NCBI RefSeq assembly: GCF_017357225.1
Contig: NZ_CP071605.1
Span: forward strand, 434,001-498,000
DNA from: Rhizobium binae
Lineage (GTDB): Bacteria > Pseudomonadota > Alphaproteobacteria > Rhizobiales > Rhizobiaceae
DNA: 64,000 nucleotides
Direction of reading: 5' to 3'
A program made the position numbers and the translations under genes. The notes below the pieces were generated by a model, which did no database searches, was not told the DNA's origin, and saw only the letters and a program-made list of their open reading frames with translations. Positions 1-64,000 of this stretch are shown in pieces; position 1 is the stretch's first letter, and the number at the start of each line of letters is the position of its first letter.

Positions 1-66
1 GCTATATGGATGGGTTGGCTCTTGATGCCCGGGAAGCTTGCAATGCTACGGAGCTTCTCTTTGCTC

Positions 67-801
67 TCAGCTCGTAAAGCTGCGCAGATCCTTCAGCAGA
101 TTCCGGTACCTGGCCTGGCTGCCGACGAGGTGATCGCGCATGGCGTGGCGTGCGGCCTGGTCGTCCCTGTCAGAGATCGCCATGATAATCGCTTCATGCT
201 CCCGGTGGATCAGCTTGCGATAAGCGGTCTGCTCGGCGGTTCTCGATTCGGGAACGACCCTTGATTGCGGGATGATCGCCATGCCTTGGGATTCGAGAAA
301 GTGCTTGAAAAGCGGGTTGTTGGTCGCCTCGGCGATGGCGACATGGAGCTCGAGATCCGCCTCGCGGATGGATTGATCTGTCTCGATGCAAAGCAGGATC
401 TTCCGGTGGCATTCGAAGATCGCCTCCTCCTGCGCCGGCGAGCGACGCAGCGCGGCAAGTCCCGCCGCCTCGATCTCGACGGGCGTGCGGATTTCCAGCA
501 CCTCAAGATCGGAAGCGACACGAGCCTTGTCGACCTTCCGCCCTGACAGCGCCGGGTCGGGGCCGATGACGAAAATTCCCGCGCCTTGTCGAACTTCGAC
601 GAGTCCGTCGGAGCGAAGTGCGGCGACGGCCTCGCGCACCACGGTTCGGCTGACGCTGTGCGTCTCAGTGAGTTCATGCTCACTCGGAAGCTTCTCGCCG
701 GCGGCATATTGGCCGCTGAGGATCGCTTGTCGAAGACTTTCGCCGACCCGTGAAACCAGCGAACCCGAGCCTCTGCTGCGATCCTTCACCTGTATAGCCA
801 T
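67..801 (-). CDS. GntR-family transcriptional regulator, FadR/FCD subfamily
   Basis: A 244-residue DNA-binding repressor or activator. The N-terminal winged helix (about residues 14-80) has the GntR pattern GEKLPSEHEL followed by VSRTVVREAVAAL and a wing GLVEVRQGAGIFV. The C-terminal all-helical FCD ligand-binding domain (about 95-235) contains the expected Asp/His metal or ligand positions in ADLELHVAIAEATNNPLF and a HREHEAII helix. An upstream in-frame start (873) exists, but the ATG at 801 is preferred because GGGG/GAGG lies just upstream and the family N-terminus begins there. The neighbouring sugar-catabolic genes suggest control of a sugar-acid or sugar pathway, but its target is not visible: the gene stands alone and points out of the window. 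Confidence 0.9.
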   Translation of the reverse strand: MAIQVKDRSRGSGSLVSRVGESLRQAILSGQYAAGEKLPSEHELTETHSVSRTVVREAVAALRSDGLVEVRQGAGIFVIGPDPALSGRKVDKARVASDLEVLEIRTPVEIEAAGLAALRRSPAQEEAIFECHRKILLCIETDQSIREADLELHVAIAEATNNPLFKHFLESQGMAIIPQSRVVPESRTAEQTAYRKLIHREHEAIIMAISDRDDQAARHAMRDHLVGSQARYRNLLKDLRSFTS

Positions 802-874
802 GCCTCGACCCCCGCATCGGCTTTGATCCGGATGCTGCCAGGAGCGACGGCATCGAAATCCTCGATTCATCACA

Positions 875-887
875 CATGTATGACAAA
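875..887. promoter_or_regulatory. candidate GntR (FCD) operator upstream of the GntR gene
   Basis: The core TGTATGACA (877-885) is an inverted repeat, TGT-N3-ACA, flanked by A/T-rich bases (CATGTATGACAAA). Many FadR-subfamily GntR proteins bind sites of this form. It lies about 75 bp upstream of the gene's start, so autoregulation is plausible. The short core could occur by chance. Confidence 0.35.
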
Positions 888-981
888 TTTCTGGTTATTT
901 CAATAATGAACGAGGCATCTCGCCAGGGTGGCTGCACGGTGCGGTATCTCTTCGGCGTTGGAGCGTGGCATCCTCGTACGC

Positions 982-1028
982 ATCTCATCCCGAGGTGCAT
1001 AGCCCGGAGGGCGAAGCCTCGAAGGACG
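982..1028. repeat. dispersed rhizobial intergenic palindrome
   Basis: The segment reads as a stem-loop: GAGGTGCATAGCCC on the left side and GGGCGAAGCCTC on the right side, flanked by CTCATCC and GAAGGACG. From memory, this resembles the short 'CTCATCC...GAGG...CCTCGAAGGA' palindromes scattered through intergenic regions of Rhizobiales. It sits in the 289-bp gap between two leftward regulator genes. Nothing else is recognisable in that gap apart from the GntR operator candidate. Confidence 0.5.
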
Positions 1029-1090
1029 TGGCGCAACTTGCTCCTTGCATTTGGGCTTCGCCCGCTTGGAGTAGTTCAGGAGAGAATTGC

Positions 1091-2098
1091 TCAAAGCCGC
1101 CTGGTCGATTCCCCCCGCACGAATCTCGGCGTCAGGATGAAATCCTGCGGCGGCTCGGCGGCTGCCTCGGGGCTTGATATCCTTGCCAACAGCCGCTGCG
1201 CCGCCAGTTCGCCAAGCTTCTGCGCATCCTGAACCACCATGGTGATGCGCGGCGTGATGACGGTGCTCCAGGGCACGTCGTCGACCATCGCCAGCGATAC
1301 GTCTTCAGGGCAGCGGAAACCCATTTCCTGCATTACCTGCAGCGTCGCGAGGCCCATCATGTTGTTGGCGCCGATGATTGCGGTCGGCCGGTCGCGGCGG
1401 GTCAGCAGCCGCATCGCCTGAGTATGGCCGCCGGTTCTCGTATAGCCGCCTTCGGTCACCAGCGAAGGATCGACATCGACGCCGGCGGCGGCCATCGTAT
1501 CCATGAAGCCTTTCAGGCGCTCGTCGGCGGTGTGCAGCCCGCTCGGGCCGGAGATGAAGGCGATGCGCCGATGGCCGAGCTGCAGCAGGTGCTCGGTCAG
1601 GATCGTCGTCGTCAGCGGATTGTCGGAGCCGACGAAGTCGCGTTCGGCACCCTCAACCTTCTGGTCGAACATCACGATCGGCGTCTTGAAGTCGCGCAGA
1701 AACGCCGCGTATTCCGCGCCGTGGCCGTTTGTTGCCAGCGCAATGCCGGCGATCTTCTGGGCTTCCATCCGCTCCAGCAGCGCCCGTTCGAGATCGGCCC
1801 TGCCGGAGGAGTCTGCGATCAGGACGAAATAGCCGTGGTCGAGCGCCTGATGCTCGATCTCGCGGCGGATGTCGCCGAAGAACATATTGCTGAGATTGGC
1901 CGACACGAAACCGATGAGCGAGCTGCGCCCGCGCGCCAGCGTCTGGGCCACCGGATCGACGCGGTAGCCGGTCGATTTGATCGCGTGCTGGATGCGGTCC
2001 AGCGTCTCGGCGCCGACCCGCTTCGGGCTGTTGAGCGCAAGCGAGACGGTTGAGATCGAAACTCCCGCCAGGCGCGCGACATCTCGTATGGTTGTCAT
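1091..2098 (-). CDS. LacI-family transcriptional repressor, probable regulator of the fucosidase operon
   Basis: A 335-residue LacI/GalR repressor. Residues 2-46 form the LacI helix-turn-helix and hinge helix (TTIRDVARLAGVSISTVSLALNS). The rest is a periplasmic-binding-protein-like sugar sensor, with the usual SSLIGFVSANLSNMFF start and a late VSLAMVDDVPWS strand. It is divergent from the GH29 fucosidase operon across a 208-bp gap holding two copies of the palindrome GAACCGGTTC, one only about 12 nt upstream of its own start codon. This arrangement indicates repression of both itself and the operon until a sugar, probably fucose or a fucosylated oligosaccharide, is bound; the ligand is inferred from context. 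Confidence 0.93.
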   Translation of the reverse strand: MTTIRDVARLAGVSISTVSLALNSPKRVGAETLDRIQHAIKSTGYRVDPVAQTLARGRSSLIGFVSANLSNMFFGDIRREIEHQALDHGYFVLIADSSGRADLERALLERMEAQKIAGIALATNGHGAEYAAFLRDFKTPIVMFDQKVEGAERDFVGSDNPLTTTILTEHLLQLGHRRIAFISGPSGLHTADERLKGFMDTMAAAGVDVDPSLVTEGGYTRTGGHTQAMRLLTRRDRPTAIIGANNMMGLATLQVMQEMGFRCPEDVSLAMVDDVPWSTVITPRITMVVQDAQKLGELAAQRLLARISSPEAAAEPPQDFILTPRFVRGESTRRL

Positions 2099-2105
2099 GT
2101 TTATC

Positions 2106-2115
2106 GAACCGGTTC
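2106..2115. promoter_or_regulatory. LacI operator O1 (palindrome GAACCGGTTC)
   Basis: A perfect 10-bp palindrome with the central CG typical of LacI-family operators. It lies just upstream of the lacI-type gene start at 2098. A second identical core lies 153 bp away next to the fucosidase promoter, so the pair probably serves autoregulation and possibly looping. Confidence 0.7.
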
Positions 2116-2221
2116 TAAGGTTTTTCTTTTGTCAGATTTCTTTCGTCTGCGCAACTTCTCCTGCGTGGTAGGCCAGGATCCTTGCCAATGGCGCCGCGTT
2201 CTACGATTTTCGATTTTCGGC

Positions 2222-2250
2222 TTGACAGGCGCAGGATCAGGCAAGATGAT
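2222..2250 (+). promoter_or_regulatory. sigma-70 type promoter of the fucosidase operon
   Basis: A consensus -35 box TTGACA (2222-2227) is followed after 17 bp by GATGAT (2245-2250) as -10. The LacI operator at 2258-2269 falls at the expected transcription start, an arrangement that fits repression. Confidence 0.6.
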
Positions 2251-2257
2251 CAGCCAC

Positions 2258-2269
2258 CGAACCGGTTCG
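2258..2269. promoter_or_regulatory. LacI operator O2 (palindrome CGAACCGGTTCG)
   Basis: A perfect 12-bp palindrome sharing its ten central bases with the site at 2106-2115. It starts 8 bp downstream of the -10 box of the fucosidase promoter, where a bound repressor would block initiation. Confidence 0.75.
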
Positions 2270-2306
2270 ATATGATGTCGAGCCGGAGAACAGGGAGGAG
2301 AAACCT

Positions 2307-3629
2307 GTGACGAGTTCGGAACGCCAGCCGGAAAATCCTGTATCGGGAGGGGCGGGCAAGCACGCCTGGTTCAGCCATGATCGCCTTGGCATGTTCATCC
2401 ATTGGGGCCTTTATGCTCTCGGGGCGAGGCATGAGTGGTTGAAGAACCGCGAAGAGCTGAACGACGACCACTACCAGCGCTATTTCGAGAATTTCGATCC
2501 TGATCTTTACGATCCCAAGGCGTGGGCGCGCCGTGCCCGGCTCGCCGGCATGAAATATGTCGTGGTGACGACCAAGCATCATGAAGGCTTCTGCCTGTGG
2601 GACAGTCAGGTCACCGATTACAAGGCACCGAACACGCCCTGCGGCAGGGATCTGCTGACGCCGCTGGTCGAGGCCTTCCGCGCCGAGGGGCTGAGGATCG
2701 GCTTCTACTATTCGCTGCTCGACTGGCACCATCCCGACTTTCCGATCGACGTCCACCACCCCTTGCGCAACCATCCCGACGCCGAGGTGCTGAATGCGGG
2801 GCGCAACATCGCCAATTACGCCGCCTATATGCGCGAACAGGTGCGCGAGCTTCTGACCGGTTTCGGCCCCATCGACATCATCTGGTTCGATTTCAGCTAT
2901 CCCGGCCGCGAATATCGGGGGCTGCCCGGCAAGGGTCGCGCGGACTGGGAGAGCGAGCGGCTGCTCGAACTGGTGCGCGAGCTGCAGCCGGAAATCATCG
3001 TCAACAACCGCCTCGATCTGCCGCCGGGCAAGCTGCCGGACGTGACGACGCCGGAGCAGTATACGCCGCGCGTGGCGCCCGCCATCGCCAGCCAGGGTGT
3101 GCTCTGGGAAGCCTGCCACACCTTCAGCGGCTCCTGGGGCTATCACCGCGACGAGAATAGCTGGAAGAGCCCGGAGCAGATCATCCAGTTGCTGATCGAT
3201 TCCGTCGCGCTCGGCGGCAACCTCCTGATGAATGTCGGCCCGACCGGCCGCGGCACCTTCGACGCCCGCGCCATCGCCGCGCTCGAGGTTTACCAGAACT
3301 GGATGGAGGTCAACGGGCGCTCGATCTACGGCGCCGGCCCGTCCGAATTTACGGTGCCGCCCGGCTGTCGCTACACCCAGCGCGGCAACCGCCTCTATCT
3401 GCATGTCTACAACTGGCCCTACCGCCACATTCATATCGAGGGCCTCGCCGACAGGATCGCCTATGCGCAATTCCTGCACGATGCCAGCGAAGTGCGCTGG
3501 CTCAGCCAGACGAAGGAAGTGGATTCCAATATCGGCGTAATGGTGCCGGAGGGCATGATCACGCTCGAACTGCCGGTCCGGCGACCTGACGTTACCGTCC
3601 CGGTGATCGAGATCATCCTCAAGGCGTGA
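2307..3629 (+). CDS. alpha-L-fucosidase, GH29 family
   Basis: A retaining glycoside hydrolase that removes alpha-linked L-fucose from oligosaccharides. The 440-residue protein shows the GH29 catalytic barrel: WFSHDRLGMFIHWGLYALGA (21-40), YVVVTTKHHEGFCLWDS (84-100) with the substrate-binding His pair at 91-92, FYYSLLDWHHPDF (133-145), and IDIIWFDFSY, in which Asp195 is the likely nucleophile. No signal peptide is visible, so it should act in the cytoplasm on imported oligosaccharides. The start is GTG at 2307, 8 nt after a strong GGGAGGAG ribosome site. It is the first gene of an operon with a binding protein and two permeases, and two LacI operators precede it. Confidence 0.93.
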   Translation: MTSSERQPENPVSGGAGKHAWFSHDRLGMFIHWGLYALGARHEWLKNREELNDDHYQRYFENFDPDLYDPKAWARRARLAGMKYVVVTTKHHEGFCLWDSQVTDYKAPNTPCGRDLLTPLVEAFRAEGLRIGFYYSLLDWHHPDFPIDVHHPLRNHPDAEVLNAGRNIANYAAYMREQVRELLTGFGPIDIIWFDFSYPGREYRGLPGKGRADWESERLLELVRELQPEIIVNNRLDLPPGKLPDVTTPEQYTPRVAPAIASQGVLWEACHTFSGSWGYHRDENSWKSPEQIIQLLIDSVALGGNLLMNVGPTGRGTFDARAIAALEVYQNWMEVNGRSIYGAGPSEFTVPPGCRYTQRGNRLYLHVYNWPYRHIHIEGLADRIAYAQFLHDASEVRWLSQTKEVDSNIGVMVPEGMITLELPVRRPDVTVPVIEIILKA

Positions 3630-3678
3630 AATCGGTCGCATTCGCGTGTTCATTGCGTCATGGAGGGAGGAGAAACCC

Positions 3679-4902
3679 ATGAAGGTTCTGAAGAAAACGC
3701 TTTTGCTTGCCGCAATCGGCGGCAGCCTCTTTGCGACAACGGCATCGGCCGAGCAGATCAACCTGACTTGGCAGATGTGGAGCGGTTCCGATGCCGACAC
3801 CAAGGGCTGGCAGCACCTGGCCGAAATGGTGACCGCCAAATATCCCGATATCAAGGTAACGCTGACGACGACGGGTTGGGTCGACTACTGGACCCGCCTG
3901 CCGGTGCTGGCGGCCTCGGGCCAGCTCGCCGACATCGTTTCCATGCAGTCGTTGCGCATGCCGAATTTCTACTCGCTGCTCGAACCTTTGAACGACCGGA
4001 TCGCGGCCGACAAGTTCGATGTCGGCGCATTCACGCCCTCGATCATCGGCGGCATGTCCGTCGACAAGCAGCTCTACGGCCTGCCCTATGACGTCGGCCC
4101 ATGGGTCATCTACTATAACCAGGATGCGTTGGAATCCGCCGCCGTTCCGCTGCCGAAGCCGGGCTGGACGCTCGCCGAATTCACCGACGCCGCCAAGAAA
4201 CTCACCAAGGACGGCAAATACGGTTTCGGCATCACGCCCCAGAACTATTCGGTCCTCGCCTCGGCCTGGGGCGATAAATATGTCAATGATTCAGGAGAGC
4301 TCGACCTTACCAATCAAAGTGCCATCGCCGCTGCCGACAGGGTGATAGGCTTTGCCGCCAAGGACAAGATCGCGCCGCTGGTGCCATCGAGCGCCGATGC
4401 TGGCACTGTCATCCAGGGCCGGTTCAATTCGGGCAATGTCGCCATGTATATCGACGGTCCCTGGTCGATCATCGGCATGAAGGACAAAGCCAAGTTCAAG
4501 ATCGGCCTCACCACCCTGCCGCGCGAGAACGACAAGGACCTTGCCGCGGTCACGGCCGGCTCCGGTTTCGGCATTGCCACGACGAGCAAGAACAAGGATG
4601 CGGCCTGGAAGGCGATCCAGGTGCTGACCAGTCCCGAGGCGCTGCAATATCTCGCCGAGCAGGGGCGTGCACTCCCGGCCCGCTCGGCCTCGCAATCCTC
4701 CTGGTATAAGGTGGCTGCCAAGGACATCACCAATGGCGGCGAGGCGCTCGACTATTCGCTGGAGCATTCGGTGCCTTATGCGATCACCAATAACTGGGCG
4801 GCGGTGGAAAACCTCTTCAACCAGTATTTCCCGCCCGCCTTCGGCGGCAGCGCCGACGCCAAGCAGACGATGGAGTCCATCCAGAGCCTCGCGCAGCAAT
4901 AG
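3679..4902 (+). CDS. ABC sugar transporter, extracellular substrate-binding protein (family 1)
   Basis: A periplasmic solute-binding protein of 407 residues that captures an oligosaccharide for the downstream permeases. A signal peptide covers residues 1-24 with a cleavage motif TASA before EQINLTWQMWSG. The mature part has the family-1 pattern of a two-lobed binding protein (MWSGSDADTKGW, LYGLPYDVGPWVIYYN, MYIDGPWSIIGMK). The ATG at 3679 follows GGAGGGAGGAG and is preferred over an in-frame upstream start. It lies 49 bp after the fucosidase gene, so its ligand is probably a fucosylated plant oligosaccharide (inference). Confidence 0.92.
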   Translation: MKVLKKTLLLAAIGGSLFATTASAEQINLTWQMWSGSDADTKGWQHLAEMVTAKYPDIKVTLTTTGWVDYWTRLPVLAASGQLADIVSMQSLRMPNFYSLLEPLNDRIAADKFDVGAFTPSIIGGMSVDKQLYGLPYDVGPWVIYYNQDALESAAVPLPKPGWTLAEFTDAAKKLTKDGKYGFGITPQNYSVLASAWGDKYVNDSGELDLTNQSAIAAADRVIGFAAKDKIAPLVPSSADAGTVIQGRFNSGNVAMYIDGPWSIIGMKDKAKFKIGLTTLPRENDKDLAAVTAGSGFGIATTSKNKDAAWKAIQVLTSPEALQYLAEQGRALPARSASQSSWYKVAAKDITNGGEALDYSLEHSVPYAITNNWAAVENLFNQYFPPAFGGSADAKQTMESIQSLAQQ

Positions 4903-4939
4903 AGCGCCGCGGCAGGAATCGCCGCGCATGGAGGAAAAG

Positions 4940-5866
4940 ATGTCGGAAAGCGCCGTCGTCGAAATCAGCCTGCAGCCCGGTCAGCCCCGGCGCTTCCTGA
5001 AGCCGGAAACGCAGACGGCCATGCTGTTCCTGCTGCCAAGTTTCCTCGGCTTCATGATCTTCATGGCCCTGCCGATCCTGGCGTCGCTGGCGCTGTCCTT
5101 CACCAATTGGCAGTTGCTGACGACGCCGTCCTTCGTCGGCTTTCAGAACTATGTCAAGCTCTTCACCATCGATCCGGCCTTCTATACCATCCTCGGCAAT
5201 ACGCTGTTCTTCGCCGTCGAGTATCTGGCGCTGAATATCATCGTCTCGCTGACGATTGCGGTCTGGATATCGAGCCTCAAGCGCGGCAAGGCGATCTTCC
5301 GGGTAATCTTCTTCCTGCCGACCTTCACCCCGACGATCGCAGCCTCTGTGGTGTGGCTGCTGATCTTCACGCCGGACGGGCTCGCCGACAGCGTCATTCG
5401 GTGGCTCGGCCTCGGCCTTCCGAATTTCCTGCTGAGTTCGAGCTGGGCCATGCAGGCGGTCGTGCTCGTGACACTCTGGGCCAATGTCGGCTACAACGTC
5501 GTGATGTTCAACGCCGCGCTCGACCTGGTGCCGAAGCACTATCTCGAAGCGGCGATGATCGACGGGGCAGGGCCCTGGCGGCGCTTCTGGCGCATCCGCC
5601 TGCCGCTCATCTCGCCGACCGTGTTTTTCGCCACCGTCATGACGGCCATCACCTCGCTGCAGGTCTTTGACGAGGTCTTCGCCATGACGCGCGGCGGCCC
5701 GGGCTCGGCGACGGCCACCCTCGGCTTCGCCATCTACCAGAAGGGCTTCACCAATTTCCAGATGGGTTATGCTTCGGCGCTCGCCTGGGTGATGTTCGTC
5801 ATGATCATGGGCCTCACGATCCTGCAGTTCCACATGCAGCGCAAATGGGTGCATTATGACGACTGA
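4940..5866 (+). CDS. ABC sugar transporter permease, MalF-type
   Basis: An inner-membrane permease of 308 residues with about six membrane helices beginning at TAMLFLLPSFLGFMIFMALP. The cytoplasmic EAA loop that contacts the ATPase is present as EAAMIDGAGPWRRFWRIRLP. The ATG at 4940 is chosen because GAGGA sits just upstream at 4931-4935 and the family N-terminus starts there; the longer open frame upstream overlaps the binding-protein gene. It overlaps the next permease by 11 bp, indicating translational coupling. Confidence 0.92.
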   Translation: MSESAVVEISLQPGQPRRFLKPETQTAMLFLLPSFLGFMIFMALPILASLALSFTNWQLLTTPSFVGFQNYVKLFTIDPAFYTILGNTLFFAVEYLALNIIVSLTIAVWISSLKRGKAIFRVIFFLPTFTPTIAASVVWLLIFTPDGLADSVIRWLGLGLPNFLLSSSWAMQAVVLVTLWANVGYNVVMFNAALDLVPKHYLEAAMIDGAGPWRRFWRIRLPLISPTVFFATVMTAITSLQVFDEVFAMTRGGPGSATATLGFAIYQKGFTNFQMGYASALAWVMFVMIMGLTILQFHMQRKWVHYDD

Positions 5867-6740
5867 CGCGTCCTCACGGCACCCGCATTCCCTGTCGCGG
5901 AACCGGCACCGCCTCCTGCGGCGCATCGGCACCTTCATCAGCTATGCGGGCCTTTCGCTGATCGCGCTGCTCTTTCTCTTTCCCTTCTTCTGGATGGTGT
6001 CGAATGCGGTGCGCTCCAATACCGAAGTGCTGGCCGTGCCGGTGCGCATCCTGCCCGAGGAATATCATTGGGGCAATTTCGTCGAGGCGCTGGTTTCGCT
6101 GCCCTTCGGCACCTTCCTGATGAATTCCTTCATCGTCGCCTGCGGCGTGACTGCGATCGTACTCGTGGTCTCCTGCCTGTCCGCCTACGCCTTCGCCCGG
6201 CTCAGGTTTGCCGGCCGAGAAGGGCTGCTGCTCACCCATCTCAGCACGCTGATGATCCCGCAGGTGATGCTGGTCATCCCGCTCTTTCTCGTCGTCAGCA
6301 AGCTCGGCTGGATCAACACCTATTACGGCATGATCCTGCCGGTCGCCTTCTCCTCTTTCGGCACCTTCCTGCTGCGCCAGTTCATCCTCGGAATTCCCAA
6401 GGATCTCGACGAGGCGGCGATGATGGACGGGGCCTCGCGCCTGCGCATCCTGGTCACCGTCATCGTGCCGCTCGCCATGCCGGCGATCGGCCTCTTGTCG
6501 CTCTTCACCTTCATCGCCCAGTGGAAGAGCTTTCTCTGGCCGCTGATCGCCACCAGCGGTCTCGACAAGGCCACGCTGCCGCTCGGGCTCACCCTGTTCC
6601 AGACGCAGCAGGGCACTGCCTGGAACTACATCATGGCCGGCGCGACAATATCCATGGTGCCGGGCGTCATTCTCGCGATCGTGCTGCAGCGGGTGATTTA
6701 TAAGGGCATCACCGTCGGCTCCGGCTTTGGCGGACGCTGA
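5856..6740 (+). CDS. ABC sugar transporter permease, MalG-type
   Basis: The second inner-membrane permease of the fucosidase operon, 294 residues with about six membrane helices, the first at LSLIALLFLFPFFWMV. The EAA loop reads EAAMMDGASRLRILVTVIVP. It overlaps the preceding permease. No ATP-binding subunit follows; the operon ends here at a remnant of an unrelated gene. The transporter therefore probably borrows a shared MsmX/UgpC-type ATPase, such as the one at 15305-16411 (inference). Confidence 0.92.
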   Translation: MTTDASSRHPHSLSRNRHRLLRRIGTFISYAGLSLIALLFLFPFFWMVSNAVRSNTEVLAVPVRILPEEYHWGNFVEALVSLPFGTFLMNSFIVACGVTAIVLVVSCLSAYAFARLRFAGREGLLLTHLSTLMIPQVMLVIPLFLVVSKLGWINTYYGMILPVAFSSFGTFLLRQFILGIPKDLDEAAMMDGASRLRILVTVIVPLAMPAIGLLSLFTFIAQWKSFLWPLIATSGLDKATLPLGLTLFQTQQGTAWNYIMAGATISMVPGVILAIVLQRVIYKGITVGSGFGGR

Positions 6741-6743
6741 TAT

Positions 6744-6990
6744 TTGAAAACAAAGACTTTCGACGATCTGTTCGAGCCACAGGCCGGATTCGCCCACCAG
6801 CTCAACGCCGGTCTTGACCTGTGCCGAGGAGGTCGAGATCACTTCCTTGATCTCGCGTTCGGCATTGGCGGAACGCTGGGGCGAGCTCGCGGACTTCCTG
6901 GGCGACGACGGCGAAACCCTTGCCGGCCTCGCCGGCACGCGCCGCCTCGACGCCGACATTCAGCGCCAGCAGGTTTGCTGCGGCGGTTCA
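6744..6990 (-). pseudogene. decayed fragment of a methyl-accepting chemotaxis protein
   Basis: Read leftwards, the sequence encodes the highly conserved signalling hairpin of a chemoreceptor: [20 protein letters not shown] and [12 protein letters not shown], then after one extra base (G run at 6878-6881) [15 protein letters not shown] and [12 protein letters not shown]. Both ends are missing: similarity stops near 6980 upstream and near 6750 downstream, where the signalling domain should continue. It differs in sequence from the intact receptor at 30103, so it is not a recent copy of it. It is truncated at both ends and frameshifted, so non-functional. The remainder of the 358-bp gap to the next gene shows nothing further. 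Confidence 0.8.
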
Positions 6991-7098
6991 AGACGGGCAG
7001 CGGCCGGGTATCGGAACTCCGCCATTACGCGATGGCGTCGTAACGTTCGGCTGACGCAGCCAAGATCACGCCGCCGCCTCGAAAGAGCGGCGGTCGCG

Positions 7099-8361
7099 TT
7101 AGTGGCTTCCTGATGTCGGGCCGTGTGGTGTGCCGGCGATGCTTCTGCGGACATGGCGAACCGCGGTCCAGACGGCGAAGAGCACGAGCGGGATGGCACC
7201 GAGAACGGCGAGTTTCGTCACGTGCGGATCGACACCCAAGGCGGAAATGCTTTCGAGGCAGATCTTCGCCAGGCCGATGGTGTAGTAGGTGATGGCGATG
7301 ACGGAGAAGCCTTCGACCGCCTGCTGGATATGCACCTGGATGCGCGCCCGCTCTTCCATCGAGGTCAGCAGTGAGGCGTTTTGATCTTCGAGCTGAACCT
7401 GCACCGTGGTTCTGAGCAGGTCACCGGCCAGGCTGACGCGCTCGGCCAGCTCGTCGAGGCGCCGTTCTGCCGCATAGACCGAGCGGACAGCAGGTTGGAA
7501 GCGTCGGTCGATGAATGTACCGAGCCTTTGTCTTTGCTCGACGCGCTCTTCTCGAAGCTCCGACAGCCTGCTCGCCACGATTTCGGCATAGGCTTTCGTC
7601 GCCCCGAAGCGGTGGCGGGCGAGTGCCGAAAAGTTGAGCACATCGGAGGAGAGCCTCGTCACCTCGGATAACAGCGCCTTATCGACTTTGACGGCGCTCT
7701 GCATATGGACGATCAGGAGATCGAGGCGCTGGTCAAAGGCGGAAAGCTTCGACACGGTCTCGCGCGCCATCGGCAACGCCAGCAGCGCCATCATCCGATA
7801 TGTCTCGATTTCCAGGAAACGCCGGACCATGCGGCCGGTGCGATAGGCGTTGAGGTTGCGGTTGAAGAACAGGAACTCGAGGAAGCCGCTGTCGGTCAGT
7901 CGAAAGTTCGAATGCACCTCGGCGTCGCCGCCGCCGACCCGCGAAGCGACATAGTCGAGCCTAGGTTTTTCCAGGATGCGCCCGTCCTTTTCGTCACGCA
8001 CCAGCACGCGCACGGCGGCTATGACCTTTCCGCCAATCTGGCTGCAGCAGGCTCGAAAGGCGTCCGGCGGGTTGCTGCCGGGTTCGGCCGACGCCGGCAC
8101 GACGAAGGTGAGTGTGAGGAACTCGGTATGGGCTTCCCATTTCAGCCGGCCGTCGCCGACGCGGCCGATGCCGTGGTTGCCCTCGCCGGTCGTGGTCACA
8201 TCTTCCAATCCCGGTACGGAACCGGGCAGCGAAGGAGGGCCATTCTCGCCGACGATGGCGACGTGCCAGACATCGGTGTCGCCATCGAAGTAGAGCGAGG
8301 GGCGCGCATGGAGCTCGTTGTGAAGTTCCCTTCGCAGCGGATGCTCGGAGCCGAGTGGCAT
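7099..8361 (-). CDS. DUF3422 family membrane protein
   Basis: A conserved alphaproteobacterial protein of 420 residues with unknown function. The N-terminus carries the family signature HPLRRELHNELHARP, and the middle has long helical segments with coiled-coil character. The C-terminus has two membrane spans (around GFSVIAITYYTIGLAKICL and LAVLGAIPLVLFAVWTAV), as in other DUF3422 proteins and reminiscent of a CorA-like topology. The ATG at 8361 is used because GAGGTG lies 7 nt upstream; a TTG start five codons earlier is less likely. It stands alone, and its neighbours give no functional hint. Confidence 0.85.
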   Translation of the reverse strand: MPLGSEHPLRRELHNELHARPSLYFDGDTDVWHVAIVGENGPPSLPGSVPGLEDVTTTGEGNHGIGRVGDGRLKWEAHTEFLTLTFVVPASAEPGSNPPDAFRACCSQIGGKVIAAVRVLVRDEKDGRILEKPRLDYVASRVGGGDAEVHSNFRLTDSGFLEFLFFNRNLNAYRTGRMVRRFLEIETYRMMALLALPMARETVSKLSAFDQRLDLLIVHMQSAVKVDKALLSEVTRLSSDVLNFSALARHRFGATKAYAEIVASRLSELREERVEQRQRLGTFIDRRFQPAVRSVYAAERRLDELAERVSLAGDLLRTTVQVQLEDQNASLLTSMEERARIQVHIQQAVEGFSVIAITYYTIGLAKICLESISALGVDPHVTKLAVLGAIPLVLFAVWTAVRHVRRSIAGTPHGPTSGSH

Positions 8362-8475
8362 GGAAATGCACCTCAATGGGCTGGACCGCCGCCGGTTTGC
8401 CGGCTTCAGTAAGTTGAGCCTGACGCCGGCGCGCCGCGCAGGCCGACACGCCTATAGCCTCTCGTGAAGTCCGTG

Positions 8476-8619
8476 TCACGACGTCAACGAACCATCCTTT
8501 CCGTCCGCGCCGATCTGCCGCGGCGGCCAGCCGGGTCGCTCGAGCGTGCGCCAGAAACCACCAACCGTAAAGAAGAGGCAGCCGGTGACGAGCATAAGCC
8601 GCCCGTCGACCTGCGCCAC
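8476..8619 (-). CDS. possible small membrane protein, 47 residues
   Basis: A short frame starting at GTG 8619 has a plausible composition: a hydrophobic stretch LMLVTGCLFFTVGGFW followed by a basic and proline-rich tail. The same frame is open further upstream to a TAG but offers no better start codon. The alternative, slightly longer reading frame at 8484-8723 has a low-complexity Arg/Ser composition and looks like a shadow. There is no recognised family, and it could be a remnant or not a gene. Apart from this and the terminator at 8771, the 484-bp gap between 8362 and 8845 holds nothing I recognise. Confidence 0.25.
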   Translation of the reverse strand: MAQVDGRLMLVTGCLFFTVGGFWRTLERPGWPPRQIGADGKDGSLTS

Positions 8620-8770
8620 GATAACGCCGAGGCGGGTTTGCGGTCCGAGCGGGGCCCTCTGTTTCGTTCGTTGACGTTCATGACGCTACCTTTCTGGCGT
8701 AGCGTGGTCCAGCTCATCGACAATTCGAAACCGATCGAACTGTTCGAGACGGTGGCGTAGGCGGGGGTAG

Positions 8771-8810
8771 AAAACGATCAGCCACGGCCTGTTGCGAGGT
8801 CGTGGCTGAT
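8771..8810 (-). terminator. rho-independent terminator of the binding-protein gene
   Basis: ATCAGCCACG (8777-8786) and CGTGGCTGAT (8801-8810) are perfect inverted repeats, extended inward by about four more pairs around a GTTGCG loop. In the leftward direction the stem is followed by TTTT (complement of 8771-8774). It lies 35 bp after the stop codon of the leftward gene ending at 8846. Confidence 0.75.
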
Positions 8811-8845
8811 GCAGCGCGCAATCTGTGGGAGACAGGCGCGGCCGG

Positions 8846-10132
8846 TTACTTGTTGGCGGCGAGCGCCACGTTGACCTTGTCGACGTCCGCGCTCATCGCC
8901 TTGAACGTGTCTTCGAGGGAAAGTTCGCCGACGATCAGCTGGCTCATCCGCTGGACGATGAGCTGATAGATGGCCCCGGATCCCTTGAGCCGTTCCAGAT
9001 CGCGGGCGGCTTGCGGCGCACTGTCGCGGGCCGCGAGGAAGACGGCCATGGCGTCCTTGGCATTCTGGCTGTCGAGCTTGTACTGCGGATCCTTGATGTC
9101 GGCGCCAGTCAGGATGACGTAGTTTTCGGCGATTTCACGCTGGACCTTTTCAGACCCGAGGAACTCGATGAAGGAGGCCACGGCCTGGGGGTACTTGGTG
9201 CGCTTGAAGCCGACGATTGCGGTACCACCAGGCATCGCATAGCAACCGGCATCTCCGCAGGGCGCGCTGATCGCCGTCCAGTCGAAGGCGTCGCCGATCT
9301 TCTTCTGGAACGGATTGACCATCCAGTTGCCGGCGAGATAGGTCACGACATTGCCGTTAACGAACTCGTCACCCATGTTCTTGTACTGGGTTCCGCCGGC
9401 CGCGCCCCACATTTCCTTCGGAAAGGAGCCGTCCTTGGTCCAGTTGTAGAGATCGGTGATGTAGCGCTTGGCGGCATCGTCGGGGAACGAGAACTTGCCG
9501 TCCTTGACGTAGTTGGAGCCGTAGGAGAAGGCCGCGCCGGAGAAGCGGTGGCCCGAGCGGTCCATCGTGAAGGGGATCTGGGCGCCGGTCGCCTTGGCGA
9601 CGCGCGCCGAGGCTTCGACGATGTCCTTCAGCGTGGCGGTCGGCTTCGGAAGCGGTTCTTTCGCCTGCTCGAACAGCGTCTTGTTGACGAAGGGCAGGTT
9701 GAAGGTCTGCGAGGCGACATAGCCGTTGATCGAGTTCGGCTCGTTGACGCCGGGGAAACGAAGTGTGTTCAGGCTGTCGCCGTGCAGTTTGGCGAAGCCA
9801 TCGGGATCCTTCATCAGCGGTCGCATGTCGAGGTAATAGGGCGCCAGCTGCCAGTCGGTGATCTTGGCGACGTCGGGACCTTCACCGATGGCAAGCTGCA
9901 CCGGCAGCTGCTTGGCGACGGCATCGTAACCCGAGGAGACGAAGTTCACCTTGATGTCGGGATGCGCTGTCTCGAATTCCTTGCTCAGCGCTTCCATCCG
10001 CTCGACATAAGCCTGGTCGTCGTCGGTGAAGAGAAAGGTGATTGTCTGGGTTTCGGCCATGGCGACGCTCGACCAGGCAAAAGAAACGGTGGCCAGCGCC
10101 AATGCGAAAGCCCCTGAGAGATACGTTTTCAT
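8846..10132 (-). CDS. ABC sugar transporter, extracellular substrate-binding protein of the pectin-oligosaccharide locus
   Basis: A 428-residue periplasmic binding protein of the family-1 solute-binding group. The signal peptide is about residues 1-26, ending SSVAMA before ETQTITFLFTDDDQAY. Mature motifs include the EGPDVAKITDW segment and the C-terminal SFIEFLGSEKVQ segment typical of the family. An ATG two codons upstream (10138) touches the GGGAGG ribosome site, so the ATG at 10132, six nt beyond it, is the better start. It is divergent from the pectin operon, which supplies an ATPase and two permeases but no binding protein, so these probably form one transporter for rhamnogalacturonan- or galacturonan-derived oligosaccharides (inference). 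A 16-bp palindrome lies immediately upstream of its ribosome site. Confidence 0.9.
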   Translation of the reverse strand: MKTYLSGAFALALATVSFAWSSVAMAETQTITFLFTDDDQAYVERMEALSKEFETAHPDIKVNFVSSGYDAVAKQLPVQLAIGEGPDVAKITDWQLAPYYLDMRPLMKDPDGFAKLHGDSLNTLRFPGVNEPNSINGYVASQTFNLPFVNKTLFEQAKEPLPKPTATLKDIVEASARVAKATGAQIPFTMDRSGHRFSGAAFSYGSNYVKDGKFSFPDDAAKRYITDLYNWTKDGSFPKEMWGAAGGTQYKNMGDEFVNGNVVTYLAGNWMVNPFQKKIGDAFDWTAISAPCGDAGCYAMPGGTAIVGFKRTKYPQAVASFIEFLGSEKVQREIAENYVILTGADIKDPQYKLDSQNAKDAMAVFLAARDSAPQAARDLERLKGSGAIYQLIVQRMSQLIVGELSLEDTFKAMSADVDKVNVALAANK

Positions 10133-10144
10133 TTTCATCCTCCC

Positions 10145-10160
10145 ATGAAAACATTTTCAT
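10145..10160. promoter_or_regulatory. palindromic operator ATGAAAACATTTTCAT
   Basis: ATGAAAA and TTTTCAT flank a 2-bp centre, the layout of a LacI-family operator. It sits in the leader of the leftward binding-protein gene, just upstream of its GGGAGG. An almost identical site lies at 10285-10300 on the other side of the divergent control region. Confidence 0.75.
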
Positions 10161-10191
10161 CAATCGCGGCATCAGCCATCGATAAGTGAAT

Positions 10192-10219
10192 TTCATATAC
10201 TTGACATTCATTCCGTCAA
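10192..10219 (-). promoter_or_regulatory. candidate promoter for the binding-protein gene
   Basis: Read leftwards, TTGACG (10214-10219) and TATGAA (10192-10197) are spaced by 16 bp. The operator at 10145-10160 would then lie in the transcribed leader about 35 bp downstream. The -35 region is also half of an imperfect inverted repeat (CTTGAC/GTCAAG, 10200-10220). Confidence 0.4.
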
Positions 10220-10284
10220 GCTGTTTTGTGGGCGAATAGCGATGTTTTTGAGCAATTATAAAAATATCGCACCAAAATCACCTA

Positions 10285-10300
10285 ATGAAAATATTTTCAT
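10285..10300. promoter_or_regulatory. palindromic operator ATGAAAATATTTTCAT
   Basis: A perfect 16-bp palindrome with the same half-sites as 10145-10160. It lies 23 bp upstream of the GTG start of the rightward pectin operon and just before its GGAGGAGG ribosome site. The two sites bracket the divergent promoters symmetrically. Confidence 0.75.
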
Positions 10301-10322
10301 AGGATTGCGGAGGAGGCGATCT

Positions 10323-12845
10323 GTGAAAACGGAAAGCATCAAGCGGCCTGATCGCATGGCCCCGGCATACAGCGTGGCCGAGGGGCAGACGGTGACGGCC
10401 TGGGCCGTTTCCGGCCTCATTGCCAGCTATTTTCCCGGCGAGCCGGCACCGGCCGAAGATCGCGTGAACTACCGCTTCATCAACGGTTTCGTCGATGTCG
10501 GCGACCTGCCGTGCCGCAAGGCCTTCTGGTCCACCATGGTCGGGCGGGCGCTGGAGCCGGACACGTCCTGGCCGACGGAAAGCCTCTGTCTTCCCGGTTC
10601 GAACCGTCGCGTGGAGTTTACCAGCTTCTGGCATGTGCCCACACATATCAGGCGATGGTTGAAGGGCACCTTCAGGACGGAAGCACCGCGCACGCTCAAT
10701 CTCGCGCTCAAGACCTGCGGCGGTGTCCGCATCTGGGTCAACGGGCAGGAGGCTGTGCGCTTCGAGCCCTTCAGGCGCAACGTCGAGAGCGCAACCGAGA
10801 TCGCGCTGCCGCTTGCGGCCGGCGACAACGAGATTCTCGTCCATACCGAAGACCTCGCCGAGCGTGACACGATCTGGTTCTTCGAGCTTGAAATGCTGGA
10901 CAAGGAGCCGCTCTGCGTGCTGTTGCCGGTAGCGCTGGACCAGAACGAAGTGCGCGAACTGGAAGTTCTTTCGCGCGGCGTGCGCCCTGCCCGAGACGTC
11001 TTCGTCAATCAGCCGCTGGAAATCATCTTCGACACCGCCCCCGAGCGCGACCTATCCGTCGAACTCAAGGTCGTCGGCCATGGCCATGAGCGGCCCGTTC
11101 TCGCCCATTCGAAGCTGACGTTGCGTGCCCATCAGAGCCGTCTGATCGCCGAGGATGTCTGCGGCATTGCCGATGGTTATCACGGCATCCACATGACGAT
11201 CGGTTCCGGTCCTGGCTCCGTCATCCGCGTCATCGATGCCGCCTTCATGAGCAGCATCTCGCCATTGCCGGCAGAGGCGTCGCTTTCCGCCCGCAAGCGG
11301 CAGGCGCTGGAATACAGCGCCCGTTTCGGCGCCAACCGCGCCGGGCGTCTCATCGCGATGATGGAAACAGGCCATCACGATCCGGAAAGCTTCGACCGTA
11401 TCGTCGATGCGACGCTTGCCTCGATCGATGCGCGCGAGGATTGCTCTGATTTCATCATGGTGCCGCTCCTCTGGCTGCTCGGCGCCTATGGCGAGCGGAT
11501 GCCCGAGGCGACGGTCGACCGCATCCGGCGTTCCGTTCTCTCTTATCGCTACTGGGTCGACGAGCCGGGCAATGACGCGATGTGGTTCTGGAGCGAGAAC
11601 CATGTGCTCTGCTTCCATACCAGCCAGTTGCTGGCCGGTCTTCTTCTCCCCGACGCGGTGTTCTCGGCCTCGGGCCGCACGGGACGGCAGCAGGCGGAAC
11701 TTGCCGTCGAGCGCCTCGGGCGCTGGTTCGACAGCGTCGAGGCTCATGGCCTGGCAGAGTGGAATTCGGCCGCCTACTACCCGATCGATTTCATCGGCCT
11801 GCTCGCGCTGGAGCGCTGGGCGGAGAGCGGGATCGCCGATCGTGCCCGCGGCCAAATCGACCTTATCTTCCGCATGATCGCCCTCCATACGCTCGCCGGC
11901 GTTCCGGCCGGCTCGCAGGGTCGAGCCTACGACAAGGAACTGCGCGCCGGCCCGCTGACCGAGCTTGCACCCTTTGCCCAGGTCGCCTTCGGCACCGGCT
12001 GGCTCAACAACGGCGTGGCGGCACTGACGATGTTCTGCGCCGGCGGCTACGAGCCGCCCGCCGATCTGACCGAGCTTGCCGTTCTTCCCAGGGGCAGAAG
12101 CGTCGAGGTGCGCTATAGTCAGGGGCTCGAGAGCGGAAAGCTGGTGCTGTTCAAGAACGAGGCGGCACAGCTCTCGACGGTGGTCGATCACAAGACCGGT
12201 CGGAAGGGTCACCAGCAGCACGTCCTCGACATCCGGCTCGCCGGCCATCCAATGGCGAGACTCTGGGTCAATCATCCCGGAGAGGACGATCCCTGGGGCA
12301 ATCAAAGGCCGTCCTATTGGGCCGGCAACGGCATCCTGCCGCGTGTCGCCCAGCATCGCGATGTCGCCCTGCTGATCGAGGACACAAGCGACGCGCGGCA
12401 TGCATGGACGCATGCCTATATCGGCCGCGATGGCCTCGACGATCTCATCGTCGAAGACAAATGGCTGATCGCCCGCTCGGGCCGGGGATTCTCTGCCCTA
12501 TGGGCGTCCAACGGCTTGGAACTGATCACCGAGGGGCCGACCGCCGGTCGCGAGGCGCGCTCCTACGGGTCGCGCTGCGGCTGGGCCGCTATCGTCGGAT
12601 GCGGCAATGGCGACGCCTTCAAGGCCTTCCTCGAACGCCTCTGCCAGACAACGGTTGCCTTCGATCCCGCGCTTCGCCTGCTGACGCTGACGCCGTCCGG
12701 CGGGGCGGCGCTCTCTCTTTCCTATGCCGACGGTTTTTCGATCGGCGGCAAGCCCCGGCCGTTCACCCATGAGCAGCCGCACCCGATCCTCACCCACGAC
12801 AGTGCGGCCTCCGGCGCCGGCACTGACGGACCGCTCTACTCCTGA
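10323..12845 (+). CDS. unrecognised large protein of the pectin operon, putative carbohydrate-active enzyme
   Basis: I do not recognise the family of this 840-residue protein. It has no signal peptide, so it is probably cytoplasmic. The N-terminal third is rich in beta-strand patterns with sugar-binding-like wording (KTCGGVRIWVNGQEAVRF, typical of a jelly-roll accessory domain). The middle has helical aromatic-rich motifs like those of (alpha/alpha)-barrel glycosidases or lyases: DAMWFWSENHVLCFHTSQLLAG, EWNSAAYYPIDFIGLLAL and AGSQGRAYDKEL. The C-terminal part is again beta-rich. The start is GTG 10323, right after GGAGGAGG; a start at 10242 would place the operator inside the gene. It is first in an operon with GH105 and GH28 enzymes and a sugar transporter, so a role in depolymerising rhamnogalacturonan oligosaccharides is likely, but the reaction is unknown. 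Confidence 0.8.
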   Translation: MKTESIKRPDRMAPAYSVAEGQTVTAWAVSGLIASYFPGEPAPAEDRVNYRFINGFVDVGDLPCRKAFWSTMVGRALEPDTSWPTESLCLPGSNRRVEFTSFWHVPTHIRRWLKGTFRTEAPRTLNLALKTCGGVRIWVNGQEAVRFEPFRRNVESATEIALPLAAGDNEILVHTEDLAERDTIWFFELEMLDKEPLCVLLPVALDQNEVRELEVLSRGVRPARDVFVNQPLEIIFDTAPERDLSVELKVVGHGHERPVLAHSKLTLRAHQSRLIAEDVCGIADGYHGIHMTIGSGPGSVIRVIDAAFMSSISPLPAEASLSARKRQALEYSARFGANRAGRLIAMMETGHHDPESFDRIVDATLASIDAREDCSDFIMVPLLWLLGAYGERMPEATVDRIRRSVLSYRYWVDEPGNDAMWFWSENHVLCFHTSQLLAGLLLPDAVFSASGRTGRQQAELAVERLGRWFDSVEAHGLAEWNSAAYYPIDFIGLLALERWAESGIADRARGQIDLIFRMIALHTLAGVPAGSQGRAYDKELRAGPLTELAPFAQVAFGTGWLNNGVAALTMFCAGGYEPPADLTELAVLPRGRSVEVRYSQGLESGKLVLFKNEAAQLSTVVDHKTGRKGHQQHVLDIRLAGHPMARLWVNHPGEDDPWGNQRPSYWAGNGILPRVAQHRDVALLIEDTSDARHAWTHAYIGRDGLDDLIVEDKWLIARSGRGFSALWASNGLELITEGPTAGREARSYGSRCGWAAIVGCGNGDAFKAFLERLCQTTVAFDPALRLLTLTPSGGAALSLSYADGFSIGGKPRPFTHEQPHPILTHDSAASGAGTDGPLYS

Positions 12846-12861
12846 AATATAGGCCTCCAGC

Positions 12862-13956
12862 ATGAACACAACATTTGTCGATAACGCCGCCCTCCTGACG
12901 ACAATCGATCGAGTGGCAACGGCCTTCAGCCGGCTTAGAGGCATCAAGGAAGGTCTCGTGACGGGAGGCACCACCTCCGGGATCCAGTTCGATGAATGGG
13001 ACTGGGAAGTCGGCGTCGGCCTCTACGGATTCCTCAGGCGCGCGATCTCCACCAACGATCAGAAAGCGCTGCAGGAGCTTGTCGTCTGGTACAGCGGCCA
13101 GATTGAACGCGGCCTGCCGCCGCGCCAGATCAACAGCACGGCGCCGATGCTGCCGCTGGCGATCCTCGTCGAGCATGTCGATCGTCCGGATTTTCGCGCC
13201 CTCGTCGAGGACTGGGCCGATTGGCTGGTCGAGGAGCTGCCGAAGACGGAGGAGGGCGGCTTCCAGCACGTCGTCAAGGAACGCCTCAACGACGGCGAAT
13301 TGTGGGACGACACGCTGTTCATGGCCTGCCTGTTCCTCGCCCGCGCCGGCGTGCTCTGCGAGCGCAACGACTGGATCGACGAGGCCGTCTATCAGTTCGT
13401 GATCCACACACGCTATCTCTCCGATCCGGTCAGTGGTCTCTGGTATCACGGCTGGACCTTCAACGGCCGGCACAATTTCGCCAATGCCTTCTGGGCGCGC
13501 GGGAATGCCTGGATCACCGTCGCCATCCCCGAACTCTTCGATCTCGTTCCGAAGCTCGGCGAGAAGGACCGGCGCTTCCTGTCGAACGTTCTCGTCAGCC
13601 AAGTTCGCTCGCTGAAGGCATATCAGCGGCCGGACGGCATGTTCACGACATTGCTGGACGACCCGTCCTCGCCGCTGGAAACCTCGGCCACGGCGGGCAT
13701 CGCCTATGGCATATTGCGCGCCATCGATGCCGGCATTCTCGGCGAGAGCGACAAGGTCCATGCCGAGCGCGCGCTCAAGGCCGTACTGGCCCAGATCGAC
13801 GAGGAGGGTGTCGTCCATGGCGTTTCGGACGGCACGCCGATGGGTCATGATCTCGATTTCTATCGGCGCATCCCGAACCTGCCGACGCCCTACGGCCAGG
13901 CGCTGACCATGCTGCTACTGACCGAAGTCCTTATCGAGAGTGGCCGACGCCAATGA
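12862..13956 (+). CDS. unsaturated rhamnogalacturonyl hydrolase, GH105 family
   Basis: A 364-residue cytoplasmic (alpha/alpha)6-barrel enzyme. GH105 enzymes hydrate the 4,5-unsaturated uronic acid left by pectate or rhamnogalacturonan lyases, releasing it from rhamnose. Family motifs are FDEWDWEVGVGLYGF near the N-terminus, LWDDTLFMACLF (Asp149/Asp150, where the catalytic Asp is expected), GLWYHGWTFNG and FWARGNAWITVAI. It follows the unrecognised enzyme by 16 bp and overlaps the GH28 gene by ATGA, so the three are translated together. This fits uptake of pectin fragments that already carry unsaturated ends. Confidence 0.88.
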   Translation: MNTTFVDNAALLTTIDRVATAFSRLRGIKEGLVTGGTTSGIQFDEWDWEVGVGLYGFLRRAISTNDQKALQELVVWYSGQIERGLPPRQINSTAPMLPLAILVEHVDRPDFRALVEDWADWLVEELPKTEEGGFQHVVKERLNDGELWDDTLFMACLFLARAGVLCERNDWIDEAVYQFVIHTRYLSDPVSGLWYHGWTFNGRHNFANAFWARGNAWITVAIPELFDLVPKLGEKDRRFLSNVLVSQVRSLKAYQRPDGMFTTLLDDPSSPLETSATAGIAYGILRAIDAGILGESDKVHAERALKAVLAQIDEEGVVHGVSDGTPMGHDLDFYRRIPNLPTPYGQALTMLLLTEVLIESGRRQ

Positions 13957-15317
13957 TTTCCATCTCCCTCGTCGCAATTGAGGCGCTCGACGGCGACAAT
14001 ACCGGCCGCCTGCAGGCGGCGATCGACGAACTCTCCGCTTCTGGCGGCGGACGCCTGGAGCTTCTGGCGGGCATCCACCTTTGCCGGGGGCTCCAGCTCC
14101 GTTCGGGCGTCGACCTGCACCTGGCCGCCGGCGCAATCCTGCGTCCAGTTCCCGATTATGAGGCTTACGCTCATACGACCGTTTCAGTGATCGCAGAGAA
14201 GTCGGACCGCGGTATGATCATCGCCAAGGGCGCAAGGCGGATCGGCCTGACGGGCCCGGGGCGCATCGAGGCCGGCTGCGAGAGCTTCATCATCGGCGAC
14301 GACGAGACGGTGGGGACCTTCATCCCGGCGGAATTCCGCCCCCGCGTCGTCGTCTTCGAGAGCTGCGACGAGGTCGAGATCAGTGCCGTCCATATCAGCC
14401 GCTCGCCGATGTGGACGCTGCACTTCGTCGACTGCACCGACGTCGCGGTCCGCAACGTCACCATCGAAAACGACCGCCGTCTTCCCAACACGGATGGCAT
14501 CGTGCTCGATGCCTGCCGCGGCGCCGTCATCGAGGACTGCGCGATATCGACGGCCGACGACGGCATCTGTCTGAAGACCAGCATCGGTCCGCAGGGTGTC
14601 GCCATCGGGCGATGCGAGAATATTCTTGTCCGCCGCTGCTCCGTTCAGAGCCTCAGCTGCGCGCTGAAGATCGGCACGGAAACGCATGGCGACGTCACCA
14701 ACGTCGTCTTCGAGGATTGCAGCGTCTCATCCTCCAACCGGGCGCTCGGCTTATTTTCGCGTGACGGCGGCCGGATCTCGAACGTGAGGTTTTCCAGGAT
14801 TGCAGTGGAGTGCCGCGAAACGCTTGACGGCTTCTGGGGCTCCGGGGAAGCGTTGAGCGTCAACGTCGTCGACCGCGTCACTGAGCGCCCGGCAGGTGCG
14901 ATCGAAAACCTGATTGTCGAGGACATTACCGGGCGCATGGAGGGGGCGATTGCCGTCGTTTCGACTTCGCCCGCCGGCATCCGCAATGTATCGCTGGCGC
15001 GCATCGGCATAGACCAGCGGGCCGGTGAACTCGGCACTGCGCAGTCCTACGATCTGCGGCCGACCAATGCCGATCTCGCCCCGAAGGCCGAAGGCGGTGG
15101 CCGCGCCAATGCCTGGACCCGCGGAGCGGACGGGCGGGTGATCGGTCTCGAGCATTATCCCGGCGGTATGCCGGCCGTCTACGTGGCAGGAGCCACCGGC
15201 ATCCTGATGAACGAGGTGCGGATAACAAGGCCGACACCGCTGCCGCAAGGCTGGAACGCAATCGACGTCGTCTTCGAAACGGCGGCACCTGATGGGAGTG
15301 GGGCATGGCAGAACTGA
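13953..15317 (+). CDS. GH28 family glycosidase (polygalacturonase-like)
   Basis: A right-handed beta-helix enzyme of 454 residues. The GH28 active-site set is present: NTDG with Asp181, the ADD pair at Asp202/Asp203, and a THG motif with His245. The helical repeats are seen as recurring VEISAVHISRSPMW / VAVRNVTIEN / VVFEDCSVSSSN strands. It has no signal peptide, so it acts on imported oligogalacturonides or rhamnogalacturonan fragments rather than on whole pectin; an exo-mode is inferred. The start ATG overlaps the stop of the GH105 gene, and its end overlaps the ATPase gene by 13 bp. Confidence 0.9.
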   Translation: MISISLVAIEALDGDNTGRLQAAIDELSASGGGRLELLAGIHLCRGLQLRSGVDLHLAAGAILRPVPDYEAYAHTTVSVIAEKSDRGMIIAKGARRIGLTGPGRIEAGCESFIIGDDETVGTFIPAEFRPRVVVFESCDEVEISAVHISRSPMWTLHFVDCTDVAVRNVTIENDRRLPNTDGIVLDACRGAVIEDCAISTADDGICLKTSIGPQGVAIGRCENILVRRCSVQSLSCALKIGTETHGDVTNVVFEDCSVSSSNRALGLFSRDGGRISNVRFSRIAVECRETLDGFWGSGEALSVNVVDRVTERPAGAIENLIVEDITGRMEGAIAVVSTSPAGIRNVSLARIGIDQRAGELGTAQSYDLRPTNADLAPKAEGGGRANAWTRGADGRVIGLEHYPGGMPAVYVAGATGILMNEVRITRPTPLPQGWNAIDVVFETAAPDGSGAWQN

Positions 15318-16411
15318 AACTTTCCACCGTCAACAAGTCGTATGGTTCCGTCAAGGTGCTGCATGACGTCGAGCTCGATATCAAGGACGGCGAGTTCGTC
15401 GTCTTCGTCGGCCCGTCGGGCTGCGGCAAGTCGACCCTGCTGCGCGTCATTGCCGGCCTCGAAGAGGTCACGTCGGGCGGGATCGCGATCGGTGGCCGAG
15501 ACGTCAGCGCCCTTTCGCCGGCCGAGCGCAAGATCGCCATGGTCTTCCAGTCCTATGCGCTCTATCCGCATATGAGCGTGCGCAAGAATCTCGCTTTCGG
15601 CCTTGAAAACCTGAAGTTCAAGCGCGCCGAGATCGACGCTCGCATTGCCGAAGCCGCCAGGATGCTGGCAATCGAACCCTATCTCGACCGGCGGCCGAAG
15701 CAGCTTTCCGGCGGCCAGCGCCAGCGCGTGGCGATCGGCCGGGCGATCGTGCGCGAACCGGATATTTTCCTCTTCGACGAGCCGCTTTCCAATCTTGATG
15801 CGGCGCTGCGCGTCCAGACCCGGGCGGAGATCACCAAGCTCCACCGCGAGATCAAGACGACGATGATTTATGTGACGCACGACCAGGTCGAGGCGATGAC
15901 GATGGCCGACAAGATCGTCGTACTGCGCGCCGGGCGGGTCGAACAGGTCGGTGCGCCGCTCGAACTCTTCGATCATCCGCGCAATCTCTTCGTCGCCGGT
16001 TTCCTCGGCTCGCCGCGCATGAACATTGTCAAGGGCAAGGTCTCGGGCATCGGCGAGAGCGGCGTGGTCGTCGATGTCGTCGGCGGCGGCAGGATCGTCA
16101 GCGATGTCGATCTCGCGGGCATCTCGGTCGGGCAGGATGTGCTTGCCGGCATAAGGCCCGCACATTTTTCCCGTTCCAGCGAAAAGGGCCTGCCGTTCAT
16201 CGTCCAGTATCACGAGGGGCTCGGCACCGAGACCTATGTCTACGGCAATCTTGCCGGGCAGGAGGAGCAGATCATCATCCATGAAGCCGGCCATTTCGCA
16301 CCTGTTCAGGGCGACCGGATCATGATCGATGCCGATCCGGCCCGTGTTCATCTGTTCGATCCCGAGAGCGGCCTGGCTTTTGGCCGCCGATCCGGACAGG
16401 GGAGGCGCTGA
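15305..16411 (+). CDS. ABC sugar transporter ATP-binding protein, MsmX/UgpC/MalK type
   Basis: The energising subunit (368 residues) of a sugar importer. Walker A is GPSGCGKST at residues 36-44. The Q-loop lies in MVFQSYALYPHMSV, the signature is LSGGQRQRVAIGRA, Walker B is IFLFDEPLSNLD and the switch histidine is in YVTHDQVEAMT. A C-terminal MalK-like regulatory domain (about 240-360, OB-fold) follows. It serves the two permeases immediately downstream. Because MsmX/UgpC-type ATPases can drive several transporters, it may also power the fucosidase-operon permeases, which lack an ATPase (inference). Confidence 0.95.
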   Translation: MAELKLSTVNKSYGSVKVLHDVELDIKDGEFVVFVGPSGCGKSTLLRVIAGLEEVTSGGIAIGGRDVSALSPAERKIAMVFQSYALYPHMSVRKNLAFGLENLKFKRAEIDARIAEAARMLAIEPYLDRRPKQLSGGQRQRVAIGRAIVREPDIFLFDEPLSNLDAALRVQTRAEITKLHREIKTTMIYVTHDQVEAMTMADKIVVLRAGRVEQVGAPLELFDHPRNLFVAGFLGSPRMNIVKGKVSGIGESGVVVDVVGGGRIVSDVDLAGISVGQDVLAGIRPAHFSRSSEKGLPFIVQYHEGLGTETYVYGNLAGQEEQIIIHEAGHFAPVQGDRIMIDADPARVHLFDPESGLAFGRRSGQGRR

Positions 16412-16413
16412 CC

Positions 16414-17400
16414 ATGGCTGCTGCTGCATTGCTCTCCCAGGCGGGCGACACGGCGATGAGGGTGGTCGAGGCTCCGATGAATGCGTTCCAACGTATCCTC
16501 GGCCGCAAGCGCATGCCCTGGCTGTTCCTGGCGCCGAACCTTGTTCTCTTCGCCATCTTCACATTCCTTCCGATCGCCATCGCCGTCGGTTACGCCTTCA
16601 CCGGCGGCACCAATCTCTTCGTCTCGGAGCGGCCCTTCGTCGGCTTCGACAATTTCCGCACCCTGCTTTCCTGCGGCAATTATCTGCAACCGGGAACCTG
16701 CCAGGAATCGCTGTTCTGGACGGCGGTGTGGAACACGCTCTGGTTCGTCGCGTTGAACGTTACCGCTACGTTGCTGGTGGCGCTGATCACGGCGCTGATC
16801 CTCAACCGGGCAATTTTTGCGCGCGGGTTCTTCCGGGCGATGTTTTTCTACCCCGTTCTGCTGTCGCCGGTCGTCATCGGCCTGATCTGGAAATGGTTCC
16901 TCGATCGCAACGGACTGCTGAACGCCTTCTTTCAGATGCTCGGCGTTCCCCCCGAAATATTTCTGCTCGATGTCGGCTGGTCGCGCTTCTTCGTCGTCGT
17001 GGTCTCTGTCTGGTTCCACATGGGTTTCTACACCCTCATCCTGCTCGCCGGTCTCCAGGCGATCCCGAAGGAACTCTACGAGGCCGCCTCCATCGACGCC
17101 GCTTCGCCGCGCCGCACCCTGTTCAGGATCACGCTGCCGCTGCTTGCGCCGAACCTGCTCGTCGTATTCATCCTTCTGATGATCAAGTCCGTGCAGATCT
17201 TTGACGAGGCTTGGGTGCTGACGAATGGCGGCGGCCCGGGCACGGCCAACAGCTTCATCGTCCAATATATCTACCAGATGGCCTTCAGCAGCGATCTTCG
17301 CCTCTTCGGGCTTGCCTCGGCCGCGTCGGTTTTGATGGGCCTGGTGCTGCTGGTTCTCACCCTCATACAGCTGCGCCTCGGCAAGCGAATGGAGTCCTGA
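16414..17400 (+). CDS. ABC sugar transporter permease, MalF-type
   Basis: An inner-membrane permease of 328 residues with about six spans, starting at MPWLFLAPNLVLFAIFTFLPIAIA. A short periplasmic insertion with two cysteines (LLSCGNYLQPGTCQES) lies between the first two helices. The EAA loop is YEAASIDAASPRRTLFRITLP. It is spaced 2 bp from the ATPase gene and 1 bp from the next permease, so it is part of the pectin operon. Confidence 0.93.
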   Translation: MAAAALLSQAGDTAMRVVEAPMNAFQRILGRKRMPWLFLAPNLVLFAIFTFLPIAIAVGYAFTGGTNLFVSERPFVGFDNFRTLLSCGNYLQPGTCQESLFWTAVWNTLWFVALNVTATLLVALITALILNRAIFARGFFRAMFFYPVLLSPVVIGLIWKWFLDRNGLLNAFFQMLGVPPEIFLLDVGWSRFFVVVVSVWFHMGFYTLILLAGLQAIPKELYEAASIDAASPRRTLFRITLPLLAPNLLVVFILLMIKSVQIFDEAWVLTNGGGPGTANSFIVQYIYQMAFSSDLRLFGLASAASVLMGLVLLVLTLIQLRLGKRMES

Positions 17401-17401
17401 G

Positions 17402-18460
17402 ATGAACAGATCTTTGAATCCGATCCGCTTTATGACGCGCACGCGCCGGGCCGGACGCATCGACATCACCGATATCCTGTCCTGGGTGTGGCTGATCGGC
17501 GGCACGCTCGCCGTGCTCGTTCCCGTCCTCTGGGCCGGTCTGTCCTCGTTGAAGCCGGCGGCCGAAATCACCCGCTTTCCGCCGACGCTGCTGCCGCGCG
17601 CCGCAGTGGAGCAGACCGTGCCCGGCTTCGACAAGCCGCTCAGCCTCTGGCAAGTCACGATAGACGGCCAGGCACGTGAAATGGCGATGGTCCGGCGCAT
17701 CGGCCTCAAGGCCCAGATGGTCGATCCCGCCAATCCGGGACGGCCGGTCAGCGTCGACGTGAAGGGGATCAGGCCGGTCCAGCACCTGACCGTCGCCACC
17801 GAGAATTATACCGATCCGCTGACACGCTTCAGCTTCCTGACCTTCCTCAAAAATTCCGTGTTCGTCACCGTGGTCGCGACGCTTCTGACCTTGATCGTCA
17901 ACGCCATGGCGGCCTTCGCGCTATCGAAATACAAATTTCGCGGCGACACGACGGTTTTCGTCATCATCATTTCGACCCTGATGATCCCGCTTGCCGTCGT
18001 CATGGTGCCGGCCTATCTCGTCATCGTCGGGGTCGGGCTTGCCGACAATCTCTGGGGCGTCATCCTGCCGACGATCGCCTCTCCGACCGCCGTCTTCCTG
18101 CTGCGGCAATATATGCTGACCATACCCGACGAACTGATCGAGGCGGCGCGCGTCGATGCGGCGAGCGAATTCTGCATCTTCTGGCGCATCATACTGCCGC
18201 TGACGGCGCCGGCGCTTGCGGTCCTGGCGATCTTCTCCGTGCTCTGGCGCTGGAACGATTTCCTCTGGCCGCTCATCGTCCTCAACAGCCGGGAGAATTT
18301 CACCCTGCAGGTCGGCCTCAACGCCTTCCAGGGCGAGTTCTCCGTGCAGTGGCACTATATCCTGGCGATGACCTTTCTCAGCCTGCTGCCCGTCACCGTC
18401 GTGTTCCTGTTCCTCCAGAAATACATCACCACAGGTATTGCCGGAACGGGGATGAAGTGA
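17402..18460 (+). CDS. ABC sugar transporter permease, MalG-type, with large periplasmic loop
   Basis: The second permease (352 residues) of the pectin-fragment importer. After the first helix (about 25-47) there is a periplasmic domain of roughly 90 residues (GLSSLKPAAEITRFPPT to NYTDPLTRFSF) before the remaining five spans. This loop is larger than in the permease at 5856. The EAA loop reads IEAARVDAASEFCIFWRIILP. It is the last gene of the operon. The 165-bp gap downstream shows only a weak inverted repeat (GACTGC/GCAGTC) and no clear terminator. Confidence 0.93.
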   Translation: MNRSLNPIRFMTRTRRAGRIDITDILSWVWLIGGTLAVLVPVLWAGLSSLKPAAEITRFPPTLLPRAAVEQTVPGFDKPLSLWQVTIDGQAREMAMVRRIGLKAQMVDPANPGRPVSVDVKGIRPVQHLTVATENYTDPLTRFSFLTFLKNSVFVTVVATLLTLIVNAMAAFALSKYKFRGDTTVFVIIISTLMIPLAVVMVPAYLVIVGVGLADNLWGVILPTIASPTAVFLLRQYMLTIPDELIEAARVDAASEFCIFWRIILPLTAPALAVLAIFSVLWRWNDFLWPLIVLNSRENFTLQVGLNAFQGEFSVQWHYILAMTFLSLLPVTVVFLFLQKYITTGIAGTGMK

Positions 18461-18625
18461 ACGACTGCTGGCGCGCAGTCCCATAGAGCTGGGATGTGAT
18501 CTCCCAAGCACGGAAGGCCACATCTGCGTCTCACCGCGCCGCCAGCAGCGCACCGCCGTTGGTCTTTCGTGCGCTGCTCAGCCTTGTAGATGTGAGCGGC
18601 GCAGGCTTGGCTGTCTGAGCGTTTA

Positions 18626-19777
18626 TCACAAAACGGTTTCGAACAGCGGGATCAAGGCCGCGCCGATCGCGCCGGGGGCATCGATGATCTGCGCCACGGC
18701 AAGCTGCGGAACGTCGCGCAAGGCGCCGTGCCGAGGCAGATTGTTGAATTCTGTCCGGTCGATCAGCATTCTTGCAAGCGAATGCGGAAGCTCGCCGCCC
18801 AGCACGATCAAAGCCGGGTCGAAGATCGCGCAGATCGCATTGATGGCCCGATTGTGGGCCGGCGTGACACGGTCGACCCATTCCTCAACGCCGTCCCAAT
18901 CCACCAGGCTTTCGTTCTTCAGGTCCTTCAGGGTGAGCCCCAGGCGCCCCTTGGTGCGAAGATGTTCGAGCAGTTGGTTGAGTGCGGGTCGATCGTCGTA
19001 ATCCTGACGCCCGAACAGAACCGAGAATTCCCCGGCGTTTCCGAAGCTGCCGCGAAATGGCATGCCCCCGCAAACCAGGCCGCCGCCATAGCCATGGAGG
19101 TGGGCGATATAGGCGAAATCGGCGACGTCACGGCCGACGCCGAAAATTGCTTCCGCCAAGGCAGCGGTCCTGGCGACATTGTCAGCCCAGACCGGCAGGC
19201 CAAGGCGCTCTCCAAGGACCGGCGCCAGGTCGATCAGCGACCAATGGGCGAGCGGCAGCGGACAGTTGAATGCCGTCTCCAGCATGCGGTGGCCGGCGAC
19301 TGCCAGGCCGACGCCGAGAACATCGCGCCGGCCGGCGCCGCGACGGGCAAGAATGTCTCCGACCGCCGCTTCGATCCGGTCCATCTCTTCCGATAGCGAG
19401 GACCCCGTCTGCGGGATTTCCATGTTTTCCAGAGGCTCGCCGAAGCCCATGAGGCAAAGACCGATCGAGCCGACGTTGATGGAGATGCCGAGCGTCAGGC
19501 ACCAGTCCTTTCGGAGCGTCAGCTCCGGACTCGGCGGTCCCGCGCGCCGGTTTTCCGATTGGGAAAAGACGAGCATTCCGCGCTCGTGAAGGCGTGCGAC
19601 GATCCTGTGCAGCGATTGCTGAGTGAGATCAAGCGGCTCGGTAAGGTCGGAGCGCTCAATCCCTGGGGACTTCCAAATGAGCCGCAGGAGGTCCCGTTCG
19701 TTGCGGGACGCCACTCGCGGCGGTTGTGCGTCTCGCAAAAAATGCGGGGCAATATGCTCTAGCGGATCATACTTCAT
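18626..19777 (-). CDS. ROK-family transcriptional regulator
   Basis: A 383-residue repressor combining an N-terminal winged helix (about 20-80, with NERDLLRLIWKSPGIERSDL and LTQQSLHRIVARLHERGML) with a sugar-kinase-like ROK domain. The ROK part shows VLGVGLAVAGH, the GGGLVCGGMPFRGSFGNAGEF glycine-rich loop and the late AICAIFDPALIVLGG strand. It lies convergent to the pectin operon and divergent from an AraC gene, with a palindrome upstream of its start. It could control the pectin or a nearby sugar operon, but the target is not shown by the sequence. Zinc-binding cysteines typical of some ROK repressors are not obvious. Confidence 0.9.
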   Translation of the reverse strand: MKYDPLEHIAPHFLRDAQPPRVASRNERDLLRLIWKSPGIERSDLTEPLDLTQQSLHRIVARLHERGMLVFSQSENRRAGPPSPELTLRKDWCLTLGISINVGSIGLCLMGFGEPLENMEIPQTGSSLSEEMDRIEAAVGDILARRGAGRRDVLGVGLAVAGHRMLETAFNCPLPLAHWSLIDLAPVLGERLGLPVWADNVARTAALAEAIFGVGRDVADFAYIAHLHGYGGGLVCGGMPFRGSFGNAGEFSVLFGRQDYDDRPALNQLLEHLRTKGRLGLTLKDLKNESLVDWDGVEEWVDRVTPAHNRAINAICAIFDPALIVLGGELPHSLARMLIDRTEFNNLPRHGALRDVPQLAVAQIIDAPGAIGAALIPLFETVL

Positions 19778-19796
19778 TTGCAGATCGTTTTAATTT

Positions 19797-19809
19797 ACAC
19801 TGTAAGTGT
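19797..19809. promoter_or_regulatory. palindrome ACACT-GTA-AGTGT upstream of the ROK gene
   Basis: A perfect inverted repeat with a 3-bp centre in an A/T-rich stretch, 20 bp upstream of the ROK regulator start. It is a candidate autoregulatory operator. The rest of the 264-bp gap to the AraC gene has no convincing gene; a short frame ending in an ATGA overlap with the AraC start is too short to call. Confidence 0.4.
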
Positions 19810-20041
19810 GAAGCACATTGCGGGTGCATTTTGCTTCTGTCAAATGAGGAGGTTTGGACCCCTCGTTTGCCCAGATTGCTTACCTCATCAAGATTGGCCA
19901 AGCCAGCCGCGATGAGTGGGTTTCAAGGACTCGAGGCGGGTCCATGCGTTTGAAGGAACCCATTCGCCCTCACTGCAAGGTCGAGCTCGACGGAACCTCG
20001 GCCATGCGGAAGGCGAATGTTGAAAGGGAGGATCGAGCTGC

Positions 20042-21061
20042 ATGAGGTACGAGAATACGGCGCGCGCTGCTGAGCGTGAGGATTGTCAATTCGCACCTAC
20101 GCACCAAGGCCGCGACTTCGAGTCGATGGTTCAAACACTGTCGGGCGGTTATGGGGTTTTCGCCGCGCAACCGTTAGGCAACGATCGAAACTTCCCTTGG
20201 GCTGCAGACTTGAGAAGAGGCGATGGGTTTACTGTCCTTCACTCCATCTTTCAAAATTCTTGGACAGTTCGAACGCTCAGCGAGACGCCGCAGCACCTTG
20301 CCTTCTACCTTCCACAGACCGGATCCTTTCGGGTGTCCATTGGGAAAAGGGCGGTTGAAAGTGGATCGGGTTATCTTCTCATGGCCAATAACCATGAGGC
20401 TGGTGATCGTTTCGTCCAGGGTCCGCACACTTCGGATGTCCTCTTTCTCGATTGGAAAGTCGTGAAGCGAGTGCTCGTTTCACTTCTGGAAACGCCGCTT
20501 TCCGAATCCATCGACCTAGAGCCCATTCTGGATCTCTCGACACAGTCGGGCCAGCTTATCGGCAATTTGGTGCAGACGATCGTGCAGGGCGCGCGCAACG
20601 GCGGCCCCCTTCTTTCTTCCCCTCTCGCGATGGCGACGATGAGCGAAACGCTTGCGCATCTTGTAGTCCGATTTGGCCACCATCGCCTGTCCAGCCATCT
20701 GGAGAAAAAGAAGGTGTCGTTGGTCGCGCCTTGGCATGTCCGACGGGCCATCGACTACATGCATGCCAATATCGCGCAGCCCCTCACCATGGCCATGGTT
20801 GCCGATAATGTCGGCGTTTCCCTTCGTGCACTGCAAACCGGTTTCAAGGCCTTCCGGGGGACGTCGCCGGCAGGCTACCTCCGGACGATTCGGCTGCAGG
20901 CAGCCCGTGAGCAACTGCGGGATCCGACGAATCAGCAATCTGTCCGCGAAATCTGCGCGATATGGGGGTTTGCGCATGCGGGCAGGTTCTCCATCGTCTA
21001 TCGCAGCACTTTTGGAGAGAGCCCGCGCGATACGCGGCTACGGGCCGAGCGCCTGCGCTGA
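20042..21061 (+). CDS. AraC-family transcriptional regulator
   Basis: A 339-residue regulator. The N-terminal 200 residues resemble the AraC-binding-like sensor found in FeaR/XylS-type proteins (HLAFYLPQTGSFRV, GSGYLLMANNHEAGDRF). The C-terminal 100 residues carry two helix-turn-helix units: AIDYMHANIAQPLTMAMVA with VSLRALQTGFKAF, then SVREICAIWGFAHAGRFSIVYRSTFGESP. The start follows GGGAGG at about 10 nt. The ligand and targets are not evident; it sits between sugar-type regulators. Confidence 0.9.
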   Translation: MRYENTARAAEREDCQFAPTHQGRDFESMVQTLSGGYGVFAAQPLGNDRNFPWAADLRRGDGFTVLHSIFQNSWTVRTLSETPQHLAFYLPQTGSFRVSIGKRAVESGSGYLLMANNHEAGDRFVQGPHTSDVLFLDWKVVKRVLVSLLETPLSESIDLEPILDLSTQSGQLIGNLVQTIVQGARNGGPLLSSPLAMATMSETLAHLVVRFGHHRLSSHLEKKKVSLVAPWHVRRAIDYMHANIAQPLTMAMVADNVGVSLRALQTGFKAFRGTSPAGYLRTIRLQAAREQLRDPTNQQSVREICAIWGFAHAGRFSIVYRSTFGESPRDTRLRAERLR

Positions 21062-21094
21062 AGTGAGCCTCAGGAAGCTGTCTCTTCCGGCCGT

Positions 21095-22144
21095 TCAGCG
21101 CGGCGGTGCGATGCTGCCGCGCAGGACGAGATGGCAGCCGAGTTCCAGGCGATGGGCCGGCCGCTGCGGATCGTTGGAGATCAGCCGCTGTTCGATGAGT
21201 GCGAGTGCTGCGGCGCCGAGCCTGTCCGTGGGAACGCTGACCGTCGAAAGCGGCGGGCGGCTGAACTCGCCGGGAACGATGTCGTCGAAGCCGAGAACGG
21301 AAACCGCCTCGGGCACCCGTATGTCGCGATCGGCCAAGGCCTTGAGGCAGCCGAGCGCCAGATTGTCGGCCGCGCAGAAGACGGCGGTGGCGCCTTTCAT
21401 CGTCGGATCGCGGTCGAGCAGCGCGTCGATGGCCGCCTCGCCATGCCTGGGCTCATATCCCTCGGCCTCGACGATCATCTCCTCCGGGACCGGAAGCTGT
21501 GCCGCGAGATAGGCATCGGAGAAGCCGTCATACCGGCGCTGGATGGTCGTGCGCCCCTTCCAGGTCAGGTGCAGGATGCGGCGATGCCCGAGCGCCAGCA
21601 GGTGCTCGATGCCGAGCCGCGCGCCGAAGCGGTTTTCAGGTGTCACGGTATCGACCAGCATGGTCGGGTCCTCGCCGTTGACGATGACGACGGGCATGTC
21701 GGCGGAGGCCAGGCTGCGGATAAGTTCCGGCTGATCGTCGTTCAGGACCACGATGCCGTCAGCGCGCTCCGCTTGCGCGATCCGCCTGACCTGCGCGCCG
21801 TCAATACGCCGGCCAGTGCTGACAAAAGGCACGATCCTGATGCCGCGGCGCTCGCATTCCCTCCGCAGACCGTTGAGGATCGTCCAACTGACCAGGTTAA
21901 GGTCGCTCTCCGGCGCCGCATCGTCAGGAATGGCGAGAAGCAGAACATGCAGGGCGGCGATCGTCGCCTTCTTTCTCCGGCGGTCGAGGTAACCCAGGCG
22001 TTTTGCCGAATCCAGAACCCTTTCGCGCACCTCGATCGTCAGCGGCGCGGTTCCGTTCAAGGCGTGCGAGGCCGTGCTCAGCGACACGTCGGCATCGCGC
22101 GCGACATCTTTGAGATTGACTTTGCGTTCCACTTTTTCCGTCAC
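21095..22144 (-). CDS. LacI-family transcriptional repressor
   Basis: A 349-residue LacI/GalR regulator. Residues about 9-55 form the helix-turn-helix (KVNLKDVARDADVSLSTASHALNG, hinge VRERVLDSAKRLGYL). The sensor domain has the usual SVLGFDDIVPGEFSRPPLSTVSVP end. It starts with GTG. It is a candidate to bind the ATGAAAA/TTTTCAT palindromes of the pectin locus 12 kb away, since those have LacI-operator form and no closer LacI gene is free; the ROK regulator is the alternative. A palindrome built from the same hexamers, in the opposite arrangement, lies upstream of this gene. Confidence 0.92.
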   Translation of the reverse strand: MTEKVERKVNLKDVARDADVSLSTASHALNGTAPLTIEVRERVLDSAKRLGYLDRRRKKATIAALHVLLLAIPDDAAPESDLNLVSWTILNGLRRECERRGIRIVPFVSTGRRIDGAQVRRIAQAERADGIVVLNDDQPELIRSLASADMPVVIVNGEDPTMLVDTVTPENRFGARLGIEHLLALGHRRILHLTWKGRTTIQRRYDGFSDAYLAAQLPVPEEMIVEAEGYEPRHGEAAIDALLDRDPTMKGATAVFCAADNLALGCLKALADRDIRVPEAVSVLGFDDIVPGEFSRPPLSTVSVPTDRLGAAALALIEQRLISNDPQRPAHRLELGCHLVLRGSIAPPR

Positions 22145-22183
22145 GAATTCAGGTGGGTCCTTCGCAGGCCCTTCTAACCCGAT

Positions 22184-22199
22184 GTTTTCACATGAAAAC
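22184..22199. promoter_or_regulatory. palindrome GTTTTCACATGAAAAC upstream of the LacI gene
   Basis: A perfect 7-bp inverted repeat around CA, 40 bp upstream of the leftward LacI start at 22144. It contains TTTTCA and TGAAAA, the same hexamers as the pectin-locus operators but in reversed order. It may be an autoregulatory site. Confidence 0.45.
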
Positions 22200-22302
22200 C
22201 CTGAAAAAGCTACGTATCTTTTGCCTTATTTTTGCTCTTTCGCGAGCAGGGTGCCGCACAGCGACAACGAGCGATGATCGCGGCAGCTCGAAGTCATAGA
22301 AA

Positions 22303-22935
22303 TCAAAGAGGCTTGGCAAGCAGGCCATTGAGAAGCAGGTCGAAATAGGCCCGCAGGAATTCCTCCTTGTTGGGAATGGCCACGCGGCGGTTGTCGAATA
22401 TCAGCCGCAGAACCGTCGTCGTCAGGATGGGCGCGACCACGATGTCGGAGAACTCCACCGGAATTTCGCGAAACTCCCCAGACGCCACTCCCTCCAGAAT
22501 CAGAGCGTCGACCTTGGCGATGATCGGCTCGATGAATTGATCGTGGTGGCGGTCAATGAGGTCGGGAAACCGGTGTCCTTCCGCAATGACGAGCCGTGTC
22601 AGTTCGCGGGTTGGGCGATCCTCGGCGATTTGTTCGTAGAGCAGGCCGAGAATGGACGTCAGCCGGTCGGTGGCGCTGCCACTGAGCGCGTCGGTGACCG
22701 CCAGCAGTTCCTGAAATGGCACGGAGAAATGATTGATCATCGCTTCGAAGAGCTTTTCCTTCGTCTCGAAGTAAACGTAGACCGTGCCCTTGGTGACGTT
22801 GACCCTGTCGGCGATGTCTTCCACGCGCGTGCCTGCAAAACCGCTTTTGACGAATTCTTCGAAAGCCGCATCCAGAATCTGGATGGGTCGCAACGCTTTC
22901 TGTTCCGCGCGTGTGAGCTTCTTCGGACCTGCCAT
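22303..22935 (-). CDS. TetR-family repressor of the RND efflux operon
   Basis: A 210-residue TetR/AcrR regulator. The N-terminal DNA-binding domain (about 10-60) reads ILDAAFEEFVKSGFAGTRVE then VNVTKGTVYVYFETKEKLFEA, the canonical TetR helix-turn-helix. The C-terminal helical domain binds an unknown drug-like ligand. The ATG at 22935 follows GAGGAAAA, while longer starts upstream lack family similarity. It is divergent from the efflux operon, and an inverted repeat in the 111-bp gap overlaps the operon promoter. Confidence 0.92.
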   Translation of the reverse strand: MAGPKKLTRAEQKALRPIQILDAAFEEFVKSGFAGTRVEDIADRVNVTKGTVYVYFETKEKLFEAMINHFSVPFQELLAVTDALSGSATDRLTSILGLLYEQIAEDRPTRELTRLVIAEGHRFPDLIDRHHDQFIEPIIAKVDALILEGVASGEFREIPVEFSDIVVAPILTTTVLRLIFDNRRVAIPNKEEFLRAYFDLLLNGLLAKPL

Positions 22936-22989
22936 TTTTCCTCGCCTCCCTTGTCGTGCACACCCTCTTCGCCGCGGCACAAAGTTTCA

Positions 22990-23018
22990 TTGACTAATAC
23001 GTCAGTCAATTATATAGC
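22990..23018 (+). promoter_or_regulatory. efflux-operon promoter overlapped by a TetR operator
   Basis: The inverted repeat at 22990-23009 begins TTGACTAATA and ends CGTCAGTCAA, giving half-sites TTGACT(A/G)A as is common for TetR regulators of RND pumps. TTGACT also serves as -35, with TATAGC (23013-23018) 17 bp downstream as -10. A bound repressor would cover both. Confidence 0.7.
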
Positions 23019-23046
23019 AGCTGCCGTTGAGAGCAAGAGGTCACCT

Positions 23047-24120
23047 ATGAGAACCATTCTGATCGCCACGGCGATCGTATGCGCCGTCGGTCTCGCATCA
23101 TGCAGCGATGAGGGCAGGCCGGCTGAGCCGGCCCCGCGGCAGGTCGGTATCGTCGTCGCCAAGCCTGAGCCGCTGGTTCAGGGGGGCGCGATCACGGGAG
23201 AAGTGCGGGCGCGTGTCCAGACCGATCTGTCCTTCCGCGTCAGCGGCAAGATCATCGAACGGCTGGTCGAGGTCGGTCAGTCCGTGAAAGCGGGGCAGCT
23301 TCTCGCGCGCATCGATCCGGAAGAGCAAAAGGCCGACCTGGATGTGGCGGCGGCCAATCTTCAGTCGGCCGAGGCGCAGCAGACCCAGGCGCAGCTTGCA
23401 TTCGACCGGCAGCAGAGCCTGTTTCGGACGCAGGTGACGACCCGCGCTGCTCTCGATCAGGCGCAGGAGGCGCTTCTGACTGCGCAGGCATCGACAAAGT
23501 CGGCGCAGGCACTCTTCGAAACGGCGCAGGACACCTTGTCCTACACCGAGCTGAAAGCGGATGCCGATGGGGTGATCACCGCCCGCAATGCCGAGGTCGG
23601 GGAGGTGGCGCAGGCTGCTCAGGTCGTTTTCACGCTCGCGCATGATGGCGACCGCGATGCCGTCTTCGAGGTGGTGGAAAGCGCCTTCCTGCGTCCGATC
23701 GACGGCGACGGCACCGTAACTCTTTTGTCGGACCCGACGCAGAAGATCACGGCGAAGGTTCGCGAGATTTCGCCGACGATCGATTCCGCAACCGGCACCA
23801 TCAAGGTCAAGGTGGCGATCTCGAGCGATGCTCCCATTCCGCTGGGCGTTCCCGTCGTTGGACGGTTCAATTACCTCGCACAGGACGTCATCCAGCTGCC
23901 CTGGTCGGCAATGACCTCGAAGGACGGCAAGCCGGCCGTCTGGATCGTCGATCCGGCATCCTCCGTGGTCTCGGCCCGGACGATCGAAGTTGCCGGCTAC
24001 GAAACCGGCAGCTTCGTCGTGAAGTCGGGCGTGTCGGCAGGAGAGGTCGTCGTGAGCGACGGCACCAAGTTCCTCAGGCCCGGTGAGATCGTGTCCTACG
24101 TCAAGGAAGCTTCCAAGTGA
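23047..24120 (+). CDS. RND efflux periplasmic adaptor (membrane fusion) lipoprotein, first of two
   Basis: A 357-residue adaptor that links an RND pump to an outer-membrane channel. The N-terminus is a lipoprotein signal ending VGLASC, with Cys20 as the lipidation site. The adaptor order is present: lipoyl/barrel-sandwich half (FRVSGKIIERLVEVGQSVKAGQ), alpha-helical hairpin rich in Gln/Ala (about 95-150), second lipoyl half (GVITARNAEVGEVAQAAQ), and a C-terminal beta-barrel and proximal domain. The start at 23047 is set by the lipobox. It overlaps the second adaptor gene by GTGA, so translation is coupled. Confidence 0.92.
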   Translation: MRTILIATAIVCAVGLASCSDEGRPAEPAPRQVGIVVAKPEPLVQGGAITGEVRARVQTDLSFRVSGKIIERLVEVGQSVKAGQLLARIDPEEQKADLDVAAANLQSAEAQQTQAQLAFDRQQSLFRTQVTTRAALDQAQEALLTAQASTKSAQALFETAQDTLSYTELKADADGVITARNAEVGEVAQAAQVVFTLAHDGDRDAVFEVVESAFLRPIDGDGTVTLLSDPTQKITAKVREISPTIDSATGTIKVKVAISSDAPIPLGVPVVGRFNYLAQDVIQLPWSAMTSKDGKPAVWIVDPASSVVSARTIEVAGYETGSFVVKSGVSAGEVVVSDGTKFLRPGEIVSYVKEASK

Positions 24121-25205
24121 GTATTCGTCTAAAGATAATCGCACTTATCCTGGGCACGGCCCTCGTCTCCTCCTGCGCGCCGAACGCAGAAGAGAGTAAG
24201 GACGAAACGCCTCGTCCGGTGCTGTCGACGACAGTCAGGCAGACGCCCGCCTCGAGTCTCAGCCTGACTGGCACCATCGAGCCGACCATCGAAACCGAAC
24301 TCGGCTTTCGGATTCTCGGGCGGATGATTGCCCGCAATGTCAATGTCGGCGACGTCGTCAAGAAGGGTGACGTCGTCGCCGCCATCGATCCCGTGGCGCT
24401 GGAGCTTGCCGTTCGCAATGCCCAGTCCGATGTGGAAAACAGCGATGCCCAGCTTAGAAACGCCGTGACCACGGAGCAGCGCCAGCGCGCGCTGGTGCTA
24501 TCGCGCTCGGGCACGGAAGCCTCGCTCGAAGAGGCCGAGCAGGCGAGGCGAACGGCCGCGGCCGCCGTCGCCAAGGCGCAGGCCAATCTCGACAAGGCCA
24601 AGGAGCAACTGGGCTATGCGCAGCTTCGGGCGGAATTCGACGGGGTTGTGACGGCGACTTCGGCCGAGGTCGGACAGGTCGTGTCGGCCGGCCAGACGGT
24701 CGTGACCATTGCCCGGCCGGACAAACGCGACGCCGTCGTAGACGTGCCGCAGGCAGCCGCTCAGAAACTGAAGATCGGCGCCCCCTTCGAAGTGACGCTA
24801 CAGCTCGATCCGACGATCCGCACCTCGGGGATCGTGCGTGAAATCGCGCCGGAGGCGGAGTCCGCCACCCGTACGAGCAGGACCAAGATCGCGCTCACCG
24901 AACCACCGGAAGCCTTCCGGCTCGGAGCGGTCATCACCGCCTCGGCAACGATTGCCGCCGAGCCGGAGATCGTGCTGCCTTCCTCGGCGATCCTTGCCGG
25001 CGGCGACAGGCAGAGCGTCTGTATCGTCGACGTGCCCGGCAAGAAGGTGTCGCTGCGCCGCGTAAAGATCGCCGGCGACGTCGTCGACGGCGGCACTGTC
25101 CGCGTAACCGAAGGGCTCGCACCCGGAGAACGGGTGGTCGTGGCGGGCGTGCATAAACTTGAAGATGGCCAGCCCATCAGGATCGACCAGGAGATCAGCC
25201 AGTGA
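24117..25205 (+). CDS. RND efflux periplasmic adaptor (membrane fusion) lipoprotein, second of two
   Basis: A second adaptor of 362 residues, clearly related to but distinct from the first. It has a lipoprotein signal ending ALVSSC, a barrel-sandwich half LGFRILGRMIARNVNVGDVVKKGD, a coiled hairpin with many Gln/Glu/Ala, and the return half FDGVVTATSAEVGQVVSAGQ. It starts with GTG overlapping the previous stop, and its own stop overlaps the GTG of the pump gene. Two adaptors feeding one pump recall the Pseudomonas TriABC system, where both are needed. Confidence 0.92.
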   Translation: MSIRLKIIALILGTALVSSCAPNAEESKDETPRPVLSTTVRQTPASSLSLTGTIEPTIETELGFRILGRMIARNVNVGDVVKKGDVVAAIDPVALELAVRNAQSDVENSDAQLRNAVTTEQRQRALVLSRSGTEASLEEAEQARRTAAAAVAKAQANLDKAKEQLGYAQLRAEFDGVVTATSAEVGQVVSAGQTVVTIARPDKRDAVVDVPQAAAQKLKIGAPFEVTLQLDPTIRTSGIVREIAPEAESATRTSRTKIALTEPPEAFRLGAVITASATIAAEPEIVLPSSAILAGGDRQSVCIVDVPGKKVSLRRVKIAGDVVDGGTVRVTEGLAPGERVVVAGVHKLEDGQPIRIDQEISQ

Positions 25206-28200
25206 AGTCCTTCAATCTTTCCGACTGGGCGCTCGAACGCCGTTCGCTCGTCTGGTACTTCATGATCGTCTTCCTTCTCGCAGGCGCCTTCTCCTATCTG
25301 AACCTCGGCCGCGAGGAAGACCCGAACTTCACGATCAAGACGATGGTGATCACGGCCCAGTGGCCCGGTGCCTCCGCCGAAGAGGTGACGCGGCAGGTGA
25401 CCGACAGAATCGAGAAGAAGCTGCAGGAACTGGAATCGCTCGACTATACCAAGAGCGAGACCGTGGCCGGCCAGGCGACCGTCTTCGTCGAACTGCTGCC
25501 GACGACCAAGGCTCGGGATGTCGCGCCGACCTGGCTGCGCATCCGCAACATGATCGCCGACATCAAGGGCGATTTTCCGAGCGGCGTCGTCGGTCCGTTC
25601 TTCAATGACCGCTTCGGCGATGTTTTCGGAAACATCTACGCCTTCACCGGCGACGGTTTGACCCAGCGGCAGCTTCGCGATCTTGTCGAAAACGCTCGCT
25701 CTGAGGTCCTGAAGGTGCCTGATGTCGGCAAGGTCGACGTGATTGGCGCGCAGGACGAGGCGATTTATCTCGAATTCTCCACCCGCCAGATCGCCGCCCT
25801 TGGCATCGACCAGCAGTCGGTCATCCAGACCTTACAGGCCCAGAATGCCGTGACGCAATCCGGCTTCGTCGATGCCGGGCCGGAGCGCATCGCCTTGCGG
25901 GTGAGCGGACAGTTCACCTCCGAGGAAAGCCTGCGGTCGATCAATCTGCGCATCAACGACCGCTTCTTCCCGCTGACCGACGTCGCCACGATCACGCGCG
26001 GTTACGTCGATCCGCCGTCGGCGCTGTTCCGCTTCAACGGTCGGCCGGCAATCGGGCTTGCCATCGGCATGAAGCAGGGGGCCAACCTCCTACAGTTCGG
26101 CGAGGCGCTCGATGGGGAGATGAAACAGGTCGTCGCCGATCTTCCTGTTGGTGTGGATGTCCACCGCGTATCCGATCAGCCGGCGGTGGTCGACGAAGCT
26201 GTTTCGGGCTTTACCCGTGCGCTCTTCGAAGCGATCGTCATCGTGCTCGTCATCAGCTTCATCAGTCTCGGCCTTCGCGCCGGCATGGTGGTAGCGATCT
26301 CCATCCCCCTCGTGCTCGCCATCACCTTCGTCGTGATGGAATATTCCGGCATTTCGCTCCAGCGCATCTCGCTCGGCGCACTCATCATTGCGCTCGGCCT
26401 GCTCGTCGACGACGCCATGATCGCCGTCGAAATGATGGTGGCTCGCCTGGAAGCAGGCGACGATCTCAGGAAAGCGGCGACCCATGTCTATACATCGACG
26501 GCGTTTCCGATGCTGACCGGAACGCTCGTCACGGTCGCGGGCTTCATCCCGGTCGGTCTCAACAACAGCGCCGCCGGCGAATTCACCTTCACGCTGTTCG
26601 TGGTGATCGCGGTTTCGCTGGTCGTCTCCTGGATCGTGGCAGTGCTGTTCACGCCGCTTCTCGGCGTCACCATCCTGCCGAAGACGATGAAGTCGCATCA
26701 CGAGAAGAAGGGACGCTTTGCCGCCATCTTCTCCTGGCTGCTGAAGCTCGCCATGCGCTGGCGCTGGATCACCATCGTGCTGACGGTCGGCGTCTTCGCC
26801 CTTTCGGTCGGCGGCATGAGGCTGGTGCAGCAGCAGTTCTTCCCGAATTCGGACAGAACCGAGCTCGTCATCGATTGGAATTTGCCGCACAACAGTTCGA
26901 TTGCCGAGACCAACCGGCAGATGGCCAAGTTCGAAAAGGATATGCTGGCCGACAACAAGGATATCGATCACTGGACCACCTATGTCGGCCAGGGCGCACC
27001 GCGCTTCATCCTCTCCTTCGACGTGCAGACGCCCGACGTGTCGTTCGGACAGACGGTGATCGTCACGAAGGGGCTGGAGGTGCGCGACAAGGTGCGCGCA
27101 GAGCTGCAGGCCTATCTGACGAAAACCTTCCCCGGCACCGACGCCTTCGTGAAGCTTCTCGACATCGGCCCGCCGGTGGGCAAACCGGTGCAGTACCGCA
27201 TCAGCGGTCCTGACATTCAGAAGGTGCGCGACATATCACAGCAGTTTGCCGGCGTTGTCGGTTCGCATCCGCTGCTGTCGAATATGGTCCTGGATTGGAA
27301 CGAACCCTCGCGCGTGGTGAAGGTCGATGTCCTGCAGGACAAGGCGCGCCAGCTCGGCGTCTCTTCCGAGGACATCGCAACTGCGCTCAACGGTATCGTT
27401 GAAGGCTCGACGGCGACGCAGATTCGCGACGACATCTACCTGGTCAATGTCATCGGCCGGGCGAGGGCGTCCGAGCGCGATTCCGTTCAGACGCTGCAGA
27501 ATCTGCAGCTCTCGACCTCCAACGGCAAGGTTGTGCCGCTCTCGGCGGTGGCGAATTTCCGCTACGAGCTCGAGCAGCCGACGATCTGGCGTCGCGACCG
27601 GCAGCCAACCATCACGCTCAAGGCAGCGGTTATCGGCTCGACGCAGCCGGCTACCATTGTCGATGAGCTGAAGCCGAAAGTCGAAGCGTTCCAGAAGAAC
27701 CTTCCGGTCGGCTACAAGGTGGAAGTGGGCGGTGCGGTCGAATCCAGCGCTGACGCCCAGGGGCCGATCGCCGCTGTGGCGCCGTTGATGCTGTTTACGA
27801 TGGCAACCATCCTGATGATCCAGTTGCAAAGCTTCAGCCGCCTGTTCCTGGTCTTCGCGGTCGCGCCGACGGCGCTGATCGGCGTGGTTGCGGCGCTCTT
27901 GCTGAGCAATGCGCCGATGGGCTTCGTCGCCATCCTCGGCATTTTGGCGCTGATCGGCATCCTGATCCGCAACTCGGTCATCCTGGTCGTGCAGATCGAA
28001 CATCTGCGCGCCGAGGGTGTTGCAGCGTGGCAGGCGGTCATCGAGGCGACCGAACACCGGATGCGGCCGATCATGCTGACGGCGGCGGCCGCCACGCTCG
28101 CACTGATCCCGATCTCGCGCGAGATCTTCTGGGGGCCGATGGCCTACGCCATGATGGGCGGCATCGTCGTCGGAACCGCGCTCACCCTGCTGTTCCTGCC

Positions 28201-28273
28201 GGCGCTCTACGTCGCCTGGTTCCGAATCCCGAGGGACGAGGCTGTCCGGGCCGACGCCGCGGCGGAAGCATGA
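25202..28273 (+). CDS. RND-family inner-membrane efflux transporter
   Basis: A proton-driven pump of 1023 residues, the standard length of RND exporters with twelve membrane spans and two large periplasmic loops. Landmarks are the N-terminal helix (LVWYFMIVFLLAGAFSYLNLGREEDP), the porter-domain pattern AQWPGASAEEVTRQVTDRIE, and the TM4 proton-relay Asp pair in ALGLLVDDAMIAVEMM. C-terminal spans end RIPRDEAVRADAAAEA. It belongs to the hydrophobe/amphiphile group by pattern. No outer-membrane channel gene follows, so a TolC encoded elsewhere is presumably used. Substrate unknown. Confidence 0.94.
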   Translation: MKSFNLSDWALERRSLVWYFMIVFLLAGAFSYLNLGREEDPNFTIKTMVITAQWPGASAEEVTRQVTDRIEKKLQELESLDYTKSETVAGQATVFVELLPTTKARDVAPTWLRIRNMIADIKGDFPSGVVGPFFNDRFGDVFGNIYAFTGDGLTQRQLRDLVENARSEVLKVPDVGKVDVIGAQDEAIYLEFSTRQIAALGIDQQSVIQTLQAQNAVTQSGFVDAGPERIALRVSGQFTSEESLRSINLRINDRFFPLTDVATITRGYVDPPSALFRFNGRPAIGLAIGMKQGANLLQFGEALDGEMKQVVADLPVGVDVHRVSDQPAVVDEAVSGFTRALFEAIVIVLVISFISLGLRAGMVVAISIPLVLAITFVVMEYSGISLQRISLGALIIALGLLVDDAMIAVEMMVARLEAGDDLRKAATHVYTSTAFPMLTGTLVTVAGFIPVGLNNSAAGEFTFTLFVVIAVSLVVSWIVAVLFTPLLGVTILPKTMKSHHEKKGRFAAIFSWLLKLAMRWRWITIVLTVGVFALSVGGMRLVQQQFFPNSDRTELVIDWNLPHNSSIAETNRQMAKFEKDMLADNKDIDHWTTYVGQGAPRFILSFDVQTPDVSFGQTVIVTKGLEVRDKVRAELQAYLTKTFPGTDAFVKLLDIGPPVGKPVQYRISGPDIQKVRDISQQFAGVVGSHPLLSNMVLDWNEPSRVVKVDVLQDKARQLGVSSEDIATALNGIVEGSTATQIRDDIYLVNVIGRARASERDSVQTLQNLQLSTSNGKVVPLSAVANFRYELEQPTIWRRDRQPTITLKAAVIGSTQPATIVDELKPKVEAFQKNLPVGYKVEVGGAVESSADAQGPIAAVAPLMLFTMATILMIQLQSFSRLFLVFAVAPTALIGVVAALLLSNAPMGFVAILGILALIGILIRNSVILVVQIEHLRAEGVAAWQAVIEATEHRMRPIMLTAAAATLALIPISREIFWGPMAYAMMGGIVVGTALTLLFLPALYVAWFRIPRDEAVRADAAAEA

Positions 28274-28461
28274 GGACGGGTCTTGACGGCTGTCAAATGC
28301 AGCTGCCGCGGCGGCGGCTACATAGCGGCCGGCGCACGACCGCCGGCGACGTCGGCGCCTTGGTCTTCGATGCCGCCGGCGCGGCGGTCGCAAGTCCGTT
28401 TCGACTGGCCGGTCGGGTCGCTGCCGCTCAATGGCGGTGACGAGCCCGCCGCGCGGGCACC
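28274..28461. other. intergenic, nothing recognised
   Basis: This very G+C-rich stretch follows the RND pump gene. It contains short CCG/GGC-rich inverted repeats but no T-run that would mark a terminator, and no reading frame with convincing composition. The control element of the next gene begins at 28462. Confidence 0.5.
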
Positions 28462-28525
28462 AGGCATCTGTATAAGGCGACCATTAGCATTGTGTACAAT
28501 GTGACTATTAAATTGTCAGATGCCT
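28462..28525. promoter_or_regulatory. nested inverted repeats upstream of the NCS1 permease gene
   Basis: An outer perfect 9-bp repeat (AGGCATCTG 28462-28470; CAGATGCCT 28517-28525) almost exactly encloses an inner palindrome CATTGTGTACAATG (28488-28501). Their centres differ by one base. The inner part has the TTGT-N2-ACAA form of GntR-type operators. The whole ends 61 bp before the permease start codon. It could be an operator pair, or a stem-loop in the leader RNA. Confidence 0.6.
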
Positions 28526-28586
28526 AAATGAAGCGCAGACTTTCCTCCCGTGGTCGAGTCGCCACAGTGGATATGGGAGGGCATTC

Positions 28587-30038
28587 ATGAGCATTCGAGA
28601 CCCGTCTCCCTCGTTGTATAACGAGGACCTTGCGCCCGCCACGGAGCGCAAATGGGGTGCATTCAGTATCTTCAACGTCTGGACGTCCGATGTCCACAGC
28701 CTGTGGGGCTATTATCTGGCGGCGAGCCTGTTTCTCCTCTGCGGCAGCTTCATCAATTTCGTCATCGCCATCGGCATCGGGTCTCTGGTCATCTTCTTTC
28801 TGATGAGCCTTGTCGGCAATGCCGGCGTACGCACCGGCGTACCCTTTCCGGTTCTGGCCCGTGCCTCCTTCGGCACCTTCGGCGCCAATGTCCCGGCACT
28901 GGTCCGCGCGGTGGTCGCCTGCTTCTGGTACGGGGCGCAGACTGCCGCCGCGTCCGGCGCGATCGTTGCCCTGCTGATCAGGAATGAGAGCTTGCTCGCC
29001 TTCCATCAGAACAGCCACATGCTCGGCCACTCGACCCTCGAACTCATCTGCTACGTCATCGTCTGGGCGCTGCAGCTGCTGATCATTCAGCGCGGCATGG
29101 AAACGGTCCGCAAGTTTCAGGATTGGGCCGGTCCGGCCGTCTGGATCATGATGCTGATCCTGGCGGTCTATCTGGTCGCCAAATCGGGCACTTTCTCCTT
29201 CGGCTCGGAAATTCCGCGCGACGTGCTGATCGAGAAGACCAAGGATGCCGGCGTGCCGGGTGAACCCGGCTCGATTGCGGCGCTCGCCGCCGTAGCGGCC
29301 ACCTGGATCACCTATTTTGCCGCGCTTTACCTGAATTTCTGCGATTTCTCTCGTTATGCGACGAGCGAAAGGGCGCTCAGGAAAGGCAATCTCTGGGGCC
29401 TTCCGATCAATCTTCTGGCCTTCTGCCTCGTCGCAGGCGTCACGACCACGGCTGCCTTCACCGTCTACGGCGAGGTGCTGCTGCATCCGGAGATGATCTC
29501 GGCGAAATTCGATAGCTGGTTCCTGGCACTGCTTGCTGCGTTGACATTTGCAGTCGCCACGCTCGGCATCAACGTCGTGGCAAACTTCGTGTCGCCGGCC
29601 TTCGACTTCGCCAATGTCTTCCCGCGCCAGATCAATTTCAAACGCGGCGGATATATCGCCGCTCTGATCGCGCTCGTGCTTTACCCGTTCGCTCCCTGGG
29701 AGACCGGTGCTGCGCATTTCGTCAACTTCATCGGTTCGACGATGGGGCCGATCTTCGGCATCATGATGGTGGACTACTACCTCATCCGGAAGAGCCAACT
29801 GAACGTCGAAGCGCTCTACCGTGAGAATGGCGAGTTCCGCTTCCAGAACGGATGGCATGGCAACGCCTTCATCGCATTTGTGGTCGGCGCGCTGTTTTCC
29901 TCGATCCTGCCGACCTTCACCTCGATCCTGCCGGATTGGTGGGGAACCTATGGCTGGTTCTTCGGCGTTGCCATCGGCGGAGCGATCTATTTCGTGCTGA
30001 GAATGGGCGCGCGGCGCAATCCGGCCTTCGCCGCATGA
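28587..30038 (+). CDS. NCS1-family nucleobase/hydantoin/allantoin permease
   Basis: A cytoplasmic-membrane symporter of 483 residues with about twelve spans. NCS1 features are the N-terminal NEDLAPATERKWGAFSIFNVW segment, the first span followed by GNAGVRTGVPFPVLARASFG, and YLNFCDFSRYAT before the middle spans. Late features are VANFVSPAFDFANVFP and MMVDYYLIRKSQLNVEALY. Substrates in this family are cytosine, uracil, thiamine, hydantoin or allantoin; the sequence does not decide which, and no catabolic gene is adjacent. The start follows GGGAGG. A strong terminator ends the unit. Confidence 0.9.
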   Translation: MSIRDPSPSLYNEDLAPATERKWGAFSIFNVWTSDVHSLWGYYLAASLFLLCGSFINFVIAIGIGSLVIFFLMSLVGNAGVRTGVPFPVLARASFGTFGANVPALVRAVVACFWYGAQTAAASGAIVALLIRNESLLAFHQNSHMLGHSTLELICYVIVWALQLLIIQRGMETVRKFQDWAGPAVWIMMLILAVYLVAKSGTFSFGSEIPRDVLIEKTKDAGVPGEPGSIAALAAVAATWITYFAALYLNFCDFSRYATSERALRKGNLWGLPINLLAFCLVAGVTTTAAFTVYGEVLLHPEMISAKFDSWFLALLAALTFAVATLGINVVANFVSPAFDFANVFPRQINFKRGGYIAALIALVLYPFAPWETGAAHFVNFIGSTMGPIFGIMMVDYYLIRKSQLNVEALYRENGEFRFQNGWHGNAFIAFVVGALFSSILPTFTSILPDWWGTYGWFFGVAIGGAIYFVLRMGARRNPAFAA

Positions 30039-30050
30039 CCAAATAACAGA

Positions 30051-30076
30051 GGCGCCCGGAACGGCGGGCGCCTTTT
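30051..30076 (+). terminator. rho-independent terminator after the NCS1 permease gene
   Basis: GGCGCCCG (30051-30058) pairs with CGGGCGCC (30065-30072) around a 6-nt loop and is followed by TTTT. It lies 12 bp past the permease stop and between convergent genes. Confidence 0.85.
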
Positions 30077-30102
30077 ACTTCGGATCTCCTGCAGACATCC
30101 GT

Positions 30103-31986
30103 TCAGCGGCGTGCGGCAACCGCATGGATGGCTGCGCGGCCGGCGGATTGGGCCATGGTCCTCGCCGTCGCGCGAAGGGCGGCGGATTGGCCGGAGGCCG
30201 TATCGTTCAGCCGGAACTGGGCGACGAGCTCGCGAAGCTTCTGGGCTTCCTGCGCGAGCGAGTCCGATGCCGCCGTCGACTGTTCCACCATCGCTGCGTT
30301 CTGTTGTGTGGTCTGGTCCATCTGATTGACCGCGACGTTCACTTCGCTCAATCCGACCGACTGTTCTTTCGCAGACGTGGCGATTGAATCCATATGCTGA
30401 TTGATCTGGGTGATGAAGCCGCCGATGGTCTTCAGGGCCTGACCGGTGTCGCGCACCAGCTTGACGCCGCTTTCCACCTCTTTCGAGGAGTTCTGTATCA
30501 GGCCCTTGATTTCCTTTGCAGCACTCGCCGAGCGCTGCGCGAGTTCGCGCACTTCCTGGGCGACGACGGCGAAGCCCTTGCCCGCTTCGCCGGCTCTCGC
30601 CGCTTCCACACCGGCGTTCAGCGCCAGAAGGTTGGTCTGGAACGCGATCTCGTCGATGACGCCGATGATGTTGGAAATCTGCTGCGACGAGGTCTCGATG
30701 CGTTCCATCGCTTCCTCTGCATGGGAGACGACTTCCACGGAAACGCCGGCGCTATGGTTTGCCTCCGTGGCCACTGCGCGCGTCTCCTCGGTTCGTTTGC
30801 TGGAGTTCGACAACTTGGCGGTGATCTGCTCCAGTGCGGCGGCCGTCTCTTCGAGCGAGGCCGCCTGCTGCTCCGTGCGCTTGGAAAGATCGCTCGCCCC
30901 GGAAGAAATTTCCCGCGTGCCTTCGTCGATCGTGCCGATGCTTTCGGAAATTGCTCTCAGCGTCGCGCCGAGTTGGGTCACCGACTGGTTGAAGTCATGG
31001 CGCAGCACCTCGAAGTCGGGCGCGAAGGCCTCGTTGAGCTGGAAGGCGAGGTCGCCCGCGGCGAGCCGCTTCAAACCGGCGGCAAGACCCGAAGTGGCAA
31101 TGCGCAGCCGCTCCGAAGCGTCTTCTTCCGCCTGCTTCTGGGCGGCAACGCGATCGGCTTCCGCCTTGTTGCGATTTTCTTCGGCCTCCAGCGCCAGCCG
31201 CTTGTTCGCAATCGCCGCTTGGCGGAAGATTTCCACTGCCGCAGCCATCGAGCCAACCTCATCGGCGCGGTCGGCAAAGGGAATTTCCGAACCCGTGTCC
31301 CCCTCGGCCAGGCGCCGCATCGAGGCGGTGATGCCGGTGATCGGGTTGGCGATGCTTTTCAGCACGAAGGCGACGGCGCCGAGAACCAGCAATCCCGCAA
31401 ATCCGATCGCGGCAAGAAGGTAGAATTCTATCGAGGTGAAGGTTTCCTTGCTGAGTTCGGCAGCCTTGTTGCTGCCGTTGACATCCAGCTCGACGAGGCT
31501 TGTCGTTGCTTCCTTCAGCTTGTCCGAGTAGGCGCGCATCCCTGCGCCCAGGTATTGCCCAGCCTCCTCGGTTTTGTTGGCGCGCGAAAGGACGAGCAAT
31601 TGCGAGCTGCTGGCGATGTAGCCTTCGACGCTCTCCTTGATCGTCTTGATTAACTCACGCTCGCGGTCGGACGAAGCAAGCGGAAGGTAGGCGTCCACCG
31701 ATCTGCGAATGGCATTCTCGGCGACAGCAATGGACTCTTCACGCGTCTTCTTCTCCGCTTCGCTCTGCGCGATGACGTGATCGCGGTAGGCGAGGCGCAA
31801 ATTGGTCATGTTGAGATTGATTGCCTGCGAAGCCTGCACGCTCGGCAGCCAGCGGGTTGCGATTTCCTCGGTCGAGCCGTTGGTCTTTCGTAGACCATCG
31901 ACGGCGAGATAAGCGACAAGACCGAAAAGGAGGGCTATGCCGCCGAAGATCAACAGCAAACTCGATTTTATGTTTGGACGACGCAT
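30103..31986 (-). CDS. methyl-accepting chemotaxis protein
   Basis: A membrane chemoreceptor of 627 residues. TM1 is at about 8-30 (LLLIFGGIALLFGLVAYLAV). It is followed by a periplasmic four-helix-bundle sensor of about 155 residues (WLPSVQASQAINLNMTNLRL) and TM2 near 185-208 (FYLLAAIGFAGLLVLGAVAF). One HAMP domain follows, then a long helix with a second HAMP-like segment (LAAGDLAFQL). The signalling tip contains [20 protein letters not shown]. No CheB/CheR-binding pentapeptide is seen at the C-terminus (ends HAVAARR). The ATG at 31986 is preferred because GGAGA is positioned correctly for it rather than for the ATG 12 bp upstream. The ligand is unknown. Confidence 0.93.
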   Translation of the reverse strand: MRRPNIKSSLLLIFGGIALLFGLVAYLAVDGLRKTNGSTEEIATRWLPSVQASQAINLNMTNLRLAYRDHVIAQSEAEKKTREESIAVAENAIRRSVDAYLPLASSDRERELIKTIKESVEGYIASSSQLLVLSRANKTEEAGQYLGAGMRAYSDKLKEATTSLVELDVNGSNKAAELSKETFTSIEFYLLAAIGFAGLLVLGAVAFVLKSIANPITGITASMRRLAEGDTGSEIPFADRADEVGSMAAAVEIFRQAAIANKRLALEAEENRNKAEADRVAAQKQAEEDASERLRIATSGLAAGLKRLAAGDLAFQLNEAFAPDFEVLRHDFNQSVTQLGATLRAISESIGTIDEGTREISSGASDLSKRTEQQAASLEETAAALEQITAKLSNSSKRTEETRAVATEANHSAGVSVEVVSHAEEAMERIETSSQQISNIIGVIDEIAFQTNLLALNAGVEAARAGEAGKGFAVVAQEVRELAQRSASAAKEIKGLIQNSSKEVESGVKLVRDTGQALKTIGGFITQINQHMDSIATSAKEQSVGLSEVNVAVNQMDQTTQQNAAMVEQSTAASDSLAQEAQKLRELVAQFRLNDTASGQSAALRATARTMAQSAGRAAIHAVAARR

Positions 31987-32017
31987 TAAAGTCTCCATCG
32001 AACGGTCCCGGCCTCAC

Positions 32018-32251
32018 ACCGGCCTTTGTAACGAAAAAAATTTAACGATGTGTTCCGGAAGGTAACAAGGCCGTTTACCAGTTTTCCGGAAACTCGCCGC
32101 CCCTTGCGTGTTCATGATCCCACCTAGACAGGAAAATGCCTATCAATGGCCGTCAGGGATGGCAGGAGCCGGTTATGATGAAACGCATATTTCCAGTCCT
32201 TTCTTGCTTTGATCCTTCCGGTGCAGACAGCCGTTTCTCAAATCCCTGACG
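32018..32251. other. intergenic between the chemoreceptor and the DUF4272 remnant
   Basis: This A/T-richer stretch includes an AAAAAAATTTAA run just upstream of the chemoreceptor, probably part of its promoter. Near 32174 a short frame begins MMKRIFPVLS and is soon closed. It may be the start of a decayed secreted protein, but no family can be named. Confidence 0.4.
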
Positions 32252-32354
32252 AAGGGCAGGCCCGCGGCCGGATTGGACAAGGGCGTCGTTTACGAACGCC
32301 ACTACGCCCTCAACGGGCTGATCGGACTGGGACGACACCTCCACGGACACATGA
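32252..32354 (+). pseudogene. C-terminal remnant of a DUF4272 gene
   Basis: The stretch reads KGRPAAGLDKGVVYERHYALN, then GLIG, and after a shift of one frame near 32325 WDDTSTDT followed by TGA. From memory, DUF4272 proteins end with a pattern like VVYERHYALNWLIGY-x-WDD-x-STDT, so both halves match the same family end. Here Trp is replaced by Gly, several residues are missing and the frame is broken. The N-terminal three quarters of the gene are absent. Codon composition in the first half is typical of coding sequence, consistent with recent decay. It directly precedes the CorA gene. Confidence 0.65.
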
Positions 32355-32415
32355 TGCCGTCCTGCGCCCAAACCCCCTTCCACCAAGGCGGATGCATGTT
32401 TGGTGAAATAGCATT

Positions 32416-33534
32416 ATGATCGCCACGACGCGGATCGGCGAGGAGGCCGGCCATGGCGGGGCTATCCCTGGAAATGGAGGACGACAGGATTTGGAACGGT
32501 TGAAGGATCCGGACAGTGTTTCCCCGCAGGCCGGCAGCGGCTCTGCATCGCCGCGGCATGAGCGGCGGGGCGTGGTGGCTGCCGCCGTATACCAGAACGG
32601 GCAGCGCATTCGCGACATCAGGATAGAAGAAGCCGGCGAATGGCGCAGCCGGGAGAATGCCATCGTCTGGATCGGCCTGCATGAGCCGGACGAGGTGCTG
32701 CTGCACCAGGTGCAGGCCGAGTTCAATCTCCATCCGCTGGCGATCGAGGACGCGGCGCAGCCGCATCAGCGCCCTAAGCTGGAAATCTACGGGGACGCGA
32801 TGTTCATCGTCGCCCGCACCGCCCACATGAAAGATGGCGAGATCATCTTCGGCGAAACGCACCTGTTCGTCGGCCGCGGCTATGTCGTCTCCGTTCGGCA
32901 CGGGGAGTCTTCTTCGTACCTGGCGGTCAGGCAGCGATGCGAGGCGACGCCTGCCGCGCTTGCCCATGGCGAGAACTACATTCTCTATTCCATCCTCGAT
33001 TTCATCGTCGACAACTACATGCCTGTCATCGAGGTCGTGCAGGAGGAGGTCGAGAAACTCGAGGATCTGGTACTGCGCGAACAGCTGGGAAAGTCCGACA
33101 TCGAACGGCTTTACCTCCTGCGCCGCAAGCTCTTGCGGCTGCGCAACGCCGTCGTGCCGCTGGTCGACGTCTGCCGTCGATACGAGCACATCGATCTTCC
33201 CGGCATGGACCCGACGTTGCAGTCGCTGTTTCGTGATGTGACCGATCATGTGCGCCGGGTGCAGGAGGATATCGACGCGCTACGCGAGGTCCTCGCCTTC
33301 GCTTTTGAGGCAAGCGTCATGATCGGCCAGACGGAGCAGACGGCGATTGCCCGTAAGCTCGCCGCCTGGGCGGCGATCCTCGCCGTTCCTACCGCGATCG
33401 CCGGCATCTACGGGATGAATTTCAGCGACATGCCGGAATTGAAATTTCAGTATGGTTATTTCGTCGTGCTCGGCGTTATCGTTTTCCTATGTCTCTGCCT
33501 CTTCGGCTTCTTCCGACGAAAGAAATGGCTTTAG
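32416..33534 (+). CDS. CorA-like divalent-cation transporter
   Basis: A 372-residue inner-membrane magnesium or divalent-cation channel of the CorA/2-TM-GxN family. A cytoplasmic alpha/beta funnel domain (about 50-300) precedes two C-terminal spans, with the signature GMN in IAGIYGMNFSDMPEL between them and a basic tail FFRRKKWL. The first 45 residues are low in family similarity. The ATG at 32416 has a poor ribosome site, and a TTG near 32490 with GGAGG upstream is an alternative start. Its end is 8 bp from the convergent APH-like gene. Confidence 0.88.
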   Translation: MIATTRIGEEAGHGGAIPGNGGRQDLERLKDPDSVSPQAGSGSASPRHERRGVVAAAVYQNGQRIRDIRIEEAGEWRSRENAIVWIGLHEPDEVLLHQVQAEFNLHPLAIEDAAQPHQRPKLEIYGDAMFIVARTAHMKDGEIIFGETHLFVGRGYVVSVRHGESSSYLAVRQRCEATPAALAHGENYILYSILDFIVDNYMPVIEVVQEEVEKLEDLVLREQLGKSDIERLYLLRRKLLRLRNAVVPLVDVCRRYEHIDLPGMDPTLQSLFRDVTDHVRRVQEDIDALREVLAFAFEASVMIGQTEQTAIARKLAAWAAILAVPTAIAGIYGMNFSDMPELKFQYGYFVVLGVIVFLCLCLFGFFRRKKWL

Positions 33535-33541
33535 GGCGCTG

Positions 33542-34315
33542 TCAGCACAGCATTTGCAGCAACCGAGCGCGATGCCGTCTGAGATAGGCGATGTCGTTGA
33601 GATACAGCTTCGCGTCTCCTGAAGCCACGTCTTCCACGAAGGTGTCGTCTCCGGCTGCGGCCCTGGCCAGCATGAAATCGACGAGGGCCTGAAGCCGCCT
33701 GCAGATTGTTTCGGGAAGCGCCTGCCGTTCCTCTGACGTCGCCCCGTAAGCGGTGCAGAAAATCTCCGCCCGCCGTAGCTGCTCGTCGAGACTTGATGTC
33801 GCGGATGAATTGGAAGGATCGGACAAGGGCGCCCAGCGATAGACCGCATAGGCAAGATCCCATAAGCGCGGTGCGGGATGGGCTGTATCGAAATCGATGA
33901 TCCCGACCGCCTCGTCGTCAGCGGTGGCGACATTGTAGGGCGCAAAGTCTCCGTGGCAGACGATCTCGCGCGGCTCCTGCGATGGCAGCATCCACCTCTG
34001 GGGCTCGCGATCCGATTCCAGGAAGCCTTGCGAAGCTGCATGAAAATCGCGCAGAAGCCTAGCCGCGGAAATCAGCATGGGCTCCGATCCGGTCAGGGGA
34101 TCGCCAAGATCTTCGCAGACACGCCCGGCAACGTAGCTGACGATCTCCCGGCCGTTCGCGGCTATCTCGACAGGCTGCGGTGCCCGTAGGAAACCGCTGC
34201 TTCTGAGATGGCGCAGAAACCGGTGCACCGTCGGCGTCCACGCGCCGGAAGGCCTGGTAACGGTCTCGCCGTCGCCCCAGATCTGCCCGGCCCGCCCGCC
34301 CTCCAATGGTTTCAT
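33542..34315 (-). CDS. aminoglycoside phosphotransferase-like (APH) family kinase
   Basis: A 257-residue protein-kinase-fold small-molecule kinase. The catalytic loop is CHGDFAPYNVA with Asp as base and Asn as metal ligand, followed by the metal-binding GIIDFDTAHPAP motif. The N-terminal lobe is short. The family includes antibiotic kinases as well as homoserine and choline kinases, and the substrate cannot be told here. It begins 1 bp after the stop of the MBL-fold gene, so the two form an operon; nothing suggests a resistance island. Confidence 0.85.
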   Translation of the reverse strand: MKPLEGGRAGQIWGDGETVTRPSGAWTPTVHRFLRHLRSSGFLRAPQPVEIAANGREIVSYVAGRVCEDLGDPLTGSEPMLISAARLLRDFHAASQGFLESDREPQRWMLPSQEPREIVCHGDFAPYNVATADDEAVGIIDFDTAHPAPRLWDLAYAVYRWAPLSDPSNSSATSSLDEQLRRAEIFCTAYGATSEERQALPETICRRLQALVDFMLARAAAGDDTFVEDVASGDAKLYLNDIAYLRRHRARLLQMLC

Positions 34316-34316
34316 G

Positions 34317-35222
34317 TCATCGCCTCCCCGTCCGGTCTCCTCGCTTCAGTTCTTCGATACGGGCCTGAACCGTGGCTCCGAGATTTGTCTCATGGCAGTT
34401 CCGGTAGAATGCCTCCGCGTCCGAAGGCATGTCGTCGGGGAGCGCGATCAAATCTTCAAGTCGGAAGCCGCCGGCTTGGCTGAGCCGCGGATCCGCCAAT
34501 TCACTCTCGGCCAAACCGCCGACACGATCGGACAAGGTTTCGAAATAGCTGAGATTGCCAGTCACGATCGAAGGGGACGAGGTCTTTCCATGCGCGGGAA
34601 TGACAAGCTTCGCGTCGAGATCACGGATTCGTTCGAGCGAGGTACGGATCAAACGAAGGTCATCGGCGCTTTTGCTCCAGACTTCAGGGATAGGGTATTC
34701 CACCGCATCGACGGCCAGACAGATGCGCAGTTCGGGAATCCAAACGGCAATGTGGTCGGGTGTATGCCCAGGTGTGTGGATCAGTTGGAGTGTCAGATCG
34801 CCGCCGTTGAGGGCCATCGAACCGAAGAAGGAGATGTCGGGCGCGGTGAGCTCGACATTCCGAAACCGCGATTCCTGGCTCGATTTGTCTCTCAGAATCC
34901 GCAGCGCGGAAGGATCCCGCAGGCGATCGAGTGCTGCGGCATGCGCGATGATCGGGGCGCGCCCGGAAATGGCGGCATTGCCCCAGCAGTGATCCCAATC
35001 CATATGCGAGTTGACGACGATCAGCGGCGGCGTCTTCCCCTCTTCCTTTGCATCGAGCAGATCCAGCGCAAGCCGGCACTGCTCGGGCGTGCCGAGCGTG
35101 TCGATCAGCACGTTGAATCTCTCGGTCCGGACGAACACCGCATCCACCTCGTCTCCGGCCCTGATGATCACGATCCTCTCGTCGAGTTGGGGATAGGAGC
35201 ACAAGTCCACCGATGCGTTCAC
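34317..35222 (-). CDS. MBL-fold metallo-hydrolase
   Basis: A 301-residue metallo-beta-lactamase-fold hydrolase, presumably cytoplasmic. The metal ligands are visible: HMDWDH (the HxHxDH variant in which the first His is followed by Met-Asp), HTPGHTPDH, an Asp in VDAVEYP, and IPAHGKT. The substrate is unknown. It lies upstream of and nearly touching the APH-like kinase gene. The start is ATG, with few alternatives. Confidence 0.85.
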   Translation of the reverse strand: MNASVDLCSYPQLDERIVIIRAGDEVDAVFVRTERFNVLIDTLGTPEQCRLALDLLDAKEEGKTPPLIVVNSHMDWDHCWGNAAISGRAPIIAHAAALDRLRDPSALRILRDKSSQESRFRNVELTAPDISFFGSMALNGGDLTLQLIHTPGHTPDHIAVWIPELRICLAVDAVEYPIPEVWSKSADDLRLIRTSLERIRDLDAKLVIPAHGKTSSPSIVTGNLSYFETLSDRVGGLAESELADPRLSQAGGFRLEDLIALPDDMPSDAEAFYRNCHETNLGATVQARIEELKRGDRTGRR

Positions 35223-35755
35223 GTCTGGATGCCTCTCTTACAATCGCAATGACTTCACGCAGGCAGATCAAATCCTGATCTGCATCCTCCCTCAGGGGCG
35301 CTCGCCGGCTTCCTTGCGGTCAAGCACCCGTTTCACAGGAACATGCACTTCCGACCGCCTCGTTACCGCGTTCGCCTCGGCGGCTATGCATATCACGATC
35401 ACGCTGGATTTCGAACGGCAGAGACTCCTCGGCATCCATTGCGCCTGAAGCGGGACCGCGCATCGGGCAACCAGCACCTTGCCGTTGGGCTCCAGCGCTT
35501 CCCATTGCTGATGACTTTTGGCGTTTTCGTGCACGATGAAACGCTTGGCTTCCTCACGAATTTCGAACAGGCCGTGCTTGACAGGGGTGGAGCGATCGGA
35601 CTCGACGCTCCAGGAGGCGAGGCACGCTACGCAGGTCGGCAGGTGATGAAGACTATCGCTCGAAGCATTTTGGTGCACTCTCCAGCGCTCGATAATTTCC
35701 GGATCGGAACATGCCGCCGGCGATGCCCATGCAGCCGTGAATTGACAGGTTGCGT
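35223..35755. other. long intergenic stretch without a convincing gene
   Basis: About 530 bp between the MBL-fold gene and the promoter candidate of glgE. A leftward frame (35292-35846) is open for 184 codons. Its part around KHGLFEIREEAKRF has gene-like codon use, but the ends do not, and its start would overlap the glgE start. It may be a decayed gene, but I recognise no family. No RNA gene was seen. Confidence 0.4.
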
Positions 35756-35780
35756 GGAACAACCTCCGCCAAAGGAAGTT
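35756..35780 (+). promoter_or_regulatory. candidate EcfG-type promoter upstream of glgE
   Basis: GGAAC (35756-35760), a 16-bp spacer and AGTT (35777-35780) match the general-stress sigma EcfG consensus GGAAC-N16/17-CGTT except for one base. It is about 30 bp upstream of the chosen glgE start. Stress control of trehalose and glycogen genes is known in rhizobia, which supports it; the site itself is short. Confidence 0.4.
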
Positions 35781-35811
35781 TGCCCGAAAAGCAAACTCGA
35801 GGCGGCGGCCG

Positions 35812-38800
35812 ATGTTGTTATCTGCGAAGCAGGGTGCGCTGAACACCCCACCCAGGATCTATTATGTCAATCCGCTACTTCTCCAGCGTATCGATGCATG
35901 GCGCGAGGTTTTCGACCACGCCGCGGATACCGGTTTCGACCATGTTCTAACGGCGCCCCTCTTTGACAGGGGCGGGGATTGCAGCGTTTTCACCTCCCAT
36001 GACCTCGACCGCCTCGATCCTGAACTGCAGCTCGGAAGTGCGGTCGAGGAAGGCGTATCCCGCCTGGCGGAGGCTGCCGACAAGAGCGGTGTCGGTTTGA
36101 TGATGGATCTGATGCTGGACGGGAAAGCGCGGAACCCGCAAGCGGGGTATCGTCCCGTGGATCCCCGGCGTTCGCCGCTCGATCCGCCGGAGCCGATGAC
36201 GGCGATGGGAGCGGAGCAGCAGTCGCAGCTGCTGGCGGAATGGACCGAGCGGCTGCGGCGTCTTTCCGACGCCGGCCTCTCCGGGTACCGTGTGCTCGGG
36301 ATCGATCGGACGGCACCGGCCTTTTTCAAATCGCTGATTGCGGGGGTGCGCGAGAAGGCGGACGCGCAATTTTTCGCCTGGACGCCCGGCACCGATTTTG
36401 CGGTGAGAAGCGCGATCGCGGATGCGGGGTTCACCGGATGTTTTTCATCGATGGCCTGGTGGGATCTCGACGAGAGGTGGTTCGTCGAAGAGCATCACGT
36501 TCAGGAGCCGCTCGGCTGGCAGATCGCCTTCCCCGAGCCGCCCTTTGCCAGGCGCATCGCGCACGGGACCGAGAGCCGCGAAATCCTCGAACGGCGCGCC
36601 GTCAGGGCGCTGCGCCTTGCCGCCTCGCTCGGCGGCGGCCTGATGGTTCCTATAGGATTCGAATATGGCGCGGCGACGCCGCTCGATCCGACCCATGGCG
36701 ACGGCTCGGGCTTGCGGAAATTCCGCCACGATCTCGCCTTCGATATCTCCTCCGAAATCCGCCTTGCCAATACCGAGGTCGGTCGGACCGGCCAGGGGCA
36801 CGCTCCGTGGCTTCGCCTGATTCGTAACGCCAGCGGGCCGGTCTCGGCGCTCGTGCAGTCCGAAGCGCAGGATCTTCGCACCGCCTCCGATGTAAGCTTC
36901 ATCCTGCTCAACCGGGACCTCAGACGAAGCGCGCCGGCACCCCTGACTGCACTGCGTGAAGCGGCTTCCGGCTTTCTTCCCGCTGCCGATGGCGCGGAGC
37001 TGCGCTTGCGGGCAGGGGAGGTCCGGGTGATAGAAGGCAAGGCGCCGCACCCGATCACATCGAGGCCGGCTTTCGAGGTGGACCAGGCGACGGCGTCGCC
37101 GCGGCTTGCCATTGAGAACATCACGCCACGGGTCGATGACGGGCGGTTTCCCGTCAAGCGCGTCGTCGGCGAGAGCGTTATCGTCGAAGCCGATATATTT
37201 GCTGACGGCCACGATCCGCTCGCAGCTGTCCTGCTTTGGCGGCCGCATGACGTCATGGCGGAGTGGAACGAGACGCCGATGCAGCTGGTCGAGAACGACC
37301 GCTGGCGTGCCGAATTCCTGCTGGAGCGCATGGGGCGTTACGAATTTGCCGTCGAGGCGTGGAAAAACCCGTTCGCTATCTTCCGCTACGAGCTGACCAA
37401 GAAGAACGACGCGAGGCTGGACTTGAAGCTGGAGCTTCAGGAGGGATTGAACCTCGTTCGCACCGCCAAGGCGCAAGCGCCGGCAGCGCTCAGCGCCGAT
37501 TTGCAGGCTCTGATCGACAATCTCGAAAAGGCTTCCGATCCCGAGCGCACGGCGATCCTGCTCGCTCCCGAGACATCCGAGCTGATGAACAGCGTCGACC
37601 GGCGTCCGTTCCGGCTTCGCTCCACGGCAAGCGCCGTCGATGCCGAGCGCAAGGAAGCAGCCTTCGCCAGCTGGTATCAGATCTTCCCGCGCTCGCAGAG
37701 CGGCGATCCGAACCGGCACGGCACCTTCGACGACGTCATTCCGAGGCTGGCCGAAATTCGCGGCATGGGCTTCGATGTGCTTTATTTCCCGCCCATCCAT
37801 CCGATCGGCACGACCAACCGGAAGGGGCGCAACAACAGCCTGAAAGCCGCCCCTGGGGATCCTGGAAGCCCCTATGCCATCGGCTCGGAAGATGGCGGCC
37901 ATGACGCGATCCATCCCGAGCTCGGCGATTTCGAGGATTTCGGCCGGCTGGTCGAGGAGGCGGGCCGGCATGGGCTGGAAATTGCTCTAGACCTCGCCAT
38001 CCAGGCGTCGCCGGATCATCCCTGGCTGAAGGAGCATCCGGGCTGGTTCGACTGGCGCCCCGACGGCACGATCAAATATGCCGAGAACCCGCCGAAGAAA
38101 TACGAGGATATCGTCAATGTCGATTTTTACACGAAGGACGCCTTGCCTTCGCTATGGGTGGAGCTGAGGGATATCGTCCAGCTGTGGGTCGACCAAGGCG
38201 TCAAGCTGTTTCGCGTCGACAATCCGCACACCAAGCCCTTTCCGTTCTGGGAATGGCTGATCGGCGATATCAGGGCCCGCCATCCCGAGGTCGTCTTCCT
38301 GTCGGAAGCCTTCACCAAGCCGAAAGTCATGTATCGGCTGGCGAAGATCGGTTTCTCCCAGTCCTACACCTACTTCACCTGGCGCAACGCCAAGTGGGAG
38401 CTCGAGGAATATATGCGGGAGCTGACCGAGACGGCGCCGAAGGAATTCTTCCGTCCGCATTTCTTCGTCAACACGCACGACATCAATCCGGATTTTCTCC
38501 AGAACGCGCCGCGCCCGGCCTTCCTTATCCGTGCGGCGTTGGCAGCAACGCTTTCGGGCCTGTGGGGCGTCTATAACGGTTTCGAATTGTGCGAGGGGCG
38601 CCCGGACGCCAAGCGGAAGGAATATGCCGACAGCGAGAAATACGAGATTCGCGCCTGGGATTACGACCGGCCCGGCAACATCATCGCCGAAATCAGGATG
38701 CTGAACCGCATCCGCAACGAAAACACCGCGTTGCATTCGCATCTCGGGCTGACGCTGCTCCCCGCCTGGAACGACAACATCCTGTTCTTCGAAAAGGCGA

Positions 38801-39036
38801 GCCGCGCGCGCGACAATGTTTTGCTGATCGCGATCAGCCTCGACCCCCATAATTTCCAGCAAAGCGACGTGGAGCTGCCGCTTTGGAAATGGTCGCTCGG
38901 GGATGGCGGCGCGCTCGACGTCGAGGATCTGGTTGGTGGGCATCGTTTCACATGGACCGGCAAAAGGCAGACCGTCGCGCTCAATCCGCAGGTCCTCCCC
39001 TTTGCGATCTGGCGCGTTCGCGCAGCGGAGGCATGA
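35812..39036 (+). CDS. glgE: alpha-1,4-glucan:maltose-1-phosphate maltosyltransferase with N-terminal extra domain
   Basis: GlgE extends alpha-1,4-glucans using maltose-1-phosphate. The GlgE part starts near residue 425 with its N-domain (RFPVKRVVGESVIVEADIFA). The GH13_3 barrel carries nucleophile Asp803 (FRVDNPHTKP), acid/base Glu832 (FLSEAFTKPK) and Asp890 (THDINPDF). At 1074 residues it is about 400 longer than a usual GlgE. The extra N-terminal part (IYYVNPLL, FTSHDLDRLDPEL, GLMMDLMLDGKA) resembles a degenerate amylase-type barrel and lacks an obvious catalytic trio. Its stop directly abuts the treS start, and glgB follows. An ATG at 35812 with a weak GAGG is used; the true start could be slightly downstream. 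Confidence 0.92.
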   Translation: MLLSAKQGALNTPPRIYYVNPLLLQRIDAWREVFDHAADTGFDHVLTAPLFDRGGDCSVFTSHDLDRLDPELQLGSAVEEGVSRLAEAADKSGVGLMMDLMLDGKARNPQAGYRPVDPRRSPLDPPEPMTAMGAEQQSQLLAEWTERLRRLSDAGLSGYRVLGIDRTAPAFFKSLIAGVREKADAQFFAWTPGTDFAVRSAIADAGFTGCFSSMAWWDLDERWFVEEHHVQEPLGWQIAFPEPPFARRIAHGTESREILERRAVRALRLAASLGGGLMVPIGFEYGAATPLDPTHGDGSGLRKFRHDLAFDISSEIRLANTEVGRTGQGHAPWLRLIRNASGPVSALVQSEAQDLRTASDVSFILLNRDLRRSAPAPLTALREAASGFLPAADGAELRLRAGEVRVIEGKAPHPITSRPAFEVDQATASPRLAIENITPRVDDGRFPVKRVVGESVIVEADIFADGHDPLAAVLLWRPHDVMAEWNETPMQLVENDRWRAEFLLERMGRYEFAVEAWKNPFAIFRYELTKKNDARLDLKLELQEGLNLVRTAKAQAPAALSADLQALIDNLEKASDPERTAILLAPETSELMNSVDRRPFRLRSTASAVDAERKEAAFASWYQIFPRSQSGDPNRHGTFDDVIPRLAEIRGMGFDVLYFPPIHPIGTTNRKGRNNSLKAAPGDPGSPYAIGSEDGGHDAIHPELGDFEDFGRLVEEAGRHGLEIALDLAIQASPDHPWLKEHPGWFDWRPDGTIKYAENPPKKYEDIVNVDFYTKDALPSLWVELRDIVQLWVDQGVKLFRVDNPHTKPFPFWEWLIGDIRARHPEVVFLSEAFTKPKVMYRLAKIGFSQSYTYFTWRNAKWELEEYMRELTETAPKEFFRPHFFVNTHDINPDFLQNAPRPAFLIRAALAATLSGLWGVYNGFELCEGRPDAKRKEYADSEKYEIRAWDYDRPGNIIAEIRMLNRIRNENTALHSHLGLTLLPAWNDNILFFEKASRARDNVLLIAISLDPHNFQQSDVELPLWKWSLGDGGALDVEDLVGGHRFTWTGKRQTVALNPQVLPFAIWRVRAAEA

Positions 39037-42000
39037 ATGGACACGATGAACTCCGGTAACACCGAACCGCTGCTCTGGTACAAGGATGCCATCATCTACC
39101 AGCTGCACATCAAGTCGTTCTACGATGCCGATGGCGACGGCGTCGGCGATTTTGCCGGGCTGCACCAGAAGCTCGATCATATCGCGGCTCTTGGCGTCAA
39201 CGCGATCTGGCTGCTGCCTTTCTTTCCCTCGCCGCGCCGCGATGACGGCTATGACATCGCCGATTACGGCAATGTCAGCCCGGATTACGGAACGATGGAG
39301 GATTTCCGCGCCTTCGTCGACGCCGCCCACCAGCGCAATATCCGCGTCATCATCGAACTCGTCATCAATCACACCTCCGATCAGCATCCCTGGTTCCAGC
39401 GTGCGCGCCAGGCGCCGGCGGGCTCGCCCGAACGGGATTTCTACGTCTGGTCGGACAGCGATCAGAAGTTTCCGGAAACGCGCATCATCTTCCTCGATAC
39501 GGAGAAATCCAACTGGACATGGGATGCGGTGGCCGGCGCCTATTACTGGCATCGTTTCTATTCCCACCAGCCGGACCTCAATTTCGACAGTCCGCTCGTG
39601 ATGGAGGAGCTGCTGAAGGTGATGCGCTTCTGGCTGGAGACCGGTATCGACGGTTTCCGTCTCGATGCGATCCCCTATCTCGTCGAGCGCGAGGGAACGA
39701 TCAACGAGAACCTTCCCGAGACGCATGCGATCCTCAAGCGCATCCGTGCCGCCCTCGACGCCACCCATCCTGGCGTCATGCTGCTCGCCGAGGCCAATCA
39801 GTGGCCGGAAGACACGCGCGAATATTTCGGCGACGGCGACGAGTGCCATATGGCGTTCCACTTCCCGCTGATGCCGCGCATGTATATGGCGATTGCCAAG
39901 GAAGACCGGTTTCCGATCACCGACATCCTGCGCCAGACGCCTGAAATTCCAGAGAATTGCCAATGGGCGATTTTCCTTCGCAACCACGACGAGCTGACGC
40001 TGGAAATGGTGACCGACGCCGAGCGCGACTATCTCTGGGAGACCTATGCTTCCGACAAGCGCGCCCGCATCAACCTCGGCATCCGGCGGCGCCTGGCGCC
40101 GTTGATGGAGCGCGACCGCCGCCGCATCGAGCTGATGAACGCGCTGCTTCTGTCGATGCCGGGAACGCCTGTTATCTATTACGGCGACGAGATCGGCATG
40201 GGCGACAATATCTATCTCGGCGACCGTGACGGGGTGCGGACGCCGATGCAATGGTCACCCGACCGCAATGGCGGCTTCTCCCGAACGGACCCGGCGCGCC
40301 TCGTCCTGCCGCCGATCGCCGATCCGCTCTACGGTTTCGAGGCGGTCAACGTCGAGGCGCAGAGCACCGACGCGCATTCGCTGCTCAACTGGACGCGCAA
40401 GATGCTGGCGCTGCGCGGCCGCCATCCCGCCTTCGGGCGCGGCTCTCTGCGCTTCCTCTCGCCCGAGAACCGCAAGATCCTCGCCTATCTGAGGGAATAT
40501 GACGGCGAGACGCTGATGTGCGTCGCCAACCTTTCGCGGCTGCCTCAAGCAGTGGAGCTCGACCTCTCGGCCTTCGAGGGCCACGTGCCGATCGAACTGA
40601 CGGGCATGTCGCCCTTTCCGCCGATCGGGCAACTGACCTATCTCCTGACGCTGCCGCCCTATGGCTTCTTCTGGTTTCAGCTGGAGGCCGATGCCGATCC
40701 GCCGGCATGGCGTACTGCTCCGCCCGAACAGTTGCCCGACCTGGTGACGATGGTCATTCGCCGCGGCCTGCTCGATCTCGTCGACGAGCCTACGCATATG
40801 CGCGTCCTCAGCAACGAAATCCTGCCCGCCTATCTCTGCCGACGGCGGTGGTTCGGGGCGAAGGACCAGCCGCTTCAGGCGGCGCGGCTGATCTCGGCGA
40901 CGCCGATCCCCTTTGTCGACGGTGTCGTTCTCGGCGAATTGGAAGCGGTTCTGCCTGACCATACCGAGTCCTACCAGTTGCCGCTGACGGTCGCATGGGA
41001 CGATGCCCATCCCTCGGCGCTGACCCAGCAGCTCGCGCTCGGGCGGGTTCGCCAGGGCAGGCGCGTCGGCTTCCTAACGGATGGATTTGCCGTGGAGCCT
41101 ATGGCGCGCGGCATCCTGCGCGGGCTCGCCGACCGCTCGCGCATCACCGGGCGTACCGGCACGCTGGAGTTTCTCGGCACCGAAAGGCTCGACCGGCTAC
41201 AGGTCACCGACGATATGCCGGTCCACTGGCTTTCAGCGGAGCAGTCCAACAGTTCGCTGATCGTCGGCGAAGTCGCCATGATCAAGCTGATCCGGCACAT
41301 CTTCCCGGGCATCCACCCCGAGGTGGAGATGACGCGATTCCTCACCCGGGCCGGCTATGACCACACCGCGCCGCTGCTCGGTGAGGTCGCGCATACCGAT
41401 TCCAGCGGGCGGCGTTCGACCCTGATCATCGTCCAGGGCGCGATCCGCAACCAGGGCGACGCCTGGAACTGGATGCTGAACAATCTGCGCCGCGCCGCCG
41501 ATGAGCTTGTGTTGAACGACCCGGCCGTCGAGCCGGGCGACGACGTCTTCCGTTCGCTGATCAGTTTCGTCGCCATGGTCGGTATGCGATTGGGCGAATT
41601 ACATGTCGTGCTCGCAGGGGAGAACGCGGACTTGGCTTTCAGCCCTGTCATCGCCGGCGACGAGGAGGTGGAGGCGATTAAGAAGGCCGTGGCGGGCGAA
41701 GTCGCCTTTGCCATGTCGAAGCTTGCAGAGCGTGAGGAGAATGTCGAACCTGCGGTCGATCAACTCGCCGCACCGCTTCTCGAGCGCCGAGCCGAAATCG
41801 TCGAGCTTGGCGCGAGCCTGGCCGAAAGCGCCCGCGGCACGCTGATGACGCGCACGCACGGCGATTTCCATCTCGGCCAGATTTTGGTCAGCGAGGGCGA
41901 TGCCGTCATCATCGACTTCGAAGGCGAGCCCGCGAAAAACCTCGCCGAGCGCCGGGCCAAGACGGTTCCTCTGCGCGATGTCGCCGGGCTTCTGCGCTCG

Positions 42001-42318
42001 CTCAGCTATCTCGTCGCCACCGCCCAGCTCGATAATGACGCGGTAACAGAACATGAAAACGAGGTCCGCCGAGATGCCATCGCCCGGTTCGGGCGCGATG
42101 CCGAGGCGGCCTTCCTCGATGCCTATTGGCAGGCGGTCTCCGCCTCTAAGGCGCTCGCCATGCCGGCCGAACAACGCAGGCGCGTGCTCGATGCCTTTCT
42201 TCTGGAAAAGGCCGCCTACGAAATCGCCTATGAAGCGCGCAACAGGCCGAAGTGGCTACCGATCCCGCTCGCCGGCCTTACCGAAATCGTATCGCGCTTA
42301 GCAGGAGTCACTGCATGA
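39037..42318 (+). CDS. treS: trehalose synthase fused to maltokinase
   Basis: A bifunctional 1093-residue enzyme. The N-terminal GH13 half (about 1-560) is trehalose synthase, interconverting trehalose and maltose, with Asp210 ([10 protein letters not shown]), Glu252 (LLAEANQWP) and Asp318 ([12 protein letters not shown]). The C-terminal half (about 575-1093) is a maltokinase/Pep2 domain that makes maltose-1-phosphate, with [10 protein letters not shown] (His941, Asp943) and the metal-binding IDFEGEP (Asp960). It therefore turns trehalose into the substrate of the upstream GlgE. The start directly follows the glgE stop, and it overlaps glgB by ATGA. Confidence 0.95.
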
Positions 42319-44525
42319 ATGTCGAACGCTCGGAACTTCTCGCCGGCATCGGACACGATGCGCTTTGGGCACTGATCGAAGGGCGCCACGGCGATCCCTT
42401 CTCGATCCTCGGCCCGCACGAGAGTGGCGGAATGACTGTGGTGCGCGTCTATCTGCCCGGAGCAGAGGCCGTCGATCTGATCGAAGCGGCGAGCGGCAGG
42501 GTTGTGACGCCTTTCAGCATCGCTCACCCTTCCGGCCTGTTTGCGGCGGCCACGGCCGCGAGAATGGGATACAGGCTGCGGATCCAATGGCCGGATGGCG
42601 AGCAGGTCACCGAGGATCCCTATAGCTTCGGACTTTTGCTCGGAGAACTCGATCTTCACCTGATATCGGAAGGCACGCATTACAGCCTGAGCCGCACGCT
42701 CGGGGCGGTGGCGATGTCGGTCGACGGTGTGGCGGGCGTGCGGTTCGCGGTCTGGGCGCCGAATGCACGCCGTGTCTCGGTCGTCGGCGATTTCAACGCC
42801 TGGGACGGGCGGCGAAATCCGATGCGGCTCAGGCAATCGGCCGGCGTCTGGGAGCTGTTCGTTCCCCGGTTGGCGCCCGGCGAACGATACAAGTTCGAGA
42901 TCGTCGACGCGCATGGGACCTGCCTGCCGCAGAAGGCCGATCCGGTGGCGCGCGCCAGCGAGGCCGCCCCGTCCACCGCCTCGATCGTTGCCTCGTCGAC
43001 GCCGTTTCGATGGACCGACGATGCCTGGATGAGAGGCCGGTCCCGGCAGGAAAGGCTGGAGGGCGCGATTTCCGTCTACGAGGTGCATGCCGGCTCCTGG
43101 CTGCGCGATCAGAAGGACGGCAACCGATCGCTCGATTGGGTCGAGCTCAGCCAGCGGCTCGTTCCCTATGCGCGCGAGATGGGATTCACCCATATCGAGT
43201 TGCTACCGATCATGGAGCATCCGTTCGGCGGCTCCTGGGGCTACCAGCCGCTCGGCCTGTTCGCGCCGACCGGGCGCTACGGCACGCCGGAGGATTTCGC
43301 CTATTTCGTCGACCGCTGCCACGGCGCAGGCATCGGCGTCATCCTCGACTGGGTGCCGGCCCATTTCCCGACCGACGTCTGGGGTCTTGCCCGCTTCGAC
43401 GGCACCGCGCTCTACGAACACGAGGATCCGCGCGAGGGCTTTCACCGCGACTGGAACACGCTGATCTACAATCTCGGCCGCAACGAGGTGAAAGGCTTCC
43501 TGATCGCCAGCGCACTCGAATGGCTCGAGCGCTACCATGTCGACGGGCTGCGCGTCGATGCGGTGGCCTCAATGCTCTACCGCGATTACAGCCGCAACGC
43601 GGGGGACTGGATTCCCAATCAGTACGGCGGCCGCGAGAACCTGGAAGCGGTAGAATTCTTCAAACATCTGAACAGCATCATCCACGAGCGCTGCCCGCAT
43701 GCGATAACCGTTGCCGAGGAATCGACGGCCTGGCCCGGCGTCACCAAGCCGCCGACAGAAGGCGGGCTTGGCTTCGATATCAAATGGAACATGGGCTGGA
43801 TGCACGACAGCCTGAGTTATATCGAGAAGGATCCCGTCTACCGAAGCTATCACCACGGCACGATGACCTTCGGCATGATCTATGCCTATTCCGAGCGTTT
43901 CATGCTGCCGATTTCCCATGATGAGGTGGTTTACGGCAAAGGCTCGCTGCTGACGAAAATGCCGGGCGACGATTGGCAGAAATTCGCCAATCTGCGCAGC
44001 TATCTCGCTTTCATGTGGGGACACCCGGGCAAGAAGCTGCTGTTCATGGGAAGCGAAGTTGCCCAGCCGGGCGAATGGAACCATGACGCATCAGTGAGCT
44101 GGGACGTCCTGGACCGGCCGGCGCATGTCGGCATCCAGCGCCTGGTGAAGGATCTGAATGGCCTCTACGGCGAGGAAGCGGCACTTCAGTTCGGCGATTT
44201 TCATCCCGAGGGCTTCGAATGGGCAACTGCCGACGACAGCGTCAACTCCGTTCTCGGCATGCTGCGTTATGCCCCGGACCATTCTTCCTCGGTCCTCGTC
44301 GTCGCGAATTTCACGCCGGTGCCGCGCTACGGCTACAGGATCGGCGTGCCCCGCGATGGCGTGTGGATCGAGCGGATAACGACGGATGCGCCGGAGTATG
44401 GAGGCTCTGGGCTCGTCAACGGCGCAGTGTCGAGCGAACCCATCCCAGCTCACGGCCGGCCCGTCTCCCTGTCGCTGGCGCTGCCCCCGCTGGCGACGGT
44501 CTTTCTCATGGGACCGTCGCCCTGA
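42315..44525 (+). CDS. glgB: 1,4-alpha-glucan branching enzyme
   Basis: GlgB (736 residues) introduces alpha-1,6 branches into the glucan made by GlgE. Order: an N-terminal N1 domain ([17 protein letters not shown]), a CBM48 ([24 protein letters not shown]), then the GH13_9 barrel with Asp415 ([17 protein letters not shown]), Glu468 ([10 protein letters not shown]) and Asp536 ([13 protein letters not shown]), and a C-terminal beta-domain. The ATG at 42315 overlaps the treS stop and has AGGAG upstream. With glgE and treS-mak it forms the complete GlgE route from trehalose to branched alpha-glucan. Confidence 0.96.
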
Positions 44526-44531
44526 CAAGCT

Positions 44532-46172
44532 TCATTCGGCGTGCGGAGCCGGATGAATGAAAGGCCAGGGGCTCGCCTCTGATCCCCTATCGATAGGGAC
44601 CTCGATGAGCACGGGCTCATCGAGCGCGAGCGCCTTCTCCAGCACCACACGCAATTCGCCAGGGCTCGCCACCTTGAAGGACCGGACGCTAAAGCTCTCG
44701 CCGAGAGCGACGAAATCCGGATTAACGAGTTCCGAGCCGAGATAGCGGCCTTTGTAAGTCTGCTTCTGATCGCGCAGCACATTGCCGTAGGCGGAATTGT
44801 TGAAAACGATGGCGACGACAGCAATCTTGTGCTGCACGGCGGTGGCAAGCTCCTGAACGCCGAACATGAAGCCGCCGTCACCGGAAACGGAGATAACCGC
44901 CTTATCGGGATTGGCGACTTTTACGCCGAGCGCCGTGTTGAAGCCGAAACCGAGATTGTCCTGATAGCCGCATGTTACATATTGGCGCGGGCCGTAGACC
45001 GGGAAAGCAAATCGGGCAGTGAAGCCCATCTGGCTGATTTCCTCGACGAAGAAGCCGTCTCTCGGCAGCGCATCGCGGATGGCATCGAGATAAGCGAGCT
45101 GCGGCTGCACCGCCTGAAAACGAGAGCGGGCGTCTTCATTCAGCCCGGCAAATTCGCGTGTCCTATCTTCGCGGCTGGCGCCTGCCAGCGCATCGATCAG
45201 CGCCCGCGTTCCATCTCCCGCATCCGCGACGATGCCGACATCGGGCTTGAGACGCACCATCTCGGTCGGGTCGATATCGATGCGGATGATCTTGAGGCCC
45301 TTGGGAAGCCACTTCCACCGCATGAACTGCAATTCGAGCCGGCTGCCGATCCCGATCAGCACGTCGACCTTCTTCCAATATTCATAGGCGGCGACGAAAT
45401 TCAGGTAGTTCGGATGATCGTCGGCGACGATCCCCTTGCCAGAGCGGTGGGAGGTGACCGGCGCCTGCAAGAGCTCCGAAAGCGTGGCGATCTCGGCGCC
45501 AGCATCCGCCGCGCCGCCGCCGACCATGATCATCGGATTCCGAGCGCCTGAAATCAGCGCCGCCGCGGCGGCGATCTGATCGGGATTGACGGCGGGATGA
45601 GCGGCTCTCGTGCCGAGGGGTAGATCGGTTTCCGGGCCGGATTGTCCGAACACATCCCACGGGGCTTCGACTGCTCCCGGACCCTGGCGGCCGGAGAGCA
45701 TTTTGCCGATCACCTCTGATAGAACCGGACCGGCCTCGGACTGGTGGTTGATGCGCTCCGCCCTCTTGGTGATCCCGCGCATCGTCGCGAGCTGGTCCGG
45801 CAGTTCGTGCAGCTGTCCTCTTCCTTGCCCGATCAGGTGCGACATGATGTTGCCGGTGACGCAGAGCACGGGCGCGTTGGCGCCGTATGCGGTGCAAAGC
45901 GCCGCGCCGGAATTGAGGACCCCGGGGCCGGGGACAACTGTATAGGCACCAACCCGGCCGGTAGACTTCGCATAGCCGTAGGCCATATAAGCGGCACCCT
46001 GTTCGTGCCTTGTATGGATGAAGCGAATCTTGTCACCGGCGCCGTAAAGCGCGTCATTGAAGTCATACATGTGGGCGCCCGGAATGCCGAAGACCGTGTC
46101 GATCCCATGGGCGACAAGCGAACGGGTTATCGCCTGGCCGGTCGTTTCTTTCCTGCTCATTTGGAAATCCAA
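44532..46172 (-). CDS. thiamine-diphosphate-dependent enzyme, acetolactate-synthase-like
   Basis: A 546-residue ThDP enzyme of the acetolactate synthase/2-oxoacid decarboxylase fold. The N-terminal domain has the activating Glu in THTRHEQGAAYMAYGYA-type context (here HTRHEQGAAYMAYG). The middle domain lacks a clear FAD-binding pattern. The C-terminal domain shows the ThDP/Mg motif GDGGFMFGVQELATAVQ ending in FNNSAYGN. It lies 19 bp downstream of an aromatic-type aminotransferase gene, so a role in decarboxylating or joining the resulting 2-oxo acid (for example indolepyruvate or phenylpyruvate) is possible. A true acetolactate synthase role is less likely because no small subunit is present. 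Substrate unproven. Confidence 0.85.
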   Translation of the reverse strand: MDFQMSRKETTGQAITRSLVAHGIDTVFGIPGAHMYDFNDALYGAGDKIRFIHTRHEQGAAYMAYGYAKSTGRVGAYTVVPGPGVLNSGAALCTAYGANAPVLCVTGNIMSHLIGQGRGQLHELPDQLATMRGITKRAERINHQSEAGPVLSEVIGKMLSGRQGPGAVEAPWDVFGQSGPETDLPLGTRAAHPAVNPDQIAAAAALISGARNPMIMVGGGAADAGAEIATLSELLQAPVTSHRSGKGIVADDHPNYLNFVAAYEYWKKVDVLIGIGSRLELQFMRWKWLPKGLKIIRIDIDPTEMVRLKPDVGIVADAGDGTRALIDALAGASREDRTREFAGLNEDARSRFQAVQPQLAYLDAIRDALPRDGFFVEEISQMGFTARFAFPVYGPRQYVTCGYQDNLGFGFNTALGVKVANPDKAVISVSGDGGFMFGVQELATAVQHKIAVVAIVFNNSAYGNVLRDQKQTYKGRYLGSELVNPDFVALGESFSVRSFKVASPGELRVVLEKALALDEPVLIEVPIDRGSEASPWPFIHPAPHAE

Positions 46173-46191
46173 TGGCTTGAGTTCGGTTATG

Positions 46192-47373
46192 TCACTGTAG
46201 CTTCAAGCAACCTTCGGCTCGAAGTGCGGCGACGATGGCACCGGCGTCGGACGGCTGCATGCCGGCAAGGTTCATGCGGCCGGAATCGGCCATGTAGATG
46301 CCATGCGTGGCGCGAAGTGCCGCCGCCGTTTCCCTGGACATGGAGAGATTGGAGAACAGGCCGCGCTGGCGGCTGATGAAGGCGAGATCGGGTGCGGCGG
46401 CGGCGAGCGCCGCCCGATTGCCGTTGATGCGCTCGCACATCTCCTCGAGTTCGGCGCGCCACATTGCCGACATCTCGGCGCTTTCGAGAATGGTCCTGAC
46501 GATCGCCGCGCCATGATCCGGCGGCATCGACCAGTTGACGCGGGCCAGTGCGGCCATGTTGCTTTCGGCCTTCCCGATGTCATCGGCATTGCGGGTCATG
46601 ACATAGAGCGCGCCGACGCGCTCGCGATAGAGGCCGAAATTCTTGTCACAGGAATAGGCGATCAGCGCCTCGTCGACGGCTTCGAGGATCATGCGTGTCG
46701 GCGCTGCATCCTGTTCGAGGCCGTCGCCGAGCCCCTGATAGGCAAGATCGATGAACGGCACGAGCTTGTGCGCGACGAGGAGCTCGGCAATCCGCCGCCA
46801 CTCTTCCGTGGTGAAATCGATGCCTGTCGGATTGTGGCAACAACCGTGAAGGAGCACGACATCGCCCGGATTGGCGAATGACAGGGCCTCTACCACGCTT
46901 TCGATTTTCACCTGCTGCGACGCGAGGTCGACGAATGGATATTCCTTTACAGCCAGTCGCGCCGAACCGAAGATCGGGGCGTGGTTGGGCCAGCTCGGCG
47001 TGCCCAGCAGAACCTTCGCCAATGGATTTGCCACCTGGACGAGTTCCGCACCGAGACGCAGCGCGCCGCTGCCGCCCGGCGTCTGGATGCCGACAAGACG
47101 CTCACCGAAAGCCGGCGACTTTCCGAAGATGATCGGCTGCAGGAGACGGACGAATTGCAGATCGCCCTCCGGGCCGAGATATTTCTTGCTGTCCTGCGTT
47201 TCCAGAAGGAACTGCTCCGCCGCCTTCACGGCCCGCATGACAGGCGTGCGGCCCATCGCGTCGCTATAGACGCCGACGCCGAGGTCGATCTTTCCGGCGC
47301 GCTCGTCGGCCTGGAAAGCCTTGATGAGGGCAAGCAGGCTGTCTGCCGGCCGGGTCTTCAGTTGTTCAAACAC
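46192..47373 (-). CDS. aspartate/aromatic amino acid aminotransferase (class I, PLP)
   Basis: A 393-residue class-I aminotransferase of the AspC/TyrB subgroup. The N-terminus FEQLKTRPADSLLALIKAF and DLGVGVYSD are typical of this subgroup. Further motifs are the cofactor-binding TPGGSGALRLG, GCCHNPTGID and FIDLAYQGLGDGLE. The PLP lysine is Lys244 in SCDKNFGLYRERVGAL. Closest in pattern to rhizobial tyrosine/aromatic aminotransferases. It starts an operon with the ThDP enzyme and is divergent from an AsnC regulator across 149 bp bearing a clear operator. Confidence 0.92.
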   Translation of the reverse strand: MFEQLKTRPADSLLALIKAFQADERAGKIDLGVGVYSDAMGRTPVMRAVKAAEQFLLETQDSKKYLGPEGDLQFVRLLQPIIFGKSPAFGERLVGIQTPGGSGALRLGAELVQVANPLAKVLLGTPSWPNHAPIFGSARLAVKEYPFVDLASQQVKIESVVEALSFANPGDVVLLHGCCHNPTGIDFTTEEWRRIAELLVAHKLVPFIDLAYQGLGDGLEQDAAPTRMILEAVDEALIAYSCDKNFGLYRERVGALYVMTRNADDIGKAESNMAALARVNWSMPPDHGAAIVRTILESAEMSAMWRAELEEMCERINGNRAALAAAAPDLAFISRQRGLFSNLSMSRETAAALRATHGIYMADSGRMNLAGMQPSDAGAIVAALRAEGCLKLQ

Positions 47374-47424
47374 AGGTCCACCTCCGTTTTATCTCTCATC
47401 GGAGACTAACGGAACTCAGGCGGC

Positions 47425-47503
47425 GAATTTCTGCGATTATCCTCCTTCACCGGCAAAATTATGCAGATAATCGGCGCGGCATCGGTATAATGCGCAGAAA
47501 TTC
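47425..47503. promoter_or_regulatory. AsnC/Lrp operator in the divergent control region
   Basis: GAATTTCTGCGATTAT (47425-47440) and ATAATGCGCAGAAATTC (47487-47503) are inverted copies differing by one inserted base. Midway lies a third related, self-palindromic site, ATTATGCAGATAAT (47458-47471). The three sites repeat ATAAT and GCAGA elements at 30-33 bp steps, about three helical turns, as expected for a multimeric Lrp/AsnC protein. Confidence 0.75.
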
Positions 47504-47522
47504 ACCGTCCGAGGGCCCGGCC

Positions 47523-47990
47523 ATGCTTGACCAGTTCGACATCAAACTCCTTGCCGCTCTCCAGCAAAACAGCGAGATGACGCAGAGCGAGTTGTCTCAG
47601 AAGGTCAATCTCTCTGCGACCCAATGCGCACGCCGCCTCGAAAGGCTGCGCAATGAGCAATATATCCAGAGCGTCGTGGCTATTCTCAACCCCGCAAAAC
47701 TGGGTTTCAGCGTCGTCGCCCATACGCTCGTCAGTCTGCGTGCGCATACGGAAGGCGGAAATGAGCGGCTCCATCGCTTCATCGAGACCGCACCGGAAAT
47801 CCTGGAATGCTATTCGCAGACGGGTGACGCCGATTTTCTGATGAAGGTCATGACGCGCGACCTCGACCATCTCAGCCAATTTCTCGAACGCATGATCCGG
47901 GTCACCGACAATCTGGCCTCGGTCAAGTCGAGCATCGTGCTGAAGACGATCAAGAAGACGACCGCTCTGCCGCTGCAGATCGTGACGTGA
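47523..47990 (+). CDS. Lrp/AsnC-family transcriptional regulator
   Basis: A 155-residue feast/famine regulator. The N-terminal winged helix (about 1-60) reads LDQFDIKLLAALQQNSEMTQSELSQKVNLSATQCARRLERLR. The C-terminal RAM/AsnC ligand domain has VVAHTLVSLRAH and ECYSQTGDADFLMKVMTRDL. The ATG at 47523 matches the family start; an upstream ATG at 47490 would lie inside the operator. It most likely controls the divergent aminotransferase/ThDP operon in response to an aromatic or other amino acid (inference). Confidence 0.93.
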   Translation: MLDQFDIKLLAALQQNSEMTQSELSQKVNLSATQCARRLERLRNEQYIQSVVAILNPAKLGFSVVAHTLVSLRAHTEGGNERLHRFIETAPEILECYSQTGDADFLMKVMTRDLDHLSQFLERMIRVTDNLASVKSSIVLKTIKKTTALPLQIVT

Positions 47991-48013
47991 GACGTCGTGT
48001 GGTTCCGGCCGCC

Positions 48014-48775
48014 TCATCTGAGATAATGGATGTGCGGGCGCGAATGATAGGGGGAGGCCTCGACGCGCGCCTCGATGGAAAAGACGTCGCGCAACAGGCT
48101 TTCGCTCAGCACGTCGTGGGGCGCGCCGGAGGCGACGATCTTGCCCTGTTGCATGATGATCAGCGCATCGCAGAACATGGAGGCATGGTTGAGATCGTGC
48201 AGGGCGACGATGCTGGTGATCGGCAGTTCCGAGACGAGCCGCATCAGACCGATCTGGTGCTGGATGTCGAGATGGTTTGTGGGTTCGTCGAGGATTAGCT
48301 CCTGCGGCGACTGGGCGAGCGCCCTGGCGATATGGGTGCGCTGCTTTTCGCCGCCCGACAGGCTCTGCCAGCGGTCGTTGCGCTTCTCCGCCACGCCGGC
48401 GCGGGCAAGCGCCCCTTCGACCGCCTCTTCGTCCGCGTTGGTCCAGCCGGAAAACATGGAGCGGTGCGGGAAGCGGCCGAGCTTGACGACGTCGATGACC
48501 TTCAGATTGGCATTGGTCGTGGCATGCTGCTCGACAAAGGCGATGCGCCGGGCGATCGAGCGACGGCTGATCTTGCCGATATCATCGCGGTCGAGCGTGA
48601 CGCGGCCGGAATGCGGACGCCTGAGGCCGGCGAGAAGCCGCAGCAGCGAGGTCTTCCCGGAGCCGTTCGGCCCGAGCAGGCCGAGCATCCGGCCGGGTTG
48701 AGCCTCCATGGAAACGCTGTCCAGGATGGTCTTCCTGCCAATTTTCCAGGTGAGGTTGTCGGCCTTGATGCTCAT
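48014..48775 (-). CDS. ABC transporter ATP-binding protein, FecE/BtuD type
   Basis: A 253-residue ATPase of the iron-siderophore/vitamin B12 importer group. Walker A is GPNGSGKTS, the signature is LSGGEKQRTHIARAL, and Walker B is ELILDEPTNHLD followed by ALHDLNHA. It is the last gene of a three-gene unit (binding protein, permease, ATPase) and overlaps the permease gene by ATGA. It ends convergent to the AsnC gene. Confidence 0.94.
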   Translation of the reverse strand: MSIKADNLTWKIGRKTILDSVSMEAQPGRMLGLLGPNGSGKTSLLRLLAGLRRPHSGRVTLDRDDIGKISRRSIARRIAFVEQHATTNANLKVIDVVKLGRFPHRSMFSGWTNADEEAVEGALARAGVAEKRNDRWQSLSGGEKQRTHIARALAQSPQELILDEPTNHLDIQHQIGLMRLVSELPITSIVALHDLNHASMFCDALIIMQQGKIVASGAPHDVLSESLLRDVFSIEARVEASPYHSRPHIHYLR

Positions 48776-49812
48776 GACGCGCGCTGAAACCGGTAAAGGA
48801 TGATCGAGAAGAAGGGAACGCCAACCAGCGCCGTGACGACGCCGATCGGCAGGATCTGGCCGGGAATGAGGGCGCGCGCGGCAATATCGGCGAACACCAT
48901 GAAAATCGCCCCTGATATGGCGCAGGCCGGCAGGAGGCGGATATGGAGCGGCCCTATGACGAAGCGGGCGACATGCGGCACGACAAGTCCGACGAAACCG
49001 ATCGAGCCGACCATGCTGACGATCGTTGCCGTCATCATCGCGGTCAGTGCGAAGAGCGCCATGCGGATGCGGCCGACATTGACGCCGAGCGAGGAGGCGG
49101 CTTCGTCGCCGAAGGCGAAGGCGTCGAGCACGCGGGCATAGAACAGACAGGCGACGAGGCCGAGGCCGACGACGATCGAGACCAGCGCGAATTCCGGCCA
49201 GCGCACGCCGCCGAAACTGCCGAGCAGCCAGAACATGACGTCGCGGGCCTGCTGCGCATTGGCCGAGGTGGTGACGATATAGGAGGTCGAAGCGTTGAAG
49301 AGCTGCGATGCGGCGACACCGGCGAGGATGGTGCGGTCCGCGCCGCCGCGCGTACCGTTCGAGAGCAGCGCCACGAAGAAGAAGGCCGCGAAGGCGCCGG
49401 CAAAGGCGCCTGCCGACAGCGACACCGCGCCGGCGCCGAGGCCGAGGATGACGATCGCGACGGCGCCGGTGGAGGCGCCTGCGGAGATACCGAGCACATA
49501 GGGTTCGGCGAGCGGGTTGCGCAAGAGCGACTGCATGACGGCGCCCGACAGCGCCAGACCCGCGCCGCAGAAGGCGGCGACCAGCGCCCGGCTCAGACGA
49601 TAATCCCAGATGACCGTCTCGTGTATGCGGTTGAGCTTCACCGCGCTCCAGCCCAGCCTGTTGGTCACGGCCGAAAACGTGGTTGCGAACGGAATCGGCA
49701 GGTCGCCGATCCCGACGCTGACGCCGATGGCGACAGAGATGAGGCAGAGGGAAGCCAGAAGCAGTGCGGTGACCGCTCCCAGCTGCCGGAAGAGACGTCC
49801 CGCCTCGGTCAC
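48772..49812 (-). CDS. ABC transporter permease, FecCD/BtuC type
   Basis: A 346-residue membrane subunit with about ten spans. FecCD landmarks are DYRLSRALVAAFCGAGLALSG, LRNPLAEPYVLGISAGASTG, the cytoplasmic coupling loop near ASSLGVNVGRIR and VGLVVPHVARFVIG. It dimerises and imports a siderophore, haem, B12 or similar compound. It overlaps both neighbouring genes by 4 bp. Confidence 0.93.
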   Translation of the reverse strand: MTEAGRLFRQLGAVTALLLASLCLISVAIGVSVGIGDLPIPFATTFSAVTNRLGWSAVKLNRIHETVIWDYRLSRALVAAFCGAGLALSGAVMQSLLRNPLAEPYVLGISAGASTGAVAIVILGLGAGAVSLSAGAFAGAFAAFFFVALLSNGTRGGADRTILAGVAASQLFNASTSYIVTTSANAQQARDVMFWLLGSFGGVRWPEFALVSIVVGLGLVACLFYARVLDAFAFGDEAASSLGVNVGRIRMALFALTAMMTATIVSMVGSIGFVGLVVPHVARFVIGPLHIRLLPACAISGAIFMVFADIAARALIPGQILPIGVVTALVGVPFFSIILYRFQRAS

Positions 49813-50834
49813 TTCAGCAGACCGAGGGCCTTCAATTGCTCGGCCACCTGTTCGGCGCCGTAGATCGTGCGGATGGTCGGGTTCATGGCCTGGCCGTCCA
49901 TGACTACGAGCGCCTTATTCTTGACAGCAGGGATCTGGCTGACGGCCGGATCGGTGTTCAGGTACTTGATCTTGGCCTCGGGCTTGTCGAGCTCCCAGCG
50001 GTTGCGATCGAGGCTGGCGACGACGATGACGTCGGGATTGGCGGCGATGATGCCTTCCCAGCCGATGGTCGGCCATTCCGCTGCCGTGTCGATCGCATTG
50101 CGTCCACCGAGCAGGTCGGCGATGAAGCCGGAGGCGCTGTTCTTGCCGCCGACATAGGCGTCGGCCGACGGGCTGGGGCTGGAGAACCAGAAGACGTAGG
50201 ACAAATTCTGGCCGTCCTTGGCAATGTTTCCGCGCAGCTTGGCTTCACGCGCCTTGAAGTCGGCGATCAGCGCCTGGCCGCGGTCGGCGACGTCGAATAT
50301 CTGCGAGAGTTCGTCGATCTCCTTGTAGAGAAGATCCATGCTCCACAGCTCGCCGCGGCTGCCGTATTGATCCTCGACATCCCTGGTGCTGAGGCAGGTG
50401 CTGGGCGAGAGATAGGTGGCAACGCCGACCTTGTCGAAATCCTCGCGCTTGGCGATCTTGCTGTTCGGTCCGACGAGGCTCGGCAGGGCGACGGCCACGA
50501 AATCCGGATTTTCGGCGAGCATGGATTCGAAGGTCGGCATCTCGACGGTGAGAAGCTTGACCTTGGCATTGGCCTCAGCGAGCTGCGGCAAAACCTTGCT
50601 CGGCCAGAAGGCGGTGCCGACCATCTTGTCCTGAAGGCCTAGCAGCAGCAGGATTTCGGCGCTGTTCTGGCCCAGCCCGATCGCCCGCTCTGGCGCCTTC
50701 TTGAAGATCATCTCGGCGCCGCAATTCTCCAGTGTCAGCGGGTAGGCTGTCGAACCGGCAATTGACGGATTGGCGGCAAGGCCGATCAGGGCGGAGAGGC
50801 CGCAGGCGGCCAGAAGCGATTTAAAGCTTGTCAC
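49809..50834 (-). CDS. ABC transporter substrate-binding protein, FecB/BtuF type
   Basis: A 341-residue periplasmic binding protein. The signal peptide (TSFKSLLAACGLSALIGLA, cleaved near SIAG) precedes a two-lobe class-III fold joined by a long helix. Motifs are KKAPERAIGLGQNSAEILLLLGL, the NPDFVAVALPS strand and NPDVIVVASLDRNRW. GTG 50834 fits the signal peptide, while longer frames add an improbable N-terminus. No classical iron-responsive or cobalamin riboswitch element was recognised upstream, so the substrate (ferric siderophore versus corrinoid) stays open. Confidence 0.88.
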   Translation of the reverse strand: MTSFKSLLAACGLSALIGLAANPSIAGSTAYPLTLENCGAEMIFKKAPERAIGLGQNSAEILLLLGLQDKMVGTAFWPSKVLPQLAEANAKVKLLTVEMPTFESMLAENPDFVAVALPSLVGPNSKIAKREDFDKVGVATYLSPSTCLSTRDVEDQYGSRGELWSMDLLYKEIDELSQIFDVADRGQALIADFKAREAKLRGNIAKDGQNLSYVFWFSSPSPSADAYVGGKNSASGFIADLLGGRNAIDTAAEWPTIGWEGIIAANPDVIVVASLDRNRWELDKPEAKIKYLNTDPAVSQIPAVKNKALVVMDGQAMNPTIRTIYGAEQVAEQLKALGLLK

Positions 50835-50994
50835 GATGAAATCCCGGTGCGTGAATATATGCGGCCGGGGTATAGCCACAGGAACGACCGGAAAACAAGA
50901 CAAAAAGGATCAACTTATCGCAAAAATCGACGGCACTGAACATTGCCGCCGGAACAGTGTTCGCCAGTGTCGAGCAAAAACCCTTCGAACATGA

Positions 50995-51276
50995 TCAGCT
51001 GAGCTTGCCCACAAGCCTGGCATAGTCCGAAAAAGTGGCGCCTTCGGCTTTTCCGCCGGCTTCGCCGGCAAGCTGCAGTACGCGGATCGGAAATAGGATT
51101 GCCGCCAAGTTGGCGCCGGACAGCTCGTGGTCGTCGTCTTCCTCAATCGCCTTTTGAGCTTTCGAGAGCGCGGCATCGATCTCGCCGCGCGTGAGCAGTT
51201 CCTTTTCCACGATGGCGTCGAATATCGAGGCCATCGCCATGATCAGGCCCTTGAGCTGCAGATTGGCGGTATTCAT
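50995..51276 (-). CDS. conserved hypothetical small protein (93 residues)
   Basis: A small, mostly helical, acidic protein (ELLTRGEIDAALSKAQKAIEE). It has no membrane span and no recognised domain. It lies 25 bp downstream of the 150-residue gene that has an EcfG-type promoter, so it is probably in the same stress-induced transcript (inference). The start is ATG; an internal Met at residue 13 is an alternative. Confidence 0.6.
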   Translation of the reverse strand: MNTANLQLKGLIMAMASIFDAIVEKELLTRGEIDAALSKAQKAIEEDDDHELSGANLAAILFPIRVLQLAGEAGGKAEGATFSDYARLVGKLS

Positions 51277-51301
51277 GAGAACTCCCAGGTGAAGAAAGGA
51301 C

Positions 51302-51754
51302 CTAGTCTGGCTCGACGGGCCGGATTGTTTCGACCGAGACCGTACCCTCGAGTATACCGCGCTTTATATCATGTCTGTTCCGATCGATCTCTATCACGGT
51401 GTAGAGTTTATCGTCGCGAAAGGCGCTAGCATTGGCGGTCGTGACGTCCTCGGCGGGCGCTGCATCGACTTCCATGAAATCGAGTTCTCGTGCGGCCGCG
51501 ACGATCCTGGCATCGCCTGGCGTTCGGGCGGCCACGACGATCGTGCCGTGATTGGTGGCATTGCCCCATCTGGGGTCATCGAGTTTGGCAATCGGTTCCA
51601 GCCGATAGATGTTGAGCACCTCGCCGCCGGCTTCTGGCGATGCCTCCGCGGCGGCATCCTGCATCTGCGCCTGGCTCTCGACCGACCGCCCAAAGGTCGT
51701 CGGGCTGGTCGCGTTGTTGATCTCGTCTTTGCCTGTCCTTGAGACGTTCGACAT
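51302..51754 (-). CDS. conserved hypothetical protein behind an EcfG promoter
   Basis: A 150-residue soluble protein. The N-terminal 50 residues are polar and probably disordered. The following part (LNIYRLEPIAKLDDPRWGNATNHGTIVVAARTPGDARIVAAARE) is a compact alpha/beta segment found in rhizobial hypothetical proteins. The ATG at 51754 follows AAGGAG at the right distance. It is transcribed from a match to the general-stress promoter consensus. Function unknown. Confidence 0.75.
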   Translation of the reverse strand: MSNVSRTGKDEINNATSPTTFGRSVESQAQMQDAAAEASPEAGGEVLNIYRLEPIAKLDDPRWGNATNHGTIVVAARTPGDARIVAAARELDFMEVDAAPAEDVTTANASAFRDDKLYTVIEIDRNRHDIKRGILEGTVSVETIRPVEPD

Positions 51755-51777
51755 GTCGCTCTCCTTGTCAGGGCGGA

Positions 51778-51803
51778 AACGACGGGCGGCGGGAAACTGT
51801 TCC
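51778..51803 (-). promoter_or_regulatory. EcfG (general stress response) promoter
   Basis: Read leftwards, GGAAC (51799-51803), a 17-bp spacer and CGTT (51778-51781) match the EcfG consensus exactly. It lies 24 bp upstream of the start codon of the 150-residue gene, leaving a leader with an AAGGAG ribosome site. Confidence 0.7.
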
Positions 51804-51921
51804 CGCGCAGGCAAAGTTTGGCCGTTGACATTGGGTTAGGCCTATCTCTGCAACCCTGCGGCACACCCATACCCTTTTTCCAGTCGAGCACTAATTACCC
51901 TCTGTCGAACAGGGGGATTTC

Positions 51922-54900
51922 GTGAGCACGCAAACCGGTGAATTTTCGCGCGACAACGCTGCGGCCGAGAGCCTCAACGGGCATGACCACAAAAGCATGG
52001 CGTTCGACGATGCCAGCGCCCTTCTCGAAGTGCTGGTCGCAGTCAGACGCGGTGATTTTTCCGTACGGATGCGCTCCGACCTGACCGGTGTTACCGGCAA
52101 GGTCGCCGACGCCCTCAACGACATTATTGCCGCCAATCAGCGCATGGCCCAGCAGCTTGAACATGTCGGCCAGGTCGTCGGCCGTGACGGGCGAACGAGC
52201 ACGCGGGTGCGCTTCGGCCTTTCCGACGGGTGCTGGTCCGAGATGGAGGGGTCGATCAACGATTTGATCGACGATCTGCTGTGGCCGACGACGGCGGTGA
52301 CGCGCACGATCACGGCGGTCGCCAAGGGTGACCTGCTGCAGACCGTGCCGCTCGATGTCGACGGTCGGCCGCTCAAGGGTGAGTTCCTGCGCTCGGCCGA
52401 TATCGTCAACACGATGATCAAGCAGCTGAGCGTCTTCACCTCGGAGGTGACCCGTGTCGCCCGCGAGGTCGGCACCGACGGCAAGCTCGGCGGCCAGGCG
52501 CAGGTGCCCGAGGTTACCGGCGTGTGGAAGGACCTGACCGAAAGCGTGAATTCGATGGCCTCGAACCTGACGGCGCAGGTGCGCAACATCGCCGAAGTGA
52601 CGATCGCCGTGGCCAACGGTGATCTTTCGAAGAAGATCACCGTCGACGTGCGCGGCGAAATCCTGCAGCTGAAGGAAGCGATCAACACCATGGTCGACCA
52701 GCTGCGCTCCTTCGCTTCGGAAGTGACGCGTGTCGCCCGCGAGGTTGGCACGGAAGGCAAGCTGGGCGGCCAGGCGCTGGTGCCGGGTGTGGCCGGCACC
52801 TGGAAGGATCTGACCGACAGCGTCAATGCCATGTGCGGTAATCTGACGGCCCAGGTGCGCAACATCGCTCAGGTGACGACGGCCGTGGCGCGCGGTGACC
52901 TGTCGCGCAAGATCACCGTCGACGTCTCGGGCGAAATCCTCGAGCTCAAGGAAACCATCAACACCATGGTGGATCAGCTCAACGGCTTCGCCGGTGAGGT
53001 GACGCGCGTGGCGCGCGAGGTCGGCACCGAGGGCCGGCTCGGCGGTCAGGCGCAGGTGCCGGGTGTCGCCGGCACCTGGAAGGACCTGACCGACAACGTC
53101 AATTCCATGGCCTCGAACCTGACGGCACAGGTGCGCAACATCGCCGAGGTTTCCACTGCGATCGCCAATGGTGACCTGTCGAAGAAGATCACTGTTTCGG
53201 TGTCGGGCGAAATCCTCGAGCTGAAGGAAACCATCAACACGATGGTCGACCAGTTGAACGCCTTTGCCTCGGAAGTGACACGCGTCGCCCGCGAAGTGGG
53301 CACGGAAGGCCGGCTCGGCGGCCAGGCCAATGTGCGCGGCGTCGCCGGCACCTGGAAGGACCTGACCGAAAACGTCAACTCGATGGCGGGCAACCTGACG
53401 GCACAGGTGCGCAACATCGCCGAGGTTTCCACCGCGATCGCCAATGGCGACCTGTCGAAGAAGATCACGGTCCCGGTTTCGGGCGAAATTCTCGAGCTGA
53501 AGGAAACCATCAACACGATGGTCGACCAGTTGAACGGTTTTGCCGGCGAAGTGACGCGTGTGGCGCGCGAGGTCGGCACGGAAGGACGGCTCGGCGGCCA
53601 GGCGAACGTGCGCGGTGTGGCCGGCACCTGGAAGGATCTGACCGACAGCGTCAATTCCATGGCCTCCAACTTGACCGGCCAAGTGCGTAACATTGCCGAA
53701 GTCGCGACCGCGGTCGCCCAGGGCGACCTGTCGAAAAAGATCACCGTTCCGGTATCGGGCGAAATCCTGGAGCTGAAGGAAACCATCAACACAATGGTCG
53801 ATCAGCTGAACGGCTTTGCCGGCGAGGTGACGCGCGTGGCGCGCGAGGTCGGCACCGAAGGCCGGCTCGGCGGCCAGGCGAATGTGCTCGGCGTCGCGGG
53901 CACCTGGAAGGATCTGACCGACAGCGTCAACTCGATGGCCGGCAACCTGACGGCACAGGTGCGCAATATCGCCGAAGTCTCGACCGCGATTGCCAATGGC
54001 GACCTGTCAAAGAAGATCACCGTGTCGGTCTCGGGCGAAATCCTCGAGCTCAAGGAAACGCTGAACACCATGGTGGATCAGCTGAACCGCTTCGCTTCGG
54101 AAGTGACGCGCGTCGCCCGCGAAGTCGGCACCGAAGGCAAGCTCGGCGGCCAGGCGCAGGTGCCAGGTGTCGCCGGCACCTGGAAGGACCTCACCGAAAA
54201 CGTCAACTCCATGGCCTCCAACCTCACCGGCCAGGTTCGAAACATCGCTGAGGTTACGACCGCCGTGGCGCGCGGCGACCTCTCGCGGAAGATCACCGTC
54301 GACGTGAAGGGCGAAATCCTCGAGCTGAAGAACACCATCAATACCATGGTGGACCAGCTGAACGCCTTCGCCGGCGAAGTAACGCGTGTGGCCCGCGAGG
54401 TCGGCACGGAAGGCAAGCTCGGCGGTCAGGCGCAGGTCTCCGGGGTAGCCGGCACCTGGAAGGATTTGACCGACAGCGTCAACTCGATGGCCGGCAACCT
54501 GACGGCACAGGTGCGTAATATTGCCGAGGTGGCGACGGCGATCGCCAATGGCGACCTGTCGCGCAAGATCACCGTCGACGTGCGCGGCGAAATCCTGCTG
54601 CTGAAGGACACGCTGAACACCATGGTCGATCAGCTTCGCTCCTTTGCCGGCGAAGTGACGCGTGTCGCCCGCGAAGTCGGCACCGATGGCCGGCTCGGCG
54701 GCCAGGCCGTCGTTCCCGGCGTTGCCGGCACCTGGAAGGACCTGACCGACAACGTCAACTTGCTCGCCGCAAACCTGACGACCCAGGTGCGCAACATTGC
54801 CGAAGTGACGACCGCCGTGGCGCGCGGCGACCTCTCGCGGAAGATCACCGTCGACGTGAAGGGCGAAATCCTCGAGCTGAAGAACACCATCAATACCATG

Positions 54901-57900
54901 GTGGACCAGCTGAACGCCTTCGCCGGCGAAGTGACGCGTGTGGCCCGCGAGGTCGGCACGGAAGGCAAGCTCGGCGGCCAGGCGCAGGTGCCAGGTGTCG
55001 CAGGCACCTGGAAGGACCTGACGGACACCGTCAACGTCATGGCCGCCAACCTGACCGAGCAGGTGCGCGGCATCGTCAAGGTCGTGACCGCGGTGGCGAA
55101 CGGAGACCTCAAGCAGAACCTCACCGTCGCCTCCAAGGGCGAAGTCGCCGCACTCGCCGAAACCATCAACAACATGACCAATACGCTTGCCACCTTCGCC
55201 GACCAGGTGACCACGGTGGCGCGCGAGGTAGGCGTGGAGGGCCGCCTCGGCGGCCAGGCGAACGTGCCGGGTACCGCCGGCACCTGGAAGGATCTGACCG
55301 GCAACGTCAACCTGCTCGCCGCCAACCTGACGACGCAGGTGCGCGCCATCGCCGAGGTGGCGACCGCCGTCACCAAGGGCGACCTGACGCGTTCGATCAA
55401 GGTCGATGCGCGCGGTGAAGTGGCCGAGCTCAAGGACAACATCAATACGATGATCGACAACCTGCGGCTCACGACCGAGCGCAACACCGAGCAGGATTGG
55501 CTGAAGACGAACCTCGCGCGCTTCACCAACATGTTGCAGGGGCAGCGCGACCTGACGCTGGTCGGCAAGATGCTGCTGTCGGAGCTGGCGCCGCTGGTCG
55601 GCGCCCATCAGGGCGTCATCTACCAGGTGGATGCCGACGAGAACCAACCGTTCCTCTCGCTGCTGTCGGTCTATGCGCAAGGGGGCGAGGCGGCGCATCC
55701 GCCCCGGCTCGACTTTGGCCAGGGCCTCGTCGGCCAGTGCGCCAGCGATGCCCGCCGCATCCTCGTGACCGATCTGCCCGAGAATGTCGTTCCGATCAGC
55801 TCCGGCGTGTTCACGACCCTGCCGAGAAGTGCGATCGTGCTGCCGGTGCATTTCGAGGGCCAGGTGAAAGCGGTGATCGAGCTCGCCTCCGCCGGTGAAT
55901 TCACCGAGCTGCAGCTCTCCTTCCTCGACCAACTGACGACATCGATCGGCATCGTTCTTAACTCGATCGAAGCAACCATGCAGACCGAAGGCCTGCTCAA
56001 GCAGTCCCAGCAGCTCGCCGCCGAGCTGCAGACGCAGCAGCGCGAACTGCAGCAGACCAACGAACAACTCGGGCAGAAGGCGCAGCAGCTCGAGGAACGC
56101 AACGTCGAAGTCGAGGCGAAAAACCAGGAGATCGAACAGGCGCGGCGCGCGCTGGAAGAAAAGGCGGCCGAACTGGCGCTGACCTCGAAATACAAATCCG
56201 AGTTCCTCGCCAACATGTCGCACGAGCTGCGCACGCCTTTGAATTCGATCCTCATCCTCGGTCAACAGCTCGGAGAAAATCCGGACGGCAATCTGTCGGG
56301 CAAACAGGTCGAATTCGCCAAGACCATCCACGGCGCCGGCACCGATCTGCTCAACCTCATCAGCGACATCCTCGATCTCTCCAAAATCGAGTCCGGAACG
56401 GTCTCGGTCGATGCCGAGGAGATCTTCGTCAGCAACCTGCTCGAAGTGATGGCGCGGCCGTTCCGGCACGAAGCGGAAACACGGAACCTGTCTTTTGCGG
56501 TCGAGGTCGGCGCAGACGTTGCGAAGAGCATCATTACCGACTCCAAGCGGCTCCAGCAGATCCTCAAGAACCTGTTGTCGAACGCCTTCAAGTTCACGGC
56601 GCAGGGCGGCGTGACACTGCGCGTTGCATCGGCAACAGGCGGCTGGTCGTCGGATCACCCTTCGCTTCGGCACGCGCCGTCGGTGATCGCCTTTGAGGTC
56701 GTCGATACCGGCATCGGTATTCCGCCGGAAAAACAACGCATCATCTTCGAGGCGTTCCAGCAGGCGGATGCCTCGACGAGCCGCAAATACGGCGGCACCG
56801 GCCTCGGATTGGCGATCAGCCGCGAACTGGCAAACCTGCTCGGCGGCGAGATCCAGCTGCGGAGCACGCCCGGCGTCGGCAGCACCTTCGTTCTTTACCT
56901 GCCGCTGACCTACGTCGGTGCCGGTGCGGTTGCACCCAGGCCGGTTCCGGCGCCGGCGAATGTCGTGGAATTCGCCGAGGCGGCGGCAAGCCGCCGCGCC
57001 GAGAAGCCCGCCGAACATGTGGCGGACGACCGTAACCGGCTAGAGGCCGGCGACTCCGTGCTGCTCGTCGTCGAGGACGATGCGCATTACGCCCGTGTGC
57101 TGGTCGATCTCGCCCGCGACAACGGGTTCAAGGTGCTGGTGGCGATGCGCGGCAGCGATGCGCTGACGCTCGCGCAGGAATACAAGCCGTCGGCGATCTC
57201 GCTCGATATTTTCCTGCCCGATATGCTCGGCTGGACGGTGCTGAGCCAGCTCAAGCAGAACCCACAGACGCGGCATATTCCGGTGCAGATCATCAGTCTG
57301 GACGAGGATCGACAGCATGGACTTACGCGCGGCGCTTTCGCCTTCATGAGCAAGCCGACGACGCCGGAAGGCCTCGGCAAGGCGCTGTCGCGCCTGAAGG
57401 CCTATGCCGAGCCGCGTCGCAAGCAGTTGCTGCTCGTGGAGGACGACGAGGCGGAGCGGTTGAGCGTCACTGCGCTTCTCGGACATGACGACATCGACAT
57501 CACCAGCGTCGGCTCCGGATCCGAAGCCCTTGCCGCATTGCGACGCAATACCCCTGATTGTGTGGTGCTCGATCTCTCTCTTCCCGATATGTCGGGTTTC
57601 GAAGTGCTGGAGCAGATACGCGACGACCTCGAAATCGGCGAGGTGCCGGTGGTCGTCTTCACCGGCAGGGAGCTCTCTGCGGAAGAGGACGCGACGCTCC
57701 ACAGCATGGCTCGCAGCGTCGTCGTCAAGGGTGTGGAGTCGCCCGAGCGGCTTCTCGATGAGACCGCACTCTTCCTGCACCGGGTCGTCGCCGATCTGCC
57801 GGCGGCAAAGCAGGCTACGTTGCAGGAACTGCACAGTTCGGACGAGGATCTCGTCGGCGAGACCGTACTGCTCGTCGACGACGACGCCCGCAACATCTTC

Positions 57901-58224
57901 GCACTCAGCAGCGTGCTGGAGCGCCGCGGCATGCGGGTTTTGACAGCGACGACCGGCAGCGAAGCCATCGACGTCATCAACAACGAACCCTCGGTTGCCA
58001 TCGTGCTGATGGACATCATGATGCCCGGCATGGATGGCTACGAGACGATGCAGGTCATCCGCTCGGAGCTCCGCTTCCGGCGGCTGCCGATCCTGGCGCT
58101 AACCGCCAAGGCCATGAAGGGCGACCGCGAGAAATGCCTGGAGGCGGGCGCCTCGGATTACCTGGCGAAGCCCGTCAACACAGAGCAACTGCTGTCGGCT
58201 CTGCGCATGTGGCTGCACCGCTGA
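51922..58224 (+). CDS. giant soluble hybrid histidine kinase with 11 HAMP repeats (Nik1/group III type)
   Basis: A 2100-residue sensor kinase with no signal peptide or membrane span. After one divergent unit, residues 175-1186 are eleven 92-residue repeats, each with [31 protein letters not shown] and [20 protein letters not shown], the poly-HAMP array of fungal Nik1-type osmosensor kinases. Then come a GAF domain (about 1200-1365), a Gln/Glu-rich coiled coil (1360-1425), HisKA with His1434 ([11 protein letters not shown]), HATPase_c ([20 protein letters not shown]), and three receiver domains with Asp1762, Asp1884 and Asp2031. No Hpt domain is present. Start GTG after GGGGG. A second hybrid kinase follows 10 bp downstream. 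Confidence 0.95.
52444..55479 (+). repeat. eleven tandem 276-bp coding repeats (HAMP array)
   Basis: The codons for [10 protein letters not shown] recur at 52444, 52720, 52996, 53272, 53548, 53824, 54100, 54376, 54652, 54928 and 55204 (the last is diverged), always exactly 276 bp apart. Unit identity varies. Units starting near 54256 and 54808 share 168 bp with a single difference, indicating recent conversion between repeats. Confidence 0.95.
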
Positions 58225-58234
58225 GGATCCGGTC

Positions 58235-59902
58235 ATGAGCCCCGTCAATATCCTCCTCGTCGACGACCAGCCTGCAAAGCTTCTGAGCTATGAGGTCATT
58301 CTCGAAGAGCTCGAGGAAAATCTGATCAAGGCGCAGTCGGCGCGGGAAGCATTCGAGCACCTGTTGCGCACCGAGATCGCCGTGATCCTCGTCGACGTCT
58401 GCATGCCCGAGCAGGACGGATTCGAACTCGTCGGAATGATCCGTCAGCACCCGCGCTATCAGAACACGCCGATCATCTTCGTCTCGGCCGTGATGCTGGC
58501 CGAACCGGACCGGCTGCGCGGCTACGCGGTCGGCGCCGTCGACTACGTCTCCGTCCCGATCGTGCCCGAGGTGCTGAGGGCCAAGGTCCGGGTGTTTGCC
58601 GATCTGTACAGGAAAACGCGGGAACTCGAACGCCTGAATGCCGAGCTGGAGGCGAGGGTGCACCAGCGCACCGCCGAGCTCGAAACATCGGCGGCGCAGT
58701 TGCGTCAGCTGAATGAAGAGCTCGAGCACCGGATCGACCAGCGGACGCGCGAGCGGGAGGAGGCGCTGGCGCAGCTCTTCGAAGCGCAGAAGCTCGACAC
58801 GATCGGTCACCTCACAGGCGGCGTGGCGCACGACTTCAACAATCTTCTCATGGCGGTGCTCGGCAGTCTCAGCCTGCTGAAGAAACGTCTGCCGGCGGAT
58901 GAGCGTAGCGAACGCCTGGTGACGAATGCCATCCAGGCGGCTGAGCGTGGCACGGCGCTCACCCAGCGCCTGCTCGCCTTCGCGCGCCGACAGGAGCTGA
59001 AGCCGCAGGCAGTCGACTTCCTCAGGCTGTTTGAAAATGTCGAGGACCTGCTCGCCAAGGCTGTGGGGCCGCGCGTCGAGATCCGAAAGTGCATCCCGGC
59101 GGATCTGGCGCCGCTGCTGGTGGACAGCAACCAGCTCGAGCTGGCGCTGCTCAACCTCTTCGTCAATGCACGGGATGCGCTCGAAAGCGGCGGCACGGTG
59201 ACGGTCGCCGCGGCGGTGGAAGAGGCACGGCCGACCGGCCTTGCGGGCGGGAATTACATCAAGATATCGGTCTCGGACGATGGCGAGGGGATGGACGAGG
59301 CGACGGTCCTGCGCGCCGCCGAGCCATTTTTCACGACCAAGGGGATCGGCAAGGGCACCGGTCTCGGCCTGTCGATGGTGCACGGCCTGGCAGCACAATC
59401 GGGCGGTTCGATCCAGATTTCGAGCGCGAGAGGCAAGGGCACCACCGTCTCCCTCTGGCTGCCCGTCGCCGAGAGCTTCACCACGGCACAGCCGGCCGTC
59501 GCACCGCCGGCGGAACCCGTGAAGCCGGTGTCGCGATCGCTTGCCATTCTTGTCGTCGACGACGATGCGCTCGTCAGGACCGGAACCGTGGCGATGCTCG
59601 AGGATCTCGGACACCTGCCGCGGGAAGTGGCCTCCGCTTCCCAGGCCCTGGAATTCTTCGCCGGCGGACAGGAGTGCGATCTTGTTATCACCGATCACGC
59701 CATGCCGGGCATGACCGGCGCCGAGCTCGCACGTCACCTTCGTGCAGCCTTCCCCAGCCTGCCCGTGATCCTCGCTTCCGGCTATGTCGAGCTTGCCGAG
59801 GACCAGGGGCTCGGGATGATCAGGATGACGAAGCCGTTCACGCAAGAGCAGCTTCAGACGGCTATGGAAGAAGCGCTCCGGGATAAGGTCGCTGCGGCGT
59901 GA
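58235..59902 (+). CDS. hybrid histidine kinase: receiver - kinase - receiver
   Basis: A 555-residue soluble signalling protein. The N-terminal receiver (1-125) has the phospho-acceptor Asp54 (VILVDVCMPEQDG). A coiled linker (about 130-185) leads to a HisKA domain with His199 in GGVAHDFNNLL, the type with an NN after the F. Then come an HATPase_c domain (LFVNARDAL, SDDGEGM, GTGLGLSMVHG) and a C-terminal receiver with Asp487 (VITDHAMPG). It lies 10 bp downstream of the giant HAMP kinase. The N-terminal receiver may accept phosphate from that kinase, making a two-kinase relay (inference). Confidence 0.93.
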   Translation: MSPVNILLVDDQPAKLLSYEVILEELEENLIKAQSAREAFEHLLRTEIAVILVDVCMPEQDGFELVGMIRQHPRYQNTPIIFVSAVMLAEPDRLRGYAVGAVDYVSVPIVPEVLRAKVRVFADLYRKTRELERLNAELEARVHQRTAELETSAAQLRQLNEELEHRIDQRTREREEALAQLFEAQKLDTIGHLTGGVAHDFNNLLMAVLGSLSLLKKRLPADERSERLVTNAIQAAERGTALTQRLLAFARRQELKPQAVDFLRLFENVEDLLAKAVGPRVEIRKCIPADLAPLLVDSNQLELALLNLFVNARDALESGGTVTVAAAVEEARPTGLAGGNYIKISVSDDGEGMDEATVLRAAEPFFTTKGIGKGTGLGLSMVHGLAAQSGGSIQISSARGKGTTVSLWLPVAESFTTAQPAVAPPAEPVKPVSRSLAILVVDDDALVRTGTVAMLEDLGHLPREVASASQALEFFAGGQECDLVITDHAMPGMTGAELARHLRAAFPSLPVILASGYVELAEDQGLGMIRMTKPFTQEQLQTAMEEALRDKVAAA

Positions 59903-59978
59903 TCGACGAATCGAGTGGCAGGCGGTTCACTTTGACAGGCGGGCAGCGTGCGATTGTGATGAGTTTAGGAACGCTGCT

Positions 59979-60284
59979 CTAACTTTCTACGCTTGCAAAC
60001 CGCTGGCCGGCATAGAGGATACGGATGATAACAACTTCGGTGGGCTCGACAACGAATGCCACGCTCACCCGACGCTCAAAGCCGATTACGCGCAAGCCTG
60101 GGCGAATATGCTCACGGAGGCTGCCCCGTTCAGGATACGTCTCGAACCCACCCACGAAGGTCCTGATGCGGGCCACATATTCGCGGGCGACGACGGCTGA
60201 CGCAGATTTCTTACGAACGAAAGCATAGATACGCGCCAAATCCAACTCCGCCTCGTCGGTGAGGCGGATATGATGGCGCTTCAT
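59979..60284 (-). CDS. parE: ParE-family toxin (type II toxin-antitoxin)
   Basis: A 101-residue RelE/ParE-superfamily protein with the family pattern LTDEAELDLARIYAFV, then an Arg-rich centre, FETYPERGSLREHIRPGLRVIGF, and the terminal strand VVIIRILYAGQR. ParE toxins of this form poison DNA gyrase. Its start codon overlaps the antitoxin stop by one base, the standard antitoxin-first order. Confidence 0.92.
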   Translation of the reverse strand: MKRHHIRLTDEAELDLARIYAFVRKKSASAVVAREYVARIRTFVGGFETYPERGSLREHIRPGLRVIGFERRVSVAFVVEPTEVVIIRILYAGQRFASVES

Positions 60285-60565
60285 TAATCTGCTTCCCGAT
60301 CGATCTCGTCCATGCGCTCTTCAAGCCGCTTCCAGACCTCGTCGAGGGGTTTAGCTTTGGTGGGATCAGCCTTATATGCGTCATAGGTTGTCGCAACTTC
60401 TGTTCGAAGCCAATGCTCGACAGCATTTTCGCGTTCTTGCAGAGCTCTCAGACCCTCGCGGATAACTTCACTTTCTGAGGCGTAATCACCGTTGGACACG
60501 CGTTGCTTGACCAGCTTCGCCATTTCCAGGGGTAATGTAATGCTCATCTGCTGCGTCGAACGCAT
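60284..60565 (-). CDS. parD: ParD-family antitoxin
   Basis: A 93-residue ribbon-helix-helix antitoxin. The N-terminal DNA-binding part reads MSITLPLEMAKLVKQRVSNGDYASESEVIREGLRAL and the C-terminal half is a charged toxin-wrapping tail (VWKRLEERMDEIDREAD). ATG 60565 has AGGAG upstream; the Met six codons later is an alternative. With parE it forms a complete module between the kinase genes and treZ. Confidence 0.92.
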   Translation of the reverse strand: MRSTQQMSITLPLEMAKLVKQRVSNGDYASESEVIREGLRALQERENAVEHWLRTEVATTYDAYKADPTKAKPLDEVWKRLEERMDEIDREAD

Positions 60566-60743
60566 CGATTGCACTCCTATCTCTTTGCACCTCAATAACA
60601 CATTATGGGATGGAATCCTACTCCCCTCAGCGGACAGCCGCTGCTGGCAACCGCAGCTTCCCATGGCTTGCAGGCGAAACTTTTTGCTCCCGTAAAAGTT
60701 ACCCAGATCCCGTCCATTCATCAAAGGCGCTCTCTTGACCAAA

Positions 60744-62516
60744 ATGATGTTCGGTCCCGCTTTCAGCGAAGACGGCATTCTGTTCCGCCTCTGGGCTCCT
60801 CTGCATGAGCGTGTGGCAGTGCGCATCGAAGACGCGGCTCCCCGTCCGATGCAGGCGACTGAAGATGGCTGGCATCGCTGCATGGTCGCGGATGCCGGCG
60901 CCGGCACGCGCTACCGTTTCGTGCTGCCCGATGGTCTGGAAGTTCCCGATCCGGCCTCGCGCTTCCAACCGCAGGATGTGCATGGTCCGAGCGAAGTGGT
61001 CGACCTTTCATCCTATCGCTGGAATTCTAGCGAATGGACCGGTCGGCCTTGGGAAGAGATGGTCATCTACGAACTGCATGTCGGCTGCTTCACAGCGCAA
61101 GGAACTTTCAGGGCTGCGATCGATCGGCTCGACCATCTGCATGAACTGGGCGTGACGGCGTTGCAGATCATGCCGGTCAGTGACTTTCCGGGCCGCTACA
61201 ATTGGGGCTATGACGGCGTGCTGCCCTATGCCCCCGACAGCAGCTACGGCCGGCCGGAAGATCTAATGGCGTTGGTGGATGCTGCACACGAGCGCGGCAT
61301 CTCGGTCTTCCTCGATCTGGTCTACAATCACTTCGGCCCGGACGGGAACTATATCCCGTCCTATGCGCCGCTCTTTACCGATCATCATAAGACACCCTGG
61401 GGCCACGGCATCAATTACGATGGCGAGGGGTCGGAGATGATCCGCGAATTCGTCATCGAGAACGCCCTCTATTGGATCACCGAGTTCCGGCTCGACGGTC
61501 TTCGCTTCGATGCCGTCCATGCCATCAAGGACGACAGCAAGGAACATCTTCTGCATGCACTTGCCCGCCGCATCAGGGCTGCGGCCGGCGACCGGCATGT
61601 TCACCTGCTCGTCGAGAACGAGGAAAACGACAGCGAACTGCTGCAGCGCGATGGCAGCGGCGCGGTGCGGCTGTTCACGGCGCAATGGAACGACGACCTG
61701 CACCATGTGCTGCATATCGCTGCGACCGGCGAAACCTTCGGCTATTATGCCGACTACGCCGGTGATGGCGATAAGCTCGGCCGTGCGCTGGCGGAAGGCT
61801 TCGTATTCCAGGGCGAGCATATGCCATATCGCGGCGGGAGCCGGGGCAGGCCGAGCGGCCATCTGCCGCCGACCGCCTTCGTATCGTTCATCCAGAACCA
61901 TGACCAAATCGGCAACCGGGCGCTCGGCGACCGCATCATGGCCGCGAGCCCGGCTGATGCCGTCAAGGCCGTCATATCAATTTACTTGCTGGCGCCCGAG
62001 GTCCCGATGCTGTTCATGGGCGAGGAATGGGCCGCCGGGGAACCCTTTCCGTTTTTCTGCGATTTCGACGAGGATCTGAACGACAAAGTCCGGAAAGGCA
62101 GGCGCGAGGAGCTGTCGCGCCTGCCGGGCTTCGATGCCGACGAGCTTCTCGACCCGACGGCGCCGTCGACTTTCGCGGCCGCCAAGCTCGACTGGTCGAA
62201 ATGCGCCTCATCGGAAAGGCTCGAATTCTACAGGAGGCTTCTCGACCTTCGGCATCAGCGAATCGTACCCTTGTTGAAGGGCGCCGGCGGGGGAAACGCG
62301 GCCCATCGCTCGGATGGTGCGACATTTGCGGTGGATTGGACCCTGGCCGGCGATCGGCGCCTTCATTTGGACGCCAATCTCGGCAGCGAGGCGGTGCGGC
62401 CTCCTAAGCGGTGCGACCAAGGCGAAACGATCTTCTGCCTCGGCAGCGGCGATGGAGGCCAACTGGCCCCCTGGACGGTGATCTGGCGCATCTCGAAAGA
62501 CGAGGGCCTGGCATGA
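60744..62516 (+). CDS. treZ: malto-oligosyltrehalose trehalohydrolase
   Basis: TreZ (590 residues) releases trehalose from malto-oligosyltrehalose made by TreY. An N-terminal CBM48-like beta domain (FGPAFSEDGILFRLWAPLHERVAV) precedes a GH13_10 barrel with Asp256 (GLRFDAVHAI), Glu291 (LLVENEEND) and Asp387 (IQNHDQIGNRALGDR). The subgroup patterns MVIYELHVGCFT, GRYNWGYDGVLPYAPDSSYG and LFMGEEWAAGEPFPFFCDF are all present. A TTG three codons upstream is an alternative start. No clear promoter was found in the 178 bp upstream. malQ follows 13 bp downstream, and treY would be expected beyond the window edge. Confidence 0.94.
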   Translation: MMFGPAFSEDGILFRLWAPLHERVAVRIEDAAPRPMQATEDGWHRCMVADAGAGTRYRFVLPDGLEVPDPASRFQPQDVHGPSEVVDLSSYRWNSSEWTGRPWEEMVIYELHVGCFTAQGTFRAAIDRLDHLHELGVTALQIMPVSDFPGRYNWGYDGVLPYAPDSSYGRPEDLMALVDAAHERGISVFLDLVYNHFGPDGNYIPSYAPLFTDHHKTPWGHGINYDGEGSEMIREFVIENALYWITEFRLDGLRFDAVHAIKDDSKEHLLHALARRIRAAAGDRHVHLLVENEENDSELLQRDGSGAVRLFTAQWNDDLHHVLHIAATGETFGYYADYAGDGDKLGRALAEGFVFQGEHMPYRGGSRGRPSGHLPPTAFVSFIQNHDQIGNRALGDRIMAASPADAVKAVISIYLLAPEVPMLFMGEEWAAGEPFPFFCDFDEDLNDKVRKGRREELSRLPGFDADELLDPTAPSTFAAAKLDWSKCASSERLEFYRRLLDLRHQRIVPLLKGAGGGNAAHRSDGATFAVDWTLAGDRRLHLDANLGSEAVRPPKRCDQGETIFCLGSGDGGQLAPWTVIWRISKDEGLA

Positions 62517-62529
62517 AGGCGATCGGACG

Positions 62530-64000
62530 ATGAAGTCTGCCGAGCTCGACAAACTCGCCCGCCAATACGGGATCAGCCTGACCAGGCCCAGTCCCTACGA
62601 CGACCGCGAGGTGGCGATTTCCGCCGACACCAAACGCAAGATACTCTCGGCTCTGGGAGTTGAACTGTCGGCACCGATCGATCCCGCCATGCAGCAACCG
62701 CAACGGGGGCAGGAACCGGAGCGGGCGAATAAGACGATCCCCAAGTCATTTCTGCCGGACTTCCTTTTCAAGACAGGAATCTGGGGGATTAACCTACAGC
62801 TCTACGAACTGCGTTCGGCGCGCAATTGGGGCATCGGAGATTTCGAGGACCTGTGCGATGTGGTTGAGCTGGCGGGGAAGCTAGGGGCTGATTTTGTCGG
62901 CCTCAATCCGCTTCACGCACCATTTCTTGCTGATCCCGATCGCTGCAGCCCCTATGAGCCCTCGAGCCGGCAGCATCTCAATCCCCTCTATATTGCGGTC
63001 GACAGAGTGCCGGGTTTTGTCCGTAGTGCCGAACTCGAACGGCAATTGGAGGCACTTCGCCAGAGCGACCTCGTCGATTATGCCGGAGTTGCGAGGGCCA
63101 AGCTGGGAGCTCTGCGTGATCTCTGGCGCACCTGGCTGCATGCAGGTGCCGCCGACGACACCTATGATCCCGTAGATTTCGATGCGTTCATCGCGCGAGG
63201 CGGCAACAGCTTGCGGCGGCATGCGCTCTTTGAATGTCTGTCGCTTTCCATGGTGGAACGTGGGGCAGGCGCCGGCTGGCAGACATGGCCCGCAGATTTT
63301 CAGCGTGCCGACAGCGCAGCCGTCGCAGAATTCGAGCGCGATCACGAAGACGATGTGCGGTTCCATATGTGGCTGCAATGGGTCGCCCACCGGCAGATGG
63401 TACAGGCGGCCGAGCGGGCGCTGAAAGCCGGAATGCGGATCGGCCTCTATCTCGATCTTGCCGTAGGCGAGGCGGTCGACGGATCGGCGACATGGAGCGA
63501 GCCGAATGTTTACATCTCGAAGGCGACCATCGGCAGCCCGCCCGATCCGTTCGCGGTGGAGGGACAGGACTGGCATCTTGCAGGCTATCTGCCTTCCGCG
63601 ATCGCTGCAGGAGACAGCTCGCCTTATCGGCGCATGGTGAACGCTGCCATGCAATATGCCGGTGCGATCCGTATCGATCACGCCCCGGCGCTCCGACGCC
63701 TCTTTCTGGTGCCGCTCGGCAGCAGGCCGGATGACGGAGCCTATGTCCACTACCCCCAGTATCGGCTCCTGCAAATCCTTGCAGAATCGTCCGCCGAGCA
63801 TCGATGCCTCGTCATAGGGGAAGCGCTGGGAATGATCCCGCCGGATTTACCGGACGATCTGGCGGCCGCGCAGATCCTTTCGTACCGCATTCTCTCCTAT
63901 GAACAGGACGAGAAAGGCTTCAAGCCGCCGGATGCCTACCCCGTTTTCGCCTTGACCTGCATTTCGACGCACGACCATCAGACACTTGCCGGCTGGTGGC
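62530..64000 (+). CDS. malQ: 4-alpha-glucanotransferase (amylomaltase), 3' end beyond the window
   Basis: About 490 residues of a MalQ (GH77) enzyme, cut by the window end. The N-terminal extra domain typical of proteobacterial MalQ covers about residues 1-75 (LDKLARQYGISLTRPSPYDD). The barrel then begins at WGINLQLYELRSARNWGIGDF, followed by GADFVGLNPLHAPFLADPDRCSPYEPSSR. The catalytic Asp is in AIRIDHAPALRR and the acid/base Glu in LVIGEALGMIP; the segment ends in THDHQTLAGWW. It trims or recycles malto-oligosaccharides for TreY/TreZ and glucan turnover. The start ATG is at 62530. Confidence 0.94.
   Translation, partial: MKSAELDKLARQYGISLTRPSPYDDREVAISADTKRKILSALGVELSAPIDPAMQQPQRGQEPERANKTIPKSFLPDFLFKTGIWGINLQLYELRSARNWGIGDFEDLCDVVELAGKLGADFVGLNPLHAPFLADPDRCSPYEPSSRQHLNPLYIAVDRVPGFVRSAELERQLEALRQSDLVDYAGVARAKLGALRDLWRTWLHAGAADDTYDPVDFDAFIARGGNSLRRHALFECLSLSMVERGAGAGWQTWPADFQRADSAAVAEFERDHEDDVRFHMWLQWVAHRQMVQAAERALKAGMRIGLYLDLAVGEAVDGSATWSEPNVYISKATIGSPPDPFAVEGQDWHLAGYLPSAIAAGDSSPYRRMVNAAMQYAGAIRIDHAPALRRLFLVPLGSRPDDGAYVHYPQYRLLQILAESSAEHRCLVIGEALGMIPPDLPDDLAAAQILSYRILSYEQDEKGFKPPDAYPVFALTCISTHDHQTLAGWW

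Follow-up and report, generated by a model that had tools for sequence, protein, structure and literature searches.

What a soluble bacterial histidine kinase built on a long array of HAMP domains responds to, and where it sends its signal, is the question raised by a locus of Rhizobium binae, analysed here within a window of 64,000 nucleotides (the whole stretch of DNA under study, from contig NZ_CP071605.1). A preliminary description, made from the sequence alone, had seen in the first of two adjacent genes a fully soluble protein of 2100 residues with a GAF domain, one His kinase core and three receivers, and this composition was confirmed by ORF calling and Pfam (Table 1); by hydropathy, neither protein of the pair has a membrane-like stretch, the highest 19-residue Kyte-Doolittle means being 1.42 and 1.31. 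The eleven exact 92-residue HAMP units that had also been counted hold as a register, in that Pfam HAMP matches and motif anchors place 11 units at a spacing of exactly 92 residues, and a tandem DNA repeat with a period of 276 bp (52406-55386) underlies them. Each unit is, however, a pair of HAMP domains (the Pfam stretches are 11 HAMP, PF00672, and 11 HAMP_2, PF18947, with 11 HAMP_2 matches over the cut-off within the ORF), and its length but not its sequence is exact, the mean identity between units being 79% (range 60-95%). With the degenerate N-terminal set included, the motif anchors mark 13 HAMP and 12 HAMP_2 positions, which brings the total to about 25 domains.

Table 1. Features of the kinase pair and its upstream flank (positions within the window).
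Feature	Position	Strand	Details and basis
EcfG-type motif GGAAC-N17-CGTT	51778..51803	-	reads toward divergent gene
Divergent gene (neighbour, outside the pair)	51302..51754	-	150 aa, no Pfam match; ORF call and Pfam
Poly-HAMP hybrid histidine kinase	51922..58224	+	2100 aa, GTG start; ORF call and Pfam
Degenerate N-terminal HAMP/HAMP_2/HAMP set	52018..52428	+	about aa 33-169; motif anchors
Eleven 92-aa units, each HAMP_2 + HAMP	52429..55464	+	aa 170-1181; anchor spacing and Pfam
GAF domain	55549..55959	+	aa 1210-1346; Pfam
HisKA + HATPase_c, His in SHELRTPL	56194..56910	+	aa 1425-1663; Pfam and sequence
Receiver 1 of poly-HAMP kinase	57055..57411	+	limits approximate; Pfam and sequence
Receiver 2 of poly-HAMP kinase	57424..57786	+	limits approximate; Pfam and sequence
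Receiver 3 of poly-HAMP kinase	57865..58203	+	aa 1982-2094; Pfam
Partner hybrid kinase, receiver-HisKA-HATPase-receiver	58235..59902	+	555 aa; ORF call and Pfam
Partner N-terminal receiver	58250..58591	+	aa 6-119, Asp kept, conserved Lys -> Val; Pfam and alignment
Partner HisKA + HATPase_c, HDFNN type	58811..59470	+	aa 193-412; Pfam and sequence
Partner C-terminal receiver	59546..59875	+	aa 438-547, limits set by the match to FleQ; one of the two stretches matched by Response_reg

Two histidine kinase-Gcn4p fusions in the PDB, 9trk and 9trj, match aa 22-308 and 22-217 of the poly-HAMP kinase, respectively, and NCBIfam Aer2 matches it in 12 stretches, with 289 bits against a cut-off of 1200. 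The AlphaFold model of aa 22-445 was poor (mean pLDDT 56), so only its helix-loop rhythm was used; a Foldseek search with it ranked Aer2 poly-HAMP first and second at E values, 0.46 and 0.58, that are not significant. One relative, L127, was excluded from the structure alignment as being out of register. Between loci (L023, L036, L123), units at the same position are 92.6-93.6% identical, as against about 78% off the diagonal, and concerted evolution of the repeats was ruled out, since the units match by position. The dN/dS of the array was 0.014-0.021 in six pairs, compared with 0.043-0.077 for the catalytic half; the row for L179 was the opposite (0.38 and 0.18), but this relative has 9 units, not 11, which puts a fixed-length comparison out of register, and the row was dropped.

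The second gene, which had been described as encoding a receiver-kinase-receiver protein 10 bp downstream, was borne out by the ORFs and Pfam, and it is a real partner. A receiver-led kinase gene lies behind the array gene at 57 of 58 loci (43/44 once the 14 loci retrieved with protein 2 itself as query are set aside), the receiver match starting 13-236 bp past the last array-gene codon with the kinase behind it, and the one exception is L134; among relatives that share the catalytic half but have no array, in contrast, such a gene is downstream in 0/15. The 58 loci exclude L018 (no array) and L171 and L177 (no downstream sequence). Behind the conserved receiver, at 65-77% identity among those window-type loci of alphaproteobacteria that are more distant, the kinase core is exchanged, being HisKA at 48 of the 57 loci and HWE at 9. 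Pfam HWE_HK was matched in the partners of L123, L175, L176 and L183, and also L191, the receiver and HWE core of L174 being taken from the 58-locus domain scan, and HRxxN is in frame with the receiver in 7 of the 9 HWE partners; for L174 and L184, the string was seen in some frame only. The HWE rows fall within the window-type clade in a quick tree that has several long branches and open forks, and from which near or same-genome copies (L003-L008, L010, L137, L138, L141) were excluded.

The first receiver of the window's partner is without the usual Lys (DYVSVP), and the site is Val in 45/45 scored window-type partners and Lys in 10/10 scored partners from the other clade, 3 of the 58 loci being left unscored; such a Lys-less receiver may provide docking without a normal phospho-switch. 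All five receiver Asp of the two proteins are present, as judged by eye, and neither protein has a Pfam match to Hpt, as the preliminary description had stated. Its "ready-made phosphorelay" would be better put as a kinase acting on the receiver of a second kinase. Three Hpt matches were found elsewhere in the same genome.

The array is patchy in its distribution (within the genus, 16 of 37 genomes; within the class, 21 of 385, own genome counted), and plasmid-borne copies exist. In actinomycetes, a SpoIIE phosphatase gene replaces the receiver-kinase at two loci, and a third, L194, offers just an ORF on the opposite strand that Pfam does not match. DUF5985 co-occurs with the array, which is present in 8 of 11 DUF5985 genomes versus the 21/385 overall, a co-occurrence that does not extend to the window's case.

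An EcfG promoter had been placed next to the kinase gene, and the site is there, but it lies on the minus strand and is directed at the divergent gene; in 14/14 loci of the window's upstream cluster it faces away from the kinase. The EcfG motif is described as GGAAC-N17-20-GTT upstream on the gene's own strand (PMC6599016), and the kinase strand of the window has one-mismatch sites only; for these reasons, EcfG control of the window kinase was rejected. Near-identical upstream regions (e.g., L123/L124/L126) were merged into clusters, L128 and L129, of one genus, were counted apart, the other-class loci L127, L133 and L134 stayed outside, and two forms of the motif were tried. In 13 of the resulting 35 alphaproteobacterial clusters an EcfG-type motif reads toward the kinase, while the count for control genes is 27 of 341 (Fisher P 9e-6); the motif is missing from the kinase strand in the other 22 clusters. 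A broader stress link for the kinase is thus independently supported, at the level of promoter motifs, by kinase-facing sites in other lineages. No GSR regulator gene was recognised beside the HWE loci L123 and L125 in a scan of 10 flanking ORFs.

The reading that we favour, and hold to be moderately probable from the sequence comparisons, is that of a two-gene stress-signalling module in which a soluble HAMP-rod kinase drives a dedicated second kinase via its receiver. The first protein, presumably dimeric, would take as its input a conformational change in its HAMP rod (about 25 domains, in units specific to their positions), behind which come the GAF domain, the HisKA kinase and three receivers; the signal would run from the array kinase to the kinase encoded downstream, with the latter's N-terminal receiver as the probable interface, and the second kinase would pass it onward, presumably in general stress. 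That the two are instead unrelated hybrid kinases of separate pathways, adjacent through operon inheritance only, is quite improbable: operons can last without direct interaction, but here the association with the array (57/58 loci against 0/15) spans deep divergence and plasmid-borne copies, and the receiver is kept while the remainder of the partner is swapped. More improbable still is an AskB-like regulator, the HAMP region of which would bind DNA and act directly on transcription factors. AskB is described as having shifted the mrpC promoter in vitro, and the window protein has partial SpoIIID and HTH_6 Pfam matches, of the kind read as HTH by the AskB authors, with SpoIIID over the whole-protein cut-off (48.7 versus 27 bits) and HTH_6 at 20 bits (cut-off 28.3). 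The best stretches (aa 200-226 and 162-187, respectively), however, lie inside the HAMP region, and 0 SpoIIID and 0 HTH_6 stretches pass alone, on which grounds DNA binding via HTH elements was rejected; the matches have the look of HAMP helices cross-matching, with scores added up over the many repeats, and therefore weigh little as evidence for HTH domains, here and by inference also in AskA and AskB.

The surroundings of the pair invite a different proposal. As had been described, glucan/trehalose gene sets lie on both sides, the upstream set comprising GlgE, a trehalose synthase with a maltokinase cap and GlgB, and the downstream side a treZ-like gene, and R. etli CFN 42, the source of the names, has the same neighbours. 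A bacterial Nik1, whose array would itself sense osmotic or desiccation stress, in line with the proposal for the fungal group III kinases, and whose targets would be the trehalose/glucan genes, would fit these neighbours, the 92-aa paired-HAMP unit shared with CaNik1p, the absence of a membrane-like stretch, and a Streptomyces fungicidicus plasmid on which treS-maltokinase-glgB genes lie upstream of the poly-HAMP gene. It is nevertheless unlikely: of the 35 loci from relatives, among them L018 and L021 with their short flanks, only 4 have the neighbourhood, all in the window's own clade, an osmotic link via the neighbourhood being rejected on that account, and the inducers given as tested in M. 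xanthus are ambruticin and glycerol. The earlier interpretation as a whole is thus partly supported. An extension of the favoured module, possible if doubtful, would make bacterial poly-HAMP kinases the common sensor core in all forms of a widespread module for general stress, in which the rod docks interchangeable HisKA or PhyR-type HWE output kinases via one conserved, often Lys-less receiver, or in actinomycetes adjoins SpoIIE/STAS/anti-sigma partner switching, with a pair of DUF5985 membrane proteins and a small putative DNA-binding protein as accessories in many lineages; the fungal Nik1-HOG stress pathway would in that case have branched off from this older design.

A poly-HAMP bacterial kinase with a hybrid kinase downstream was already known (AskB/askC), and what is new here is the comparative part; no published work on the Rhizobium pair was found. 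Fungicides depend on the fungal kinases, in which both the stimulus of the poly-HAMP array and its manner of sensing are described as not yet clear (PMC3848655). The comparative rules, namely that the partner is nearly invariant, that its first receiver is the one candidate interface, that the output kinase has been exchanged naturally, that units are locked to their positions, and that a pair of membrane proteins co-occurs with the array, open the way to direct tests of array sensing and yield a genetically tractable bacterial model for that question, e.g., R. etli CFN 42, where the counterpart of the pair is RHE_RS27810/RHE_RS27805.

The preliminary statement that soluble poly-HAMP kinases are best known from fungi was an understatement, since related proteins at E <= 1e-50 number at least 7999 and AskA, AskB and AskC are a characterised bacterial case; by analogy, the window protein belongs with AskB of Myxococcus among the bacterial poly-HAMP hybrid kinases. 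In M. xanthus, the hybrid kinase gene askC is directly downstream of askB (MXAN_6734 and MXAN_6735, respectively), AskC binds AskA and AskB, Rec3 of AskA interacts with the AskC receiver, and all three function in development and the ambruticin/glycerol response (PMC7643160). Compared by description only, both systems have a soluble poly-HAMP hybrid kinase and a second hybrid kinase immediately downstream, and the 11 HTH/SpoIIID-like matches that overlap the HAMP domains of AskB (PMC7643160) equal in number the 92-aa units here, although the phylum is different. The Paks (PhyR-activating HWE kinases of the alphaproteobacterial general stress response), which carry an HRxxN motif, are resembled by nine relatives' partners in their HWE core, and by seven of these in an HRxxN in frame with the receiver, and EcfG-type promoters are enriched, but the core of the window's own partner is HisKA, not HWE. 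Concatenated HAMP domains in a signalling protein are shared with the Aer2-type poly-HAMP and FrzCD di-HAMP chemoreceptors; these, however, have only two or three such domains and a chemoreceptor output, and the Aer2 score here is far below its cut-off.

The fungal group III layout has HisKA, HATPase and one receiver directly behind the array, whereas in the window protein a GAF domain intervenes, three receivers follow, and there is a partner kinase. By description, it shares with these kinases (Nik1, TcsC, Bos1) the defining N-terminal repeats of about 90 aa arranged as HAMP pairs, HisKA, HATPase and a receiver (PMC3848655), and, by hydropathy, the lack of transmembrane segments given as a group feature in PMC7643160. 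The Nik1-like paired-HAMP unit of the preliminary description is indeed the 92-aa unit of CaNik1p, which has nine HAMP domains to the approximately 25 here (PMC3848655). The fungal kinases signal into the HOG pathway through a phosphorelay that includes an Hpt protein (PMC11253588, PMC3848655) and are called fungal-specific (PMC11253588). A looser wording of the group III layout, with "several receiver domains" (PMC7643160), would take in the window protein as well.

The two kinase genes stand in tandem with a gap of 10 bp, and most of what the preliminary description had said of their products was borne out by Pfam, which matched the first protein to HAMP and HAMP_2 (11 stretches each, confirming the repeats as HAMP), GAF, HisKA, HATPase_c and three receivers, and the partner to receiver, HisKA, HATPase_c and receiver. 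The first protein had been called fully soluble, and in keeping with this no membrane-like hydrophobic stretch was found in the sequence hydrophobicity of either product. The number and exact spacing of its eleven repeats also held, the motif VAREVG occurring 11 times at exactly 92 residues, but because this spacing is accompanied by 13 GDL-type and 12 Trp anchors, each unit is a HAMP_2-HAMP pair and not a single HAMP, giving an array of about 25 HAMP-like domains. In a low-confidence AlphaFold model of residues 22-445 (424 residues), helices are separated by nine loops, one for roughly every 46 residues. Two PDB chains named histidine kinase-Gcn4p fusions also match, 9trk over residues 22-308 and 9trj over 22-217. 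SpoIIID and HTH_6 cross-matches fall inside the HAMP region at residues 162-226; the same kind of match in AskA and AskB of Myxococcus xanthus is described as a DNA-binding domain (PMC7643160). The long frames opposite the kinase genes are probably by-products of G+C-rich codon use.

Features of the poly-HAMP locus in the window and in three relatives' loci
Feature	Record	Position	Strand	Remarks
Divergent gene	window	51302-51754	-	150 aa; no Pfam match
EcfG-type site	window	51778-51803		motif match; reads towards the divergent gene
Poly-HAMP hybrid kinase gene	window	51922-58224	+	2100 aa
Partner hybrid kinase gene	window	58235-59902	+	555 aa
Open frame opposite kinase genes	window	51895-53682	-	595 aa
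Open frame opposite kinase genes	window	54007-57018	-	1003 aa
Open frame opposite kinase genes	window	58175-59845	-	556 aa
Poly-HAMP kinase, CheR methyltransferase, receiver-PAS-kinase	L189 (Deinococcus sp. QL22)	7923-15899		methylation enzyme inside the pair
treS, maltokinase, glgB, one-receiver poly-HAMP kinase, SpoIIE/STAS/anti-sigma genes	L190 (Streptomyces fungicidicus plasmid p1)	1-19539		trehalose/glucan genes upstream of the kinase
RNA polymerase sigma factor gene	L191 (Methylocystis rosea plasmid)	3363-4049		poly-HAMP gene about 2.8 kb downstream has an HWE kinase as partner

The partner proved to be a nearly constant companion of the array. A receiver match starting 13-236 bp past the last codon of the array gene, followed by a kinase, was found in 57 of the 58 array loci with usable downstream sequence, L134 being the sole exception, and after leaving out 14 loci fetched with the partner as bait the count was 43/44 (two genomes occurring twice among the 44). 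In two Burkholderiales records (L187, L193), too, the next gene downstream encodes a two-receiver kinase. Among 15 relatives with the same kinase-three-receiver half in open frames of about 1150-1640 residues, but no array in the stretch examined per locus (L107-L122 except L120), a receiver-kinase gene directly downstream was found in none; in two of them (L109, L115) a downstream receiver is found at a distance of about 0.9 kb. The partner itself varies, from receiver-kinase-receiver to forms with one or two PAS domains before the kinase and to receiver-PAS-HWE, its core being HisKA in 48 loci and HWE in nine. On a quick tree of the catalytic half, with long branches and open forks, the loci with HWE partners fall within the window's clade, and the HWE/HisKA label needed two changes, a single change being possible. 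In the partner's first receiver (3/58 loci unscored) the Asp is kept, with Val for the usual Lys in all 45 scored partners of the window's clade and Lys present in all ten scored partners of the other. This receiver is probably the interface between the two proteins, a reading for which AskC of M. xanthus offers one published parallel.

Within the array, conservation goes by position. Comparison of the window with L023, L036 and L123, which are from other families, showed that units best match those at the same position (mean 92.6-93.6% on the diagonal vs about 78% off it), with the exceptions of middle units 6 and 8, each closer to another unit, and this pattern shows that the copies have escaped homogenisation and that the number of eleven was settled before these lineages diverged or moved. 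Fewer units are present in other lineages, some of the short arrays coming from draft assemblies in which repeats can collapse, and their spacing is always 92 residues (184 where a motif has dropped out). In six pairs (L014, L009, L012, L011, L015, L020), the most distant of them near synonymous saturation, dN/dS was 0.014-0.021 for the array vs 0.043-0.077 for the catalytic half, and the direction was the same at the larger distances of L036, L023, L123 and L175 (L179, out of register, was dropped). It is uncommon for an input region to be the most constrained part of a protein, and this suggests a mechanical or docking constraint rather than a fast-changing ligand pocket.

The genome, of 7.06 Mb and with the window on its contig 2, has a single copy of the poly-HAMP gene, the other 86 matches covering kinase or receiver parts only. 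Array genes occur in 16/37 genomes of the genus (two matched in two pieces) and in 21/385 sampled Alphaproteobacteria, own genome counted. Close relatives, 98-99% over the array, are carried by Rhizobium plasmids; a close relative pair on R. etli CFN 42 p42f is RHE_RS27810 and RHE_RS27805. At least 7999 related proteins were matched at E 1e-50. At E 1e-100 the array matched 166 plasmid records out of 72,556, those of Azospirillum, Paraburkholderia, Deinococcus and Streptomyces among them.

What the pair responds to had been linked to osmotic or desiccation sensing from its glucan/trehalose neighbourhood and an adjacent EcfG promoter. Of the loci of 35 relatives, only four have these neighbours, and all four belong to the clade of the window; trehalose/glucan genes were seen again near the poly-HAMP gene of L190, in a different phylum. 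The EcfG-type site is present, although in the window it points away from the kinase, an arrangement kept in 14/14 loci of its upstream cluster; in other lineages the site is directed at the kinase. In its strict form, GGAAC-N15..18-CGTT, it did so in 8/38 clusters, vs 0.28 expected from the same loci, or vs 11/341 control genes (Fisher P 1.7e-4), three of these control hits being at divergent genes that share a two-way site. The published form GGAAC-N17-20-GTT (PMC6599016) did so in 13/35 alphaproteobacterial clusters vs 27/341 control genes (P 9e-6), and in 5/7 HWE-type vs 8/28 other clusters (P 0.05). In Sphingomonas, HWE/HisKA_2 kinases with an HRxxN motif are described as acting on PhyR and EcfG (PMC5898713), and HRxxN lies in frame with the receiver in 7/9 HWE partners. 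The genes that come after the poly-HAMP gene of Streptomyces fungicidicus encode a SpoIIE phosphatase, STAS proteins and an anti-sigma-type ATPase, and those after the one in Embleya a SpoIIE phosphatase and a HATPase_c_2 protein; the arrangement is absent at the Streptantibioticus locus (L194). Together, the EcfG-type enrichment, the HWE/HRxxN partners and these actinomycete neighbours speak more for a general-stress setting than for a specific osmosensor.

A further association is a triad of a small protein and two DUF5985 proteins, which adjoins the pair, in several positions and orientations, in 10/90 loci checked, 15 of the 90 being array-less (L023, L036, L132, L133, L135, L173, L174, L179, L186 and L188, the queries coming from L186 and L188). 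The small protein may be a winged-helix DNA-binding protein, its GntR match being weak in one of two and lacking in the other, and the hydrophobicity of each DUF5985 protein would allow two or three membrane helices. DUF5985 scored above cut-off in 11/385 class genomes, eight of them among the 21 with arrays (hypergeometric P 2.7e-9; by genus, 8/9), and no match was found in the window's own genome. Some genomes carry the triad at a distance from the array or on a different contig; in one (G414) the contig breaks off where a partner gene next to the triad begins. DUF5985 was not found by name in the literature searched.

The protein type is already known from AskA, AskB, Amb07 and the fungal group III kinases. 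As for the conserved partner, the kinase exchange and the EcfG link, no statement of them was found in titles, abstract openings and passages of the poly-HAMP and HAMP-repeat kinase literature, nor in titles and abstract openings on Rhizobium HAMP hybrid kinases and osmotic stress, and a search joining HAMP, EcfG and hybrid histidine kinase found none; their novelty is relative to the literature searched. The fungal kinase CaNik1p is described with a likewise paired 92-residue repeat (PMC3848655). In M. xanthus, AskC is reported to bind AskA and AskB, the third receiver of AskA interacting with the AskC receiver, and, just as in the window, its gene lies immediately downstream of that of a poly-HAMP kinase, AskB (PMC7643160).
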